Below, one piece after another: positions 1 to 64,000 of a stretch of DNA of 64,000 bases. The translations under genes and the position numbers were made by a program. The DNA lies in the NCBI RefSeq assembly GCF_000174435.1, contig NZ_ACJN02000002.1, forward strand, positions 62,001 to 126,000, read 5' to 3'. The DNA comes from Desulfonatronospira thiodismutans ASO3-1 (lineage in GTDB: Bacteria; Desulfobacterota; Desulfovibrionia; Desulfovibrionales; Desulfonatronovibrionaceae). Under the pieces are notes generated by a model. It ran no database searches, was not told where the DNA came from, and worked only from the letters and a program-made list of their open reading frames with translations. Position 1 is the stretch's first letter, and each line of letters opens with the position of its first letter.

Positions 1-155
1 ATATGCCATTCATGAAATGGAGGTCGACCTCTTTGTTGAAGTCGTCCTGGTCGGAGAGGTTGCCGTTCTGGTAGTCCACTGACGCTCGGAAATCATTCAG
101 GGAGTCGGCAGTAAGCTCCCAATCCTGGTTGGACATCACGTATTCGCTGTTCTAT
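1..155 (-). pseudogene. C-terminal fragment of a Pmp/SwmB-like surface protein
   Basis: Read on the minus strand, this stretch encodes a peptide containing WELTADSLNDF, VDYQNGNLSD and DDFNKEVDL. It matches the C-terminal part of the protein ending at 10927 (WELTAESLDDF, VDYEDGNISD, EDFNKKVDL) almost position for position. An in-frame TAG lies just upstream of the matching part and no start codon is available, so it is an orphan 3' piece whose end runs off the window. It sits downstream of the CAP/BspA gene in the same orientation. It is most simply a remnant of a duplicated family member. Confidence 0.75.
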
Positions 156-202
156 GCTACCCTGGTCTCCTAAGTCAGCTGTTCCGGTCTTTGCTGCTCA
201 AA

Positions 203-258
203 TCACACCAGGTGACCCCGGCTCCAGTATAATTATCACCGGGGTCAGGCCTGTGGTG
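203..258 (-). terminator. possible terminator hairpin after the CAP/BspA gene
   Basis: A 9-bp perfect stem (TGACCCCGG with CCGGGGTCA), extended by imperfect pairing, lies 20-75 bases downstream of the stop codon at 279. There is no clear T-run, so intrinsic termination is uncertain; it could simply be a palindromic repeat. Confidence 0.35.
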
Positions 259-278
259 TATTGGAATATTGTGTTTGT

Positions 279-3200
279 TTAGATAAACTCACCGTCTCCA
301 AGGATGTCTTTTTCCTTTTCTAATCCCATGAACTCTATTGCCTGGGAATTACCCTCGTCATCCTCGTCACCCCAGGGATGAAGGTGCTCATTTTCCGCCA
401 AAGGAGAACCGCCTGCAAATCCAAATGGTTCCTCGGGGATATGGGGAACATGCCATCCGGATATATCTTGGTAAAAGGAAGAGGCGCCGGCGAACATCAT
501 GTTCATATCCTGCACGTTTGAGACGTCCCAGTCACCAATATTCTGATTAAAGGACTTGGCTCCATCGAACATGGATCTCATATCATCCACGTTTGAGACG
601 TCCCAGCCCCCTATACCCTGGTTAAAGGACTCAGGGTTAAAGGACTCAGCACTCCGGAACATATAACTCATATCCTGTACGCTGGATGTTTCCCACTCAC
701 CAATATCCTGATCAAAGGTCTCGGCTCCCCAGAACATGGCTCTCATATCCTGCACTTTGAAAACATCCCAGCGTACTATATCCTGATCAAAGGATTCAGC
801 ATCCTGGAACATATAACTCATATCCTGTACGCTGGATGTTTCCCAGTCGCCTAAATCCTGGTTGAAGGACCCGGCGTTTTCGAACAACTTTTTCATGTTT
901 GTCACATTGGACACCTCCCAGTCGCCTATGTCCTGATTAAAGGCTTCGGCACCCAGGAACATGGCCTTCATATCATCTACGTTGGAGACGTCCCAGTCAC
1001 CTATGTTCTGATTAAAATTACGGGCACCCACGAACATAGAACTCATATCCTGCACGTTTGGTGCAACCCAGTCGCCTATATCTTGATTGAAGGACCCGGC
1101 TTCCGAGAACATAGAACTCATACTCTGCACGTTTGAGACGTCCCAGTCGCCTATGTCCTGATTAAAGGATTCGGCCAGGAAAAACATTGACCTCATATCA
1201 TCTACGTTTGAGACGTCCCAGTAACCAATATCCCCGTTAAAGTCCGTACCAGCGAAAATCCCGGACATATCAGCAACCTGAGAGGTATCAATATTATATT
1301 CGGAATCCTCAAAGGTATACTCAATATCTTCATGTACTATGGCAAAAGACCCATCCCCGTCTATTAGGCCGGAGGCAGCCCCTCGGAGCTGTTCTTCCGT
1401 GACTGTCAGGAATTGAGAGGCGTCTTCTTCTAAAATCGCAAACTCTTTAGTTTGTGTTGCCTGGGAAGCATTATCCGCATCAGTCGTAACCTCAATGATA
1501 TATTCCCCGACCTCATAAATCACCAGATCTTCGAAACTGACAGTGGTCTCAGTTTCCTGCAGCGGGTCTACGTATTTGGTCTCGTCTATATCCGTATCAT
1601 TTATCTCCAGGTTAACAGTCAGGTTCTCAGTCTCTACACCTGCCAGTTCTTCTATGCTTACATCTACTGTGAATTCCTGGCCTGCCTCTGGCTCTTCAGG
1701 GGTTATGACTATGGACTGGATGGAGAGGTCAGAAGAGTCAGTCTGATTTTGTAAATCATCTGGCTCTAGTACCAGATCCACCAGGACATTTTCATCGGGC
1801 ATGGTAAAATCCATTTCCACTTTTTCTTCAAATTCATCATGATTAAAGGTAAGCAGATAATCTCCAGGTTCAAGCTGCATGGCATAACCACCGGAATCCC
1901 AGGTAGCAGTGACCTGTTCTCCAGCCTGAACCTGGACATCTCCCAGACCTTCTCCGGGCTTGTATGCCCCTGAACCATCAAGATCCTGAAACACAGTACC
2001 GGTTAGAAAAGGCGTATCACTGGTATGAGCAAATTTGACAGTTGTCATGTATCCAGTATCACCAGTATAGTCTCCAAGCAGAGAGCCCACGCCGACTTCC
2101 ATAAATGACTCTCTCATGGTGTTTTCACGATGCCCAGATGAATGAAACAGGTTTTCATGCTTTTGAGCGATGAGTTCATCCATACCCTCTGTGTAGCCCG
2201 TTAAAGCCAGATTTTCACCCCAGCCCCAGGGCGGATCGGTATTGTAGTCCGTATCCTTTATGCGATCCTCCACGGAGCTGCCTCCTTCACCGGTGTGATC
2301 AAAAGTATCGTTATCCAGCATCCACTGTGAATGTTCTCTGGCTGCCTGCGTCAAATCCGGGTTGAAGGCCAGGGGCTGCTTCATGTCTGGAGATATTTCA
2401 TCTTCAGGAGAAATGTCCTGATTGAGGTCTATGCCAAATAAATCGGCCTCGGCTTCCGGGTCCAGTCTGGCACGGTTTATAAGAGTTATCATGTACTGTT
2501 CGTAGTCTGTCGGAAAATGATTTTCGACTTCTTGCATTGAGACCGACAGGGGTTGCGTTTCTGCAGTGTTCTCTGTCGGAGAATGCTCCACCTCTATGGT
2601 CTGACCATCATCCTCCAGGGAAAGCCCGGTACCGTCTCCCGGCTCTGCTGTCAGGCCGTAGTCTGCAAAATCTGAGAAGGCTACGGTTCGGTCATCTGCC
2701 TCCTGGTAACTCTTGGTTACCACCAAATCGCTTAAATCCAGTTCCTGGCCCTCTGTGTACTCCAAATCTGGCTGCGTGGTTATTTCTATGCCGTCAACAA
2801 AGTCTTCAAGAGAAAGCGTGATCCGCGATGAAACCGCATCCGCATTACCCGCATCAGCTGTCACGTCTATAGTATATTCTCCAGTATCCTCTATCACCAG
2901 ATTATCAAAGGTAACTGTGTCCTCAGACCCTTGGAGAGAGTCTACCTCGATGGTCTCTTCTATCCCGGTGCCTGCTATTGCCAGGCTAACAGTCAGGTCT
3001 TCAGTCTCAATACCTGCCAGCTCTTCCAGGTTTACATCTACTGAGAATTCCTCGCCAGCCTCTGGCTCTTCCGGGGTAACGTTCATAAAATTAATTTCTA
3101 ACTCAGCCAGCTCTTCATGCACTGTCCACTCCTGGCTGAGTACTTCCTGCAATTCGCCATCAAAAAATGGTGTGACGTTTAACTTTTTACCAGTATCCTC

Positions 3201-3983
3201 TGCAAAAAAATACTCATCCCCCAGCCTGTCTCCACGGACCCAGCCGTTGCCCAGAGCGGTGTCAATGGGTTCTCCGTCCACCTTGACCTGGAACCAGATA
3301 GTATCCGCAGTGAATCCGGTTGGCAGGTTGTAGCTGAACATTTCGCTCAAAGGGGTATCTTCTTCCACATAAGCTTTGTCTATGCTCAACTCATAATGCT
3401 CGGCCCTATCCACCATTTGAGTCCGGGCTTTATCAGTATGCAGCTCACCTGCATAGAACGGAGTAACCTCCAACTCTTTACCGCCATGTTCCGCCGTAAA
3501 ATACTCATCCCCCAGCCTGTCTCCACGGACCCAGCCGTGGCCCAGAGCGGTGTCAACGGGCTCTTCGTCCACCTTGACCTGAAACCAGACCTCATTGCTG
3601 CTGACAGGGGTATCAAAGCTGAACATATCACTGAGCATAGTGTCTTCAGAAACCACATCCTTTTCAATTGCCAGCTCAAAAGGAATTTCCTCCGGAAAAT
3701 TCATTTGCGTTGAGTGCTCCCAGGCGTTCACCTCATCAGTATAGGTCTGCACATACAGGGTGTTATGCCCTGCCTGGTCCACCCCAACGGTTAGATCTTC
3801 AAGACCGTCTTTTGATACCCAGCCACCGCCTACCATAGCTCCCCGGACTACCTCACCTTCATTATCCAGTTTACCGGTCCACAATCTGTACCAGGAAGTC
3901 TGTTCCTCATCCGTGTTGGCGAATAGATCTGTAAATGGTGTACCAAGGGTTATTTCTAAGTCTTGGTTAAACTGAATAGACAT
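279..3983 (-). CDS. large secreted modular protein with CAP domain and BspA-like (DUF285) repeats
   Basis: The protein has 1234 residues. Residues about 1-95 form the shared WYRLWTG...GGGWV...AGHNTLYVQ module, followed by two divergent copies (WFQVKVD...GWVRGDRLGDEY) to about 290. Then come a CARDB-like beta domain, an Ig-like domain (residues about 395-480) and a CAP/SCP domain at about 490-655 with HSQWM, WGWGENL and SGHRENTM. An SdrB-like segment (GTVFQDLDGSG) and a second CARDB-like domain follow. Residues about 900-1185 are tandem DUF285/BspA repeats (DVSNVxDMxxMF, FNQDIGDW). There is no N-terminal signal peptide; the C terminus is GDGEFI, an acidic residue followed by hydrophobic ones as in PrtD-type type I substrates. 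A GAAGGAG Shine-Dalgarno precedes the ATG. It is probably a surface adhesin or matrix protein; the role is inferred from domains only. Confidence 0.85.
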   Translation of the reverse strand: MSIQFNQDLEITLGTPFTDLFANTDEEQTSWYRLWTGKLDNEGEVVRGAMVGGGWVSKDGLEDLTVGVDQAGHNTLYVQTYTDEVNAWEHSTQMNFPEEIPFELAIEKDVVSEDTMLSDMFSFDTPVSSNEVWFQVKVDEEPVDTALGHGWVRGDRLGDEYFTAEHGGKELEVTPFYAGELHTDKARTQMVDRAEHYELSIDKAYVEEDTPLSEMFSYNLPTGFTADTIWFQVKVDGEPIDTALGNGWVRGDRLGDEYFFAEDTGKKLNVTPFFDGELQEVLSQEWTVHEELAELEINFMNVTPEEPEAGEEFSVDVNLEELAGIETEDLTVSLAIAGTGIEETIEVDSLQGSEDTVTFDNLVIEDTGEYTIDVTADAGNADAVSSRITLSLEDFVDGIEITTQPDLEYTEGQELDLSDLVVTKSYQEADDRTVAFSDFADYGLTAEPGDGTGLSLEDDGQTIEVEHSPTENTAETQPLSVSMQEVENHFPTDYEQYMITLINRARLDPEAEADLFGIDLNQDISPEDEISPDMKQPLAFNPDLTQAAREHSQWMLDNDTFDHTGEGGSSVEDRIKDTDYNTDPPWGWGENLALTGYTEGMDELIAQKHENLFHSSGHRENTMRESFMEVGVGSLLGDYTGDTGYMTTVKFAHTSDTPFLTGTVFQDLDGSGAYKPGEGLGDVQVQAGEQVTATWDSGGYAMQLEPGDYLLTFNHDEFEEKVEMDFTMPDENVLVDLVLEPDDLQNQTDSSDLSIQSIVITPEEPEAGQEFTVDVSIEELAGVETENLTVNLEINDTDIDETKYVDPLQETETTVSFEDLVIYEVGEYIIEVTTDADNASQATQTKEFAILEEDASQFLTVTEEQLRGAASGLIDGDGSFAIVHEDIEYTFEDSEYNIDTSQVADMSGIFAGTDFNGDIGYWDVSNVDDMRSMFFLAESFNQDIGDWDVSNVQSMSSMFSEAGSFNQDIGDWVAPNVQDMSSMFVGARNFNQNIGDWDVSNVDDMKAMFLGAEAFNQDIGDWEVSNVTNMKKLFENAGSFNQDLGDWETSSVQDMSYMFQDAESFDQDIVRWDVFKVQDMRAMFWGAETFDQDIGEWETSSVQDMSYMFRSAESFNPESFNQGIGGWDVSNVDDMRSMFDGAKSFNQNIGDWDVSNVQDMNMMFAGASSFYQDISGWHVPHIPEEPFGFAGGSPLAENEHLHPWGDEDDEGNSQAIEFMGLEKEKDILGDGEFI

Positions 3984-4017
3984 AAGTTACTCCTTCAAAA
4001 ATTTGTGGCTTCAAAAA

Positions 4018-4060
4018 CAAAAAAGCCCGTCTCCGCCATCAAAGGCAGAAACGGGCTTAC
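4018..4060 (-). terminator. intrinsic terminator
   Basis: On the minus strand AAGCCCGTTTCTGCC pairs with GGCGGAGACGGGCTT around a six-base loop and is followed by a T-run. The stem begins in the stop codon of the small ORF ending at 4057, so it probably ends that transcript. The next gene starts only 35 bases further on. Confidence 0.8.
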
Positions 4061-4224
4061 AAGTCTGCAGGTGTCAAACAGTGATTAGACAGGTCCAGGG
4101 CCTGGTGCAGGGACCAGCCCTGCTCTATGTGGCGGATTAGAAACATGAAAGTCACATAGTTCCCCCTTGCTTTAAGCTTTGCATACTTTAGCTGCCCATA
4201 AAGTGCAATACTTTTTTTCAGCAT
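4057..4224 (-). CDS. small ORF of unknown function, possibly an insertion-element remnant
   Basis: This 55-residue ORF contains LYGQLKYAKLKARG and IRHIEQGWSLHQALDL. Its ATG overlaps the TGA of the upstream helix-turn-helix ORF, and its TAA lies in the stem of the terminator. Arrangement and terminator suggest the pair was once a real transcription unit. I do not recognise the family. It may be the tail of a transposase or recombinase whose front has been lost. Confidence 0.35.
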   Translation of the reverse strand: MLKKSIALYGQLKYAKLKARGNYVTFMFLIRHIEQGWSLHQALDLSNHCLTPADL

Positions 4225-4346
4225 TTTTTAAAGGGGTGGCTATGCAACCTCTTCTCCCCTGCCTGGCTCAAATGACGATAAATCGCCTGTCTGGAAATAT
4301 TTAATCGCCGTGTCACCTCTGTCTGGTGCAGCCCACCATCAAGCAT
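4218..4346 (-). pseudogene. helix-turn-helix remnant (resolvase-like)
   Basis: The frame encodes DGGLHQTEVTRRLNISRQAIYRHL, the typical C-terminal helix-turn-helix of serine resolvases and related recombinases. The frame stays open upstream only to about 4365 (KIFEM) and is then closed by TAG codons, so no catalytic domain is present. The ATG at 4346 would give 42 residues. It is probably the stub of a recombinase or transposase gene. Confidence 0.5.
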
Positions 4347-4680
4347 CTCAAAAATCTTGTCTTCCTTCTATGTGCTCTACGGAGGCGAGTTCCGCCGACT
4401 GCAGAGGGGCCGGTACAGACTCGGCGTGATCCTTGCGGGTAAGGGGTTGAAAACCGGGCATAGGACGATAATATCCTTGTGTTGGCCATATTTACCCAGA
4501 ACAGGCAATGCGCATTTTGGGTAAATTAGATGGATTTTACCGGATCCATAAAGGACAAGGCCCAGTCCAGGCAAGGATAAATCATTGTATGATGCGACTG
4601 CAAATACGCAAGAACAACCTATCCCTTATGTTGCGTTTTTCAGAGATCAGAGGTTTTTTCTCTTTGGTGTCCTTTGTGGA

Positions 4681-4785
4681 AAGCCATAACTGATACCATG
4701 AAGCGGAAAAACGTCCTGGAGAGAGAAAATCTGCATAGGACTGACCGAGAAAAAGGTGACGCAGATGCTGGTCAAAATGAATCAT
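4681..4785 (-). pseudogene. N-terminal fragment of the shared-module surface protein family
   Basis: From an ATG at 4785 the minus strand encodes a peptide beginning MIHFDQHL, then FLGQSYADFL and ASWYQLWL. This matches the N terminus of the protein starting at 15734 (MIKFSASQAYLGQSF, ASNWYRLLL) and the WYQLWTG modules elsewhere. Homology stops abruptly after WYQLWL, where a repeat-like sequence (CACAAAGGACACCAAAGAG) begins. It is a gene start with no body, 130 bases downstream of the ELWxxDGT gene. Confidence 0.75.
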
Positions 4786-4916
4786 TTGTGATCCAGGATG
4801 CTTATGCAAAAAGTCTCTTTTGCAGACGCAGTTGACGGTTGATGGTTGACGGCTTTGCGGTCTTAGCACCTTTGCGTGAAAAAAATTGGGGGTGGGCATG
4901 GCCCGCATCAGGGAAA

Positions 4917-7900
4917 CTAACTAAACAAATCGCCGGAATCCTGCTCATCCTGCACTCCCTGCAGGGCAAGGCTGCCGGAATCACCTGAATTAACATAATC
5001 TGCAACTGCAACAGGTAAATCGGCCACATTTCCTTTGGAACCATCGTCCAGATGGACGATCTGCTTTTGCTGTGCTGCCAGTTCATAGCCCCAGGGCTCT
5101 GGAAATCCGAAATATTCCTGATTCTGCCACTCATTGGACTGCCAGTCACGCATTCCCAGCTCGGGACTGTAAGCCTGGACATAAATGGTGTTGTGCCCGG
5201 CCTGGTCTCCGGTGACCTGAAGCCCGTTTAGATCTTCAGCCCGGACCCAGCCGCCGCCGGACTGGGTATCCACTAAGGAACCCTGGACCACACCGTCCTG
5301 GTCCAGCTCGCCGGTCCATAACTGATACCAGGTCGTAGTGTCGTCCTGGTCTGTGAACAGCTGGGAAAAGGAAGTGCCTACAGAGATGTCTGAGTCAACG
5401 TTGAACTCGATTCCCGGGGGACCAGGAAAATCAAAATAATCCCCATCCCTCCAGGCATTGCTGTGCCAGTCCCCTGGCGGGGCTCCCTGTTTCCATCCCT
5501 GGACATACAAAGTGTTGTGCTCTAAGTTTTCATAACCAACCCTATAATCAGCAAGATGCTCAGCAGATATCCAGCCTGTAGAGTTGCCGTCTAAAACAAT
5601 ACCATCCTCAATTCGCCCGGTCCAGACCTGGTAATGGGTATACATGGCCTGCACATCCGTAAACAGCTCCGAGAAAGGGGAGCCCACGGCAATATCCACT
5701 TGTGTATGAAACTCAAAATCCTGCAGCAAGGGGTCGTCATCATCATCTTGTTCTTCTTCCGATGCCGGAAAAAGCCCGTACAGTATTTGATTGCGGGACG
5801 GGTCGGCGTCGTAAGCTGCAGCCTGAACCTGGGCCTGCAGCGGAGCCGCAGGATCCTCAAAATCGGCCGGTATTAGAAACTCGAAATCAGCGCTGTCCCC
5901 AGCTGCTATATTTTCAAAATTTACTTCAGTCACCTTGTCAGTAAATGACTGAAACTCAGAATCTGGCTGATTGCCCACAAGGGACTCGGGAACATCTATG
6001 GACAGAATACCGGACCCTGAATCCCGCTCACCCTCGTTGCTCACTGTAAAGGTCAAAAGAAATGTTTCCTCTATGGGCCCCTTTTCCTGTTCCACAGAGA
6101 GCACGAGATCTGCGCTGCCAACAACTTCCACAGGCTCATCAGAAAAGGCATGGTCCGGAGCCAGACCTTCGGCTGTGGTCACGGCGTTCACATAGTAAGT
6201 CCCAGGAGCCATTTCCCGGTAATCCCATACATATTCCTGCTGCCCCTGAACGACTTCAATGGCATCAGTGGTAATGCGCCGGCCCAGTTCGTCCACAGTT
6301 TCAGGGCTCAGGCTTGCATACAGCTGCACAACCCCGCTGTCTGCATCCTGAAGCTCGGTGTCGAACACTATATGCACCTGATCGCTCCCGGCATCAACCT
6401 CCACGCTCAAAATCTCTGTACTCGGACCTTGAAACATCTCGCTGGCGTCGTAGGTCACCTCGCCCAGGCCGCTCTCATCGCTCAGGCGAAGATCCCAGGT
6501 GCCACGGGCGGGATTCTGCAGGGCCACGGCCCGCCCGTAATCGTCGGAGAGCTCCTGAACCAGGACAATATCCTCGTGATCCGACCACTCAGCCTCGCCG
6601 AGCACGGTCTCATCAGGGGTAATGAGCTCCAGAGTGCGGTCCGTGGCCGCCTCCTCCCAGCGGGCGGTGAGCACGACCACACTTAGATCCTCGTGCAGCT
6701 CCCAGCTGCCAATCTCCTCAATCTGTCGCTGACCGAGAAGCTCAACATTGCCGGCGAAATCAGCCCGCAACCCGACACCGGTCTTGAGGCCGAAGGGCAG
6801 GTCTATGGTACGCCAGGCCGCAACGCTGCTGTTTTGACCATTACCGTCCCCGACGTACTCCAGCATGGCCGTTCCGGAAGTACCGCGTCCGCCAATGAGC
6901 GGAACCGCTTCCGGCATGTGCAGAGTAGCTACCATGGAGGCGTCCACATGGCTGATATCCCCCCGGGTGTAGAGCTCCAGCTGGGCCTGGGCGCTGACCA
7001 CGCCTTCCAGCAGCTCAATTCCCAGTGAGGTCTGAATGTCTCCGTAAGCCAGGTCGTATTCTATATCACCCGTGGCTTCCAGCAGGGTGAAGTCGTTGAT
7101 ACGCGCAGGATTCACACCAAACCAGCGCACCAGGGGATCGGTGAAACTCTGCACCACACCAGGTACAAAGTAGCCCACCTTGGAATCGATTTTAAAATCC
7201 AGACCAATGTCCCCGGTGGTGAACTCGCCGCCAAGACTTCCGTGCAGGGGCGATGGAGTAACCGTGGTATCCGGACCCAGGGTGGTCTTGATCCTGCCTT
7301 GATAACTCAGAGCACTCTCCTCATCCCGGCCGGACAAGCCATCCACGCCAAGCTCACCGCCCTGAATAAAAAACGGTGTGGAGCCCAGAGGAGCATTCAG
7401 ACCGTCCAGGCCCAGCTTGAGCTTCTCCAGTTCTATGGGATCCCAGAAGGCCCCCAGCTCAATCTCCAGCTCCACTCCGGAAGCCAGAAACGGAGCCTGG
7501 CCCTTAATGTTGCCACCAAAGCTGGACTCTGTAGTATCCAGTTCCAGACCAAGCTCTGAAATCAAAGGACGGGTGGTTTCCACATAGCCAGGGACAGACT
7601 TGGCGGAATAGCTTATGGATCCGGACACGTCCCAGGACCACGGCTCTTCCTCACTGCCAGGGGAAAAACGCAGAAAATTCTCTCCCCGGGTGAACAGCCC
7701 AGCATCATCGTCAACTGCATCTCCGGCCAGATCCAGCTCCATGCTGCGGGCAGTATCCACGCCTATGACCCGGAACTGGTCCTGAACCTTGCCCCCCCAG
7801 CTGAGCTCGGCTTTGCCGCTGAAGTCGAAGGTGTCCTCTACAGCATCGTAGTACACCCCGAAATTAGAGAGTTCCAGGGAAAGAGAGCCCCCGGGAACAC

Positions 7901-10601
7901 TCAGATTCAGGGCATCATCATCCTTAAACCAGCGTCCTGTTCCCACTCCATCGATGCGGGGTGAAAACATGGGTCCCTGCGGCGACGTACTCAACAACAA
8001 GGGCGCATCTTGGGTATCCAGGGTGACAAAGCTGCCACCAAACAACAGGTCCGTTTCCAGACTTAAACCTTCAGGCTCGATCTCCATATCCGAGAACTTC
8101 ATCTGGATTGTATCCCCCACCAGACGCGCGCTGTCCTCGCTGTTGTCGTCCTCGAAACCGGTGACTTCCAGGGTCTGCATATTGACCTCAAATCCGCTAT
8201 CTCCCGCCATCAGCGGGGCGTCGAACTCCACACCCCCGGACCACAGCCCGCCACCGGTCACCTCCAGAATATCCTCTCTAATGATCATCCGACCCTGTTC
8301 AAGGCGAAAAAGCCAGTCACTGCCATCCTTGTGCCCGACATGGATGGTGCTGCCTTCCTCGGAAATGATGGACCCGTCTTCGTGGGGCCGCCCCCAGTCA
8401 CCAGTAGAGTCAATGCGCAACTGTCCGGTATCCACTACGGTCCAGTCAAACTCGTCAGTCACGCTGTCACCCTCGACGTTGCTCGATTCCACTGATATGG
8501 TGTGCTCCCCGGGGCCAATATCCTCGTCCGTGGTGATGGTGCCGGTTTCTGCATCAAAGAGCATGCCTTCCGGCATTGCGCTGACCTGGTAGCTCAGCTC
8601 GCTGCCAAGTATAGAAGAAAAATAATCATCCAGAGATAATGTCTCCACGTTGAATTCCAGGCTGATCTGATCGCTGATGATGGACTCTTGAACAGGCTCA
8701 TCAATCTTTGCAAAACCATAGAATGACGCAGCGGAACCCTCCTCTGCGCCCTGGATTCTCTCAAGCTCGAAGGTATCCGCATCCAGACGGTAGAGGGAGT
8801 GAATCTCCCGGGGATCAGTGTATTCCACTGACAGCAAGTACTCTTGATTATCTAAAAGTACTGTATCATGAATATAAGTGCCTCCTGGCAGGTTATCCAT
8901 GACAGACCCGGTTCCCGAAGGAGTGCCGTCGGTTATCCATAATTCGGACTTGATGAAATCGCCAAAATAACTTTCATAGAATTCTGCTTCTATCAGCCAT
9001 CTATTGTCTTCCAGTTCAACAAACCAGTCCTGATTGAGCCACGCATCGGCAACAAGCCGCTCGGTCCCTGTGGCAGTTCCGTCAGTACGCCAAATGCCGT
9101 CACGATGGCCATTGAACAGCCAGACGTTATCGTAAAAGGGCACGAAGGTGTCTGCATAGCTGACCTCACTGGTAATTATCTCAGTGCCCTGACTGGTTCC
9201 GTCGGTGACAGCAAGGCTTTCGTTAAAAAGGCCTTCCCCTCTGGCGTGATATAGTATCCTGTCGTTTCCAAGATTGAAGAATTCCGGGACAGGATCCCAG
9301 CTTTTTGCCACTTTAAGGGTGTCATCATATGGATCCGTTACCAGCTGAGTGCCCCCGTGTGTCCCATCGGTAGTCCACAACAAAGACCATTCACGATTAT
9401 AATAATCATACTCTTCCGGGCCATCAAATCTCCAATAATCGGGATGCCCCTCTACAGCACTGGCTTCATAGAGCAGTGTACCATCTGAAAGCTCTATGGG
9501 CGGAACTTCCCTGAGCCTGGAATCATTGGCTTCCACGTCTTGCAAAGGTCCTTCCACCGGGCCTGAATGAATGTTGTCCCAGTTATTGAAATATACAGGG
9601 TCAGGGGCCTCCTGGCTTGCTCCTCCAAGACGCCATGTACCCTCGGACGTACCGTCGGTAGCCCAGCCAGCGTGCCAGTCATAAACGACGCCGCCCTGGA
9701 GGAGCTGACTCTGGTCCTTGCTGCCCTCAACAGTGACCTCTTCTACCTCCTGGACAACCCGGGTGCCTGAGGGTGTACCGTCTGTTGTCCAGATGGCCGG
9801 TTCAGGCTCTATTGCCGTAAACAAAGCCTTTCCAGATCCCATGGCCGTGGGCTCAGAACCCGTAGCAGACCCAGTACGCACCAGTTGAAACCCTGTATCT
9901 GCTTCAATCAACCGGTGTGTCCCTTCAGCGGTTCCATCGGTGGACCAGAGGGAGCGGCCCTTATCGCTGTCCAGCGCCGTGAAAAGAACATGACCGTTTC
10001 CCAGGGCCATAAAGTCTTGCGGATTGCTGCTCAAAGGCTGGCCATCATTGTCTGTGCCGGGGCGCAGATTCTTAACCAGGCTGGTCCCCTCCTGAGTGCC
10101 ATCGGTAACCCACAATTCGCGTCCGCTCCCGGCGGTCTGTGTGGCACTGAAGACCGCCTGTCCATCTCCCAGAGGTGTTATGGATGCCGGCTGACTACCC
10201 CGCTCGGAGTGGGGATCAATGTCCTTGACCAGTACAGTACCTGACTCACTGCCGTCGGTGCGCCACAATTCGAAACCATGGGTATCATCACTGGTACCTG
10301 GTCCATCGTTTGCCGAAAAAAGAACCAGACCGTCGGAGAGCCTGACTAAGTGCCCGGGATTGCTGGAGTCCAAGGGCTGAATGTCCTTGAGCAGGCTGGT
10401 GCCCTGGGAAGTGCCGTCGGAAATCCACAGTTCCCGGCCGTATTCGGGATCAGAGGCTGCAAACACAACCCGTCCCGAAGAGACCCCGGTCTGTCCGGAA
10501 TCCACTGTGCTGTGCTGGGCAATTGAATCTGACTGATTTCCCAGGGCATCTGCCTGGCTTTTATCCACAGAATCTTGCTTATAATGGGAGGATGGCGGCA
10601 T
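4917..10601 (-). CDS. giant secreted protein with ELWxxDGT repeats and shared C-terminal modules
   Basis: The protein has 1894 residues. Residues about 45-610 carry about ten ELWxTDGTxxGT repeats, a known bacterial repeat type thought to form a propeller-like fold. Residues about 655-725 resemble a putative Ig domain (YQVSAMPEGMLFDAETGTI). The long middle part (about 730-1500) is acidic, beta-rich and unrecognised. A CARDB-like domain (SADLVLSVEQEKG...LTFTVSNEG) follows, then two copies of the shared module at about 1627-1720 and 1730-1835 (WYQLWTGELDQDG, GGGWVRAEDL, AGHNTIYVQAY). There is no signal peptide. The C terminus SGDLFS again has an acidic residue followed by hydrophobic ones. AGAGGTG lies before the ATG. 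A type I secreted surface protein is likely. Confidence 0.85.
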   Translation of the reverse strand: MPPSSHYKQDSVDKSQADALGNQSDSIAQHSTVDSGQTGVSSGRVVFAASDPEYGRELWISDGTSQGTSLLKDIQPLDSSNPGHLVRLSDGLVLFSANDGPGTSDDTHGFELWRTDGSESGTVLVKDIDPHSERGSQPASITPLGDGQAVFSATQTAGSGRELWVTDGTQEGTSLVKNLRPGTDNDGQPLSSNPQDFMALGNGHVLFTALDSDKGRSLWSTDGTAEGTHRLIEADTGFQLVRTGSATGSEPTAMGSGKALFTAIEPEPAIWTTDGTPSGTRVVQEVEEVTVEGSKDQSQLLQGGVVYDWHAGWATDGTSEGTWRLGGASQEAPDPVYFNNWDNIHSGPVEGPLQDVEANDSRLREVPPIELSDGTLLYEASAVEGHPDYWRFDGPEEYDYYNREWSLLWTTDGTHGGTQLVTDPYDDTLKVAKSWDPVPEFFNLGNDRILYHARGEGLFNESLAVTDGTSQGTEIITSEVSYADTFVPFYDNVWLFNGHRDGIWRTDGTATGTERLVADAWLNQDWFVELEDNRWLIEAEFYESYFGDFIKSELWITDGTPSGTGSVMDNLPGGTYIHDTVLLDNQEYLLSVEYTDPREIHSLYRLDADTFELERIQGAEEGSAASFYGFAKIDEPVQESIISDQISLEFNVETLSLDDYFSSILGSELSYQVSAMPEGMLFDAETGTITTDEDIGPGEHTISVESSNVEGDSVTDEFDWTVVDTGQLRIDSTGDWGRPHEDGSIISEEGSTIHVGHKDGSDWLFRLEQGRMIIREDILEVTGGGLWSGGVEFDAPLMAGDSGFEVNMQTLEVTGFEDDNSEDSARLVGDTIQMKFSDMEIEPEGLSLETDLLFGGSFVTLDTQDAPLLLSTSPQGPMFSPRIDGVGTGRWFKDDDALNLSVPGGSLSLELSNFGVYYDAVEDTFDFSGKAELSWGGKVQDQFRVIGVDTARSMELDLAGDAVDDDAGLFTRGENFLRFSPGSEEEPWSWDVSGSISYSAKSVPGYVETTRPLISELGLELDTTESSFGGNIKGQAPFLASGVELEIELGAFWDPIELEKLKLGLDGLNAPLGSTPFFIQGGELGVDGLSGRDEESALSYQGRIKTTLGPDTTVTPSPLHGSLGGEFTTGDIGLDFKIDSKVGYFVPGVVQSFTDPLVRWFGVNPARINDFTLLEATGDIEYDLAYGDIQTSLGIELLEGVVSAQAQLELYTRGDISHVDASMVATLHMPEAVPLIGGRGTSGTAMLEYVGDGNGQNSSVAAWRTIDLPFGLKTGVGLRADFAGNVELLGQRQIEEIGSWELHEDLSVVVLTARWEEAATDRTLELITPDETVLGEAEWSDHEDIVLVQELSDDYGRAVALQNPARGTWDLRLSDESGLGEVTYDASEMFQGPSTEILSVEVDAGSDQVHIVFDTELQDADSGVVQLYASLSPETVDELGRRITTDAIEVVQGQQEYVWDYREMAPGTYYVNAVTTAEGLAPDHAFSDEPVEVVGSADLVLSVEQEKGPIEETFLLTFTVSNEGERDSGSGILSIDVPESLVGNQPDSEFQSFTDKVTEVNFENIAAGDSADFEFLIPADFEDPAAPLQAQVQAAAYDADPSRNQILYGLFPASEEEQDDDDDPLLQDFEFHTQVDIAVGSPFSELFTDVQAMYTHYQVWTGRIEDGIVLDGNSTGWISAEHLADYRVGYENLEHNTLYVQGWKQGAPPGDWHSNAWRDGDYFDFPGPPGIEFNVDSDISVGTSFSQLFTDQDDTTTWYQLWTGELDQDGVVQGSLVDTQSGGGWVRAEDLNGLQVTGDQAGHNTIYVQAYSPELGMRDWQSNEWQNQEYFGFPEPWGYELAAQQKQIVHLDDGSKGNVADLPVAVADYVNSGDSGSLALQGVQDEQDSGDLFS

Positions 10602-10716
10602 AATTCACCTCTATTGAGCAATGGCAGTGAGAATTGCCCGGTTCAGGTATGAACAAAAGAAGATAACCTAAAAAGATGTTTTAAGACTTGAGTGTTCTTG
10701 CTACAAGGAGATCATA

Positions 10717-10767
10717 ATGGATTTCAACCAGGAAGTCATCTTTTTTTTGTCTTGGTTATTTTTTTAG
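10717..10767 (+). pseudogene. tiny plus-strand ORF resembling the start of the surface-protein family
   Basis: AAGGAG is correctly spaced before an ATG that opens MDFNQEVIFFLSWLFF and then stops. The first residues resemble the start of the gene at 3983 (MSIQFNQDLEI). A strong ribosome site on a 16-residue ORF suggests a truncated gene start, here in the opposite orientation to its relatives. A leader peptide is the alternative. Confidence 0.3.
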
Positions 10768-10867
10768 GGTGAAAGAAACTTCCAGGCAGCCCATAAAATG
10801 CTATGCATAAAATGGGCAATTAGGGGGCGTAATTGCTCACATCAGGCAATGCATGCAATGGGGCAGT

Positions 10868-10905
10868 AAAAGGCCCCACCCTGGGATAAGCAGGTGGGGC
10901 CTTTT
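10868..10905. terminator. bidirectional terminator hairpin
   Basis: AAAAGGCCCCACC pairs perfectly with GGTGGGGCCTTTT across a 12-base loop. It lies just after the stop codon of the Pmp-like frame (10927) and gives a T-run on both strands. Confidence 0.85.
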
Positions 10906-10926
10906 GGAGGTTAATTTGCAGTGGGA

Positions 10927-12108
10927 TTAGGCCATGCAGAGCTCCTCGAAGTCATGGGCAATGCCCTGGAGATCAACTTTCTTGTTGAAGTCCTCATGAT
11001 CTGAGATGTTGCCATCTTCGTAGTCCACGGCCACTTCGAAGTCATCCAAGGATTCGGCAGTAAGCTCCCAATCTTCGCTGGACATGGTGTATTGTTCACC
11101 GTCCCATTCAAGGCTGAGCTCATCCGCGAAGTTCAAGGTGAGATTAGCACCATCCACGTCAGCGCTGTCTATACCGATCTTCTCCATATTGCCATCGGCA
11201 TCGGTAATCTGAATGGCGAATGCATCCAGGTCCAGGTCCCCCTCCCGAGGTAGCTTTTCCTGATAGCTGAAGGTCATGCCCAGATCGTCAGCATCATAGA
11301 CATGGTCCCGGACATTATTACTGCCTGTGGTTTCATAGAACTCAAGCTCATTCAGATAGGGGTTGAATGATTCATTGCCCTGAAAGGTGTTTCCACCTTC
11401 ATCAATAAATTCTGCTTCATGGAGATCAAATACTGGATCACTGTTGTCAATATAGTCTGAGTCGCGAGTATATATATCCACTTCACTGGAAGATACAACA
11501 CCATAATGATACGGACTGTCATTATTGACAATGCTACAGTCAGATATCTGGATCTTGCCATTGTATATTCCATATACTGCTGCACCATTTAATGCATAGT
11601 TATCGCTAAAGCTGGATTCATCTATTTGTGCCCCTTGCTGGGTTTCAAGCCCACCTCCAAAGTTATCAGCCGAGTTCCCTTCAAATGTAGAAGACTCCAC
11701 CTTCAAATACCCACCAGACGAAATTCCTCCTCCTATACCGCTGTGATTACTATCAAAACTGGAATCTGTTATTGTAGCCTCACCGTCAGGATTCATGGCA
11801 TAAATTGCGCCACCAAAAGTGCCGCTTTGATTATTGCTGAATTCAGAGCCGGAGATTTCCAGATTATTTTTAACCAGTAAAGCACCCCCACCTGCATTTC
11901 CTCCATCTCCACCTTTAAAATCCAGGTTTTCAACAATCAGACTTCCATTTCCGTTATGTATATTTGTTTCCAGGATCCGAGAATCCCCGCCGGCATTCAG
12001 GGTATAACTCTCTGCGTTCTGACCACGAATTACAAGATCGGCATCTTCTTCATATAAAAGCTGTGATCCATCAAAATCATCAATATCGTCTGCAACCTCG
12101 ATTACCAA
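10927..12108 (-). pseudogene. Pmp-like beta-helix C-terminal part, frameshifted from the gene upstream
   Basis: This frame of 393 residues has no good start of its own; the first usable codon is TTG at 12108, inside the end of the upstream gene. It carries chlamydial polymorphic-membrane-protein style repeats, GGAIYA, GGGALL and GGGISS together with FSNN, FEGN and FSDN, which form a parallel beta-helix. The C-terminal ~120 residues (FAIQITDADGNMEKIGIDS, NLTLNFADEL) resemble a SwmB-type domain. Adding one G to the G-run at 12114-12117 joins it to the upstream frame as ...DKEIWPGDELVIEV, so it is the missing C-terminal third of that protein. The last residues are EELCMA. Confidence 0.75.
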
Positions 12109-15100
12109 TTCATCCCCGGCCAGATTTCCTTATCCTGCAGGGCAAAATCAAGCTCCTCATAATCAGTCACCACATAATGAACGTCCTGATCAGAGCCTCC
12201 TATGGCGAACTCGATTTGTTCCGTAACCGACTGGGCATTAACCGCATCAACTGTGACTTCAGCTTTGTATTCCCCAGCGTCAACTATCCCCTCGAGAAAT
12301 ATAACTTCCTCAGTTTGACCATCATCAAGAGAAGCCGGATTGAAGGTATGTTCATAATCATCTTTCGGAATAGCCAGAGTCACACTGGGATTTACGGCAT
12401 CGGCTGACTGGGCGCCGAATCCCTTCACCTTGACCGAGAAAGACTCCCCGACCCCCGGAGATTCAGGACTGATGGAAATGTCGTAGATTTCCAGAAAATC
12501 ATCATCAGACTCATCATCCGCAGGCAAAACCTCCAGGGTAACTGACTCACTCTCATCCCCGGTATCCAGCTCCAGATCATATTCACCGATGTCCAGGCCG
12601 TGCTCGGCTGTATCCAGGTCAAAGGAGATGTCCCTGGTATCTCCGGCGGGGATGGTGAACTCCTCCTCCAGATGCACGTCATCCACGCTCAGGGAGATAT
12701 TCTGGGTGGTTTCCCTGTCCCCGGTATTCTCCACTGCAGCAGCGACTGTCACCGTCTGGGACTCCTGAACGGAAACATCCCCGAAGGAGTCTATGCTCAG
12801 ATGGGCAGGGAGATCGTCCCCTATCTCGGTCTGGTAGGTGACATCTTCTTCCAGCTCCAGATCAAAAGTGTTCTCATATAACCATAAGGGCTCATCTAAC
12901 GCATCCCAGCCACCGTCTGGAAACTCATCGCTATACAGAGGGTCCATTCCGATATCAACGAAATCCAATATCTCCAAATGCGCATCCAAAACATCTGCAG
13001 TTATGCTCCCATTAGGCATCACTCCGGTATTGTTGTTAATCTCGCCATTCAGGGTATAGGTGGCATCAATATCCATGGATCCGGAATCTTCAGGGGCATC
13101 AAAGGTAAAGTCATCACCGAGCTGTCCGGTCTGCACCTGCCCGTCCTGGGTCTGCATGCTTACTTCCACCTCGCCGGGTTCAAATGTAAAATCCTGGGCA
13201 AAAGTCAATCCCAGATTGGCGCTTACATCCGCAACCGTGTAACCCAACTCGGCTACCCCAAAATCATAAGAGCTTTCCAATAGATCCGGAAACCCAAAGG
13301 CGTTTTGAGCTAGCCCAGTCAGGCTAAGACCCAGATTGACAAACGAATCATCCGTGGTACCGTAGTCGTCCCCCTGGGTGCTCACAGGATCCAGGGTGTG
13401 CGAAGAAACCGGTTGCGACTCCAACTCCAAGCCGGTGGGCATGCCCATCTCAAACCCTACAGGCCCAAAGTCCTGGTCCAGTTCAAAATCACCCAGAGTA
13501 CCATCGACAAGGCTTATTGGATCACCTGCTGGGGCGATATCTACATCGAAACCACTGTACTCAAACGAGGACGCTGGGGACCACAAAGGTGCATCCAGGC
13601 TTATATCGGATACGGACATCTCCAGCTGAGGAGGTATAAGATCCACGCTGAACCCAAAATCATTGGGATTGGGGGCATTACTCTGAAGAGTAGCCTCTGT
13701 CAGGCTGTAATCCGAGGTATCCACGGAAAATGATTGCCCGGAAGACACGGTTTCAGGTACGCCCGGATCCATATCCACCGGGTAATCCAGGTCCAGATGT
13801 CCGGTCTCCAGATTGAGTTCGGCCAGCAGGCCGGCCTTTATACTGGTGTGGTAATTGTAGGATAACTCGTGAGAAGCTGTTTCGAAGATAGGTGAGCCCT
13901 CTATCGTTTCATCAAGCAAAAAATCGTCAAAGGTCTTGTCCAGTGAAACCCCTTCTTCTCCGGCCCACATTCCTATTGAATCGTCGGAAAAATTCAAAAT
14001 GTTAGAGGAATCGTTTTCGGTGGAGAGAGAGCTGTTCTCTGTATAACTCTGTGAAAAATCATAATCCATCTGCTCAGTGCCCAAGCTATCACTCTCTTCC
14101 TGAAAATACTCTTTTTTCTGGTTGCTAGCGGTAGCTTTGTCCGCAGCAGTCTTATTCAGTTCGGTATCACCAGCTTCTGAACTGAAATCCTCTAAAGTTC
14201 CTCCTGGTTCATTCACGTCCACATTTAATTCATACTCGTGGCTGCCGTGTACCGGCCAGGCCTCTATATAGTAATCGCCAGCCTCTAGTTCCTGGGACAA
14301 AAAGGCTTCTCCGGTATCGCTGACATCAAATTCGATATGCTCCTCATCAGAGTCCAGAATACGAAAACCCAGATTCTGATCCAGATCCTCGTCAAAGAGC
14401 ATGGATATATCCACTTGGCCCTGTTCTGTCAGGGTAAAGGTATAATAATCTTCGCGCACTATTCGGTCGAAAACCTCTACAGAGTGTTCCCGGCTGTCCC
14501 CAGGGGACAGCTCCCCGATTTCCATGGCCTTTTCAGGACTGTCTGCGGTCCTGAAAGTATCTGCCCGGATGCTCAGGTCATAATCTTCAGAGCGGCCCAA
14601 GTATTCATAAACATTAACATAGTAAACGCCTTCCTCCAGGGTGACTGCTATAGATTCCTGGTCGTTATCCTGGTTGGAGTGTGAAATCAGGGAACCCTGG
14701 GAATCATACAGGCGCAGGCCCATTGCGTTTCTGGTTTCATCTTGCCCTGAAGCCTCAACTGCCACATCCAGATTATCCTCCAATTCAAAAGAATAATAAT
14801 CTGCATGATCACCAAGGCGGCCCACATCCTCAGAGTGTTCAAAAGTGTCCCCCTGGGAAAGAACACCTATCTCCCTGGCCTCTGCCCGGCTGTTTCCAGC
14901 CCCGTCTGCATAGGTGACATACACGGTAAAAGTCTCGATGCTCTCGTTGCCGTCCTGGTCCTGGCCGGTTACCTCTACCTCATATTCGGACTGAGCATGG
15001 TAATCTATCTCTGTGCCTGCCTCAAAAACCAGCCCTCCGTTCTGGATGGTGAACACATCCTGGTCGGCACCCCCGGTTACCTGGTAGTCAAAGCTATCCT

Positions 15101-15734
15101 CGGGATCGGCATCCGGGATGCCGAATCCGCCAAGAGTATAGCCATCTGATGTGTCCACATCGTCAGGGACCACGTCCTGTTCCAGGTAAAGATCCAGTTT
15201 TGGGGCATCGCTGAACTCCATCTGTACATGCTGCCATTCGCCCCCGGCTGTCCGGGCATAGACATGATTATGGTCCTCCTGCTCCTGGGTGACGGTCAAG
15301 TCCTCCAGATCCTGGGATTCGATCCAGCCCTGGCCGTGGGGGTTAATTTCGCTGGTATCCACCACCCCGCCATCAACAACGTTGTTCTGATCATCCAGCT
15401 TTCCCGTCCATATCTGCAGCCACTCAGGAGGATCGGTAAACACATCGCTTGCTGTCTGATGTGCTGAATCTACCTGGGCGTGTTCCCAGTCTTCCCCGTG
15501 AGGCTGCCAGTACAGGGTCTTCCCGGCGGCGTCATGCAGGGAGACATCGCTGATTTCATCCCGCATGGCCCAGCCGTTGCCATGCTCGGTATCCTGAACA
15601 AACCCGCCCAGCCAGTCCTGCTCGGTCTCCTCGCCCAGCAACAACCGATACCAGTTTGAGGCATACTCGGGGATCTCCAGCAGATCTTTAAAGGACTGGC
15701 CCAAATAGGCCTGGGATGCAGAAAACTTGATCAT
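12102..15734 (-). CDS. large secreted protein with cadherin, PPC and CARDB domains (N-terminal part)
   Basis: The ATG at 15734 is preceded by AGGAGG; the 22 codons further upstream are unlikely to be used. The 1210 residues begin with two shared modules (ASNWYRLLLG...GNGWAM; EWLQIWTGKLDDQN...GQGWIESQDL). A cadherin-like repeat follows at about 183-280 (DYQVTGGADQDVFTIQNGGLVF). Two PPC-type domains lie at about 290-505 (DYYSFELED, GVYYVNVYEYLG; DYYTFTLTEQG). An acidic unrecognised middle and CARDB-like domains at about 1000-1170 complete it. There is no signal peptide. The frame stops soon after the start of what should be a beta-helix, because of an apparent one-base deletion, so the product as sequenced lacks its C-terminal export region. 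Confidence 0.8.
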   Translation of the reverse strand: MIKFSASQAYLGQSFKDLLEIPEYASNWYRLLLGEETEQDWLGGFVQDTEHGNGWAMRDEISDVSLHDAAGKTLYWQPHGEDWEHAQVDSAHQTASDVFTDPPEWLQIWTGKLDDQNNVVDGGVVDTSEINPHGQGWIESQDLEDLTVTQEQEDHNHVYARTAGGEWQHVQMEFSDAPKLDLYLEQDVVPDDVDTSDGYTLGGFGIPDADPEDSFDYQVTGGADQDVFTIQNGGLVFEAGTEIDYHAQSEYEVEVTGQDQDGNESIETFTVYVTYADGAGNSRAEAREIGVLSQGDTFEHSEDVGRLGDHADYYSFELEDNLDVAVEASGQDETRNAMGLRLYDSQGSLISHSNQDNDQESIAVTLEEGVYYVNVYEYLGRSEDYDLSIRADTFRTADSPEKAMEIGELSPGDSREHSVEVFDRIVREDYYTFTLTEQGQVDISMLFDEDLDQNLGFRILDSDEEHIEFDVSDTGEAFLSQELEAGDYYIEAWPVHGSHEYELNVDVNEPGGTLEDFSSEAGDTELNKTAADKATASNQKKEYFQEESDSLGTEQMDYDFSQSYTENSSLSTENDSSNILNFSDDSIGMWAGEEGVSLDKTFDDFLLDETIEGSPIFETASHELSYNYHTSIKAGLLAELNLETGHLDLDYPVDMDPGVPETVSSGQSFSVDTSDYSLTEATLQSNAPNPNDFGFSVDLIPPQLEMSVSDISLDAPLWSPASSFEYSGFDVDIAPAGDPISLVDGTLGDFELDQDFGPVGFEMGMPTGLELESQPVSSHTLDPVSTQGDDYGTTDDSFVNLGLSLTGLAQNAFGFPDLLESSYDFGVAELGYTVADVSANLGLTFAQDFTFEPGEVEVSMQTQDGQVQTGQLGDDFTFDAPEDSGSMDIDATYTLNGEINNNTGVMPNGSITADVLDAHLEILDFVDIGMDPLYSDEFPDGGWDALDEPLWLYENTFDLELEEDVTYQTEIGDDLPAHLSIDSFGDVSVQESQTVTVAAAVENTGDRETTQNISLSVDDVHLEEEFTIPAGDTRDISFDLDTAEHGLDIGEYDLELDTGDESESVTLEVLPADDESDDDFLEIYDISISPESPGVGESFSVKVKGFGAQSADAVNPSVTLAIPKDDYEHTFNPASLDDGQTEEVIFLEGIVDAGEYKAEVTVDAVNAQSVTEQIEFAIGGSDQDVHYVVTDYEELDFALQDKEIWPGMNW

Positions 15735-15988
15735 AATTTCCTCCTTTTGCGTGCTAAAGCCTGGGTTTAAGAATAAGCCCAAAAATCCATCAACACCCAT
15801 TCAGGGGATCAGCAGCGGGGTCATAAGAGGCAGTGAGGAGAGGGAAGGAGCATCCGGGAGCAGGAATGGATGCTGAAGGACAGGAATACGACAAACGTCA
15901 AGGAACTTGGGGAACAAATTTACTCAAATAAAGACAAAAAATCAAGGGTATAAAAAGAACAAATTCCAGGCGGCAGGAAGGGCTGGAT

Positions 15989-16217
15989 TCAATAAATATC
16001 CTCCGGGTGAATCCATCCGCCACCCTCGCCAACGTGCTCGGTGTCTACCAACTGACCCTGGTCATCCTTACCAGTCCACAAACGCACATAATCTGCATCT
16101 GTTGCGGAAAAGTCCCCGAAATTTAAAGTTATATCTTCCTGGGCTGCCCTGAGATCATCCTCCGGAAAGTTTATGCAAACGTATCTGGATCCGGGATCTC
16201 CGAGTATCTGCTTACTC
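15989..16217 (-). pseudogene. out-of-frame C-terminal continuation carrying a shared module
   Basis: In another frame, immediately beyond the stop of the gene at 16171, the minus strand encodes YVRLWTGKDDQGQLVDT and EGGGWIHPED before TGA at 15989-15991. This is the first half of the shared module. Inserting one G into the G-run at 16217-16219 fuses it to the upstream gene. The module itself stops before its AGHNTLYVQ half, so the 3' end is also truncated. Confidence 0.65.
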
Positions 16218-17838
16218 CCAGAACATCCAGAACTGGCTCTTCATGCCCCTGAGTTGCTGAATCGAGTTCTCCGTAAACGCCCGAATCCTCTTCCTGGTCA
16301 GCTATAATCAGATTCTGAAAATTGCTGATGCTGATCTCCATAAAGCTTTCGGCTTGAGTCAAAATCAAGGTATTGCTCCCTTCGCCGCCGTCCAGCTCCG
16401 CTCCCTGAGCAAAGCTTTCCGGATCAGCCACTACAGTGGTATCTTTCTGGCTGCCCTGTATCCTGGTCAAACTATCCTGTTCCACCCCGGAAAGATCAAC
16501 TTCCATTTCCCCTTCAAGCTCCCCTGCATCCACAATCTCCAGATCGCCTTCTACCCACGGAAGTTCCAGGTCACCCCGTCCTGATACGCTGATCTCTTCC
16601 AACTGAGGCACATCCTCCAGGAACAAACTATCACCCATCTTTAGATGCAGGCTTTTTACATCCGGAGTTTCCTCCAGACTCAAATAACCCGCTTTGAGAA
16701 TCTCCAGGTTTAACTCAGCAATACTTCCGACCCGCAATACAGCTGGATCGCCTTCTTCTCCCAGGGCCTGGGTGCTGAGCAGGGTCAGGTGATCATTGTC
16801 CTCTTCGTCGGGGCCGGCCAGAAATTCAAAAGTCATATCCCCTGTGTAATCCGTGGTAATGGTGATGCCTCTTTCTAAGTTGTACAGGTCTACCTGCTGC
16901 CCCTCAGTCTTGAGGGTATAATGCTCTGCATCCTGCACCCCAGTAGCGTCAAAAGCCACATCCCGGTTGTCCGCGTGAATAATAATGCTGGATATATCAG
17001 TTACCCCTCCGCTGTTGCTGAAGCCCTCAAAATCAGTGGTCATCCTGGCAATATACAGGGTGTTCTCACCGCCGCCTCCATGAATAAAGTCATCCGGATT
17101 CAGGGTGGTTTCGCCGTCCGCGCTGCGCAGGACCTCGCCTTGGATCACATAATCTTCATCAGAGAGCTCCAGATAATTTTTATCGTCCTCCTTATCCTGG
17201 GGCATTTCATGAGCAGGAGCCAAAAAATCCACTCCTTCGGTCAATTCGATAAACGTGCCCCCCACATCCCAGCTGACCCAATCCAGGAACTGGTTCCCGT
17301 TATAGGTCTGGACCCAGATGGAGGCAGAGTCCGATTCTTTAATATCACCCAGAGAGATCCCGTGTTCGTGCAGCTCATCCTCCCGGAGCCAGCCTCCATC
17401 ATTTCCGAACGGCTCCCAGTGGGCCTGGCCCTCCTGTTCTGTACGCAACAACACCCGGAACCAATATTCCTCGGTAAGGTTCCTGGCAGTAAACATCTCG
17501 TGCAGGGATGTTTCAGGACCAACAGCGCTGGTGCGGTATTGGGAAGTGGCCGTGGAAAAATCCACTTCGCTGCCCTGCCAGGAGCCTGTCCCTGCATCGG
17601 CTGCTGCCGGGCGGACCCACAACTCAGTGTGTCCGTATTGCGCGAAATCCAATTTAAGATCATGGAGATCCTCAGTTCGAATCCAGCCGTTACCGATTTC
17701 AGAAATGCCAGCTGTATCCACCAGTCGGCCTTCATGATCAGATCCTGTCCATAGCTGAACCCAACCCGCATCAACAACCTCCACCAGTTCTCCAAATGTC
17801 TGCGTTTCTTCGGCAATGGACTTAAAAAGAACTTTCAT
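16171..17838 (-). CDS. secreted surface protein with shared N-terminal module and isolated RTX-like motifs
   Basis: The protein has 555 residues. The N terminus is a shared module (GWVQLWTGSDHEGRLVDT, GNGWIRTEDL, YGHTELWV), followed by a second divergent copy to about residue 200 (YWFRVLLRTE, GGWLREDEL). The rest is a beta-rich region opening with HGGGGENTLYIARM and closing with LDGGEGSNTLILTQ. These look like single RTX/S-layer type GGxGxNTL motifs rather than a calcium-binding array. No signal peptide is present. GAGAGG precedes the ATG. The C terminus is probably displaced by a frameshift near 16217 (see the fragment at 15989). It lies 130 bases beyond the glycan operon in the same orientation and may be read from it or from its own promoter. 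Confidence 0.75.
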   Translation of the reverse strand: MKVLFKSIAEETQTFGELVEVVDAGWVQLWTGSDHEGRLVDTAGISEIGNGWIRTEDLHDLKLDFAQYGHTELWVRPAAADAGTGSWQGSEVDFSTATSQYRTSAVGPETSLHEMFTARNLTEEYWFRVLLRTEQEGQAHWEPFGNDGGWLREDELHEHGISLGDIKESDSASIWVQTYNGNQFLDWVSWDVGGTFIELTEGVDFLAPAHEMPQDKEDDKNYLELSDEDYVIQGEVLRSADGETTLNPDDFIHGGGGENTLYIARMTTDFEGFSNSGGVTDISSIIIHADNRDVAFDATGVQDAEHYTLKTEGQQVDLYNLERGITITTDYTGDMTFEFLAGPDEEDNDHLTLLSTQALGEEGDPAVLRVGSIAELNLEILKAGYLSLEETPDVKSLHLKMGDSLFLEDVPQLEEISVSGRGDLELPWVEGDLEIVDAGELEGEMEVDLSGVEQDSLTRIQGSQKDTTVVADPESFAQGAELDGGEGSNTLILTQAESFMEISISNFQNLIIADQEEDSGVYGELDSATQGHEEPVLDVLGVSRYSEIPDPDTFA

Positions 17839-17969
17839 GGGATCCTCTCTTGTATCTACTTTGTACTTACTATTTTTATAAACACTTGCATATGTTTTGG
17901 AATCAAGAAGAAATGGGTTTGCTAAACGCTTACATACCCAGAAACATCCCTATCAAACCAACCGGAACA

Positions 17970-18827
17970 TCACTTGATAATTAGCCCCTGCCCTGTGGGC
18001 TGCAGGATGATGTCCGTCCCCAGACGGGAGACGCAGGCATCCATGGCGTGCTTTTGCTCTGTGTGCAGGGGAAAACCATAATCATCCAGCACCACTACTC
18101 CTCCGGGAACCAGATAAGGCCAGAAAAATTCCAGAGCCTTAACCTCAGGGTAAGCAACATTCATATCAATGTGCAGAAAAGCCACCTTTTGCCCGGAAAA
18201 TTGCTCCAGGGTTTCCGGAACCATGCCTGGAATGATATTTATGTTTTCGTAACCGGAAAATGTCCTGCAGACCTCTTCATAAATCGGGGGGTAGCGGTCT
18301 TTATTCCTTTCTTTCAGAAAAGGACTTTTCTCACGTTCCATCTCGTTCATCTGCTCATACACCAGTCCCTGAAAGGTATCAAAAAGCCAGAACCTCCTGT
18401 AAGGCAAGTCTTCAGGGTAATAAGTAAGCAGGGCCAAAGACATGCCCCCGCGGTCCACGCCGCATTCCACGAATTCGCCTTCCAGGCGCAGGGCAACTCC
18501 GGCAAACTTGATCAGGTTATAGACCCGCCAGCGGATATCCCTGCCCCACGTGGAAACAGAAGCAGCTGCCTGGTAGGCCTCTTTGAACCGCGAATCTTCC
18601 AGAAAAGTTGCATTGGCTTTGGTGCCCAGAAGATCTTCAAGATATGTTGCACGGTTATAAAGCACCATAGCTGACCTGAAGCGCTTGGGATCAAGTTTGC
18701 CTTTGCGATATATACGTAAGAGGCTTTTTAGTTTCTTGTCGCTTATCTGCTTCAAAATGGCGCTGATAAGTTCTTTTTCCGAATAAGCAGACTTACTCAG
18801 CAATTTTTTTTTCAAGAATCCGAACAT
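17970..18827 (-). CDS. TylF/MycF-family O-methyltransferase
   Basis: The family uses S-adenosylmethionine and Mg2+ to methylate sugar hydroxyls, as in tylosin maturation. Seen here are the SAM loop FVECGVDRGG (near residue 125), WLFDTFQGL, HIDMNVAYPE and the metal-binding LDDYG near the C terminus. Start chosen at 18827, where AAAGGAG precedes ATG; a longer frame overlaps the previous gene by four bases. It is the last gene of the minus-strand deoxysugar operon and probably methylates the finished or lipid-linked sugar. Confidence 0.85.
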   Translation of the reverse strand: MFGFLKKKLLSKSAYSEKELISAILKQISDKKLKSLLRIYRKGKLDPKRFRSAMVLYNRATYLEDLLGTKANATFLEDSRFKEAYQAAASVSTWGRDIRWRVYNLIKFAGVALRLEGEFVECGVDRGGMSLALLTYYPEDLPYRRFWLFDTFQGLVYEQMNEMEREKSPFLKERNKDRYPPIYEEVCRTFSGYENINIIPGMVPETLEQFSGQKVAFLHIDMNVAYPEVKALEFFWPYLVPGGVVVLDDYGFPLHTEQKHAMDACVSRLGTDIILQPTGQGLIIK

Positions 18828-18853
18828 GATATCTCCTTTGCATCCCGTGCAAT

Positions 18854-19651
18854 TCATTCGGGGAGTCTGCGCAAAAAACCCTCAGGCGCAGAGGTAATCT
18901 GCAGCTTGCTTTCCAATACTTCATCCACTTCCATCCTGAGAACACCACCGTCCTGTGCAGTTCTACCCTCTTCCCGCAGGCACCGGAGGTATTCATATAC
19001 AGCGGTCTTGGGATTGTTGCCCCGGCACCAGGGACGCTGCGGAAAAAGATCTTCTTCTGAATCCTCTACGTGGGTATCAAATACGACACAGTAGCTTCCC
19101 GGACTGACCAGGGGAGCATAAATCTCCAGTTCAGCCAGTACATGTTCGTGGGTATGATTGGAATCCAGAATAACCAGGACAGGGGATTTATCTTTGGCGT
19201 GCTGCAGGGACTGGGTAGCTACTTCTTGCAGAATGCTTGAGCCTTCTATCATGGAAATGCGCCTGGACATGGGATGGGCCTGGATGGCTTTTTTGTTGTG
19301 GGGTCTGATCTCGACATCTATCCCCAGAACTTCTCCCTCCCGGCCTCCGCAGAGGGACACCAGTTCCAGCATGGAAGCCGAAAAAATTATTGATCCTCCA
19401 TGGGCGATACCGGTCTCGATAATAAGTTCCGGCTGTACTGAATAAATTATCTCCTGCAGGGCGAATACATCCGTGGGATACTGGATTACGGGCCGGCCCA
19501 GCCAGTTGAAATTGTAAGGATATCTGCGGCGCATGCTCTCCTGGAACCACTTCCGGGAGAGGGCGTTGAACTCGGGGTCCCGGCCGTACCCGGCTATGCG
19601 CTCTTTTTTTTCCTGTTCAAACAGCTGAACAGGGTCTTTTTCACCCCTCAT
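18854..19651 (-). CDS. CmcI/rhamnosyl O-methyltransferase family protein
   Basis: Family members (cephalosporin hydroxylase CmcI and sugar O-methyltransferases) have a SAM-dependent Rossmann fold. Visible are ETGIAHGGS, LGIDVEIRPHN, VILDSNHTHEHV and FDTHVED. The length of 265 residues is usual. GGAGG lies before the ATG at 19651, which overlaps the stop of the preceding gene by 11 bases, showing translational coupling. Together with TylF and FkbM members it gives three likely O-methylation steps in one operon. The CmcI name does not imply cephalosporin chemistry here. Confidence 0.8.
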   Translation of the reverse strand: MRGEKDPVQLFEQEKKERIAGYGRDPEFNALSRKWFQESMRRRYPYNFNWLGRPVIQYPTDVFALQEIIYSVQPELIIETGIAHGGSIIFSASMLELVSLCGGREGEVLGIDVEIRPHNKKAIQAHPMSRRISMIEGSSILQEVATQSLQHAKDKSPVLVILDSNHTHEHVLAELEIYAPLVSPGSYCVVFDTHVEDSEEDLFPQRPWCRGNNPKTAVYEYLRCLREEGRTAQDGGVLRMEVDEVLESKLQITSAPEGFLRRLPE

Positions 19652-20465
19652 AAAACCTCCGGTATTCATTCAGCAGGCCGGGCAGATCCCTGGCCAATGT
19701 CCGCCCTGGTGAGTAGAATTGACTTTTTAGCCTGGAAATATCAATTCGGGGAAAAGTCCACCTGGCAACCCGGGATGCAAATTCCACCTCAATGCCCTGG
19801 TCCCTCAGCATGTCAGCCAGTTCCTGATTGCTCAGATTCATGCCGCAGGCCAGGTTGTAAATTCCGTATTGGCCATCTCTGGCAATCAATGGCAATAATT
19901 CGACTACATCCTTTAGTGAAATATAGTCTTTGGCCGAGTCCGGGGAAGTGCGAAAAGTGACCTTGCCTGTCCTGGCGGCATCCTGCAGGACACTGGACAG
20001 AAAATCCGGTGATGCCGGATCAAACCCGTATACATGAGAAAGACGCACCACCCGGGCACGCTTTGAACCCTGGAGGCAAGCGCTCTCCCCCATGAGCTTG
20101 CTCAGGTTGTATAATGCATCCAGAGAATCCGGCCTGACCCAGAGCTCGCTGTCCTCCCGGGTTGAACCGGCATAAGCATAAACCCTGACACTTGAAAGGT
20201 AAGTCAGTGAAGTGAACCTTCCCGACTTCAGAAGGCGTTTAAGCACACAGACATGAGCCTCTACCGCGTCCAGAGGACGGGTTCTGAAATCCGCAGTAAC
20301 CCCTATGCAATAGATAACATGACCAAGATCCATGTCACGCAGCGCGTCAGGCCATCTGGATATCTCTTCCCTGCCCGGAGCCAGCACCTGGTAACCCTGC
20401 CCCCGGATCCCGGCCAGGAGGGCCCTGCCGATAAAGCCACTGGCACCCAGTACGGTAAAATGCAT
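19641..20465 (-). CDS. NAD(P)-dependent sugar epimerase/reductase (SDR family)
   Basis: Extended short-chain dehydrogenase with the dinucleotide loop GASGFIG at residues 8-14, a serine region YLSSVRVY and the catalytic pair YNLSK. The length of 274 residues fits nucleotide-sugar reductases. In the operon order cytidylyltransferase, dehydratase, C-methyltransferase, FkbM and then this gene, the likely substrate is a CDP-4-keto-6-deoxyhexose, with this enzyme reducing C4. That substrate is an inference from position. Confidence 0.8.
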   Translation of the reverse strand: MHFTVLGASGFIGRALLAGIRGQGYQVLAPGREEISRWPDALRDMDLGHVIYCIGVTADFRTRPLDAVEAHVCVLKRLLKSGRFTSLTYLSSVRVYAYAGSTREDSELWVRPDSLDALYNLSKLMGESACLQGSKRARVVRLSHVYGFDPASPDFLSSVLQDAARTGKVTFRTSPDSAKDYISLKDVVELLPLIARDGQYGIYNLACGMNLSNQELADMLRDQGIEVEFASRVARWTFPRIDISRLKSQFYSPGRTLARDLPGLLNEYRRFYEG

Positions 20466-20470
20466 TCAAC

Positions 20471-21592
20471 TTACTCCCGGGGGGCTTCGGAACGTACCAG
20501 GGGGGCATGCAGGGCAGGGTCCCGGTGGAACAAAAGCTTGGGACTGACGTGCTCCACGAACCTGAATTGCGGCCCCTGCAAGCGAGAAACCCGTTTTACC
20601 GCCACCATATTGAAGCCGTGGGGAGGCCCCTGCAGATAGGCTGTCTCCGGGGAAACCAGTTCCACGGGATAGCCGCGCAGGTCCACATTGCTCTGATAAT
20701 CCCGGACAGCAAAAACGTGGTAGCCATAACTTCTGAGATAGCGGACAATATCGGTATTGTCCAGGCCTGCGGACCAGTCCATGTAATGCCTGTGCACCTC
20801 GAAAATAATATCCGGGGCCTGCCCGGGGGGAAGCGTTAAAAAAGCCTCGCCGCCCTTGAGGGCTTCCAGTTCCCCGCCCTCAATGTCAAGCATGATAACC
20901 TGAAAGCTGTCGAGGCCATGTTCCTGTGCGACCTCCTGCAAAGTCACAGCTGGCACGGCGTCATCAGTGTTTGGAGAAACCTCATGGGCGCAGGCGGCTG
21001 CATCGTCCCCGGTCAGCCCCAGATGCACTCCGCTGCGGGAATAGAGGGCCTTGTGGTGGAAAACCAGATTGGATACTTTGTTTTCCCGGGCATTGACACG
21101 GCAAAGATCCAGCTGTTCACTGTTCATTTCAAAACAATGGACACGGGCTGTTCGTGTATTTTCTGAAAACTGCAGCATCTGCCCAGCAAGCAGGGCGTGA
21201 TCCCCGAAATAAGCGCCTCCTATGGCCACTGCGGATGCCCCCCGGACCAGGTGAAGAAAAAGCCTGGTGGTCTGGGGCTCCCAGACATGGTCGCTGATCT
21301 CGGGCCGGCTGAGGACCAGGCCCCTGGCAATTGCAGAGCGATAGTAATACTTGAAGTGCAGCACGGGCAACTCAGGCTCTATGCGCACTTTTTTTTCCAG
21401 AATATGCACATCCCGGTGCAGGGCATCCAGAACAGGGGCCACCAGCTCCAGCCGGGCGTCAAAATCAATATCCATCAAACAATCTTCCACCTCCCGCAGG
21501 GCCGAGATCATTTTCGGTCTGGCCTGTTCACTGACGCCGATGCGGGCAAGAGCTGTCTCCAGCTTACTGATGGAATTGTTTTGATAATCCAT
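20471..21592 (-). CDS. FkbM-family methyltransferase
   Basis: The C-terminal half has the FkbM signature: VTLQEVAQEHGLDSFQVIMLDIEGGELEALKGG followed by IIFEVHRHY (about residues 215-270). The upstream half holds the SAM site (VAIGGAYFGDHALLAGQML). FkbM proteins are O-methyltransferases common in polysaccharide and S-layer glycan loci. At 373 residues it is longer than the isolated domain, with an extra ~90-residue N terminus. It lies five bases from the next gene and 15 from the previous one. Confidence 0.85.
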   Translation of the reverse strand: MDYQNNSISKLETALARIGVSEQARPKMISALREVEDCLMDIDFDARLELVAPVLDALHRDVHILEKKVRIEPELPVLHFKYYYRSAIARGLVLSRPEISDHVWEPQTTRLFLHLVRGASAVAIGGAYFGDHALLAGQMLQFSENTRTARVHCFEMNSEQLDLCRVNARENKVSNLVFHHKALYSRSGVHLGLTGDDAAACAHEVSPNTDDAVPAVTLQEVAQEHGLDSFQVIMLDIEGGELEALKGGEAFLTLPPGQAPDIIFEVHRHYMDWSAGLDNTDIVRYLRSYGYHVFAVRDYQSNVDLRGYPVELVSPETAYLQGPPHGFNMVAVKRVSRLQGPQFRFVEHVSPKLLFHRDPALHAPLVRSEAPRE

Positions 21593-21607
21593 CCAGAGTC
21601 TCCTGGG

Positions 21608-22831
21608 TTAAAAAAATTCAAGTACTGGCACGGCTACAGCGAACTTGCCGCCCCATTGCCGGATATAACTGTGCTGGGAAACAATTTCATCGCGAATATT
21701 CCAGGGAAGTATCAGAAGTGTATCCGGCCGGAACTGCTGCAGGACATGCCCCGACAAAACAGGGATGTGACTGCCGGGCATAAACTTGCCCTGCTTGGAA
21801 GGAGCAGCATCGCATACAAAGGAAATCAGGTCAGGCTTTATTCCGGCATAATTGAGCAAGGTGCTGCCTTTTGCCGCGGCTCCATAAGCGGCCACTTTCC
21901 TGCCGCCTCTCTTCTGTTCAATGAGAAACATGACCAGATCGTCCTTTATTCTTTCGGCACAGGAACTAAAGTCCTTATAAACCTGCATATCATGCAGCCC
22001 ATACTGTTTTTCCTTTTCCAGCAGAGTGCGTACCGAGGCAGATTCAGGACGAGGATCATCCAGGTGACAGCCGTAGACCCTGAGACTCCCGCCATGGGTG
22101 GACAGTTCCTGCACATCCCATATCCGGAGGGAGTGAGAGTAGAAAATGCTTTTGACCGCGTCAAGGCTGAAATATGAAAAGTGTTCATGGTAAATGGTGT
22201 CGAACTGGCAGAAGCGAATCAGGTTCAGAAGATGCGGAAATTCGAGGGTGATCACCCCTCCGGGCTTTAATACCGCCTTGAGCCCGGCGGTAAAATCATT
22301 CACGTCCGGTGCGTGGGCATAGACATTGTTGCCGATGACCAGATCGGCCTGCCGGCCTTCCTCCGCCAGGCGCAGTCCAAGTTCAGCGCCGAAGAATTCC
22401 CGCAGGACCGGCACACAAAGCTGTTCGGCAGCATCAGCCACCCTGCCTGCCGGCTCTACCCCGAGGCAGGGAATACCTGCAGAAACAAAATTTTTAAGCA
22501 GGTAACCATCGTTGGAGGCCACTTCCAGGACCAGACTGTTTTTCCCCAGGCCCAGCCTTTTGGTGATCATGGAGCTGTATTCTTCGGCATGCCTGAGCCA
22601 GCTGCTGGAAGTGGAGGAAAAATAAGCGTAATCGTAGCGGAAATGATCCTCAGATCCTGTACAGTCCTGGGTCTGAACCAGCCTGCACCTGCTGCATACG
22701 AAAAGCTTCAGAGGATAGTACGTCTCAGGCCTTTGAAGATCCCTGCGCTCAAGATAGGAATTGGAGATGGGAGCAAAACCAAGGTCCACAAAAACGCAAT
22801 CCAGACTTACTCCACAATGCCGGCAATTCAT
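21608..22831 (-). CDS. sugar C-methyltransferase (zinc-ribbon N terminus)
   Basis: The 407 residues show the three-part build of 4-keto-6-deoxyhexose C-methyltransferases. An N-terminal zinc-binding domain has CRHCG and CSRCR. The central SAM domain has LVLEVASNDGYLLKNF. The C-terminal Methyltransf_14 domain carries AYGAAAKGSTLLNY. The start overlaps the dehydratase stop (ATGA). Position next to a CDP-glucose 4,6-dehydratase suggests it adds a methyl branch to CDP-4-keto-6-deoxyglucose, probably at C3. No rfbH-type dehydrase is present, so the product would be a branched rather than a 3,6-dideoxy sugar. Confidence 0.85.
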   Translation of the reverse strand: MNCRHCGVSLDCVFVDLGFAPISNSYLERRDLQRPETYYPLKLFVCSRCRLVQTQDCTGSEDHFRYDYAYFSSTSSSWLRHAEEYSSMITKRLGLGKNSLVLEVASNDGYLLKNFVSAGIPCLGVEPAGRVADAAEQLCVPVLREFFGAELGLRLAEEGRQADLVIGNNVYAHAPDVNDFTAGLKAVLKPGGVITLEFPHLLNLIRFCQFDTIYHEHFSYFSLDAVKSIFYSHSLRIWDVQELSTHGGSLRVYGCHLDDPRPESASVRTLLEKEKQYGLHDMQVYKDFSSCAERIKDDLVMFLIEQKRGGRKVAAYGAAAKGSTLLNYAGIKPDLISFVCDAAPSKQGKFMPGSHIPVLSGHVLQQFRPDTLLILPWNIRDEIVSQHSYIRQWGGKFAVAVPVLEFF

Positions 22832-23943
22832 ACCCCAGGTCCTTCAGAACCTGAACGCTCCACCCAGCAGGCTCCGGTTCTTTCAGCCTCCAGGCAGTAG
22901 TCCTGCAGTTGTTTTCTGCTGAGGATCCCGCCATTATGATAAAATGAGCGATACCAGTCTACAGTCTTTTGCACCGAGTCTGAAACATCCCATACAGGCT
23001 CCCAGTTCAGGCTTTTTCTGGCTCTGGAACTGTCCAGATGAAGGGTTGCCGTCTCCGGCAAAGGTTCTGTTTCATGGGCAAAAGTATATGAAAAGTCGTC
23101 CCAGTGGTTTTGAACCATTTCCACGATACTGGCTACCGTCACCCGGGTATCGCCGGCCGGTCCAAAATTCCAGGCACCGGCGTACTCTGAACGGCCTTCC
23201 AGCAGATACTTTCCCAGGATAAGATATCCGCACAAAGGGTCAAGAACATGCTGCCAGGGGCGTATATGTCCTGGGTTGCGTACTTTAAGCTGCTTTTTGG
23301 CGGCAGCTGCACGAATAATGTCCGGCAGCAGACGGTCCGCCCCCCAGTCACCACCCCCAATGACGTTGCCCGCCCGGGCGCTGGCCACCAGGGTATGATG
23401 GTTTGCGCCATAAGTATGCACAGGGAAATATGAATCGCGGTATGCTCTGATGACCAGCTCTGCGCATCCCTTGGATGCACTGTAGGGGTCGGATCCCCCC
23501 ATAGGATCGTTTTCCATGCAGCCCCGGCCATTACCCTGGTCTTCATAACACTTGTCACTGGTAATATTGATTATAGCCCTCACAGAATCTATATGTCTGC
23601 AGGCTTCCAGAAGGTTGGCCGTGCCCATGACATTGGTGTGCAGAGTCTCAAGCGGTGCAAAGTAACTTCTACGAACCAGAGGCTGGGCAGCCAGGTGAAA
23701 AATGACGTCAGGCCTGGCATACTTTACGGCCTCCCTGATCTCTTGCAGGCTGCGTATATCAGCTGTCCGGCAAAGAACTTCAGGCTTGCTCAGGTAAAAA
23801 TGAGATAAATCTGTTTCAGGTTCAAGGGCAAACCCGAATGTCTTTGCCCCCAGCATTTCCAGCCAAAGACAGAGCCAGGAACCCTTGAATCCGGTGTGTC
23901 CGGTTACCAGCACCCTTCTGCCGGCATAAATATCGTTGAACAT
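22828..23943 (-). CDS. rfbG: CDP-glucose 4,6-dehydratase
   Basis: Converts CDP-glucose to CDP-4-keto-6-deoxyglucose. It is an SDR with RVLVTGHTGFKGSWL near the N terminus, FHLAAQPLVRRSY, ITSDKCYE and the catalytic DPYSASKG. The start at 23943 (TAATG overlap with the cytidylyltransferase stop) gives 371 residues, the usual size; the 26 codons upstream lie inside the neighbour and do not resemble the family. Second step of the CDP-sugar pathway. Confidence 0.92.
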   Translation of the reverse strand: MFNDIYAGRRVLVTGHTGFKGSWLCLWLEMLGAKTFGFALEPETDLSHFYLSKPEVLCRTADIRSLQEIREAVKYARPDVIFHLAAQPLVRRSYFAPLETLHTNVMGTANLLEACRHIDSVRAIINITSDKCYEDQGNGRGCMENDPMGGSDPYSASKGCAELVIRAYRDSYFPVHTYGANHHTLVASARAGNVIGGGDWGADRLLPDIIRAAAAKKQLKVRNPGHIRPWQHVLDPLCGYLILGKYLLEGRSEYAGAWNFGPAGDTRVTVASIVEMVQNHWDDFSYTFAHETEPLPETATLHLDSSRARKSLNWEPVWDVSDSVQKTVDWYRSFYHNGGILSRKQLQDYCLEAERTGACWVERSGSEGPGV

Positions 23944-24725
23944 TACCAGATCTTCCACTCGGCCTGACCCTGCTCCCACATTCTGTTCAACACATCTACA
24001 TCTCTCATGGTGTCCATGCAATACCAGAATCCATCATGGCGAAAGACTTTCAGTTCGCCTGCAGCAGCAATCACTTCAAGAGGGCCATGCTCAAGGTCAC
24101 AGTTGTCCTCAGGGGTCAGGTAATCAAACACAGCCCGACTGAAAACAAAAAAACCTCCGTTTATTAGACCATCATGGCTTGCTATTTGAGGCTTTTCGCG
24201 AAAGGATACCACTCTGTCTCCCTGCGCATTCAGTTCTCCGAAACGTGCCAAGGGCCGAACACCGGTAACTGTAGCTATTTTGCCATGGCTGCGATGGAAT
24301 TCAAGTAATTTGTTGATGTCAACATCCGCCACCCCATCACCATATGTAAGCATGAATTCATCTCCAGAGACATACCGCTGCACACGCTTCAGCCTCCCGC
24401 CTTTCAGAGTATGTTCTCCAGTATCGGCAAGGGTGATCCTCCACCCTGCCTCGTCATGACAATTGTGCATCTGGATTGCTTCCGGGCGACCCAATTCCAG
24501 AGTTAAATCATTGTTCATGGTTTCATAACGCAGAAAATAATCCTTAATAATATTCCCCTTGTAACCCAGCGGAAGGATGAAATTCTGATAACCGTAGCAA
24601 GCAAATATTTTCATAATATGCCACAGAATCGGCCTTTTGCCGATATTAACCATGGGTTTAGGCCTGTACTCAGTCTCTTCGCGAAGACGGGTTCCTGATC
24701 CGCCGCAAAAAATTATTGTCTGCAT
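23943..24725 (-). CDS. rfbF: glucose-1-phosphate cytidylyltransferase
   Basis: Makes CDP-glucose from CTP and glucose-1-phosphate. It has the nucleotidyltransferase loop FCGGSGTRLREE, the downstream KPMVNIGKRPILWH, and TYGDGVADVDINKLL for metal binding. The length of 260 residues is typical. It is the first gene of the seven-gene minus-strand operon; its promoter must lie in the AT-rich gap before the divergent sulfoquinovose synthase gene. Confidence 0.93.
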   Translation of the reverse strand: MQTIIFCGGSGTRLREETEYRPKPMVNIGKRPILWHIMKIFACYGYQNFILPLGYKGNIIKDYFLRYETMNNDLTLELGRPEAIQMHNCHDEAGWRITLADTGEHTLKGGRLKRVQRYVSGDEFMLTYGDGVADVDINKLLEFHRSHGKIATVTGVRPLARFGELNAQGDRVVSFREKPQIASHDGLINGGFFVFSRAVFDYLTPEDNCDLEHGPLEVIAAAGELKVFRHDGFWYCMDTMRDVDVLNRMWEQGQAEWKIW

Positions 24726-25315
24726 GTAAATCTCTCTAACTTTCAGCCATGAAAAAATATCCTGAAGGTTACATGATATTGAACTCGGACATTATCAATT
24801 TTTCATACTCGACAGTCGCTTTCTTTTCAACCTTATAATATGCTGCCAGCGAACTCGAGGGGCAAACTCCTCATTACCTTACAGTAAAGCTCAAACTCAC
24901 ACTTCTTGACATCTCCCAGACTTCCAACTAAAATATATTTTTTGTACACTACAGCGAAACATATAAAATTTTATGCCTGCCTCAATTGGGGACAGGCACT
25001 TTTGCCGGTTGATAACTTGTAATTATTCCAAAAAGTTGACGGCAAAAGAGCCAGTCCCCGGAGGTAAATAAGTTTCGCTGTAGCGTTAATCAATTTAAAA
25101 AAACAAAAGGTTCAAGTACAACCACTTGGATTTATTTTGTTTTTTTTACCTCCACCTGTCTTGCTGCACTCAATGGAAATTCCTATAAATTATTTCTATA
25201 TATTGTTCAACCATTGACAATCAACTGATAACTTTATAAATTTTTATATTTATTTAAATTTGTCATCTGCGCCACAGAACTCTTCCTTAAATAGGTAAAG
25301 AGCAGGGCAAGCAAG
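24726..25315. promoter_or_regulatory. AT-rich divergent intergenic region
   Basis: This 590-base gap separates the CDP-sugar operon from the sulfoquinovose/sulfotransferase genes and must hold promoters for both. It contains the palindromic repeat at 24949-25083 and A/T tracts on both sides. No ORF with a ribosome site is seen. Exact promoter hexamers could not be assigned with confidence. Confidence 0.5.
24949..25083. repeat. nested palindromic (REP/MITE-like) element
   Basis: Outer arms CTACAGCGAAAC (24949-24960) and GTTTCGCTGTAG (25072-25083) are exact inverted repeats. Inner arms of 20 bases at 24988-25007 and 25040-25059 (GGGGACAGGC... and ...GCCAGTCCCC) pair with two mismatches. The GGGGACAGGCAC-type arm is common in deltaproteobacterial repeats. 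No transposase is inside. Confidence 0.7.
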
Positions 25316-25342
25316 GTGTTAACCTTAAACCGGACATCAATC

Positions 25343-26563
25343 ATGAAAAAAAGAGTCTTAATTCTTGGTGGAGACGGATTCTGCGGCTGGCCCACCTCTC
25401 TTTACCTCTCCCAACAGGGGTATGAAGTGACCATAGTCGACAACATGTCCCGACGCATGATCGATATTGAGCTGGGATGCGATTCCCTGACCCCAATCTC
25501 CAGTATCTTTAAAAGAATTGATCGCTGGAAGGAATTGACCGGTAAAGATATTGACTTTTACAATTTCGATATTTCCCGCAACTATCACCGCCTGCTGACC
25601 CTGCTCAAGGAATTCGAGCCGGACACCGTGGTTCATTTCGCAGAACAGCGGGCGGCTCCATACTCCATGAAATCTTCATACCATAAGCGATATACCGTGG
25701 ACAACAACCTCAACGGAACCAACAACCTGCTGGCGGCAATCGTGGAATCCAAGCTGGACACACATGTTGTTCACCTGGGTACTATGGGGGTTTACGGTTA
25801 TCAGACAGCTGGGCTCAAAATCCCGGAAGGTTATCTAAAGGTAAAAGTGGAGACCAGAGAAGGGGAAAAAGAACTGGACATCATGTACCCCCCCAGTCCA
25901 GGCAGCATTTACCACATGACCAAAACCCAGGATGCATTACTATTCTACTTTTACAACAAAAACGACGGACTAAGGGTAACTGACCTGCATCAGGGAGTTG
26001 TCTGGGGGACTGAGACAGACGAGACGAGAATGGACGAGACGCTGATCAACCGCTTTGATTATGATGGAGACTATGGCACTGTGCTGAACAGATTTCTTGT
26101 GCAGGCAGCTGTGGGACACCCTCTAACCGTGCATGGTACAGGGGGACAAACCAGAGCCTTCATCCACATCAAGGATACAGTGCAGTGTATCAAAATGGCA
26201 ATAGAAAATCCTCCAGACTTCGGCTCAAGCGTAGAGATATTCAATCAGGCCACGGAAACCCACTCAGTAGGATACTTGGCTGAACTGGTTTCCCAAAACA
26301 CCGGTGCTGAGATCCGATACTACAATAACCCCAGAAAAGAAGCCACGGCTAATGAACTAAAAGTCAAGAATGATAAATTTTTAAATTTAGGACTTAGTCC
26401 CGTGAAGTTAAAAAACGGACTGATGGACGAAGTAATGTATATTGTAGATAAATACAAGTATCGATGTGACATGAGCAAGATACCTTGTACCTCCTGCTGG
26501 TGCGAGGATATGGAAGTAGACAGAGAGGGCAGATCAGCAACCGAAAACAGAACAGTTAATTGA
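25343..26563 (+). CDS. sqdB: UDP-sulfoquinovose synthase (SQD1/Agl3 family)
   Basis: Makes UDP-sulfoquinovose from UDP-glucose and sulfite. It aligns well along its length with the plant SQD1 family: GGDGFCGWP, VDNMSRRMIDIELG, SLTPISSI, RWKELTGK, HFAEQRAAPYSM, LGTMGVYG, the Y-x3-K pair YHMTK, DLHQGVVWG, NRFLVQAAVGHPLTV and GGQTRAFIHI. ATG at 25343 starts the conserved sequence; a GTG at 25316 is possible. It is 406 residues. It leads the plus-strand glycan genes and a GalU-like enzyme at 36448 could supply UDP-glucose. The product could go to sulfolipid or, given the context, to a surface glycan. Confidence 0.92.
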   Translation: MKKRVLILGGDGFCGWPTSLYLSQQGYEVTIVDNMSRRMIDIELGCDSLTPISSIFKRIDRWKELTGKDIDFYNFDISRNYHRLLTLLKEFEPDTVVHFAEQRAAPYSMKSSYHKRYTVDNNLNGTNNLLAAIVESKLDTHVVHLGTMGVYGYQTAGLKIPEGYLKVKVETREGEKELDIMYPPSPGSIYHMTKTQDALLFYFYNKNDGLRVTDLHQGVVWGTETDETRMDETLINRFDYDGDYGTVLNRFLVQAAVGHPLTVHGTGGQTRAFIHIKDTVQCIKMAIENPPDFGSSVEIFNQATETHSVGYLAELVSQNTGAEIRYYNNPRKEATANELKVKNDKFLNLGLSPVKLKNGLMDEVMYIVDKYKYRCDMSKIPCTSCWCEDMEVDREGRSATENRTVN

Positions 26564-26674
26564 ATCGCTTCTGTTTAACTTTATAGCCGAAATGATTTTA
26601 CCACTTCTCCTACCTGATGTCCTTATATTTATATATAATGGTTAGTTGTTAGTGATGAAGCAAGCATCCAGATC

Positions 26675-28480
26675 ATGCCCTTAAAAACCTTAGGCAGCTG
26701 GCTTGTCGGACGCCGGGATCTACCTGCGCAAGCCAAACGTTACGCGCAGACCGTCATCTGGTTGTACAGGTCGGTGTTTCACTTTCGCCCATACACTGCT
26801 GCTTTGGCTATAGCCACCAATGTGTCCGGAACCCTTCTCAAAGGTGCATCTCTGACACTGTTGGTCTATTTTGCCAGCATGCTGGAGAGCGACACTCCTT
26901 TTACTTTTAACCAGATAGACTTTGCCCTGCAGCCTCGCGAGCCAAGTGGTTTTGCGCTTATGGTTTTGCTCATCGGTACATTGCTGCTCTCCGGCGGGAT
27001 TGTGGTTTTTTTGGCCAATCGTATTAATATCAAGCTTGCTGTAGAATTTGCCCTGAATCTCTCCCAGCAGGTGCTGACACTTCCAGCCGGACGTCCCTCC
27101 CGGAATATAAATCCAATCGCCGGTGCCTACCCCAAGGAGATATACGCGAGATCTAGAGGCGTGATTGTAATCGCCAGGTCCATTCGCCCCCTCCTGCAAC
27201 TATTTCAGCCTCTTCTCCTTATGATAATATGTCTGGCGGCACTGATGTACATAGACCCGTTTCTGACGGCCGTAATAGCTGTGCTGGCTTTGCCCAGCCT
27301 GCTCATCCAATACCTTATCAACTATACTGCAGCCCAGAACCAGAAACTTCTAGGGAAAGCCCAGAAACGAATGCAAAGAGGCATCTGCGATATCCTGGAG
27401 AGCCTTTCCTTGGCTCCCAGGGTATCCAGGAGTGAAGAAGAAGCACTGGCAAGAGCCTATTCCAGTGAAGTGATAAGGGAATACCCCAATAGATTTATTA
27501 CCAGGGTTATGGCTCAACCCAAATCCCAGATGGTCAGTGATATGCTCATAGCTGTAATGGCCATGATCATTGTTCTTTACCTCGGGATCAGCGCCTTGGC
27601 TGGACAGATCAGCTGGGCCTTGGTAGTCGGTTACATAATTTTTGCCAGGGTGGGGATGACCTCCCTGCGCGGGTTGCTGGGCACTATTACCGGCTTTGCC
27701 CGGCACTACCCCCGTGCACGCAAAATGTACGAACTGCTGAGCAGCAAACCAATGGAGACAAGGCTGAACCAGGACGTGCTGAAAATCACACGTAGCGCTC
27801 GGAACACCCCGGGTGACCTCAAAAGTATAGACTTTAAAAGAGGCGATACCTTAGGTGTATTGTCTCCTGTACCATTTACACGTTACAATATCTATGCTTG
27901 GGGAGATGCACTGGGTTGGCCCAAAGGCGTTGACAGGAACAAAATTTTGGGAGCCATAGCCTGCATTCCAGATGCGACAAAAAGTCGCCCTGGAGGCAGC
28001 CTTAGGGAGCTGCTGGGCTGTGATGAGTACATTTCTACGAATGAAATACAAAGAATTCTGGAAGGTATTGTTACAGCTCCGCTGAAATCTGCCGTGGCAG
28101 ATATTGACTTTGACTCTCCTCTTGACGAACATACATGGAACAAACTACCTCCTGTTTTGCGCAGCCACCTGTTGCTGGAACAGGGTATAAAATCCGGCAA
28201 GGATATTTTTCTTGTTGAATATCAAGTAGTTCAAAAAGCTGAAGACGAATATTTGCGGCTCTGGTGGAAGAGGGCTTCTTCTCGGTTTGTCCTGATCAGA
28301 TATAATATGCAGGAAAATTTCGGGCACTGCGGGGAAAAAGGATTGCTGGCCATGCGAACAGACAGGGCCAGGGCCGTAATGTCCCTTGAATGGGCCAGGA
28401 TGAATCATGAAAAACTCAGCGCCTGGATCGCTAACGCCAGGGTGATCGAGGAAGAAGATGAAGAAGACCCGATGGAATAA
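26675..28480 (+). CDS. ABC-exporter-like membrane protein with degenerate ATPase domain
   Basis: The first ~330 residues have the layout of an ABC exporter membrane domain, with hydrophobic segments such as LMIICLAALMYI and LIAVMAMIIVLYLGISAL. The following ~220 residues occupy the place of an ATPase domain (ALLSS...; DFKRGDTLGVL). But the Walker A site reads SPVPFTRYN instead of GxxGxGKST, no LSGGQ is present, and the Walker B position is IFLVEYQV. ATP hydrolysis by this chain is therefore very unlikely. It may be a structural partner of another ABC protein or a glycolipid-handling membrane protein. The gene is isolated by about 110-190 bases on each side. Confidence 0.7.
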   Translation: MPLKTLGSWLVGRRDLPAQAKRYAQTVIWLYRSVFHFRPYTAALAIATNVSGTLLKGASLTLLVYFASMLESDTPFTFNQIDFALQPREPSGFALMVLLIGTLLLSGGIVVFLANRINIKLAVEFALNLSQQVLTLPAGRPSRNINPIAGAYPKEIYARSRGVIVIARSIRPLLQLFQPLLLMIICLAALMYIDPFLTAVIAVLALPSLLIQYLINYTAAQNQKLLGKAQKRMQRGICDILESLSLAPRVSRSEEEALARAYSSEVIREYPNRFITRVMAQPKSQMVSDMLIAVMAMIIVLYLGISALAGQISWALVVGYIIFARVGMTSLRGLLGTITGFARHYPRARKMYELLSSKPMETRLNQDVLKITRSARNTPGDLKSIDFKRGDTLGVLSPVPFTRYNIYAWGDALGWPKGVDRNKILGAIACIPDATKSRPGGSLRELLGCDEYISTNEIQRILEGIVTAPLKSAVADIDFDSPLDEHTWNKLPPVLRSHLLLEQGIKSGKDIFLVEYQVVQKAEDEYLRLWWKRASSRFVLIRYNMQENFGHCGEKGLLAMRTDRARAVMSLEWARMNHEKLSAWIANARVIEEEDEEDPME

Positions 28481-28673
28481 CCGCTTTATCAACTGACCTG
28501 CAAAAAAATACTTGTGCCTCCAAGTTGCTGATGAAGATACTGATGAACGAGCGGCAAATGTTCAAACCAGACAGAATTTGAACTTAAAAAAACATGAGGT
28601 TGGCGAATTAAATGGCTGGATGGATGCACATTCAAATTTGGACAGGCAACTTATTTAACCTTGTGTTGTTATA

Positions 28674-29738
28674 ATGCCCATACTTTTTATACCGACAAAA
28701 AATCGGCCAGCATCATTATCCTGGGTGCTTAACTACTTAGCACGCTTTTACCCGGATACCCGAGTTGTGATAGCAGATGGCAGTGATGAGTGTTATAAGG
28801 CTTCCAACATGTCCTCAGTTGAGAAGATGCAGTCTGGATTGAGTGTGAATTATAAAACTTATTCACAAGAGACTGGCTTTATCGATCGCTGCCTGGATGC
28901 ACTGAATTCCGAACCTGAAGAATATATAGTCTTTGGAGCAGATGATGATTATCCAAATATGGAATTAATGTTCAAAGGAGAAAAATTTCTTAAAAAGAAC
29001 CCGGACTTTTCTACTGCAATGGGAGCACGTGTAGTTTTGAATCTTAAAAAGGACGAGGTCATCCGCTCCAGACTTGCGGTGGTTCGCCCGGTAGAATGTG
29101 CTGAAGCATGGCAAAGAATGAAAATTTATTCTAAATGGTCCTTTGCCACTACCTATGCAGTGACCAGACGAAGACATCTCCTAAAGAGGTTTAAACGCCT
29201 TAAGCAACTTGCTCCTATAGGCTTTTACGATTTCATGGTGGGGCTTCACGATGCAGCATGCGGAAAAATAAAAGCCTATCCAGAAGTCGGTTTTTTTACT
29301 ACACGTACTTACACACACAACTTCATCAGGAATACTGATAAACTTTTTTTTATTCATAACAGTAAAGATATATTAAAATTGCAAGAAATCGTCAGAGAGG
29401 ACCTTGAGTTCGAGGGGTTGCTTACAACAGAAGAGACAGAAAAACAAAGTGAAATAATAATGTTGAACCGAATAGCCGAGCTTACTGGAAGAGACTTCAG
29501 AAAGCTGGCCAATTTCTCAAAAAGTAAACTTTTTAATGATCATATAGTGCAGAGCCAATACAAGTTATATAACAACATTTTCGATCTAAGTACCAAGGAA
29601 GGAAAAAAGTATTCTAAGCACTTACGTTACATATATCAAGCCATGCAGTCTATTGTTGAATCCAGCAACAGACTAGAGGGCAAATTTGTAAATACTCTTG
29701 ACGGCAAGCCTGATCAAGAAAAACAAGGGAGCGCTTAA
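28674..29738 (+). CDS. TIGR00180-type glycosyltransferase
   Basis: The N terminus LFIPTKNRPASLSWVLNYL and the metal-site-like FGADDDYPNM (about residue 85) are typical of GT-A folds of the TIGR00180 group, often found in bacterial polysaccharide loci. It is 354 residues with no membrane segment. It ends 5 bases before the epimerase gene, so the two are probably co-transcribed. Donor and acceptor cannot be deduced. Confidence 0.75.
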   Translation: MPILFIPTKNRPASLSWVLNYLARFYPDTRVVIADGSDECYKASNMSSVEKMQSGLSVNYKTYSQETGFIDRCLDALNSEPEEYIVFGADDDYPNMELMFKGEKFLKKNPDFSTAMGARVVLNLKKDEVIRSRLAVVRPVECAEAWQRMKIYSKWSFATTYAVTRRRHLLKRFKRLKQLAPIGFYDFMVGLHDAACGKIKAYPEVGFFTTRTYTHNFIRNTDKLFFIHNSKDILKLQEIVREDLEFEGLLTTEETEKQSEIIMLNRIAELTGRDFRKLANFSKSKLFNDHIVQSQYKLYNNIFDLSTKEGKKYSKHLRYIYQAMQSIVESSNRLEGKFVNTLDGKPDQEKQGSA

Positions 29739-29743
29739 TTGCA

Positions 29744-30679
29744 ATGGACAAGGTAGTTATTACCGGCGGTTGTGGATTTATCGGTCTCAATACGATCGAT
29801 TACCTTAAAAAAAACAAGTCTCATCTCAAAATATCCGTTTTGGACAACGAGTCATTGGGAAGAAAAGAGTACTTAAAAGAATTTGAAGGCCTGGAATTCT
29901 TTTCTGGAGACATCAGAGACAGCGATCTTGTTGACAGGGTACTTTATGGAGCAGATGCGGTTGTTCATCTAGCCGCCGATACCAGGGTGCTGGATTCCAT
30001 TGCTGATCCAGTCAAAAATTTTCAGATCAATGTATTAGGGACCTTCAATGTACTTAATGCTGTTCGGAATCACAGCGTGCCCTTACTTGTTAATGCTTCA
30101 ACAGGCGGAGCAATCCTTGGAGAGGTCTCTCCTCCTGTACATGAAAACATGATACCCGAGCCCATTTCTCCTTACGGTGCATCCAAATTGTCTATTGAGG
30201 GTTACTGCTCGGCCTTTAGTGGTTCATACGGAGTCAAGGCTTCTTCATTGCGCTTCTCTAATGTATATGGTCCTAGATCTTACCATAAAGGCAGCGTGGT
30301 GGCTGCCTTTTTTAAAAGGATTCTTGCAGATAAACCAATCGATGTTTATGGTGACGGTACCCAGATACGTGACTATGTTTATGTAGATGATATATGCCAA
30401 GGTATTTATTCGTCTCTAAATATAGGAGCTGAAGGTGTCTACCAGTTAGGGACGGGAATTCCAACCAGTATCAATCAACTCATTGAGATTATGCAGGACG
30501 TTGTTGGCGAATATAGAGATATTAAAGTCAGATACCATGGTTTTCGGGAAGGAGAGATACACACTACATACTGCGATATCTCAAAAGCTGAGAAAGCACT
30601 ACGATATCATCCCAAAACTGAATTAACGCAAGGTCTCAAACTAACCTGGGAATGGTTTAAAAACTGTACTCAACCGTAA
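29744..30679 (+). CDS. NAD-dependent nucleotide-sugar epimerase/dehydratase
   Basis: Extended SDR of 311 residues: VVITGGCGFIG at the start, VVHLAADTRV, NASTGGAILG, the catalytic SPYGASK, LRFSNVYGPR and RDYVYVDDI. This pattern fits UDP-hexose 4-epimerases and related enzymes. Five bases separate it from the preceding glycosyltransferase. The exact sugar is unknown. Confidence 0.82.
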   Translation: MDKVVITGGCGFIGLNTIDYLKKNKSHLKISVLDNESLGRKEYLKEFEGLEFFSGDIRDSDLVDRVLYGADAVVHLAADTRVLDSIADPVKNFQINVLGTFNVLNAVRNHSVPLLVNASTGGAILGEVSPPVHENMIPEPISPYGASKLSIEGYCSAFSGSYGVKASSLRFSNVYGPRSYHKGSVVAAFFKRILADKPIDVYGDGTQIRDYVYVDDICQGIYSSLNIGAEGVYQLGTGIPTSINQLIEIMQDVVGEYRDIKVRYHGFREGEIHTTYCDISKAEKALRYHPKTELTQGLKLTWEWFKNCTQP

Positions 30680-30737
30680 CTGAGTTAAAAGTTTCTGGAA
30701 AAGTCTGCAATATGAATTATTAACAGGATTTTAGTTT

Positions 30738-31499
30738 ATGCTTATTGTCAATAACGACTTTGTATACATTCACCACCCCAAGACTGGAGGCACATTTGTC
30801 ACAGAGATGCTGCGCAACATAGCCTTTGAAACAGACGACCTGAACATACTGGAAGTCCCTGTACCCAAACATGCCGGAGTCAGAACAATACCTCCAGAAT
30901 TCCAAAGACTCCCTATTGTAATCAATGTCAGAAATGTCTTTGAGCATTATGTTTCACGCTATACTTTTCGCTGGTGGGCAGAGCCAAATCGCGCAAAAAA
31001 TATCTTCGATCTGGACAAGGTAGAAAGAGAATACCCCGGGTTCCCTGATCTGAGCTTTTCGGATTTCTTACGCATGTTCAACCAGTGGCATCTACGGCTG
31101 AACGAAAGCAAGAACAGGGCCCAGATATTAACTAACCGTGAACTAGGCTATAACTCCCGGGAATTTATCCGATTGAGCAGCTATGATCCCATGAAATTGC
31201 TGGAAACGTTTGATGCATTAACTGATCAGGAACTCAAGGAAAAGTTTAAAGAGTTTCACTTCTTAAGAACAGAAAATCTAAGCCAGGATTTATATAACTT
31301 GCTAAAAACATATGGTGTCAGGGAAAACTACCTGACTTTGTTTCTGAATGCTCAACCCATCTTGCCCAAAAAAGGGGGAAGAGGGGAGTTGAAACAGACT
31401 TGGCCCGAGTATTTCAGCCCTGAAGACATCGATTTCGTACTTAGAAGAGACCGTCTTTATTTTCGGCTGTTTCCGTATATGCAGCCAAAAAAACGTTGA
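30738..31499 (+). CDS. sulfotransferase family protein
   Basis: The PAPS 5'-phosphosulfate loop IHHPKTGGTFVT lies at about residues 12-23 and the 3'-phosphate motif VINVRNVFEHYVSRYTF at about 60-75. These two motifs define PAPS-dependent sulfotransferases, which move sulfate to hydroxyl or amino groups of glycans. The length is 253 residues and no membrane anchor is seen, so it probably acts in the cytoplasm on a precursor. It is the first of four sulfotransferase genes in a row. Confidence 0.85.
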   Translation: MLIVNNDFVYIHHPKTGGTFVTEMLRNIAFETDDLNILEVPVPKHAGVRTIPPEFQRLPIVINVRNVFEHYVSRYTFRWWAEPNRAKNIFDLDKVEREYPGFPDLSFSDFLRMFNQWHLRLNESKNRAQILTNRELGYNSREFIRLSSYDPMKLLETFDALTDQELKEKFKEFHFLRTENLSQDLYNLLKTYGVRENYLTLFLNAQPILPKKGGRGELKQTWPEYFSPEDIDFVLRRDRLYFRLFPYMQPKKR

Positions 31500-31548
31500 A
31501 ATGGCACAAGAAGAAATTGGATGCTGATTCTGAATTCAGGAGCTACTA

Positions 31549-32289
31549 ATGTATTCACCTTTAATTATATTTACACATATACCCAGAGCAGGTGGCACAT
31601 CTATGTGGAAAACCTTTCGTAGGGTGTATGGCAAGCGCGTCAAAAGAATAAAGGGCCATGGCCTGCTTAAAACTAGAGAAATCACAGCACAGATTCTAAA
31701 AGAAAGTCCTCATGACTATGATGTAGTGGGAGGACATGTGCGGTATGGTGTTGGAGAAAACTGCACTGATCGTCCTTATCAATATTTTACAGTCTTGCGT
31801 GATCCTACTCATGCTCTATTATCACGATACTATAAGCTGTTACAGCCTGAAGTCCAGGAAAGAAAAGCAAAAAGAGATCCAGGAGATTATGAAGATAACC
31901 TCAGAAAGATTAAAAAGATAGTAAGCTCTCCTGAAGAACTGCTACAAAACAGCAACCATTTGTTATTGCGTTTTATACTAGGCATAGATGAAGATAATGA
32001 AACTCAGGTCACCAGGGACCACTTGGAATTAGCAAAAATCAGATTAAAGCACGAATATGTCTGTTTCGGGCTTGTGGAACGCTACCAGGAAAGCATGGAG
32101 CTCATATCAAGATCTTTGAGGTGGGAAGCCATCCCTATGGCTGAACAATGTAATACAGGCGGGAACAGACCCGACGTGCATGACCCCAAACTTATTGAGT
32201 TGGGCCGGCAGGTCAATGCCCTGGATTACGAACTTTATTCCTATGCTGAACAGCTTTTCAGTGAGCGTTTACGCCAAATCAGATCTTAA
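31549..32289 (+). CDS. carbohydrate sulfotransferase-like protein (copy A of a pair)
   Basis: FTHIPRAGGTSMW (PAPS loop) and YFTVLRDPTHALLSRYY (3'-phosphate motif) match the heparan sulfate 2-O/6-O sulfotransferase-like (Sulfotransfer_2) group. The protein is 246 residues. It is clearly paralogous to the protein at 33245: long identical runs include the PAPS loop and RPYQYFTVLRDPT. Eleven bases separate it from the next sulfotransferase gene. Confidence 0.87.
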   Translation: MYSPLIIFTHIPRAGGTSMWKTFRRVYGKRVKRIKGHGLLKTREITAQILKESPHDYDVVGGHVRYGVGENCTDRPYQYFTVLRDPTHALLSRYYKLLQPEVQERKAKRDPGDYEDNLRKIKKIVSSPEELLQNSNHLLLRFILGIDEDNETQVTRDHLELAKIRLKHEYVCFGLVERYQESMELISRSLRWEAIPMAEQCNTGGNRPDVHDPKLIELGRQVNALDYELYSYAEQLFSERLRQIRS

Positions 32290-32300
32290 AGGGATCCCGG

Positions 32301-33110
32301 ATGTCACTAGCTTACTTGAAATACAAACTGGGCACCAAAAGGCTCAAAAACATAATTCATCCTTCAATAAAGGATGGGTACATTTATATTTCAAACCCCA
32401 AGGCAGCCTGTTCCTCAATAAAGCTGTATCTGGCTAGGTGCATGACAAACAACCCCGAATTCACACCTGTAAGTCTGCATAAAAGAAAACACCTGCCCTT
32501 TGATGATCCTGGCAACCTGACTAATGATAATCTTGAAAGACTGTTCAATGGGAACTATTTTGTTTTTACGTTTGTAAGGCACCCTTTAAAAAGGGTGGTC
32601 TCAGCTTATGGAGACAAAATTGCTGGCAACAGATTCCAAAAAAAAGAAATACTTGCCCTACTTGGGAACAACCCGGATGAACTTGAAAAACCAGTATCCT
32701 TTGATGAATTTGTCAAAGCAATCACCTCCCAAAAACCTGAAAAGTTAAACCCTCACTGGCGTCCTCAAGTTCATAACCTTTACCCGAATATTATTAAATA
32801 TAATTTCATAGGCCACCTGGAAACATTTGACACTGATTTCAACTATGTCAGAAATAAGCTCAACCTTCCAGTTTTTCCGGTAAAACGTCAAAACGTCAAA
32901 TCGTTCAAAGCAGAGCCAGAAGCACTTCTTAATCCATTTAATAGATTCAGGCTGGCACGCTTGTATGCCAAAGACTTTGTCCGTTTTGGTTACCGCCCCC
33001 AAGGAATAGAATATCTGGGAGTGTTGCTTGGATATCTGCCCGGTAATACCGGTTTGATGCTGAGAAGGGGCAAGAAATTGCTGACAAAATTGATTCCAGC
33101 AGGAAAGTAA
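32301..33110 (+). CDS. carbohydrate sulfotransferase-like protein
   Basis: The PAPS loop reads YISNPKAACSSIK (about residue 31-43) and the 3'-phosphate motif FVRHPLKRVVSAY (about 91-103). The KxxCSS form is typical of chondroitin/HNK-1-type carbohydrate sulfotransferases. The protein is 269 residues and sits between the two paralogous copies at 31549 and 33245, but is itself of a different subgroup. Confidence 0.85.
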   Translation: MSLAYLKYKLGTKRLKNIIHPSIKDGYIYISNPKAACSSIKLYLARCMTNNPEFTPVSLHKRKHLPFDDPGNLTNDNLERLFNGNYFVFTFVRHPLKRVVSAYGDKIAGNRFQKKEILALLGNNPDELEKPVSFDEFVKAITSQKPEKLNPHWRPQVHNLYPNIIKYNFIGHLETFDTDFNYVRNKLNLPVFPVKRQNVKSFKAEPEALLNPFNRFRLARLYAKDFVRFGYRPQGIEYLGVLLGYLPGNTGLMLRRGKKLLTKLIPAGK

Positions 33111-33244
33111 ATACTCATCTGTTATGAAACTGTCACGGACAGTCGGCAGTTGACAGGCCTTTGTTCAGCGACTCTTTGAGAGTGCCTTTATGAGGTAAAT
33201 GCTAAAAGCCTTTTTCCCGATCACGCCCTGACAAGAGATGATAA

Positions 33245-34018
33245 ATGAAACAAAAACATCTTTTTTCTGAAAACCCTTTGATAATATTCACCCATATTCC
33301 CCGGGCCGGTGGAACTTCCATGTGGCAAATTTTCCGATCTGTTTACGGTGAAAGGGTCAAACGCATATCAGGAAAAGGCCCTGCCGGGACAAGGGAGGCG
33401 GTTGCAAAGCTTCTTAAGAGCGAGCCCTTTGGTTACGATGTACTTGGTGGACATGTACCCTGCGGAATAGGGCAGAACTGTGTTAACCGCCCGTATCAAT
33501 ATTTTACGGTCTTGCGCGATCCCACTAATGTAGTGCTCTCCAGGTATTACAAAAGGACTGATCCACAGGTGCAGCAAAGGAAAGCTTATAACCAGCCAGG
33601 TGAATTTGAAGAAAACCTGAGAAAGATGAAAAATAGATCCGTGATGGGACCGGAGGAATTTATCAGGAAGAATAATAATCCCCTGATAAGATTTCTAAGT
33701 GATGACGAAATCCGGACGGGGGAAAATCTGATTACTAGAGAGCACCTTGAAGCAGTCAAAAGCAGGCTCCAGAAAGATTACATCTGCTTAGGGTTTGTGG
33801 AGCGCTACCAGGAAAGTGTGAAGTTGATCGCTCAAGCTTTGGGCTGGAAAAAAGTGCCCCAAGCCCAGCAGCGCAACACCGGTGGAAACAGGCCCCGAGA
33901 GTACGACTCAGCACTTGTTGAACTCGGTCGGGAGATTAATAAACTGGACTACGAACTTTATTCCTTTGCTGAAAAATTGTTCGACGGATGGCTGAAAGAC
34001 AGCCTTACCAAGCGGTAG
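33245..34018 (+). CDS. carbohydrate sulfotransferase-like protein (copy B of a pair)
   Basis: Same motifs as copy A: FTHIPRAGGTSMW and YFTVLRDPTNVVLSRYY, with the same C-terminal NTGGNRP segment. The 257 residues share roughly 60% identity by eye with the protein at 31549, so this is an old tandem duplication interrupted by the gene at 32301. Sequence differences between the two suggest different acceptor positions. Confidence 0.87.
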   Translation: MKQKHLFSENPLIIFTHIPRAGGTSMWQIFRSVYGERVKRISGKGPAGTREAVAKLLKSEPFGYDVLGGHVPCGIGQNCVNRPYQYFTVLRDPTNVVLSRYYKRTDPQVQQRKAYNQPGEFEENLRKMKNRSVMGPEEFIRKNNNPLIRFLSDDEIRTGENLITREHLEAVKSRLQKDYICLGFVERYQESVKLIAQALGWKKVPQAQQRNTGGNRPREYDSALVELGREINKLDYELYSFAEKLFDGWLKDSLTKR

Positions 34019-34163
34019 GGAACTGCATGAGCTCGTATTCAGGCTATGCAAACAATGTTTTCCTGCAACAAGATGTAAACAGGTTTGGAAAAATTCCTTA
34101 ATGGATAGAGCATATGAATTTGGCTATGGGGTTTTGCCGGCACAGAATTAAAGGATGTAAAAT

Positions 34164-36443
34164 ATGTTACGTTCTGACGTCAATGACTTAAAAAATCAGA
34201 GCTCTGAAGAAGAGACTCCTGAGCGGGAAATACTGGCCCTTCGTCGGCGTAAAAGCCTTTACCCGCAGACCCTGGAACAGATGAAAAATATCTGGCCTTT
34301 TGCCAAGCCCATGCCTGCTGGACCAGAAGATACCCGGAAAGCTTCTGTAGCCGTTGTGGTCAACTTTTCCCTCAAAACTTCCGGATATGAGTTCGTTTCA
34401 AGGTATACGGCCGAGCTTGTTTCCCGTTTGGTCCGGAACGGGGCGAAGCCGGTCCTGCTGGATCTAGCGAATGAACAGCGAAACGACAATACACGCATTG
34501 CAGTTGAATCCCTTTGGCCACAGGGATCAATCGTATATGAACAAGTGGAAGAGCCTGATGTTCCTCCCTCATATGGCCCCTTGGCCAGGACCGCCAGCAT
34601 GGCGTATCGGCTCTATGAATGGCTCAAGAAACGCGACTTTGACGCTGTGCACGGCCCTGATAATTTAGGCGTTCTCAGCCTTTGTCTTCGGGCCAGACAA
34701 CAGGGCATCGCCTTTGCAAAGACAAGATTCGTTGTGCATCCAGCAGATGCTCTTTTGCAAAAATGTCTGGATGAATATCAGAATCTCAACAATGTGCTCT
34801 CCCTGCCCAGAATATACATGGAATCGAGCAGTCTTGAGATGGCCGATACCGTACCCGTGACCGGCCGTTACGGCCTGCGCAGACTTCTGGAGGCCGGGAT
34901 TAATCTCAGGCCGGGCCAGGTTGAACACTGCCCTATACCTCATGATTCCAAAGCAGCCAGAGAGCAATTCCAGGGGGTGCAGTCCGGGGAATTCCGCCGG
35001 GTGCTCTGTCTGCCCGGGGTTTCCAGGCGGGGAACAGCCTTGTTCTGCAAAGCCCTGAACCGCGGTTTTCCAGGGACCTCTGCTTCATTCGCCGTGGAAT
35101 TTGCTGTTCCAGATGACTATCAAAAAGATTTGGCCTCCTATGCAAAGGCCCTGCTTTCAGGCCGGAGTGAGCAGACTGTTGTCAGATCCGTGCCGGACCG
35201 CAGATCGCTGGTACGCCTGTTGAGCGAGAACCCGGATACCTTATGCGTGTTCCCGGTTATTGACGAATGGAACATTTACCAGTTGATGGACCTGGCTGCG
35301 GCCGGGCTGCCGCTTGTGGCAGCGGATCAACACAAGGCCCGAGATCTTCTGGACGAAGAAACAGCAAAACATTCTACCTGCGCGCCTCTGCCCGATGCCA
35401 TCGCCAGGCACATCCGTGAAGTACTCAAAGGCAGGGCATGTTATGCCCGGGTGCAGAGCGAGGGAGACCTTCCTGCATCATGGATCAGCCCCGGTGAACC
35501 GAAAACAAGCACCGAAGAACAAGGCGAGCCCCCTCTGGTTACCGTATGTCTCATGCATTTCGAACGACCTCACCTGCTGGAACAGGCCCTGGCATCGGTT
35601 GAAAATCAAGTTTATACCAATCTAGAGGTGGTGCTTGTTGATGACGGCAGCCTGAAGAAGGAGTCCATCCAGAAATTAGAAGAGCTCAAGGCCAGGTTCC
35701 AGGAAAAAGGATGGAACATCATACGGCAGCAGAACCGCTTTCTGGGAGCAGCGAGAAATACTGCAGCCATGGAGGCTCGCGGCCGGTATCTGTATTTTCT
35801 GGACGACGACAACATTCTAAAACCTCACGCCCTGGAAACCATGATCAGAGTTGCCGAACATATGCCTGCCGACATTGTGACTGCCCTGTCCGACGCTTTT
35901 GAAGGGGACACCCCGCCAGCCTCAGATGCCACTGCATCCAGAAGGATTATTCAGATAGGAGATGACCTCTCCTACGGCATCTTTCGCAATTCCTTTGGAG
36001 ACAGCAACGCTCTGGTCCGCAGGTCTGTATTCCTGGAACTGGGCGGGAATACTGAAGACTATGCCGTGGGCAAGGATGATCAAGAATTTTTTGCCCGGGC
36101 GGTTCTCAGCGGCTGCAGGCTGACCATTGTTCCCGAAGCTCTTTACTGGGCGAGACAGATGTCAGCGCGCCTACGCACCCTGCACTTCAACCCCAGGGCC
36201 GGCCATGTCCGGGTCTGCCGGGCCTATCTGCCTCATGTTCCTCCCAAACTGCGTCCCCTTCTGTTATTATCCACCGGATTGATGGAAGAGTCTTTTGAAG
36301 GCAGGGATATTACGCTGCGGGGTTTTATTCTGCACAAGATCAAGCGCTTTGCCCGCACCCGCTTTGGAGCATGGCTGAGATTCGGCATCCTGGGACCTTT
36401 TCTTCGCTGGAGACGAGAATTGCGAATGAAAAATATCAGGTGA
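34164..36443 (+). CDS. two-domain glycosyltransferase (GT4-like plus GT2)
   Basis: The protein has 759 residues. The first ~430 resemble a GT-B glycosyltransferase: an N-terminal Rossmann part (VVVNFSLKTSGYEFVSRYTAEL) and a C-terminal part with NPDTLCVFPVIDEWNIYQLMDLAAAGLPLVAAD. From about 456 a GT2 domain starts with PLVTVCLMHFERPHLL, then VVLVDDGS and the metal motif YFLDDDN. A basic helical tail ends it. Such fusions add two sugars in series. The next gene starts within a few bases. Confidence 0.8.
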   Translation: MLRSDVNDLKNQSSEEETPEREILALRRRKSLYPQTLEQMKNIWPFAKPMPAGPEDTRKASVAVVVNFSLKTSGYEFVSRYTAELVSRLVRNGAKPVLLDLANEQRNDNTRIAVESLWPQGSIVYEQVEEPDVPPSYGPLARTASMAYRLYEWLKKRDFDAVHGPDNLGVLSLCLRARQQGIAFAKTRFVVHPADALLQKCLDEYQNLNNVLSLPRIYMESSSLEMADTVPVTGRYGLRRLLEAGINLRPGQVEHCPIPHDSKAAREQFQGVQSGEFRRVLCLPGVSRRGTALFCKALNRGFPGTSASFAVEFAVPDDYQKDLASYAKALLSGRSEQTVVRSVPDRRSLVRLLSENPDTLCVFPVIDEWNIYQLMDLAAAGLPLVAADQHKARDLLDEETAKHSTCAPLPDAIARHIREVLKGRACYARVQSEGDLPASWISPGEPKTSTEEQGEPPLVTVCLMHFERPHLLEQALASVENQVYTNLEVVLVDDGSLKKESIQKLEELKARFQEKGWNIIRQQNRFLGAARNTAAMEARGRYLYFLDDDNILKPHALETMIRVAEHMPADIVTALSDAFEGDTPPASDATASRRIIQIGDDLSYGIFRNSFGDSNALVRRSVFLELGGNTEDYAVGKDDQEFFARAVLSGCRLTIVPEALYWARQMSARLRTLHFNPRAGHVRVCRAYLPHVPPKLRPLLLLSTGLMEESFEGRDITLRGFILHKIKRFARTRFGAWLRFGILGPFLRWRRELRMKNIR

Positions 36444-36447
36444 GTGA

Positions 36448-37218
36448 TTGTTTATTGTGGATACCATGATCATCCCTGCAGCTGGATTCGGCACCAGGAT
36501 GCAGGAGTTCACCAGAGGAAAAAGCAAGGAGCTTCTTGATGTTGGAGGCAAGCCCGCAATCCAGTACGCTCTGGAAGAAGCCGCAGCCGCAGGAATACGG
36601 GTTGTAGGCATAGTCCTTCGTAAGGGGAAGGAGGAGATCGGTGATTATATTATACACAGTAAAAAGCTGTCCTGGCTGAGAGAGAGTCTGGATCTTCATT
36701 TTTTCCACCAACAGACAATGAACGGTGAATGCGGCGCGATTCTAGCAGCTGGTGAAATCGTTGAGCACCGTCCGTTTATCGTGCACTATCCGGATAATAT
36801 TATACTGAACAGTCAGGGTCTGGTGACCAACTCGCTGCGAAAGGGCTATATTGAACTTGGCTCGGACCTAGTCTCCCTGGTGGCCGCAGGAAAATGTGAA
36901 AATCATCCCAGTTCACAGCCCATGAGCATGGAACATGCATTTGATGAAGTATATCTGCTTGAGCCCAGGATGGAAACAAGGCATTTTTCGGCCGGACTGC
37001 GAACCGCTGGAGTATATGTTGCTTCTCCCACTTTTCTGGATGCATGCAGTGTTCTCTTGCAGAAAAAAGAAGACAAAGAGGTCAGAGACAGGGATGTTCA
37101 CTGCCTGCTTGCAGAACAAGGTCACCAGATTTACGGGTTGAAGGTCAAAACCAAAATACTGGATGTAGGCAGTCCGAAGGGTTATCTTGAAGCCAGAAAA
37201 CTCTTGGATGACAATTAG
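36448..37218 (+). CDS. GalU-like nucleotidyltransferase
   Basis: Resembles UTP-glucose-1-phosphate uridylyltransferase: IIPAAGFGTRM, KSKELLDVGGKPAIQYALEEA, IVHYPDNIIL, and YLLEPR. The length of 256 residues is slightly short for GalU. AGGTGA lies four bases before a TTG at 36448; GTG at 36457 or ATG at 36466 are possible starts. It could make the UDP-glucose needed by the sulfoquinovose synthase. Confidence 0.78.
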   Translation: MFIVDTMIIPAAGFGTRMQEFTRGKSKELLDVGGKPAIQYALEEAAAAGIRVVGIVLRKGKEEIGDYIIHSKKLSWLRESLDLHFFHQQTMNGECGAILAAGEIVEHRPFIVHYPDNIILNSQGLVTNSLRKGYIELGSDLVSLVAAGKCENHPSSQPMSMEHAFDEVYLLEPRMETRHFSAGLRTAGVYVASPTFLDACSVLLQKKEDKEVRDRDVHCLLAEQGHQIYGLKVKTKILDVGSPKGYLEARKLLDDN

Positions 37219-37258
37219 TTGTCTATTGTCGGAGCAGGACATGACAACCGCTTTCACT

Positions 37259-37558
37259 ATGGCGGGCTATGCCCGCAACCCAATAAATAAAAGAGTTTTT
37301 TGACAGGATTAGCAGGATTAAGAGATTGATTAAGAGAAAAACATTTTTGTCCTGGCCGGAAGCCAGGCCAAAAGGTAATCACTCGCCTTTGGCGATGGCT
37401 AATGCAATCTGCGGCATCCGGCCGCTGATTGCTTATCCTGTCAATCCTGTTAATCCTGTTAATCCTGTCTAAGGCCTGCCACGCGTCCTGCCACGCTTCT
37501 TAGCGTGGTTCGCGTGGTTATTGTATTTTATGACAGGGCTTCAGGAGTAAGCCACTAA
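37259..37558 (+). repeat. long interspersed repeat, copy X
   Basis: Nearly the same sequence occurs in inverted orientation at 56361-56580. Shared blocks run from GCCCGCAACCCAATAAA through GTCCTGGCCGGAAGCCAGG, CTGCCACGCGTC and GACAGGG, to GAGTAAGCCACT. Copy X has about 65 extra bases in the middle and tandem TTAATCCTG units. There is no coding capacity. It fills the gap between the GalU-like gene and the next glycosyltransferase. Confidence 0.8.
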
Positions 37559-37582
37559 TCAATACACCGGGATATAGTTGTT

Positions 37583-38758
37583 TTGCCAAAAATTGGTGTT
37601 TACATGGTCCATGCTGCGGATAAAACAGGTGAACCCCGAAGGCTGGCCAATCTGGTTAAAGGGTTGGCTGATATGGGAGTGTCTGTTTGTCCGATTGTCT
37701 CCACAAAGGGAGTGTGGAATCTTGAGTTTGAAGAAAGCGGTGCGCATTGTCTGAAAATTCCTCCTGGAACAATTCGGGAAAACATTTCCCTGAAAAAACT
37801 TAAAAAAAATCCGCTTTTGTTATTCCGTTGTACTGCTGATCTTGTCCGCAGCAATTTGTTCGCTTATCGCATAGTCAGGCAGGAACACCTTTCGGCAGTT
37901 ATACTCAGAGCCCCGAAAGGACCGCTGTATATGGGTATCGGCGCTCGTGCTGCCGGAAGCAAAATTATATGTGATCTGGATTATGTTGCCACATACCGCA
38001 TGCCGGTACGCCTGCTCACAGCATACGCAATACTGCTGAGCAGATTGGTAACTGCTCAATACAAGAAAACCCGAAAAGACCTCGGACTGCTTTCTCGGAG
38101 CATTTTGAGAAAAAAATCCTTCGCATCCATTTTGCCCGGAATAGACAGCGAACCTTTACGTTCTTACCGTGAAAAGCGCGATACCGGCTACAGAAGCCAA
38201 AAGAATCACCTCACTATATTGACCGCCGCAACAATTTTTCCCCGCAAAAACCAGCTGACCCTGGTTCATGCGGTTCAGCAGGCTGCCGCTGCCTGTCCTC
38301 AATACAGTTTAACCCTGATTTTATGCGGCCGTGTCAAGGACCGGGCATACGAAAAAAATATTCAAGACCTGATAAAAAAATCGCCTCCCAATGCACGCTG
38401 CCTGCTTCTAGGATGGCGGAACGACATCGGAGAAATTATGTCAGATGTTGATATATTTGCTTTGCCCTCTCAGGATGAAGGAGTGCCCAACTCTGTCCAG
38501 GAAGCGATGTACATTGGGCTACCGGTTCTTGCCGCTCCAGTGGGGGGCATACCGGAAATTATAAAGGATGGAGTCAATGGATGGCTGGTTCATGACAACA
38601 ATGCCTACGGATGGAAAAAAGCTATTGTCAAGAGCATATCTCATCAGGAGTTAATTAAACAGATGAGCCTTAAGGCACAAAAAGACGCAGACGCATTCTT
38701 TTCCCACAGGGAGTGGGCTAAACGCTACTGGAAAACAGTGTGCGAATTGATTGAATAA
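37583..38758 (+). CDS. GT4-family glycosyltransferase
   Basis: A GT-B fold enzyme of 391 residues. The N-terminal part reads KIGVYMVHAADKTGEPRRLANLV; the C-terminal donor site has LTAATIFPRKNQLTLVHAV, LLGWRNDIGEIMSDVDIFALPSQDEGVPNSVQEAM and GLPVLAAPVGGIPEII. The conserved E residues of the EX7E region are in the DEGVPNSVQEAM block. The start is a TTG at 37583; an ATG 21 bases later would cut the conserved first strand. It lies after the long repeat, so may have its own promoter. Confidence 0.85.
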   Translation: MPKIGVYMVHAADKTGEPRRLANLVKGLADMGVSVCPIVSTKGVWNLEFEESGAHCLKIPPGTIRENISLKKLKKNPLLLFRCTADLVRSNLFAYRIVRQEHLSAVILRAPKGPLYMGIGARAAGSKIICDLDYVATYRMPVRLLTAYAILLSRLVTAQYKKTRKDLGLLSRSILRKKSFASILPGIDSEPLRSYREKRDTGYRSQKNHLTILTAATIFPRKNQLTLVHAVQQAAAACPQYSLTLILCGRVKDRAYEKNIQDLIKKSPPNARCLLLGWRNDIGEIMSDVDIFALPSQDEGVPNSVQEAMYIGLPVLAAPVGGIPEIIKDGVNGWLVHDNNAYGWKKAIVKSISHQELIKQMSLKAQKDADAFFSHREWAKRYWKTVCELIE

Positions 38759-38814
38759 TGATTGTATACTCTTAAGCACGTTTTGTCTTCAATAATACTG
38801 GAAAATAAATATAA

Positions 38815-40041
38815 ATGAAGTGGTTACAATCAAATTTAATTGTTATTTCCGCCAATACCTCCTGGTATATTTTCAACTTCCGCCTCCGAATGATCAGGGA
38901 GCTGATAAATCAGGGATTTGAGGTGGCAGTAGTCGCGCCTGAGGACGAATACTTGTCCAGGCTGGTGCAGGAAGGCTGCCGCATACTGCCTATAAATTTG
39001 CTAAGCAAGAGCATTAATCCTCTGGTTGAAATCAAAGCCATATACCAGTACGTGCGCATTTACTCCTTACTACGCCCTGCTGCAGTTCTGCACTTCACCC
39101 CGAAACCCAACATTTACGGTTCTCTGGTCGCGAAAATGCTTGGGATACCGTACATCAACAATATTGGCGGGCTGGGAACTGCATTTGCCGGCAATGGCTG
39201 GTTATGCAGTATGGCCAGAGTCATGTACAGATTTTCACAGCGATCAGCAGTAAAAATTTTTTTCCAGAACAAAGATGACCTGGATATGTTTATCCGTTGC
39301 GGCATGGCAAGACCGGAACAGGCAGAATTGCTGCCCGGTTCCGGTGTGGATCTGGAAAAATTCAATCCAGAATTGGGGGATTCAGGGGTTCATGGTAAGC
39401 TAACATGCAGGCAATCAAATGACAATAGTAATCAGCCTTTGCATGAAGGACAGGAATACCTTTTTCAGGCACCTGAAGACAATGTTGTTTTTCTCCTCAT
39501 TGCCAGGCTGATATGGGATAAGGGAATCGGAGAATATGCTGAGGCTGCCAGGGCGATCAAGGCAAAGTATCCAGATGTTGAATTCATGCTTCTGGGATTC
39601 GTGGATGATAATAACCCCGGGGCCGTTCCGGAGAAGAGAATCCGGGAATGGGAGGCTGAAGGCATCCTGAAATGGGTGGGACGGCAGGAAGATGTACGTT
39701 TATTCATTGCCAGGACAGACTGTGTTGTTTTACCTTCTTACTACAGAGAGGGAACCCCTCGCTCTCTTCTGGAAGCGGCGAGCATGGGCAAGCCTTTGAT
39801 CGCGGCCGATTCCGTCGGAACCAGGGAACCTGTTGAAAACGGAATAAACGGTTTTCTCTGCCGACCAATGGATGCCATGGACCTGGCTGCCAAAATGCAA
39901 CTGATCATTGATATGGGACCTGAAAAAAGACTGGCCATGGGCATCCGCGGGCGCAAAAAAATGGAGAAAGAATACGACGAAAATATTGTGATAAAAAAAT
40001 ATATTGAAGACATAAAGGCTGTTCTGGTTAACCACCGATAA
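38815..40041 (+). CDS. GT4-family glycosyltransferase (PglA-like)
   Basis: The 408 residues match the group of GT4 enzymes that add the second sugar to undecaprenyl-linked glycans: NTSWYIFNFRLRMIRELI, HFTPKPNIYGSLVAKMLGIPYINNIGGLGTAF, LLPGSGVDLEKFNP, LIARLIWDKGIGEY and LPSYYREGTPRSLLEAASMGKPLIA. Followed 230 bases later by the initiating transferase, which fits an early role in glycan assembly. Confidence 0.87.
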   Translation: MKWLQSNLIVISANTSWYIFNFRLRMIRELINQGFEVAVVAPEDEYLSRLVQEGCRILPINLLSKSINPLVEIKAIYQYVRIYSLLRPAAVLHFTPKPNIYGSLVAKMLGIPYINNIGGLGTAFAGNGWLCSMARVMYRFSQRSAVKIFFQNKDDLDMFIRCGMARPEQAELLPGSGVDLEKFNPELGDSGVHGKLTCRQSNDNSNQPLHEGQEYLFQAPEDNVVFLLIARLIWDKGIGEYAEAARAIKAKYPDVEFMLLGFVDDNNPGAVPEKRIREWEAEGILKWVGRQEDVRLFIARTDCVVLPSYYREGTPRSLLEAASMGKPLIAADSVGTREPVENGINGFLCRPMDAMDLAAKMQLIIDMGPEKRLAMGIRGRKKMEKEYDENIVIKKYIEDIKAVLVNHR

Positions 40042-40268
40042 TGAGGTGAATGCTATACTGACTAGATCCAGCATCACCTTGCAGGATGCCTATATTTTTT
40101 TCCGGAACAAACGGGAATCATGAGCGTTTGCAAAATCTCAACTAAAAATTACGGAAAGGCGATTCCCTGTCCTGCCCTGCAAGGCAGAGGAATGCGGTAT
40201 TTTAATAACAATAAGGTCATCTTTTTTAGAACCCCGACCCTGATTCAAACCTGGATGAGACCTTCAAT

Positions 40269-41945
40269 ATGACCCTTAGCGACCACCAGGTCCAGGAAAT
40301 GGTTATCCTGGGCCTGGTTTTTTTTGTTTCCCTGCTTATGGCGCTGTTCCTGACCCCGCTTTTTGACAGGGCGGCCTGGAGGCTCGGACTGACTGACAGC
40401 CCTGGAGGCAGAAAATCGCATGCCCGGTGTGTAAGCAGAGCAGGCGGACTGGCCATGGCCGGGGCCCTTTTTTTTACCCTGACTCTTTTGCTCAAATGGA
40501 ACAGCCAGCTCGGGGCTTACTGGGCTGGAGCCGCAGTGATCATATCAGCCGGCGTGGCTGATGATAAATTCCGGCTGTCCAGCCGGGTCAAGTTCGCGGC
40601 TCAGGCCCTGGCCGTAACTGCATTCGTATATCTTGGCGGTATGCAGCTGCACAACCTGGGCGATATTCTGGGGTTCGGCCCCATTGAACCCGGCTGGGCA
40701 GCGCCTTTGCTCACCGTCTTCGCCATGGTGGGGGTGATTAACGCCTTCAACATGTCCGACGGCCTGGACGGCCTGGCTGCAGGGCTGGCCGGCATCGCCT
40801 GCCTGTTCTTCATCCCCTTTGCCTATGCCCAGGAAAGCTGGATCTATCTATTGATACTCACCGGCCTTTTCGGAACTCTCCTGGGATTTCTGCGCTACAA
40901 CGTGCACCCGGCCAGGCTGTTCATGGGAGATTCCGGGAGCATGTTCCTGGGCTTTACCCTGGCTGCGGCCGCAGTAGTCCTGACCCAGGGGGAGATTACC
41001 GGGGTACAGGAATACGAGCCTGTTACCGCACTGATAATCCTTAGCCTGCCCATATGGGACACCCTTTACGTCATGACCAGACGACTGGTTAATGGAAACA
41101 ATCCATTCAAACCTGACAGGCTGCACCTGCATCACAGGCTCATGGATCTGGGTATAAGCCATAATGTTACAGTAAGTCTTGTTTATTGCCTAATGTTCTT
41201 TATGGGAATAAGTGCCTGGCTGATCAGGCCCTGGCCGGAATGGGTCCAGTTCTACTCATTGCTGGGATTCTATTCTCTTTTTTACGGTGGACTGTGGTTC
41301 TGGGAAAGAAGGACTTCTGCGCCGAAAAAAACATACGCACCGAGGACAGGCCTGCAGGAAAAACTGCAGCCGCTAATGATTGCAAACTTCAGACAGAGAA
41401 AAAAGATTTTCATCCTGATCTGGGGCGGGTGCGCCTTGCCGGCCGTAATGATGCAGGGTTCTGGTCCCGGACTTTTGTACTACGTTGCCTTCATCCTTTT
41501 GTTCACCGGCTTTTACTACCCATGGAGGGGAGGGTCAAAACATGTGCCCATAGGGCACGGGCTCATGTTTTTCGGAATCTATTCCCTGCTGCTTGTTTAC
41601 AATGCAGGCTTTGCCCACAGTGCCTGGTTTGAGCCGTATATGTGGTCCCTGGCCGGTCTTGCCGGACTCTGGACCCTGCTGCGGGTGCTGGATACCGTCA
41701 GGCTGCGGGTGCTGGTGCCCGGCTGCTTCGAGATACTGCTTCTGGGCGCTGCCGTAGTCTCTCCTGTACTCCTGCACTATTCCTTAGGCATAGATGAGCA
41801 GATACGCAGGTTTCTGGTTTTAAGCTTTGTGCAGTCCATTCCTCTTTTCTTGATGCTCAAGGCGTATCTGCGCAGGGACCAGACCCCCAACCGCAGGTTC
41901 ATGCTTTATCTGATGCTGCTTTTTTTGCTGGTGGGGCTGGTTTGA
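40269..41945 (+). CDS. WecA/MraY-like undecaprenyl-phosphate glycosylphosphotransferase with C-terminal extension
   Basis: Integral membrane enzyme that starts glycan synthesis by moving a sugar-1-phosphate to undecaprenyl phosphate. Diagnostic motifs are GVADDKFRL (about residue 97), VINAFNMSDGLDGL (about 157), MGDSGSMFLG (about 219) and the carbohydrate-recognition loop DRLHLHHRL (about 286). The catalytic part ends near 340. A further ~220 residues contain extra hydrophobic segments (LLYYVAFILLFTGFYYP, LFLMLKAYL) not found in WecA. It is the last gene of the plus-strand glycan set. Confidence 0.88.
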   Translation: MTLSDHQVQEMVILGLVFFVSLLMALFLTPLFDRAAWRLGLTDSPGGRKSHARCVSRAGGLAMAGALFFTLTLLLKWNSQLGAYWAGAAVIISAGVADDKFRLSSRVKFAAQALAVTAFVYLGGMQLHNLGDILGFGPIEPGWAAPLLTVFAMVGVINAFNMSDGLDGLAAGLAGIACLFFIPFAYAQESWIYLLILTGLFGTLLGFLRYNVHPARLFMGDSGSMFLGFTLAAAAVVLTQGEITGVQEYEPVTALIILSLPIWDTLYVMTRRLVNGNNPFKPDRLHLHHRLMDLGISHNVTVSLVYCLMFFMGISAWLIRPWPEWVQFYSLLGFYSLFYGGLWFWERRTSAPKKTYAPRTGLQEKLQPLMIANFRQRKKIFILIWGGCALPAVMMQGSGPGLLYYVAFILLFTGFYYPWRGGSKHVPIGHGLMFFGIYSLLLVYNAGFAHSAWFEPYMWSLAGLAGLWTLLRVLDTVRLRVLVPGCFEILLLGAAVVSPVLLHYSLGIDEQIRRFLVLSFVQSIPLFLMLKAYLRRDQTPNRRFMLYLMLLFLLVGLV

Positions 41946-41979
41946 GCATGGAGCATGGGGCGTGGGGCATAGGGCGTGG

Positions 41980-42048
41980 GGCATGGGGCCCCGGTGAAAC
42001 CCCTGTCTACGACAGGGAGCCCTTTGGGCTGTTTCACGGGGCAGGCAT
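41980..42048 (+). repeat. cloverleaf-like inverted repeat
   Basis: Outer arms CCCCGGTGAAAC and GTTTCACGGGG enclose two hairpins, CCCTGT-ctacg-ACAGGG and AGCCC-ttt-GGGCT. The same outer arms recur near 44722-44797. It starts within an array of GCATGGGGCGTGGG-type low-complexity units. Confidence 0.65.
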
Positions 42049-42082
42049 GGGGCGTGGAGCGTGGGGAAGAGGAAGATTTTTT

Positions 42083-42132
42083 GGCACGGGAGGCATGGGG
42101 CCTCACACGGGCGGGCAGGGCCCGCTCACTGA
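42083..42132 (+). repeat. GGCACGG hairpin repeat, copy A
   Basis: GGCACGG, then a hairpin GAGGC...GCCTC, then ACACGG and a second hairpin GCGGGC...GCCCGC. Three related copies lie at 47317-47363, 47454-47484 (reverse) and 47500-47544 with different but still paired hairpin arms. Confidence 0.65.
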
Positions 42133-42158
42133 TGGGGGATGAACTGCTGGGACTATTT

Positions 42159-42527
42159 TTACATGAATCCAACCCCGATAATCACGGCGATAATGGCTAC
42201 AAGCTGGGCGAAGAGGAGACCGGTGGTCCAGCGAATAATTTTCTGATTGCCGGCTGAGATTTCTTTGCTGGTTTCGGAACGCAGCTTCTCAATCTCCCTG
42301 ATAAGCTCTGAGCGGACCTCTTCGATACGCAGGCGGGTCTGTTCAATTTCTTTTTGCAGGCGCAGCTCGGTCTCGCGCAGGCCACTGGCAGTAGCCAGGT
42401 CCTTCAGTTCAGGATAGCGGTCCTCCAGGCTCTCAAAGGCCTCAGCTATAATCCGGGCCCTGGCCCTTTCGTCCTCTGCTGCCAGAAGGCTGTCGTATAG
42501 ATTTATTATGGAAGCTGCTCGTGTCAT
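42159..42527 (-). CDS. small coiled-coil protein with C-terminal membrane anchor (DUF1640-like)
   Basis: The protein has 122 residues. Residues about 50-95 form an amphipathic heptad-rich helix (ETELRLQKEIEQTRLRIEEVRSEL is its core). A single hydrophobic segment at the C terminus (WTTGLLFAQLVAIIAVIIGVGF) follows. This layout resembles DUF1640/CCDC90-type proteins, which are often small and of unknown bacterial function. It faces the glycan genes tail to tail across a repeat region. Confidence 0.65.
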   Translation of the reverse strand: MTRAASIINLYDSLLAAEDERARARIIAEAFESLEDRYPELKDLATASGLRETELRLQKEIEQTRLRIEEVRSELIREIEKLRSETSKEISAGNQKIIRWTTGLLFAQLVAIIAVIIGVGFM

Positions 42528-42588
42528 GCTTGTCCTTCCCGAATTGTCAATTTTTACATAAACAGCAAAATACAGGTTCTGTCAAGCA

Positions 42589-43122
42589 TCATCCCATATC
42601 ATGCAGCTTGCTGAAGGCCCGCTCCAGGAGATTTTCCAGTTTCTGCAGCTCGCTGGCCTTTTTCTGGGCGGCCAGGCCCAGGATCACCCGAAGATCTTCA
42701 TGTATAGACGGTCTTAACAGTGTCAGACTGTAAGGACTTTCTTCCCTGCCCTCACCCTGATAAAGCCTGAAGTTTACATGGTTGACGTACATAAGCGCCA
42801 GGACTTTAAGCCAGTTTTCAGGGCGGCGGCACTTGATGCCCGGATAAGTGAGCCAGGCCTGATCAAAGGGATCCTGGTGCACCCTGAAGATAATCGGTAT
42901 GGCGCTGTCAGGTCCCAGTCCCGCCTGAAGGGCATACTTATCCAGGTAATAAAACGGCCCTTCGATAATCCACAGGTACTGATCAAAGGGTTTTAGAGGT
43001 TCCTGGTGCTGCAGACTGCTTGGCATGTCTTTGCATGTACAATCCACCAGGCAGAGTTTACAAGCTTTTTTATAGCTCATTCGGTTCAAACCATGCGCAG
43101 CTTGGAAAAGGCTCAACGCCAT
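42589..43122 (-). CDS. hypothetical protein, 177 residues
   Basis: I do not recognise this protein. It has a cysteine cluster near the N terminus (CKLCLVDCTC, residues about 21-30), an aromatic middle (YLWIIEGPFYYLDKYAL, IFRVHQDPFDQAWLTYPG) and a helical C terminus rich in leucine and lysine. Some of this resembles accessory parts of transposase/recombinase-associated nucleases, but no catalytic motif is visible. It lies among toxin-antitoxin genes and repeats, so a mobile origin is possible. Confidence 0.55.
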   Translation of the reverse strand: MALSLFQAAHGLNRMSYKKACKLCLVDCTCKDMPSSLQHQEPLKPFDQYLWIIEGPFYYLDKYALQAGLGPDSAIPIIFRVHQDPFDQAWLTYPGIKCRRPENWLKVLALMYVNHVNFRLYQGEGREESPYSLTLLRPSIHEDLRVILGLAAQKKASELQKLENLLERAFSKLHDMG

Positions 43123-43224
43123 GCTGACTGCCTGTTTGATCCAAGACGTAAGACAGTTTTATCTCTCGTCCGCCCCAGTTGAATACCTTTCAGGGTTGCT
43201 CTACGAGCAATTCAACGGGGTAAA

Positions 43225-43330
43225 CTCGAAGACTCGCCCAGTTAAATACGGCGTAGCCGTAGACCGCAGGTCTATTTAACCCCAGTAAAACACCCCAGGG
43301 GGGGACTCCGGTTTTACGGGGCAGGCCGGG
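43225..43330 (+). repeat. two adjacent multi-hairpin inverted repeats
   Basis: Arms GTTAAATA and TATTTAAC enclose hairpins CGGC-gta-GCCG and AGACC-gca-GGTCT. Just after, GTAAAAC and GTTTTAC enclose CCCC...GGGG. Both have the outer-stem-plus-inner-hairpins plan seen at 41980 with unrelated bases. Confidence 0.55.
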
Positions 43331-43424
43331 CGAGCTTGAAGCGCCCAGTTAAATCCTCTCCGAGGTGCTTGCGCATTTTATCACGCCAGGGCGTGACAGG
43401 CAGAGATCGCGGAGAAGAGAGGTC

Positions 43425-43525
43425 ATTTTTTCATTCCTGCGAGTTGCAGCAATGAAAAAGGTCTGCCACCCCGGGCGGGGAGCCTGTTATTCTTATACAC
43501 CGGCTCGGTGGATATGGATATTAAA
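43425..43525 (+). repeat. structured repeat family S, copy 1
   Basis: Begins with the hairpin TTTTTCATT-c-CTGC-gagtt-GCAG-c-AATGAAAAA and ends with a long stem whose core is CACCG-gct-CGGTG. Copies 2 and 3 are at 44561 and 46616 in the same orientation. Confidence 0.8.
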
Positions 43526-43542
43526 TCTTTTCTTCCTGGAGG

Positions 43543-44031
43543 TTATTCAGAAATTTTTTGGTATATTGTTGCCAAAAAATCAGGATCAACTCGAAGGCCG
43601 ACTTCTCTTAGTTTGTTGATCTCGGGCTTAACAGCATCTATCACTCCCAATCGTTTGGCCATGACCAGCAACCCCACTGAGCCGATCAATCCAATATCAA
43701 AGAGTTTCGCACACTTCCGGGCCTGCAGGTCATCAAGAACAACTTTAGCCCCCACCCCTTTTTGCAATGCCAGACTCAAAACCTCGCTTTCACCCTGGCC
43801 AAGATCCCAGGCTGCAACATGGGGATTAATCTCATCGATAGATTCCTGCGACGTCTTTGAGCTGATTTCGAGTTCAGCAATATACTGGCCGATGGATCTT
43901 TTCCTCTCTACTTCCGCAACCACACTCTCAGGTATGATCCAGAAATCAGCCAAAGGCCCTACTATCCGCAAAAGATCAGCTTTTCCCAGCAAAATAAGCG
44001 GTGAGGCGTTGAGAATAAGAATGCTATTCAT
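43543..44031 (-). CDS. DUF3368/PIN-like toxin
   Basis: The 162-residue protein has the PIN-like pattern of the DUF3368 group: LILNASPLILLGKADLL at the start (catalytic acidic/Asn site in a PIN fold), ESVVAEV, LGQGESEVLSLAL and VVLDDLQARKCA. Such proteins are predicted RNases paired with UPF0175 antitoxins. The ATG at 44031 overlaps the stop of the antitoxin by eight bases, so translation is coupled. The C-terminal end reaches into the gap before structured repeat copy 1. Confidence 0.85.
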   Translation of the reverse strand: MNSILILNASPLILLGKADLLRIVGPLADFWIIPESVVAEVERKRSIGQYIAELEISSKTSQESIDEINPHVAAWDLGQGESEVLSLALQKGVGAKVVLDDLQARKCAKLFDIGLIGSVGLLVMAKRLGVIDAVKPEINKLREVGLRVDPDFLATIYQKISE

Positions 44032-44281
44032 AACCGGCTTCTTGAAGAACTTCAGAGGATGTATACTGAAACGGAGAAACATTGAATTTGGACAGCTCCA
44101 TCAAAAAATCCTCACGGCACAACCCGGCTATCTCTGCTGCCTTTTCCTGAGAAACATGGCCCATTTCATACCATTTTGCTGCTGCTGCAATCCGCATATC
44201 CCTCTGAAGCTCATGAGGTGTCTTGCGCAGAGCAGAAAATATGCCCACAGGCAATTCAAAGGATAGTGTTCTGGTTTCCAT
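44024..44281 (-). CDS. UPF0175-family antitoxin
   Basis: The 85-residue protein has the UPF0175 layout: a short N-terminal strand (TLSFELPVGIF), then helices with AAAKWYEMGHVSQEKAAEIAGLCREDFL, which resembles a helix-turn-helix. AGGAGG is well placed before the ATG at 44281. It precedes and overlaps the DUF3368 toxin, the standard order for this pair. Confidence 0.85.
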   Translation of the reverse strand: METRTLSFELPVGIFSALRKTPHELQRDMRIAAAAKWYEMGHVSQEKAAEIAGLCREDFLMELSKFNVSPFQYTSSEVLQEAGYE

Positions 44282-44560
44282 GTCAATTCCTCCTGTATCT
44301 TGGAACATGCTTGTTTTCAACGGATGCTGTTTAAGCCCTGATTATAAGCATAGTTGAACATTCCCATGATTTCACAATATAACCATTTTTACAACCTATT
44401 AAAGTCTTTTTTAATGAAAGTGACTCTCAATTGCTCTCACGTCCGCAAGTACACCACATTTCAAAGCCCTGGCGTGACGGGCGTGAGATGTTCTTTTTTG
44501 CCTCTCGCCCGCTCGAAGACTCGCTAGAGGCGCAGAGAGCGCAGAGAGAAGAGAGGGTCA

Positions 44561-44660
44561 ATTTTTCATTCCTGCGAGTTGCAGTAATGAAAAAGGATCT
44601 GCCGCCCCAGCGGGGGGCATGTTATTCATAGCCCCCAACTCGGGGGATATGAATATTAAA
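44561..44660 (+). repeat. structured repeat family S, copy 2
   Basis: Same first hairpin as copies 1 and 3. The last stem is CCCCC-aact-cGGGGG instead of CACCG/CGGTG, with pairing kept, which is evidence for selection on structure. Confidence 0.8.
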
Positions 44661-44721
44661 TCTCTTGCTGGTGCCTTGCTCTGCCTGCCCAGCCTGCCCC
44701 GTGTATCTTCTTCCAATACAC

Positions 44722-44797
44722 TGGGGTGAAACCGGGTCCCCCAGTTAACTGGAAGAGAGTTAACCGGGTAAACCTTCCAGGGTGTTTCACCGGGGCG
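44722..44797 (+). repeat. inverted repeat with GGTGAAAC/GTTTCACC arms
   Basis: Arms TGGGGTGAAAC and GTTTCACCGGGG flank inner inverted sequences including CCAGTTAAC/GTTAACCGGG. Related to the element at 41980. Confidence 0.55.
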
Positions 44798-44913
44798 TCT
44801 CTAGGGCCGCTTCAACCCCGGGCGTGAGATAATCCTTCTCTTTTCTTCCCCTCTCTGAACCTCCCTGCTCTCCATGGCGAGAAAAAGTCTTCACTTTGAA
44901 CGGTTTGATATGT

Positions 44914-46164
44914 TCAGTTTATTTCCTTCATGTTCCGCTCGGTTCTGTCTTTCACAGCACCAGCCAGTTTGCCCAGAAAAGTATGTGCAGATGAATGTTC
45001 GGCAAACCCTTCAAGTGCCGGATCGACAGCCTCCCGGACGGCCTGACAAAAAAGACCGAGTTCATCCAGGACGAACTTTGGTTTAAGATCAAGTTCTTCG
45101 GCCATTCTGCACCAATGCCTGTTCATCAACCATTCCGGCCTGTTCTCTCCTCCGATTTTCATGGCCAGCTTCCGGCTCAGTTCCTGGTACATAAGGGTTG
45201 AAATCAAGTCGTAGAACGGGGCGAGCCTTGGCGCCTTTCCCTGGTCATAGAGAAGGGAAAGGTTTTTAGCGTGAGCGTCCGCATTGCCCAGCAGGACATT
45301 AAAAAGAGTCCATCTTAAAAGAAGCATCAGGTCTCTGGCAGGAGAAGCACTGTGTCTGCGCAAAAGATCTGAACAGTCTTTCAGGCCCGGCCCCCCTTCA
45401 GCCTCATACTTGATCTCGGGCGATTGGCCAAGTGCCTGACAGAAATCCTCCTGATGCACTCTGCGGATTTCCTCATAGTCCACCAGGCGATCATACCGGG
45501 CTACCAGCAGAGCATGGTTACTGCCTAAATTTAAGACAGTACACTCAGGAGCAGGAAGCCCGGACGCTCTCGCAAGAGCCATGCAGAAAGCCTCATTAAA
45601 AACCGTACGTTTCAAATGGGGGATGGAAGGTTTAAAAATGTGAGTGCTTGGCGCTCCACCTACAGGAAGGTAAAAGGATTTGCCGTCAAAGCGAAGGGGA
45701 AGCTTGTCCTGGGCTCCTGCCAGGGAAAGTCGTAAGCCATCTTCGCCTGCCAGCAGAGGACGTTTTGGAAGGTCGGCAGCAATTTTTTCCAGTTCCAGGG
45801 CACTCAACTTCCGGTAGGCTTTTTGTCTTTCCGGCAGCAGAGCCCCCTCGGGGTACAGGCTGATCGCTCCGGCACAATCACCTCCCAGTTCCCTGAGCAG
45901 GCTGAAAATATTTTCTGTAGACAGGCCAAGCTTTGCCGCAACCCTGTCCCTGACAGAGCCTTCAGGCAGGATATTGGCAAAGAAAAATTTCACTGCATCG
46001 CCGGAGTTTGTTACATCCTGCAGCGGAAGAGATACAGACAGGGGTATGGAGTGAGGATCCCGGAGCCATTCAGGGAAGTATCTGAAATGGTACGTCCTGT
46101 TTTCGCCCAGCCATAGTTTTCCCGTCAAGGTTTCATTAAAATAGACCAGCAAAGACTCATCCAT
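44914..46164 (-). CDS. hipA: HipA-family serine/threonine kinase toxin
   Basis: Full-length HipA (416 residues). The N-terminal HipA_N domain (VYFNETLTGKLWLGE, LPEGSVRDRVA, DCAGAISLYPEG) is followed by the kinase core: SLAGAQDKLPL (phosphate loop region), HIFKPSI, ARYDR, the catalytic-loop type LLGNADAHAKNLS and APFYDLI. HipA phosphorylates tRNA synthetases and induces dormancy in E. coli; targets here are unknown. The start lies four bases after the HipB-like antitoxin stop. Confidence 0.9.
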   Translation of the reverse strand: MDESLLVYFNETLTGKLWLGENRTYHFRYFPEWLRDPHSIPLSVSLPLQDVTNSGDAVKFFFANILPEGSVRDRVAAKLGLSTENIFSLLRELGGDCAGAISLYPEGALLPERQKAYRKLSALELEKIAADLPKRPLLAGEDGLRLSLAGAQDKLPLRFDGKSFYLPVGGAPSTHIFKPSIPHLKRTVFNEAFCMALARASGLPAPECTVLNLGSNHALLVARYDRLVDYEEIRRVHQEDFCQALGQSPEIKYEAEGGPGLKDCSDLLRRHSASPARDLMLLLRWTLFNVLLGNADAHAKNLSLLYDQGKAPRLAPFYDLISTLMYQELSRKLAMKIGGENRPEWLMNRHWCRMAEELDLKPKFVLDELGLFCQAVREAVDPALEGFAEHSSAHTFLGKLAGAVKDRTERNMKEIN

Positions 46165-46167
46165 GGC

Positions 46168-46389
46168 CTATTCGCCTCTTTTCTTTACAGCCAGATAAAG
46201 GCCAAGGCCATCCAGGACTTTAAACAACTTGTCCAGACGGGCCGTAGGCTTTCCTCTTTCCAACTCCCCCACGAAACGCACTCCCACTCCGGAAAGTGCG
46301 GCCAGCCGGGCCTGAGTCAGTCCGTCAGCTTTTCGTTTTTCGGATATTATCCGGCCAATCTTCCTGGTATCTTCAACTGGTTGGGTCAT
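46168..46389 (-). CDS. hipB: HipB-like helix-turn-helix antitoxin
   Basis: Seventy-three residues with a Cro/CI-type helix-turn-helix: GRIISEKRKADGLTQARLAALSGVGVRFVGELERG. The tail LYLAVKKRGE is usual for HipB. It precedes hipA with a four-base gap. Two copies of TCCTGATCGGG upstream are likely binding sites for it. Confidence 0.9.
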   Translation of the reverse strand: MTQPVEDTRKIGRIISEKRKADGLTQARLAALSGVGVRFVGELERGKPTARLDKLFKVLDGLGLYLAVKKRGE

Positions 46390-46449
46390 GAGGTTTCTCG
46401 GCCATCCCCATGGGGTATAAATTGTTTGTCACGAGCACTTTAAGATCAA

Positions 46450-46516
46450 AATAATCCTGATCGGGTCGAATTAGCCTATGAAGGTTTGAATTGCAAGCAA
46501 ATATTCCTGATCGGGA
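46450..46516 (-). promoter_or_regulatory. putative HipB operator pair
   Basis: TCCTGATCGGG occurs twice with about 50 bases between, just upstream of hipB. Each is nearly palindromic around GATC (second copy TCCTGATCGGGA). Paired palindromes upstream of hipBA are the usual autoregulatory sites. Confidence 0.55.
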
Positions 46517-46615
46517 TTATAGGTTGGAGAGAAGAAGTCTTTTTATCTCTCACCCGCTCTCCCGCTAAAAGCGGGATCGCTTGAGCCACAGAGCTTGGGA
46601 GAAGAGAGAAGTCTT

Positions 46616-46715
46616 TATTTTTCATTCCTGCGAGTTGCAGTAATGAAAAAGGGTCTGCCGCACCAGGCGGGGAGCTTGTTATTCATATACACCGGCTCGG
46701 TGGATATGGATATTA
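46616..46715 (+). repeat. structured repeat family S, copy 3
   Basis: Same architecture as copies 1 and 2, with the final stem CACCG/CGGTG and a lengthened A/T base of the stem. Followed by GGGCCGCTTCGGCCC, an extra hairpin. Confidence 0.8.
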
Positions 46716-46941
46716 TACCTTTTCCTCTTGTCTTCTCTTCCTCAAGCCTTGCTCTGCGGCTCAAGGGCCGCTTCGGCCCGGGCGTGAGATATTTTTGTTG
46801 ACATTGGTTCCATATCTGGTACCATTCTGGTGATGGACGTGAGGGGACGTATGGGAGTAAGTCTAAAACTCTTACACTTACATACTTGCATACTCCCATA
46901 CCCCCATACTTACATACTTCTTAAAAGGCGGAGCAAAAGAT

Positions 46942-47238
46942 ATGACCCATGACAAAAAAAAAGAGTACAGCGGACAGTTCAGGCTGCGCCTGCCCAGGGA
47001 TCTGCATGCCAGGCTGGCTGAAGAGGCTTCCAGGCAGGGTGTATCCCTGAACGGTTACGTGGTCTACCTTTTGAGCAGCAACCTCAGCCAGGCTCAGACT
47101 TCCGCCTATTTTGAAGAAAAGATTGCAGACACTGTCATGGAAGTTCACGAGATGGTCTCCAGCATGACTGTTGGTGATAACGAGCCCGGAGAGATGGTCT
47201 GGGCCAACAGCGGGTCCAGCAGCTTGGTTACGCAGTAG
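46942..47238 (+). CDS. HicB-like ribbon-helix-helix protein
   Basis: Ninety-eight residues. The segment FRLRLPRDLHARLAEEASRQGVSLNGYVVYLLS is the C-terminal ribbon-helix-helix type seen in HicB antitoxins and Arc-like repressors. The degraded-RNase-H half of full HicB is missing and no HicA toxin lies next to it, so it may be a free-standing regulator. AAGGCGGAG precedes the ATG. It is the first plus-strand gene before the type I secretion locus. Confidence 0.7.
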   Translation: MTHDKKKEYSGQFRLRLPRDLHARLAEEASRQGVSLNGYVVYLLSSNLSQAQTSAYFEEKIADTVMEVHEMVSSMTVGDNEPGEMVWANSGSSSLVTQ

Positions 47239-47654
47239 GGGCGTGGGGCATGGGGCATGGGGCAGGGAGCATGGGGAAGAATAGAAGCGCAGGTAGAATA
47301 AGGGAAAAGATTTTTTGGCACGGGCAACTACGTTGCACACGGGCGGGCAAAGCCCGCTCACTGTCAGAAAAAATGGCATTCTGCAGCGGTTGTTGTTTTG
47401 CTGGGGTAACAGAGAACTGTGGTCCTTATTCTTTAAAGCCGTGTGTGCGGAGCACCAGTGTGAAGCCTGAAGGCTTCCCGTGCCAGAAATAATTTTTTTG
47501 GCACTGGCAAGCTCGTTGCACACGGGCGGCTTCGCCGCGCACGGTTAATTGATGCCTGCCATGCAAGGCCTCTTGCCTGACAGGCATGTAACGCCCTATC
47601 AGCACATGAGGATGGAAGAGAAACAAGGGGATGGATTGAGGAGAAGGTACTGAT
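47239..47654. repeat. hairpin-repeat-filled gap with GGCACGG copies B, C and D
   Basis: Begins with GCATGGGGC low-complexity units. Copy B (47317-47363) has hairpin GCAAC-tac-GTTGC, copy C (47500-47544) GCAAG-ctc-GTTGC, and copy D (47454-47484, reverse) GAAGCC-ttca-GGCTTC. Each keeps GGCACGG-like and ACACGG-like flanks. No gene with a ribosome site is seen. Confidence 0.65.
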
Positions 47655-48083
47655 ATGATTCGAAATGTGTGGTCGGTGCTCTGCCGGGATATCATAACCG
47701 ACCAGGAAACCAACTCGGTGACTTATGTGCGCTGTATCGAAGAAGGGGCGGCGGCTGAGGTTCCGATTAAGATAGGACCTATATTTCTTGGCACATTATG
47801 GGAAAAGGACAGTCAGGAACAGGAGTCCATCCGCTTCCGGGTTGCACTGGAACTGCCTGACAAATCTTTAAAGCCCGTGCTGCAGACCCGGTCCATGACC
47901 CTGGAAAGGCCCAGGCACCGTCTGCACTTCAGGATCAACAGCCTGGACATCACCAGCTTCGGCATGCACTATATCATCGCCGAATACAACCAGGATGAGA
48001 AATGGCACCGGACTGTGCGCATTCCTGTCCTCATCAGGCAGATCCAGAAAAAAACAGAGCCAGAAACAGGAAAAAATTTATGA
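47655..48083 (+). CDS. DUF6941-like protein at the head of the secretion operon
   Basis: The 142-residue protein is predicted to be mostly beta. SVLCRDIITDQETNSVTYVRCIEEG at the start and IRFRVALELPD, FRINSLDITSFGMHYIIAEYN later resemble the DUF6941 group of small uncharacterised bacterial proteins. Its stop overlaps the ABC transporter start (ATGA), so the two are translationally coupled. No signal peptide or membrane segment. A cytoplasmic partner of the transporter is a possible role but is inference. Confidence 0.6.
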   Translation: MIRNVWSVLCRDIITDQETNSVTYVRCIEEGAAAEVPIKIGPIFLGTLWEKDSQEQESIRFRVALELPDKSLKPVLQTRSMTLERPRHRLHFRINSLDITSFGMHYIIAEYNQDEKWHRTVRIPVLIRQIQKKTEPETGKNL

Positions 48084-49726
48084 AAAAAGAACTTAGAAGG
48101 GTGCTGATTATATCCATTGGGCTGAGCATCTTTGTAGTCCTGCTGACGCTTTCCCTGCCCTTCAACATGATCATGCTCTTTCGCTGGGTGGTCCCCAGTG
48201 AAAGCATCTCCAGCATTGCGGTAATCGCCATGGCTGCTGTGGGGGGGCTTCTTTTCATGACCATCTTTGATGTGCTTCGCTTTGCCCTTTTGCGGCGTTT
48301 CGCCAAATATCTGAACCATCAGCTGGGGGAAAAAATTCTGCACAAAATGTTTCAGGAGCGGGCCCTGGGGCAGAAAGGAGATGCGTCCACGGCCATGAGT
48401 GATCTGTCCAAGGTCAGGGGGTTTCTCAACTCCCCCACTTCCACCGCTTTCCTGGACACCGCTATTTCCCCACTTATGCTGCTCATTGTATTCTACATCA
48501 GCCCGCTAATGGGTATACTGGCCATTTTGTGCATCATGGTCATCCTGGGCACCAAGCTGGCCACCAGGAAATCCACAAGAGAGCTGTTACGCCGGTCCAA
48601 CATGGGCTTTGCCCGGGCCAACAATTTTGCCCAGGAATGCGTGCACAACTCCCAGGCGGTGAGGGCCATGGGCATGCAGCCCCAGTTGATCCATAAATGG
48701 AGGGGGATGCAGGATGAAATGGTCCGGGACCAGACCGAGGCCAGCGAAAAGGCTGGAGTGCATTCAGCCATTACCAAGTCCATGGGCTGGATCATGCAGG
48801 TGCTGCTCATGGGTGTGGGATTTTCCCTCATGCTCATGGGAGAGATAGACAGCGCCCTGGTCATAATCGCGGTAATCATTGCCGGGCGGGTAATCATGCC
48901 CATGCAGATGGCGGTCGACGGCTGGCAGAATTACCAGGACGCCAAGGATGCCTTCCATCGTCTTAAAAGCTATCTGGAAGGCATGGAGGAAAAAGAAAAG
49001 GAAGTCAGCCTGAAACTGCCCGAACCGCAGGGAAATCTAAAAGCCGAGTCCATAGTGTACGCCCACGGCGGCAAGCCTATAATCAAGGGCGTAAGCTTTG
49101 ACCTGCAGGCCGGCCAGACCCTGGGGCTCATAGGTCCAAGCGGGGCTGGCAAAACCACCCTGGCCAGAATAATGACCGGAGCGGTTCGTCCTCAAAACGG
49201 CATTCTGCGCTTAGACGGAGCGGACATGCACCAGTGGGACCAGGAGCAACTGGGACCTCACATTGGTTACCTGCCCCAGGAAGTGGAGCTATTTGCCGGA
49301 ACCATCGCCCAGAATATAGCCAGGTTTCAGGAGGTCTCCCTGGAAGAAATCCGGGAGGCTGCCCGGAAGGCCGGCCTGGAAGAGATAATCGAGTCCATGC
49401 CCCAGGGGTTTGAGACCATGCTGGAAGAAAGAGGGCTGAACCTCCCCGGCGGTCTGCGCCAGCGCATCGGCCTGGCCAGGGCCTTGTTCGGCGACCCCAG
49501 GATACTTATCCTGGACGAACCTGATGCCAGCCTGGACCAGCAGGGCATAGATTCCCTGACAGAGATCCTGAAACGTTCCAGGGATGAAGGCAAAACCGTC
49601 ATCCTGGTTACCCACAGGCCTAAGCTTTTGCAGTTTACGCATCAGTTGCTCATGCTCAAGAACGGCCAGGTGGCCATGTACGGACCGAGTAAGCAGGTGC
49701 TGCAGAAGCTGCTTCCGGGTAAGTGA
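48080..49726 (+). CDS. type I secretion ABC transporter/ATPase, PrtD-like, with atypical signature
   Basis: The 548-residue protein has a membrane domain with several hydrophobic helices (about 1-310) and an ATPase domain. Walker A GPSGAGKTT is at about 352, Walker B ILILDEPDASLD at about 475 and the H-loop VTHRP at about 510. The ABC signature at about 455 reads NLPGGLRQR instead of LSGGQ. The size and lack of a peptidase domain fit PrtD exporters. ATG at 48080 follows CAGGAA. A second, canonical PrtD-like gene lies 1 kb downstream, so the two may form a heterodimer with one weak ATP site. Confidence 0.87.
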   Translation: MKKELRRVLIISIGLSIFVVLLTLSLPFNMIMLFRWVVPSESISSIAVIAMAAVGGLLFMTIFDVLRFALLRRFAKYLNHQLGEKILHKMFQERALGQKGDASTAMSDLSKVRGFLNSPTSTAFLDTAISPLMLLIVFYISPLMGILAILCIMVILGTKLATRKSTRELLRRSNMGFARANNFAQECVHNSQAVRAMGMQPQLIHKWRGMQDEMVRDQTEASEKAGVHSAITKSMGWIMQVLLMGVGFSLMLMGEIDSALVIIAVIIAGRVIMPMQMAVDGWQNYQDAKDAFHRLKSYLEGMEEKEKEVSLKLPEPQGNLKAESIVYAHGGKPIIKGVSFDLQAGQTLGLIGPSGAGKTTLARIMTGAVRPQNGILRLDGADMHQWDQEQLGPHIGYLPQEVELFAGTIAQNIARFQEVSLEEIREAARKAGLEEIIESMPQGFETMLEERGLNLPGGLRQRIGLARALFGDPRILILDEPDASLDQQGIDSLTEILKRSRDEGKTVILVTHRPKLLQFTHQLLMLKNGQVAMYGPSKQVLQKLLPGK

Positions 49727-49728
49727 GA

Positions 49729-50155
49729 CGTTTGGACGTATGGGCGTTTGGGCGTATGGGAGTATGGGAGTAGGGGCGTATGGGAGTAGGGGCGTATGGG
49801 CGTATGGGAGTATGGGAGTAGGGGCGTATGGGAGTATGGGAGTATGGGAGTATGGGAGTATGGGAGTATGGGAGTATGGGAGTATGGGAGTATGGGAGTG
49901 AAGACGTATGGATGTATGGGCGTATGGGAGTGTGGGAGTGAACACGTATGGGTGTATGGGCGTATGGGAGTAAAGACGTGCACTCGTCTTAAATTCGTGC
50001 ATACGCCCATACTTGCATACGTACATACTCGAAGAAGTGGGGGAGTTATTGGGAGTGGAGACGTAAATACGTCTTAAATACGTGCATACCCCCATACGTA
50101 CATACTCCCATACGTCTTAAATACGTACATACTCGAAGAAGTATGGGAGTGAAGC
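49729..50155. repeat. octamer array 1 (TATGGGAG units and complements)
   Basis: Dozens of TATGGGAG, TATGGGCG and GTAGGGGCG-type units in direct order, then their complements (CATACTCCCATAC, CGTACATACTC). The array can fold back on itself. Open frames across it give only low-complexity HTPILPYS-type peptides, which are not genes. Confidence 0.85.
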
Positions 50156-50536
50156 ATGGGTAAATTTGCTAAAAGTTTCAGAGAGCTGGAAGTTTATCAA
50201 AACGCCTTGGATTTGGCTGGAGAGATCAACACGTTTGCCAGGACATTTCCGATAGAAGAACGGTTTGCCCTTGGAGGTCAGATCCGGAGGGCATCTATGT
50301 CTGTTTGCCTGAACACTGCCGAGGCATGGAGAAAACGAAGATATAAGGCCGCCTTCATAGCAAAGCTCAGTGATGCCGAAACCGAAGCTACTGAAGTTCA
50401 AGCCTGTTTAGATTTAGCCAGAAAATTTGGCTACCTGGAAGATGAAAGACACCAGGATTTTGATGAGCGCTACGAATATATCATAGCTCAATTGATAACC
50501 ATGTCCAATAAGGCAGACAACTGGTGTAGAACGTAG
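50156..50536 (+). CDS. four-helix-bundle protein (23S rRNA intervening-sequence family)
   Basis: The 126 residues match the TIGR02436/S23 group: FRELEVYQNALDLAGEI, FPIEERFALGGQIRRASMSVCLNTAEAW and a helical C terminus. The family was first found in 23S rRNA intervening sequences but often occurs as stand-alone genes of unknown function. It lies between two ABC transporter genes, flanked on both sides by octamer arrays, so it may have arrived with the repeats. Confidence 0.85.
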   Translation: MGKFAKSFRELEVYQNALDLAGEINTFARTFPIEERFALGGQIRRASMSVCLNTAEAWRKRRYKAAFIAKLSDAETEATEVQACLDLARKFGYLEDERHQDFDERYEYIIAQLITMSNKADNWCRT

Positions 50537-50655
50537 GGGAGTGGTGAGACGTGTGGGCGTATGCACGTGTGGGCGTATGGGAGTGTGGGAGTAAAGACGT
50601 GCATACGTCTTAACTACGTGCATACGCCCATACGTACATACTCCCATACTTCTTA
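50537..50655. repeat. octamer array 2
   Basis: Short version of array 1: GTGTGGGCGTATG-type units, then complement units CATACGCCCATACG. It lies between the helix-bundle gene and the second ABC transporter. Confidence 0.75.
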
Positions 50656-50697
50656 AGTAGTGGATCAAAGTAAAAACTAATCACTGGAAAATTTGGA

Positions 50698-52320
50698 ATG
50701 CGAAAATATCTGGTAAGATTTCTGCCCCATCTGGGGTGTGCGTTTTTTTTCAGCATGTTTATAAACCTGCTGGCCCTGGCATACATTCTTTATCTGCGGC
50801 TTTTGTTCGACAAGGTTATGGACAGCCGCAGCATGGAGACACTTTTCTTCCTGACTGCTGCTGTAATCGGTGCTTATGTTGTCTCCGGGATCATGGAGGT
50901 GTTCCGTTCCAAGCTGCTGGTGCGCATCGGGGTCAAGTTTGATCAGATAGTGGCCGGGCGGATATTCGGCAGTATGCTCGACCAGTCGGTTGCTGCCGGA
51001 GGAGAAAAACACACTCAGGGCCTTAAGGATTTAAACAGCATCCGGAATTTTCTCTGCGGGACAGGGATCTTCGCCCTTTTCGACACCCCCTGGGTTCCTG
51101 TATATCTGGCCGTGATTTTTCTTTTTCACCCACTTCTGGGATACTTAGCCTGTGCCGGGGCACTGCTCCTGTTTCTTCTGGTGGTGGTCCAGGAGATCTC
51201 CACTTCACGCATGCAGGCCAGTCATTCCCAGTCTGCAATGAATACTGATCAGTTTCTAAGCTCCTCCATGCGCAATGCCCAGACAGTATACGCCATGGGC
51301 ATGTTTCCATCCATGAGCAGACAATGGAAACAGTACAACAACCAGGACGTTTACTATGAAGATGTGCTGGCCGCCCGGAACGGGTTTTTCCAGAGCATGG
51401 CCAAATTCATCATGATGGGCACAGTGGTGGTCATCATGTCCACAGGGGCTTACTTAGTAATAATCCATGAAGCCACCCTGGGGACCATGGTAGCCTCGGC
51501 CATGTTTATGAGCCGGGCCCTGTCCCCCATCATGATGCTGGGCAACGCATGGAGAAGCTTTGTGGATGCCAGGCTGGCCTACAACCGGCTGAACGAACTC
51601 ATGGCCGAAGTGCATACCCATGACGATCCACAGTTGCCGGAACAAGACTCTCCAGAGAAACCAGAGACCTGCAGGGCTGAAGGCATCAGCCTGCACCTGG
51701 CCCAGATGCCTGTTTTTCAGGACATTTCCTTCCGGTTGAGTGCGGGAGAAATGATGGCTGTAACAGGGCCCAGCGGTTCCGGGAAAACATCCCTGGCCAG
51801 AGTTCTACTAGGAGTCTGGAAACCGGACCAGGGCAGCGTATTTCTGGATGATATTTCACTGCAAAGTTTTGACCAGGCGTTACTGGGCCGGAAAATGGGT
51901 TATGTTCCCCAGGAAGTGGAGCTTTTTTCCGGAACAGTAGCCGAAAATATCGCCAGACTCGGTGAAGTTGATTCCCCTTCCGTAGTCGACGCCGCCATGC
52001 AGGCCCGGGCGCACGACATGATTCTTGGACTGCCCCAGGGTTATGATACCAGGGTTGGTGAAGGAGGAATCGCCTTGTCCGGAGGGCAGAAGCAAAGAAT
52101 TGTTCTGGCCAGGGCTTTGTACAAAGACCCCTGGCTTCTGGTTCTGGATGAGCCTGATTCGCATCTGGACCAGGGCGGCCGGGAGAGCATGAAAGAAGTC
52201 CTTGCAGATCTCAAATCAAAAGGTGTATTCTTGATTTTGATCTCCCACAATAACGAGCTCATCAAGCTTGCAGACAAGGTGTTGGATATGCAGCAGGGGT
52301 CGATGCGCAGGATTGAGTAG
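50698..52320 (+). CDS. type I secretion ABC transporter/ATPase, PrtD-like, canonical
   Basis: The 540 residues contain six likely membrane helices in the first ~310 and a complete ATPase domain: Walker A GPSGSGKTS at about 357, signature ALSGGQKQR at about 460, Walker B LLVLDEPDSHLD at about 482 and ISHNN at about 516. It shares the overall plan and QEVELF(A/S)GT Q-loop with the transporter at 48080 but differs at many places. It forms the inner-membrane part of the type I system with the adaptor and TolC-like protein that follow. Confidence 0.9.
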   Translation: MRKYLVRFLPHLGCAFFFSMFINLLALAYILYLRLLFDKVMDSRSMETLFFLTAAVIGAYVVSGIMEVFRSKLLVRIGVKFDQIVAGRIFGSMLDQSVAAGGEKHTQGLKDLNSIRNFLCGTGIFALFDTPWVPVYLAVIFLFHPLLGYLACAGALLLFLLVVVQEISTSRMQASHSQSAMNTDQFLSSSMRNAQTVYAMGMFPSMSRQWKQYNNQDVYYEDVLAARNGFFQSMAKFIMMGTVVVIMSTGAYLVIIHEATLGTMVASAMFMSRALSPIMMLGNAWRSFVDARLAYNRLNELMAEVHTHDDPQLPEQDSPEKPETCRAEGISLHLAQMPVFQDISFRLSAGEMMAVTGPSGSGKTSLARVLLGVWKPDQGSVFLDDISLQSFDQALLGRKMGYVPQEVELFSGTVAENIARLGEVDSPSVVDAAMQARAHDMILGLPQGYDTRVGEGGIALSGGQKQRIVLARALYKDPWLLVLDEPDSHLDQGGRESMKEVLADLKSKGVFLILISHNNELIKLADKVLDMQQGSMRRIE

Positions 52321-52735
52321 GACGTATGGGCGTATGGGAGTGGGGACGTGTGGGAGTATGGGATTGGGGAATTTAAGAAATTGAGGAATTTAGGAATGTA
52401 GGGATTGGGGGATGCAGGGCATAGGGCGTGGGGCATAGGGATTAAGAAATTTAGGGATTGAGGGATTGGGGGATGCAAGGCATGGGTAAGACGTATGGGA
52501 GTGTGTACGTATGGGAGTATGGGAGTAGGTGTGTATGGGCGTATGGGAGTGGGGACGTGTGGGCGTGTGGGAGCATTCTAAAACTCTAAAAACTTGCATA
52601 CTTGCATACGTACATACTCGAAGAAGTGTGGGAGTAGGGGCGTAGGGGCGTGGGGATGTGTGGGCGTGTCATGTCTAAAACTCTTACACTTACATACTCC
52701 CATACGTACATACTCCCATACGTCTTAAATGGGAT
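52321..52735. repeat. octamer array 3 with GGAATTTAGG units
   Basis: TATGGGAG/TGTGGGCG units are mixed with AATTTAGGAAT and GCATAGGGCGTGGGGC units, then complements ending in CATACTCCCATACG. It lies between the second ABC gene and the adaptor gene. No gene. Confidence 0.8.
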
Positions 52736-52798
52736 TAGCCAAATGAACTTTGAGCTTTCTGGATGAATTTTTAACTCTCAAGATTTAGAGACAGGGAC

Positions 52799-54172
52799 AT
52801 GAGCGAAAACAAACTGCAAAGAAACAATAATGTCAAGGCCATTGAAGGGGATAAAGGCGACCAGAAAACGGTTAATCTTCCCACTTCCTCTAGAAATGTA
52901 ATCATTGCCGGCCTGCTTTTTGTGGCCCTGTTCTTTGGCGGCATCGGGGTCTGGGCTGCAACAGCTAATCTCGAAGGAGCGGTCATAGCACAAGGCGATA
53001 TCATAGTGGAGACATACCGGCAGCAGGTGCAGCACCGAGACGGAGGTATCGTCAAGGATATCAAGGTACGCGAGGGTTACCAGGTTGAGAAGGGTGACGT
53101 TCTGATAACTCTGGACGGGGAGGAAGTCCGGGCTCAGCGGGATATGTACAGGGCAAGGATGGATAGTTTTCTGGCCCGTCAGGCCAGGCTCATGGCTGAA
53201 ATCCAGAACGCAGATTCCATAGAATGGCCCCTGGCCCTTTTGGAAAGATCCCATTTGCCTGATGCAACTGAAAGTATGGAGAGTGAAGAGCAGATCTTCA
53301 AATCCAGGATGGAGGCCAAGAACAGCAGGATAGAACTGTTGCGGGCCCAGATCAACACCCAGAACTCGCTGATTCACGGCCGGGAAAGGCAGCTGCAGTC
53401 TATAGAAGACACCATAAGCTCCCTGGAAGAGGAAATTCAGGCCAAAGACCCGCTTCTCGAAGGAGGATTTATTGACATAACCGAGATTCTGGAACTGCAG
53501 CGCACCCTGAATTCCAACAGGGCCAACAAAGAGGAATTGACCACGGAAATTGACCAGGCTGAAGAGAGAATCAAAGAACTGGAACTGGAAATAACCGACC
53601 TTGAAAAAAGTTATGCCCAGGAAGCAGCCTCGGAGCTGGGGGATGTCCGGCAGGAAATCGTGGATCTGCGTGAGCAGATGAGGCCTGCAGAGGATGCAGC
53701 CAGGCGGCTTAACGTTACTGCGCCGAAAGCCGGCGTGGTGGTCAATTTGGAGGTGCGTACCGAAGGAGGAGTAATTCAGGGCGGTGAACCCCTTATGGAA
53801 ATTGTCCCCCGAGACACCGGGCTGATAGTGTCTGCAAAAGTGGACCCGGACAAGATCGACGATGTCAGAAAAGGACAGGATGCCAGCGTTATGCTCTCGG
53901 CCTTTCCCAGAAGGTATACACCCAAGGTTAAAGGTGTGGTGACATATGTTGCAGCTGACCGGACCGAACCTGAACAGCGTGATGAACCCCCGTATTACCT
54001 GACCTATGTTCAACTGGACCAGCAGTCTCTAAAAGATGCCATCGACGATCCGGGAAAGTTGACGCCGGGCATGCCTGCAGAGGTGTATATACAAACTGAG
54101 GCCCAGACCGTGATGAGTTATGTCCTGTCACCAATTATTGACAGCATGGACCGGGCTTTTCGGGAGAATTAG
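52799..54172 (+). CDS. HlyD/PrtE-type membrane fusion protein
   Basis: Periplasmic adaptor of type I secretion (457 residues). One membrane segment at about 33-53 (VIIAGLLFVALFFGGIGVWAA), a biotinyl/lipoyl-like part (VKDIKVREGYQVEKGDVLITLDG), a long coiled coil from about 110 to 300 with several EEIQA/ERIKELELEI heptads, and a C-terminal beta part (VSAKVDPDKIDDVRKGQ). The ribosome site GGGAC/AGGG precedes the ATG. It links the ABC transporters to the TolC-like protein next downstream. Confidence 0.92.
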   Translation: MSENKLQRNNNVKAIEGDKGDQKTVNLPTSSRNVIIAGLLFVALFFGGIGVWAATANLEGAVIAQGDIIVETYRQQVQHRDGGIVKDIKVREGYQVEKGDVLITLDGEEVRAQRDMYRARMDSFLARQARLMAEIQNADSIEWPLALLERSHLPDATESMESEEQIFKSRMEAKNSRIELLRAQINTQNSLIHGRERQLQSIEDTISSLEEEIQAKDPLLEGGFIDITEILELQRTLNSNRANKEELTTEIDQAEERIKELELEITDLEKSYAQEAASELGDVRQEIVDLREQMRPAEDAARRLNVTAPKAGVVVNLEVRTEGGVIQGGEPLMEIVPRDTGLIVSAKVDPDKIDDVRKGQDASVMLSAFPRRYTPKVKGVVTYVAADRTEPEQRDEPPYYLTYVQLDQQSLKDAIDDPGKLTPGMPAEVYIQTEAQTVMSYVLSPIIDSMDRAFREN

Positions 54173-54435
54173 GACGTATGGGAGTATGGGCGTAGGGGAG
54201 TATGGACTAGGGAATTTAGGAATTGTGGGATTGGGGAATTCAGGGAAGATAGAGCAGGGAATGGGGCGTGGGGACGTGTGGGAGTGTGGGGGTGTGGGAG
54301 TGAGGACGAGTGGGAGTGGGGAAGTATTAACAACATAGAAATCTTAAACTACGTGCAAACTCCCAAACTTACATACGTCTTAACTACGTGCATACTCCCA
54401 TACGTACATACGTCTTAAATACGTGCATACTTTCA
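54173..54435. repeat. octamer array 4
   Basis: TATGGGAG/TAGGGGAG units, GGAATTTAGGAATTG units and then complements (ACATACGTC, CATACTCCCATACG). It lies between adaptor and TolC-like genes. No gene. Confidence 0.75.
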
Positions 54436-54463
54436 AAGTGGGAATAAAAATGGAGAATCGGGG

Positions 54464-55828
54464 ATGGATATTAAAAGAGTAGTACTGGCGGGGTTTGTCA
54501 GCCTTTTTTTAATGGCTGGTCCGGTCCAGGCCGGGGATGAGACGCACAATTCCGGAGACAGCCTGGTCCTGGACATGAAGGACGCTGTCAAGATGGGCCT
54601 GGATAGAAGCCACAGGGTACAGGCCCATGATTATGGAATCAAAAGGAGCGAGTCCGAGGTCAAATCCGTGCGGGGGCAATTTTTCCCGCAGCTTTCAGCC
54701 GGAGCCGGATATACTTATCTGGACAGCCTTTCCGCCCGGGGGCCGACGGACCAGGACTACCTGGACCAGCAGCAGTACCAGTGGAATTTGCGGGCAGTGC
54801 AGACAGTTTTCGCCGGGATGACCATACTCAGTTCCTACCAGCAGGCCCAGATAGAAAAGGAAATCAGTGAACTGGAAAAAGAGAACACGGAAAGAGAGCT
54901 TATAAGGGAAATCCAGCATCACTTCCTGGAACTCTTAAAGGCCAGGGAGGACAGGCGGGCCTTAGACAGTTCCGTTGAAAGACTGGAGGTGGGCCTGGAA
55001 GCTTCAGAATCCTTTTATGAGAGGCAGTTGGTTCCGTATGTGGACGTGCTCCAGGCCGGGGTGGAACTGGAAGAAGCCAGGCAGGACCTGAGCCAGGCCA
55101 AGAACGAGGAGCAGATCCAGAAGACCCAGCTTAATGCCCTGCTGGGCTTTGGCTATGACTACCTTATAGGCTACGAGGGCGACCTGGAAGAGATACCCCT
55201 GGATATTTTCTTTGAAACCCGCGAGGTGATCGACATCGCCATGGAGCAAAGAACTGACCTGATGTTTATCCGCAAGAACATGGCTGTTACTGAACAGGAG
55301 CGGCGCATAGCCAGAGGCCAAAAAATGCCCAGGGTCAACCTGGAGTTTGTCTATACCGACCGCAAAAGGGATTACGACGAACCTCAGCAGACCATGGAAG
55401 GCCCCATGGACCGGGACCAGCGCAACCGGCACTGGACTGCAGGAGCAAGTATAGAATGGGAATTCTTCAGCGGCGGGCAACAGTATTATCAGCATGAAGC
55501 CATGGGCTATGAAATCCGCAGGCTGGTGCAGACCCTCAAGGAAACCGAATCATCTATTGTTACAGAGGTGCGTACTGCCCAGATGCGCCTGGATGAAGCC
55601 AGGGACAGGCTGGTGTCTACGCGCAAAGCCCTGAACGCGGCCCAGGAAAACTACGACATGCAGGAACACCGCTACAAGCAGAGAGTCGGGACCATCACCG
55701 ACCTGCTGACCGCACAGGAACACCTCACCGAGGCCGAAACCCGCAACAACCAGGCCTTGATGGATTTTCAGCAGGCATTGTCCGAACTGTATTTCGCCAT
55801 AGGAGAGCGCAATTACGGTCTGGATTAA
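54464..55828 (+). CDS. TolC-family outer membrane channel protein
   Basis: Outer membrane part of the type I system (454 residues). A Sec signal peptide spans about residues 1-23 (VVLAGFVSLFLMAGPVQA, cleavage after QA). Two TolC-type repeats of long helices follow (DAVKMGLDRSHRVQAHDYGI; ELEEARQDLSQAKNEEQ; TLKETESSIVTEVRTAQMRLDEARDRL), with LLTAQEHLTEAETRNNQALMDFQQALSELYFAIG at the end, the usual closing motif. It is the last gene of the secretion operon. Confidence 0.92.
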   Translation: MDIKRVVLAGFVSLFLMAGPVQAGDETHNSGDSLVLDMKDAVKMGLDRSHRVQAHDYGIKRSESEVKSVRGQFFPQLSAGAGYTYLDSLSARGPTDQDYLDQQQYQWNLRAVQTVFAGMTILSSYQQAQIEKEISELEKENTERELIREIQHHFLELLKAREDRRALDSSVERLEVGLEASESFYERQLVPYVDVLQAGVELEEARQDLSQAKNEEQIQKTQLNALLGFGYDYLIGYEGDLEEIPLDIFFETREVIDIAMEQRTDLMFIRKNMAVTEQERRIARGQKMPRVNLEFVYTDRKRDYDEPQQTMEGPMDRDQRNRHWTAGASIEWEFFSGGQQYYQHEAMGYEIRRLVQTLKETESSIVTEVRTAQMRLDEARDRLVSTRKALNAAQENYDMQEHRYKQRVGTITDLLTAQEHLTEAETRNNQALMDFQQALSELYFAIGERNYGLD

Positions 55829-55905
55829 GTGTCTCACCATGGCGGCCCGGGTCCAAACCTGTGAGTAAATTGATAAGGAAGTGGTCATTTAGAACAAACC
55901 ACCCC

Positions 55906-56227
55906 CGGCCCCTCCTTAACCAAGGAGGGGAGAAGATAGAGGCCTCCTTCACCAAGGAGGGGAGAAGATAGAGGCCTCCTTCACCAAGGAGGGGAGAAGA
56001 TAGAGGCCTCCTTCACCAAGGAGGGGAGAAGATAGAGGCCTCCTTCACCAGGGAGGGGAGAAGATAGAGGCCTCCTTCACCAAGGAGGGGAGAAGATAGA
56101 GGCCTCCTTCACCAAGGAGGGGAGAAGATAGAGGCCTCCTTCACCAAGGAGGGGAGAAGATAGAGGCCTCCTTCACCAAGGAGGGGAAAAGATAGGAGTA
56201 TCCTTCACCAGGGAGGGGAGAAGATGG
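55906..56227 (+). repeat. tandem array of ~10 hairpin-forming 32-bp units
   Basis: Unit CCTCCTTCACCAAGGAGG plus GGAGAAGATAGAGG, 32 bases, repeated about ten times with few changes. Each unit folds as CCTCCTT/AAGGAGG. The first and last units are diverged. A related single unit lies at 60797-60840. There are no spacers, so it is not a CRISPR. Confidence 0.9.
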
Positions 56228-56360
56228 ATTTTTTTTAGCCAATAAAGGAGGTGGTCCGTGCAGTACTCATAAAATGAGAAACATAGGTGAAAACAACATG
56301 TTGAAATAGTTGAACTGGAATTATAGTTACTTGTAAGGAGGGCACGGTTAAAAACAACTG

Positions 56361-56580
56361 ATGTCAGTGGCTTACTCTTGAAACCCTGTCACAAAAAACA
56401 AGAAATTTAGACAGGATTAACCACGCCAAAGACGCGTGGCAGGCATAGATTGACAGGATAACCTTTTGGCCTGGCTTCCGGCCAGGACAAAATGATTTTT
56501 TCTTTATCCATCTCTTAATCCAGTTAATCCTGTCAAAAAACTCTTTTCTTTATTGGGTTGCGGGCATGGCCCGCGTTAGT
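56361..56580 (-). repeat. long interspersed repeat, copy Y
   Basis: Inverted copy of the repeat at 37259-37558. In the reverse complement the blocks GCCCGCAACCCAATAAA, GACAGGATTAA, GTCCTGGCCGGAAGCCAGG, GCCTGCCACGCGTC, TGACAGGG and GAGTAAGCCACT follow in the same order. It lacks the central insert of copy X. Confidence 0.8.
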
Positions 56581-56643
56581 GTTAGAAAGAGCAGTGGATC
56601 AATAACCACAGCTTAACAATTAAACAAAAGGAGCATCAAGATT

Positions 56644-56865
56644 ATGCACGTATTCGCAGATGGAATCTCAAAGGTAACATTGTCCAACGGCAACCTGCGC
56701 ATCAACCTCACCCAGAGAGGGGCGGACAATGAAAGCGTGGACGCAGGAACCCTGATTGTTCCTGCTTCTCAGGCCAACAACTTTTTAAACGGCCTGGCCG
56801 GCAGCCTGAAAGACCTGGATGAGAAGCTAAAGGCCCAGAGGGAAGCGCAGGGCGAGACGCAGTAG
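56644..56865 (+). CDS. small hypothetical protein
   Basis: Seventy-three residues, mostly two beta segments (HVFADGISKVTLSNGNLRIN, VDAGTLIVPAS) and a charged helix (LAGSLKDLDEKLKAQREAQ). AAGGAG lies before the ATG. A strong terminator follows at 56950. I do not recognise a family with confidence; the beta-helix layout resembles DUF3467-type small proteins. It is the only gene between the secretion operon and the tRNA. Confidence 0.65.
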   Translation: MHVFADGISKVTLSNGNLRINLTQRGADNESVDAGTLIVPASQANNFLNGLAGSLKDLDEKLKAQREAQGETQ

Positions 56866-56949
56866 GACCTGGCCGGAAAGGTAAAGGAGTGTGCCATTTT
56901 GGCAGGTATGGTCCAGGCTGGAGCGCTTGCAACGCTGCAAACTCACACA

Positions 56950-56986
56950 AAAAGGGGCTGCAAACAATCCTGCAGCCCCTTTTTTG
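56950..56986. terminator. strong bidirectional terminator
   Basis: AAAGGGGCTGCA pairs with TGCAGCCCCTTT around an eight-base loop and is followed by TTTTTT on the plus strand. It ends the small gene at 56644 and, on the minus strand, lies just past the tRNA-Pro. Confidence 0.9.
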
Positions 56987-56996
56987 TTTAAAAAAA

Positions 56997-57073
56997 TGGT
57001 CGGGAAGGCCCGATTTGAACGGGCGGCCCCCTGCTCCCAAGGCAGGTGCGCTGCCAGACTGCGCCACTTCCCG
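56997..57073 (-). tRNA. tRNA-Pro (anticodon UGG)
   Basis: Seventy-seven bases with encoded CCA. Acceptor CGGGAAG pairs with CTTCCCG; the anticodon stem CCTGC/GCAGG holds the loop CTTGGGA (anticodon TGG); the T arm GCCCG-TTCAAAT-CGGGC is perfect. No integrated element is seen beside it. Confidence 0.96.
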
Positions 57074-57121
57074 ATATCAGATTATTATTATTTCAAAACA
57101 TTCAAAAGTCAAGGTACAGTA

Positions 57122-57538
57122 TCAGCCGAACAAGTCTCCCAGCACACGGGCGAATTCTTCCAGATCCTCAACATCCTCATGACTCACCTTGAAAACCACT
57201 TTCAGATCGATTTCGCCATACTCATGCACCAGCAGATTACGGAAGCCTGTCGCTTTGACCATCCGTTCCGTTAGATCCTGGTGAATGTAGCCCTGGTCTT
57301 CCAGTAGGTAAAAGATCTCATTGGTACTCCCTGGTAATCCCAGATCTTTTTCACTGACAACATGTGCAGCCAGGTCAATACAGTTTTGAATTGCCATCTG
57401 GAGATTAAAGAGAATGCTTTCCTGCCTGTCCAGATCCTGAAGAAATTCGTGTTCCTGAATGTCCCTCTTTGTTTTAACCCGGCGAACGTGTTTCTGCACC
57501 GCCGCCATTTTGGATAATATGATATTTCTGTCCACCAT
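57122..57538 (-). CDS. hepT: HepT-like RNase toxin (DUF86)
   Basis: The protein of 138 residues is all helical with the R-x4-H-x-Y active site seen as RNLLVHEY near residue 105. HepT forms a toxin pair with MntA, which adenylylates it. The start overlaps the MntA stop by one base (TGATG). Length and order agree with the family. Confidence 0.87.
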   Translation of the reverse strand: MVDRNIILSKMAAVQKHVRRVKTKRDIQEHEFLQDLDRQESILFNLQMAIQNCIDLAAHVVSEKDLGLPGSTNEIFYLLEDQGYIHQDLTERMVKATGFRNLLVHEYGEIDLKVVFKVSHEDVEDLEEFARVLGDLFG

Positions 57539-57957
57539 CAGGCCTTGCTCACTTTCTTCTTCATACTTTCCCGGAACATTCGCATATAAGGGGCGAACTC
57601 CGTATACAGAGTCAGGCTTCTCATGCGGAACAGGGACAGTTGTTCCTGGTCGCTGACGTAAAGCAGCACTCCCTTGTCAATAACCTGCCCCAGGAGAAGA
57701 CAAGAGGCCTGGTTAAGGAAAACCAGGTGAACATCATGTCGCAGGGCACGGCAAAGGGGTGGATGCAGTCTTTCCAGCTCCTCTTTGCGGTCGAATTTTC
57801 CTGCTCTTTCATCCAGCAGAACAGCAATGTCGATGTCACTGCCGGGGCGCAGTCGCCCGGATGCAGCAGAGCCAAAAAGATAGGCTGCTATGACCTGTCT
57901 GTGTTGGGACAGGACTGGTTCTACCCTGTCGGCGATATCTGCAGGCGCTGGTTTCAT
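57538..57957 (-). CDS. mntA: MntA-like nucleotidyltransferase antitoxin
   Basis: Minimal nucleotidyltransferase of 139 residues with the motif GSAASGRLRPGSDIDIAVLL near residue 30. Known MntA proteins neutralise HepT by polyadenylylating the tyrosine in its active site. AGGAG lies before two adjacent ATGs; 57957 gives better spacing than 57960. It overlaps hepT. Confidence 0.87.
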   Translation of the reverse strand: MKPAPADIADRVEPVLSQHRQVIAAYLFGSAASGRLRPGSDIDIAVLLDERAGKFDRKEELERLHPPLCRALRHDVHLVFLNQASCLLLGQVIDKGVLLYVSDQEQLSLFRMRSLTLYTEFAPYMRMFRESMKKKVSKA

Positions 57958-58033
57958 CATTTCTCCTGAAAAAACATCAAAAAGGCCTTGCCCGACCAGG
58001 CGGAGCAATCAGACAGGCAGCCATCAGCCAGGC

Positions 58034-58816
58034 TTAAGCCCCAAGTATTTTGATCATCTGTTCGTGCAGCACTTTGTTGGTTCCCAGGATGGTCTCCTGT
58101 CCCGGAAAATAATCCTGCCCGTGCATGGTGCTGACCATTCCTCCGGCTTCGCGGATGAGGCAGGCTCCGGCGGCAGTGTCCCAGGGCTTTAGGCCTATCT
58201 CGAAGAAGGCGTCAAAGCGCCCGGCCGCGGTAAAGGCCAGGTCCGTGGCCGCTGAACCGCAGCGCCGCACACCCCGGGTGTTCATCAGGGCCCGGCGCAT
58301 GTAGCCGAGCACCTGGTCCACGTCGGTTTTTATGGTATAGGGAAAGCCGGTGGCCACCAGGGCCTGGACAAGATCCTGCGTCTCGGTGACGTTGATTTGC
58401 TCCCCGTTTAGAAAGGCCCCCTGGTCCTGGGCGGCCCAGTACATCTCCCCCAGCACCGGCAGATGGACAATGCCCATTCTGACAGCCCCGCCTTGCCAGA
58501 GCCCCACGGACACAGCCACAAAAGGAATCCTGTGTGCAAAATTGGTAGTCCCGTCCAGGGGGTCCATGATCCAGGTGGGACCGCCTTTTAATTCCGTCTC
58601 CCCTGCGGATTCCTCGGCCAGGAAATCAGCCTCGGGCAGGACCCGGCCCAGGGACTTCTTGAGGCTGTCCTCCACAGCCACGTCTGTATCCGTGACCAGA
58701 TCGATGCGGCCCTTGTGCCTGATGTTGCGCGGTTTGTCCCAGGCCTTGAGAATAATCTCCCCTGCCCCTCGCACCGCCTGCAGCGCATCATCTATAAGTT
58801 CCCGGTTTATAATCAT
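58034..58816 (-). CDS. suhB: inositol monophosphatase family protein
   Basis: The 260-residue protein has the metal-binding motifs [25 protein letters not shown] and the C-terminal [17 protein letters not shown]. It removes phosphate from inositol-1-phosphate or related sugar phosphates, and E. coli SuhB also acts in rRNA transcription. Its start overlaps the release factor gene stop by four bases, so they are co-translated. Confidence 0.9.
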
Positions 58817-60441
58817 GCCGCTTCAGCCTCCTGCTGCTCCCGGGAGGCCAGGAACTCGATTTCGGGCCATTCCTCCCGGGTACGCTCCAGACGCCATCTG
58901 GTGGCGAAAAGCATGGCCGGGTATCCTTCCACGTCCTGGACCAGGGAATTGAAATATCTTTTTCTGAACTTTTCCAGGGCCTTTTTATCCCGGGCCCAAA
59001 TCCAGCGCACAGTGGAATAGTCCAGAGGCTCGTAGGCTGCATCCACCCCGTACTCGGCCTTGAGCCTGGCCGCGGTGACATCGAACTGCAAAGAACCAAT
59101 GGCCCCCAGGATGTAATCATTACCGCCAACAGGCCTGAAAAGCTGGATGGCTCCTTCCTCGGTAAGCTGCACCAGACCCTTTTCCAGCTGCTTGGACTTG
59201 ATGGGGTTTTTCAGAAACACCCGTTGAAAAAACTCCGGCGCAAAATTGGGAATGCCCAGAAACTGCAGTTCTTCCTTACTGCTCAGGGTATCGCCTATCT
59301 TTAGTATCCCGTGGTTGTGCACCCCGATAATATCCCCGGGCCAGGCCTCTTCCACCCCGGCCCGGTCCTGGGCCATGAAGATTATGGCGTTGGAGAGCTG
59401 GATATCCTTGCCTATGCGGTGATGGCGCACCTTCATGCCCCTTTGGAACCGCCCGGAACAGATGCGCATAAACGCGATGCGGTCCCGGTGGGCCGGGTCC
59501 ATATTGGCCTGGATCTTGAAAACAAATCCTGAAAACTCCTGCTCCAGGGGGGAAACCTCCCTGGTACTGGCTGGCCTGGGCCTGGGGGGCGGGGCTTCCT
59601 TGACAAAGGTCTCCAGCAGCTCACGCACTCCGAAATTGTTTACCGCACTGCCGAAAAAAACCGGGGTCTGCCTGCCCTCCAGATAAGCATCCCGGTCAAA
59701 GGGATAGCCCGCACCATGAATAAGCTCCAGGTCCTGGCGTAGAGACTCTGCAGCGGCAGAGCCGATGAGCTCATCCAGTTTACTGTCATCCAGGTCTTTG
59801 ATCACCGCCCTTTCTTCTGGACGTCTGCCCTTGTCATCAGGCGGGGTGAAAAAGCGTATTTCCTGGTTGACCAGGTCATAGACTCCCTGAAAAAGCTTGC
59901 CCATGCCTATGGGCCAGGTCAGGGGCGAGGCCTGGATGCCCAGGGTGTTTTCGATTTCGTCCAGCAGCTCAAAAGGATCCCGGCCGTCCCGGTCCAGCTT
60001 GTTGACAAAGGTCATGATGGGTGTGGAGCGCATGCGGCAGACATCCATGAGCTTTCTGGTCTGCTCCTCCACGCCCTTGACCGAGTCAATGACCATGAGG
60101 GCCGAATCCACGGCAGTGAGCACCCGGTAAGTATCCTCGGAAAAATCCTGGTGGCCCGGGGTGTCCAGAAGATTTATCTCGCAGTCCTGGTAAAGAAACT
60201 TCATCACTGATGAAGCAACTGATATGCCGCGCTTCTGCTCTACTTCCATCCAGTCGGAGCGGGCGTGGCGCTGGGCCTTTTTGGCCTTGATGCTCCCGGC
60301 CATCTGGATGGCCCCTCCGAAGAGCAGCAGCTTCTCGGTGAGGGTGGTCTTGCCCGCATCCGGGTGACTGATGATGCCGAAGGTCCGTCTCTTCCGGACC
60401 TCCTGAGCTAACTGGGATTCTGATGGTGTTGTCTGACTCAT
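58813..60441 (-). CDS. prfC: peptide chain release factor 3
   Basis: GTPase that recycles RF1/RF2 after peptide release. The 542 residues starting at the ATG at 60441 contain [21 protein letters not shown] (G1), [10 protein letters not shown]-like switch ([13 protein letters not shown]), [14 protein letters not shown] (G3) and [11 protein letters not shown] (G4), then the RF3 domains to the end. The frame upstream of 60441 runs through a palindromic repeat and is not part of the protein. No clear ribosome site is seen. Confidence 0.95.
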
Positions 60442-60508
60442 GGTATATGGTGATTGTTTGTGGTTTTGTAACTGTTCAGCACATTTTGTGTGTACTCTTG
60501 TTCTGGCC

Positions 60509-60622
60509 ATCGGTGTCGGGGTCGGTATCGGTATCGGGGTCGATAGAAAACCGAAAGCCAAAGTTGCGTGGGGCCTTCCCCAACAGCTTCGATACCGATC
60601 CCGATTCCGATACCGACCCCGA
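60509..60622. repeat. inverted repeat of GGTATCGG units
   Basis: Left arm TGTCGGGGTCGGTATCGG and a right arm ending CCGATACCGACCCCGACA are complementary with few mismatches over about 30 bases. Both arms are made of (GGTATC/GGGGTC) hexamer-like units. It lies directly before prfC. Confidence 0.7.
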
Positions 60623-60796
60623 CAGAACCAGTTATCATGGTGAACATTTACGTGGTTTCTTGCACAGAAAAAATAGAGTCTTGTGCCTGGAAAACCTGAA
60701 AAGATAAAGATAATAAAGGAAAGCGTCAAGCTGGATGTTGTTTGGTCAGTCTGTCAAGGTAAAAACGAAGTAAACTCGTCATAAGGAAGGGAGCTC

Positions 60797-60840
60797 ATAC
60801 AACCACCCCCGGCCCCTCCTTGGCTAAGGAGGGGAGTTTA
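60797..60840 (+). repeat. single CCCCTCCTT/AAGGAGGGG unit
   Basis: CCACCCCCGGCCCCTCCTT, a short loop and AAGGAGGGGAG. It matches the first unit of the tandem array at 55906. Confidence 0.7.
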
Positions 60841-60866
60841 CTCCGTGCCCGTAATCCCATACTGAT

Positions 60867-61042
60867 TGTAACCATTCAGGGGGCAGATACCGGCCAGGGG
60901 GACAGTCCCCGCGACACTTTCACTGCACAACTGAAAAGTACAGACGCGAAGTTTTGTGAAGCATCATAATCATCACTTAGCGGGGACAGTCCCCTGGCCT
61001 TGTGCCATCAGCCAACACCGAGGTCCCCCTGAATGGTTACAC
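60867..61042. repeat. MITE-like element with exact terminal inverted repeats
   Basis: Terminal arms GTAACCATTCAGGGGG (60867-60882) and CCCCCTGAATGGTTAC (61027-61042) are exact inverted repeats. Inner arms GGCCAGGGGGACAGTCCCCGC and its near complement lie inside. It has no ORF. The GGGGACAGTCCCC core resembles the inner arms at 24988 and 25040. Confidence 0.75.
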
Positions 61043-61107
61043 TGATTCATATCCCTGCAAGATATCATCCATAAAAAAATATATATAACCAGTTCATTTG
61101 CAGATAA

Positions 61108-63876
61108 TTATCCCCTGCCCGGGACACTCCTGCTTCTGAAAAAGGCTTTCTCCAGCTCCACCGCCACGAACACGGCCAGGCCGAAGGCCAGGATCCTGGC
61201 CCAGGCATCCAGGCCCAGGGGCTCGGTCTGGAAAAGAAACTGCATAAACGGCAGGTAGGTGAAACTAAACTGCAAAACCGCCAGGACAGCGATGGAAACG
61301 AGAACCGGCCGGCTGCCCAGAATACCCTTGAGATTCCAGGAGGGTTCCTCAATGAACCGGCTGTTTATCAGGTAAAACACCTGTCCCATGACCAGGGTAT
61401 TGATGGCCGCTGTGGAGGCCAGACTCTGGGAAGCACCATGGGACAGTATGAGCAGGTAATGCCCCAGGGCCCCCACCACAAGCAGAAGGGACACAAAACT
61501 GATGCGCCACAAAAGAAATCCCGACACCAGGGATTCATCCACAGGCCTGGGAGGGCGCTGCATGACATTTTTTTCCGGCGGTTCAAAGGCCAGGGCCAGG
61601 GCCAGGGTGACTGCGGTGACCATGTTTATCCACAGGATCTGGGGCGGGGTGATGGGCAGGGAAAAATGCCCTGCCTCGTCCATAAGTCCGATGCCCAGCA
61701 GAATGGAGGCCATGACCACCAGGGCCTGACCGCCGTTGGTGGGCAGAATGAACAGGATGGCCTTCTTGAGGTTGTCGTAAACCGTGCGCCCCTCTTCCAC
61801 GGCGTTGGCGATGGAGGCGAAATTGTCATCGGTGAGCACCATGTCCGAGGCCTCTTTGGCTGCCTCGGTCCCGGTAACCCCCATGGCCACTCCCACGTCT
61901 GCACGCTTCAGGGCCGGTGAGTCGTTGACCCCGTCCCCGGTCATGGCCACTATGTGTCCGCCTTCCTGCAGGGCCCGCACCAGCCTGAGCTTGTGTTCCG
62001 GACTGGTTCGGGCATATATGTCCACATCCAGAGAAACCTCCACCAGATCATGATCGCTTATCTTTTCCAGGTCCTGCCCGGTAAGGGCCTTTCTGCCCCG
62101 GCCCATGCCCAGCTTCTCTCCGATGGCCGAGGCTGTCAGGGCATGGTCCCCGGTGATCATTTTGACCTGGATGCCCGCCCCGGCGTCCCCGGGATCAGAC
62201 TCGCGGCCCTTGAGCCTGGCTGCGGCCTCTATGGCCTCCTCCCGGGGTGGATCCATGATCCCGAACAGGGACAGCATGGTAAAGCCCTGCTGGATATCCT
62301 CATCCTCTATGGCCGTCTTCCCTGCAGGGGCCTTTTTCACGGCCACCGCCAGAAGCCTCTGGCCCATGGAGGCCATGTGATTGCCCTGCTCAACCCAGAA
62401 ATCAGGATCAAGGGGGGCAGCGTCCTGCAGTGCCCCCTGGCTGCTGCACTTTTCCACGACCTTTTCCGGAGCCCCCTTGAGGATAAAAACACTGTCCCCG
62501 GATTCATAGTGGTGCAGTGTAACCATGAATTTTTCTTCGGAGCTGAAGGGCAGGATATCCTTTCTGGGATTAACCCTGTTTTCCTGGTCCTGGTCCAGTC
62601 CGGCCTTGAGAGAGGCTGTTAGAAGGGCGCCTTCCGTGGGTGCTCCCTCCAGCTTTGGCTGGCCGTTTTTTTCCTGGAAGCGGGCCTCGTTGCAAAGAAG
62701 CACTGACCGCAAAGCCTGCATCAGTACCGGGTGTTCCCCTGGATGGACTTCTTTGTCCCCAAGCCTGAACCCGCCTTCCGGGGCATAACCCACCCCGGCA
62801 ACCCAGAACAGCTCATCCGCTGTTTGAATATTCTGCACGGTCATTTCATTTCTGGTCAGGGTACCGGTCTTGTCCGAGCAGATGACGGTCACCGAGCCCA
62901 GGGTCTCCACGGCGGGCAGGCGCCTTATGATGGCGTTTCGCCGGGCCATTTTCTGCACCCCGATGGCCAGGGTAATGGTCATGATGGCGGGCAGGCCCTC
63001 GGGAATGGCGGCCACAGCCAGGCCCACTGCGGCCAGAAACATATCCGCCGGTGCATATCCGCGCAAAAAAACCCCGAACATAAAGGCAGCTACTGCAAGG
63101 AGCAAGATGGCCACAGTGAGATGGCGGGCGAAAACGTTCATCTTGCGGATAAGCGGGGTGGCGATGCTTTCGGTCTCGGTGAGAAGTTCGCTTATGCGGC
63201 CCAGTTCCGTGTCGAGGCCTGTTGCGGCCACCAACCCGGTCCCTTGACCGTAAACCACCATAGTCCCGGAAAAAGCCATGCTTTTTCTGTCCCCCAGGGC
63301 CGCCCCGGACTCCACCTCATTGCCGGCCTTGCTCACGGGCATGGACTCCCCTGTAAGAGCGGCCTCTTCTATGCGCAGGCTTTTGCATTCAGTTATTCTC
63401 AGGTCAGCCGGTACTCGGTCCCCCGGCTTTAAATAAACCACGTCCCCGGGCACCAGGTCTTTGGCCTCAATCCTGATCCTTTGCCCGCCCCGAAGGACCA
63501 GTGCTTCCGGGGCCAGCATGGTCTTCAGGCTTTCCAGGGATTTTTCCGCCTTGCCCTCCTGGATAAAGCCTATCAGGGCATTGATCACGCATACCCCCAG
63601 GATGACCAGGGAGTCTATCCATTCCTGCAACAGGGCGGTGATCACCACCGCCGCCAAAAGGACATATATAAGCAGGTTGTGAAACTGCAGCAGAAATCGA
63701 AGAACCGGCCCTCTTTTCTTTTCAGTGGCCAGCATATTGGGGCCGAATGTCTCCAGCCTCTTGCCGGCTTCCTCAGGGTCCAGGCCCTCCGGTGAAGACT
63801 TCAAGGTCTGGAAGCACTTTTCCACCGGTTCCGCGTGCCAGGGGGTTTTATTCTGGATATCTTTCTTTTCAAGCAT
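61108..63876 (-). CDS. P-type cation-transporting ATPase
   Basis: Membrane ion pump of 922 residues in the Ca2+/Na+-like P2 group: cation_ATPase_N segment (WHAEPVEKCFQTLKSSPEGL), TGES, AAIPEGLPA in M4, ICSDKTGTLTRNEM with the phosphorylated Asp, KGAPEKV and TGDGVNDSPALKRADVGVAMG. M4 keeps the Glu, but M5 has TNGGQ where SERCA has Glu, and M6 reads WINMVTAVT where SERCA has an Asp. So Ca2+ selectivity is doubtful. ATG at 63876 is chosen; a TTG 15 bases upstream has a better ribosome site (CCAGGA). Confidence 0.9.
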   Translation of the reverse strand: MLEKKDIQNKTPWHAEPVEKCFQTLKSSPEGLDPEEAGKRLETFGPNMLATEKKRGPVLRFLLQFHNLLIYVLLAAVVITALLQEWIDSLVILGVCVINALIGFIQEGKAEKSLESLKTMLAPEALVLRGGQRIRIEAKDLVPGDVVYLKPGDRVPADLRITECKSLRIEEAALTGESMPVSKAGNEVESGAALGDRKSMAFSGTMVVYGQGTGLVAATGLDTELGRISELLTETESIATPLIRKMNVFARHLTVAILLLAVAAFMFGVFLRGYAPADMFLAAVGLAVAAIPEGLPAIMTITLAIGVQKMARRNAIIRRLPAVETLGSVTVICSDKTGTLTRNEMTVQNIQTADELFWVAGVGYAPEGGFRLGDKEVHPGEHPVLMQALRSVLLCNEARFQEKNGQPKLEGAPTEGALLTASLKAGLDQDQENRVNPRKDILPFSSEEKFMVTLHHYESGDSVFILKGAPEKVVEKCSSQGALQDAAPLDPDFWVEQGNHMASMGQRLLAVAVKKAPAGKTAIEDEDIQQGFTMLSLFGIMDPPREEAIEAAARLKGRESDPGDAGAGIQVKMITGDHALTASAIGEKLGMGRGRKALTGQDLEKISDHDLVEVSLDVDIYARTSPEHKLRLVRALQEGGHIVAMTGDGVNDSPALKRADVGVAMGVTGTEAAKEASDMVLTDDNFASIANAVEEGRTVYDNLKKAILFILPTNGGQALVVMASILLGIGLMDEAGHFSLPITPPQILWINMVTAVTLALALAFEPPEKNVMQRPPRPVDESLVSGFLLWRISFVSLLLVVGALGHYLLILSHGASQSLASTAAINTLVMGQVFYLINSRFIEEPSWNLKGILGSRPVLVSIAVLAVLQFSFTYLPFMQFLFQTEPLGLDAWARILAFGLAVFVAVELEKAFFRSRSVPGRG

Positions 63877-64000
63877 AAGCAGATAATACAAGATGATCCT
63901 GGCAAAGTAAATGAGTTGTCATTTTTTTTTGCGCAGATCAGGCTTGCATACCTGACCTGTTTGCAGCTAAACAAAGCCAACAGGTCAAATACAAATCTCA

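Follow-up and report, generated by a model that had tools for sequence, protein, structure and literature searches.

Where an ABC exporter has a degenerate ATP site, it is usually one of two and the other is intact. The stretch of DNA analysed here (the window, 64,000 nucleotides from Desulfonatronospira thiodismutans ASO3-1) encodes a half-exporter homologue, the pseudo-ABC, in which the complete set of ATPase motifs appears to have been replaced. The locus raises the question of whether such a chain is the remnant of a transporter or retains a role in the cell, and what that role could be if ATP is not hydrolyzed. The gene and its parts are as follows.

26675-28480, plus strand: pseudo-ABC half-exporter gene, 601 aa, ATG start, recognized by fold and homology
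26789-27739, plus strand: membrane domain with six long predicted helices (residues 39-355), with Foldseek and VIA matches to type IV ABC exporters
27761-28477, plus strand: pseudo nucleotide-binding domain (NBD; residues 363-601), from hhalign (probability 95.6) and leave-one-out HMMs (26-31 bits)
27863-27889, plus strand: Walker A position by profile alignment, SPVPFTRYN (residues 397-405) versus GPSGSGKTT, with Arg403 at the Walker lysine
28136-28159, plus strand: signature position by profile alignment, W488 and then LPPVL (491-495) versus LSGGQ
28205-28222, plus strand: Walker B position, IFLVEY, with VEY (514-516) versus LDE (D to E, catalytic E to Y)
28301-28303, plus strand: H-loop position by profile alignment, Tyr543 versus His
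28442-28477, plus strand: acidic C-terminal tail (IEEEDEEDPME region), likewise acidic in the relatives

The gene is present in single copy in its genome, and its frame (26675-28480) runs through 601 codons without interruption. Coding signal is 0.236 bits/codon over the dead NBD and 0.233 over the membrane domain, and the other frames over the gene give values that are negative or near zero. Neither a broken frame nor a lost coding signal, the marks of a pseudogene, is seen in the window copy, and the view of a first-pass annotation, made from the sequence alone, that the chain is full length and openly read is borne out.

Recognition of the chain as an exporter relies on profile and structural comparison. 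Pfam gave no match of note, neither to ABC_membrane nor to ABC_tran, and NCBIfam gave sub-threshold exporter matches only (residues 82-360). A profile of the family matched the solved ABC exporters TmrAB and BmrA (E 1.6e-4 to 4e-3), and hhalign of the family against six canonical exporters (probability 95.6, E 1.1e-8) extends through the NBD; identity to canonical exporters in the profile alignment is ~14%. An AlphaFold2 model places six long helices at residues 39-72, 90-135, 154-193, 195-246, 265-308 and 314-355, with middling confidence (pLDDT 60 for the whole chain and 56 for the NBD alone) and with the Walker A half of the pseudo-NBD unresolved in the predicted structures. All 50 of the 50 matches listed by Foldseek for this model were ABC proteins (E 9e-8 to 3.5e-6), and VIA-align agreed in pointing to type IV ABC exporters, with SUR1 and SUR2 in its top rows. 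The NBD-only model matched almost exclusively ABC NBDs, weakly (best E 2.8e-3, Z ≤4.8). The chain thus combines the two parts of a type IV ABC exporter, a six-helix membrane domain and a C-terminal NBD-homologous domain; modelling and sequence comparison both point to the type IV fold for the membrane domain, in keeping with the earlier suggestion that this part is intact.

The central claim of the first-pass annotation, that Walker A, signature and Walker B are all replaced, holds in profile-profile alignment and extends to the H-loop. The motif register was read by eye from the alignment with canonical exporters, and was compared across the window copy and three relatives (G010, G147 and G238). 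Walker A (GxxGxGK[S/T]) is missing in all four members, with SRYN or SRYS at its place in two of the relatives. LSGGQ is likewise missing from the aligned position in each of the four, where a Trp and a Leu are invariant across the family, and pattern matches elsewhere fall in the membrane domain; an LSGGI in the window copy was ruled out as a signature, since it sits in the second membrane helix. The Asp-Glu pair of Walker B is found in no member (VEY in the window, VEE in G147, INH in G010, LDS in G238), and the H-loop His is retained only by G147. None of the four (0/4) has a complete motif set. Walker A and Walker B are both retained in all 17 of the other ABC exporters identified in the four genomes that carry the pseudo-ABC, and the loss is therefore specific to the pseudo-ABC. 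At the level of sequence the loss of ATPase function is well supported, and the chain would not be expected to bind ATP. G147 is the least altered member because of its VEE at Walker B and its H-loop His, and these residues (Glu-Glu and His) may allow some residual nucleotide contact.

Whether such a chain is simply decaying can be judged from its relatives. A single-protein search of 199 related genomes found two at 19-21% identity, G010 (610 aa) and G147 (589 aa). A profile search across the class brought in G238, and a search of 348 genomes of the order gave only these four carriers, the window genome included, in four genera. The window's own genome was the sole match among 395 genomes drawn from the phylum, and no relatives were found by tblastn of plasmids and phages or by scans of genome contigs with short patterns suited to close relatives only. 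At the 14-24% identity shared by the members, synonymous sites are saturated. The dead NBDs of the three relatives are 14-22% identical to that of the window; leave-one-out profiles of this domain alone recovered the missing member at 26-31 bits (E 2e-10 to 5e-12; best shuffle 5.8 bits), and a Gly-Glu pair is invariant in the pseudo-NBD family. In a tree with the 17 canonical exporters the four members form one clade in every bootstrap tree (100/100), all on long branches, which makes one ancestral loss a simpler account than four decays.

A pseudogene recently derived from an ordinary exporter would suit the rare and patchy distribution (4/348 genomes) and the frameshift that splits the G238 gene, itself either real decay or an assembly error. 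Against this stand three genera with full-length ORFs (589-610 aa), the conservation of the dead NBD, its codon signal in the window copy, which equals that of the membrane domain, and the single clade. A close homologue that keeps its motifs in such a setting had been named in advance as the sign of simple decay, and none was found among the 348 genomes of the order. We consider decay very improbable, and the pseudo-ABC probably has a working role. The suggestion of a conserved pseudo-ATPase is upheld by three homologues in three other genera, with the same kind of losses, in glycan loci and in one clade.

The surroundings of the gene suggest where this role may lie. The following features adjoin it or follow it in the window.

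25316-26563, plus strand: SqdB-like NAD-dependent epimerase, upstream neighbour, a UDP-sulfoquinovose synthase homologue below cut-off
28674-29738, plus strand: TIGR04440-type glycosyltransferase (NCBIfam), downstream neighbour
30738-34018, plus strand: four sulfotransferase-like genes (30738, 31549, 32301, 33245), the first a weak match only
34164-41945, plus strand: glycosyltransferases, a sugar nucleotidyltransferase and a WecA/MraY-type lipid-phosphate sugar transferase (40269-41945)

The order is TIGR04440 glycosyltransferase, then an epimerase, the four sulfotransferase-like genes, glycosyltransferases and the WecA-type enzyme; among the sulfotransferases, 31549-32289 and 33245-34018 are clearly similar paralogues when their translations are compared by eye. 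Between 17 and 42 kb the pseudo-ABC and the WecA-type enzyme are the only multi-helix proteins. Of the two neighbours named from the sequence, the glycosyltransferase stands; the sulfoquinovose synthase is homologous but scores 347 bits against an NCBIfam equivalog cut-off of 575.

All four carriers house the pseudo-ABC in a glycosyltransferase locus. Its G010 neighbours are a glycosyltransferase and a gene with a weak sulfotransferase match. The G147 copy is surrounded by genes for asparagine-synthase-like proteins, glycosyltransferases and sulfotransferases, and the G238 copy by glycosyltransferases and sugar-modifying enzymes, with no sulfotransferase seen in the locus. Several related glycosyltransferases are common to G147 and G238, and for two of these G010 has relatives as well. 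The proposed search for homologues with the same losses near sqdB or sulfotransferase genes gave sulfotransferases in three of the four loci (clear matches for the window and for G147, a weak one for G010); an sqdB-like gene adjoins the pseudo-ABC only in the window. Beside the G147 gene is a 998-aa protein with no Pfam match (L013:11121-14114). Two short genes of the window, 42589-43122 and 47655-48083, are matched by homologues (51% and 62%) that keep their order next to the G010 pseudo-ABC locus, which suggests that the two genomes share a genomic site with exchanged glycan genes.

Farther out, the minus strand of the window at 279-17838 encodes very large secreted-looking proteins, relatives of which, one of them 69% identical, occur within the 20 kb preceding the window; this is a set of duplicated giant proteins beside a type 1 secretion system. 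The type 1 secretion ABC pair at 48002-52320 combines a first protein with the signature LPGGL instead of LSGGQ and a canonical second one. The same pair is present in G010 (LPGGL in L037, LSGGQ in L034), and the window pair may therefore be a heterodimeric secretion ABC.

In heterodimeric exporters with a degenerate site, one composite site usually stays complete. The pseudo-ABC could be the silent half of such an exporter (like TmrAB, TM287/288 or TAP), with an active half-exporter, for instance MsbA, supplying the power. The type IV fold and the Foldseek and profile matches to heterodimeric exporters are consistent with this, and degenerate sites are common in heterodimers (PMC7756269). With Walker motifs and signature both lost, however, no site would exist in a homodimer, and pairing with an intact partner would not give a complete one. 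Nor does any ABC exporter gene adjoin the pseudo-ABC in the four glycan loci: in the window the closest are the two type 1 secretion genes ~20 kb downstream, and the sole canonical exporter found in G147 is MsbA-like and 86 kb away. Of the two hallmarks of a degenerate heterodimer, the adjacent partner gene is lacking and the complete composite site would be lacking as well; a conventional partner is unlikely on both grounds, and we regard this explanation as improbable. As neither kind of dimer would have a complete site, ATP-driven export through this chain is unlikely, which leaves two possibilities: that the membrane domain works independently of ATP, or that the chain as a whole acts as a scaffold or regulator.

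The explanation we favor, tentatively and at somewhat short of even confidence, is that the pseudo-ABC is a conserved half-exporter acting in surface-glycan assembly without ATP hydrolysis, as a translocator or as a platform. The chain would have kept its type IV membrane domain, and with it membrane localization and probably dimeric assembly, and its NBD would have become a non-catalytic structural domain. It would serve the surrounding assembly line for a surface glycan, probably sulfated, a role and substrate to which the gene neighbourhood is the only link. It might be a nucleotide-independent translocator of a lipid-linked glycan, or a membrane platform on which the NBD-derived domain gathers cytoplasmic glycosyl- and sulfotransferases. 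In favor of the assembly role, homologues of Wzx (PF01943) and Wzm (PF01061) were absent from the four pseudo-ABC loci and present elsewhere in the four genomes. In the window genome the only Wzx (PF01943) matches are short frames of 119 and 218 aa (G000 C1:1280205-1280483, C1:105569-106093), possibly broken flippase genes.

The stronger form of the first option, in which an ABC-exporter fold moves lipid-linked sulfated glycans without nucleotide and replaces Wzx in these loci, seems to us unlikely.

A regulator or sensor is a possible explanation to which we give less weight than to the assembly role. Here the NBD-derived domain would bind a ligand (e.g. a nucleotide sugar or an enzyme) and control glycan synthesis with no transport. 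Pseudo-enzymes are known in such pathways, as with the pseudokinase EcpK in exopolysaccharide synthesis (PMC12004946), and the invariant Trp, the Gly-Glu and the acidic tail suggest a retained interaction surface. No ligand site was identified in the pseudo-ABC, however, and the membrane domain is also retained, which speaks against a pure regulator.

A family that can form no complete site yet keeps the whole exporter chain would be a natural test of ATP-free movement or organization of substrates by this fold, and bacterial glycan assembly would gain a pseudo-enzyme. Such proteins go unannotated because no Pfam model detects them. The exporter fold is known; a literature search of partial coverage turned up neither a half-exporter reported to lack all motifs nor a description of such loss across a conserved family in glycan loci.

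Among known systems, PglK and MsbA transport lipid-linked sugars and, with BmrA, are homodimeric type IV exporters that share with the pseudo-ABC a six-helix membrane domain and a C-terminal NBD-derived domain in one chain, whereas the pseudo-ABC has Walker A, signature, Walker B and H-loop replaced, is ~14% identical and has no Pfam match. By its location in glycan loci it may move lipid-linked glycans across the inner membrane as PglK/Wzk does. TmrAB, TM287/288 and TAP1/2 have the same fold and a dead or weak catalytic site, but in each of them one composite site is complete and a partner gene or chain exists; the pseudo-ABC has lost both Walker motifs and signature, and no partner gene lies nearby. 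SUR1 and SUR2 use the ABC fold for regulation rather than transport, and their VIA-align rank reflects fold only; they do bind nucleotides and, as full-length transporters, are coupled to a K+ channel. In the degenerate site of yeast Pdr5, Walker A, Walker B, H-loop and signature all deviate, with the same change of the H-loop His to Tyr (PMC7756269), but Pdr5 has a second, canonical site on the same polypeptide and a reversed domain order.
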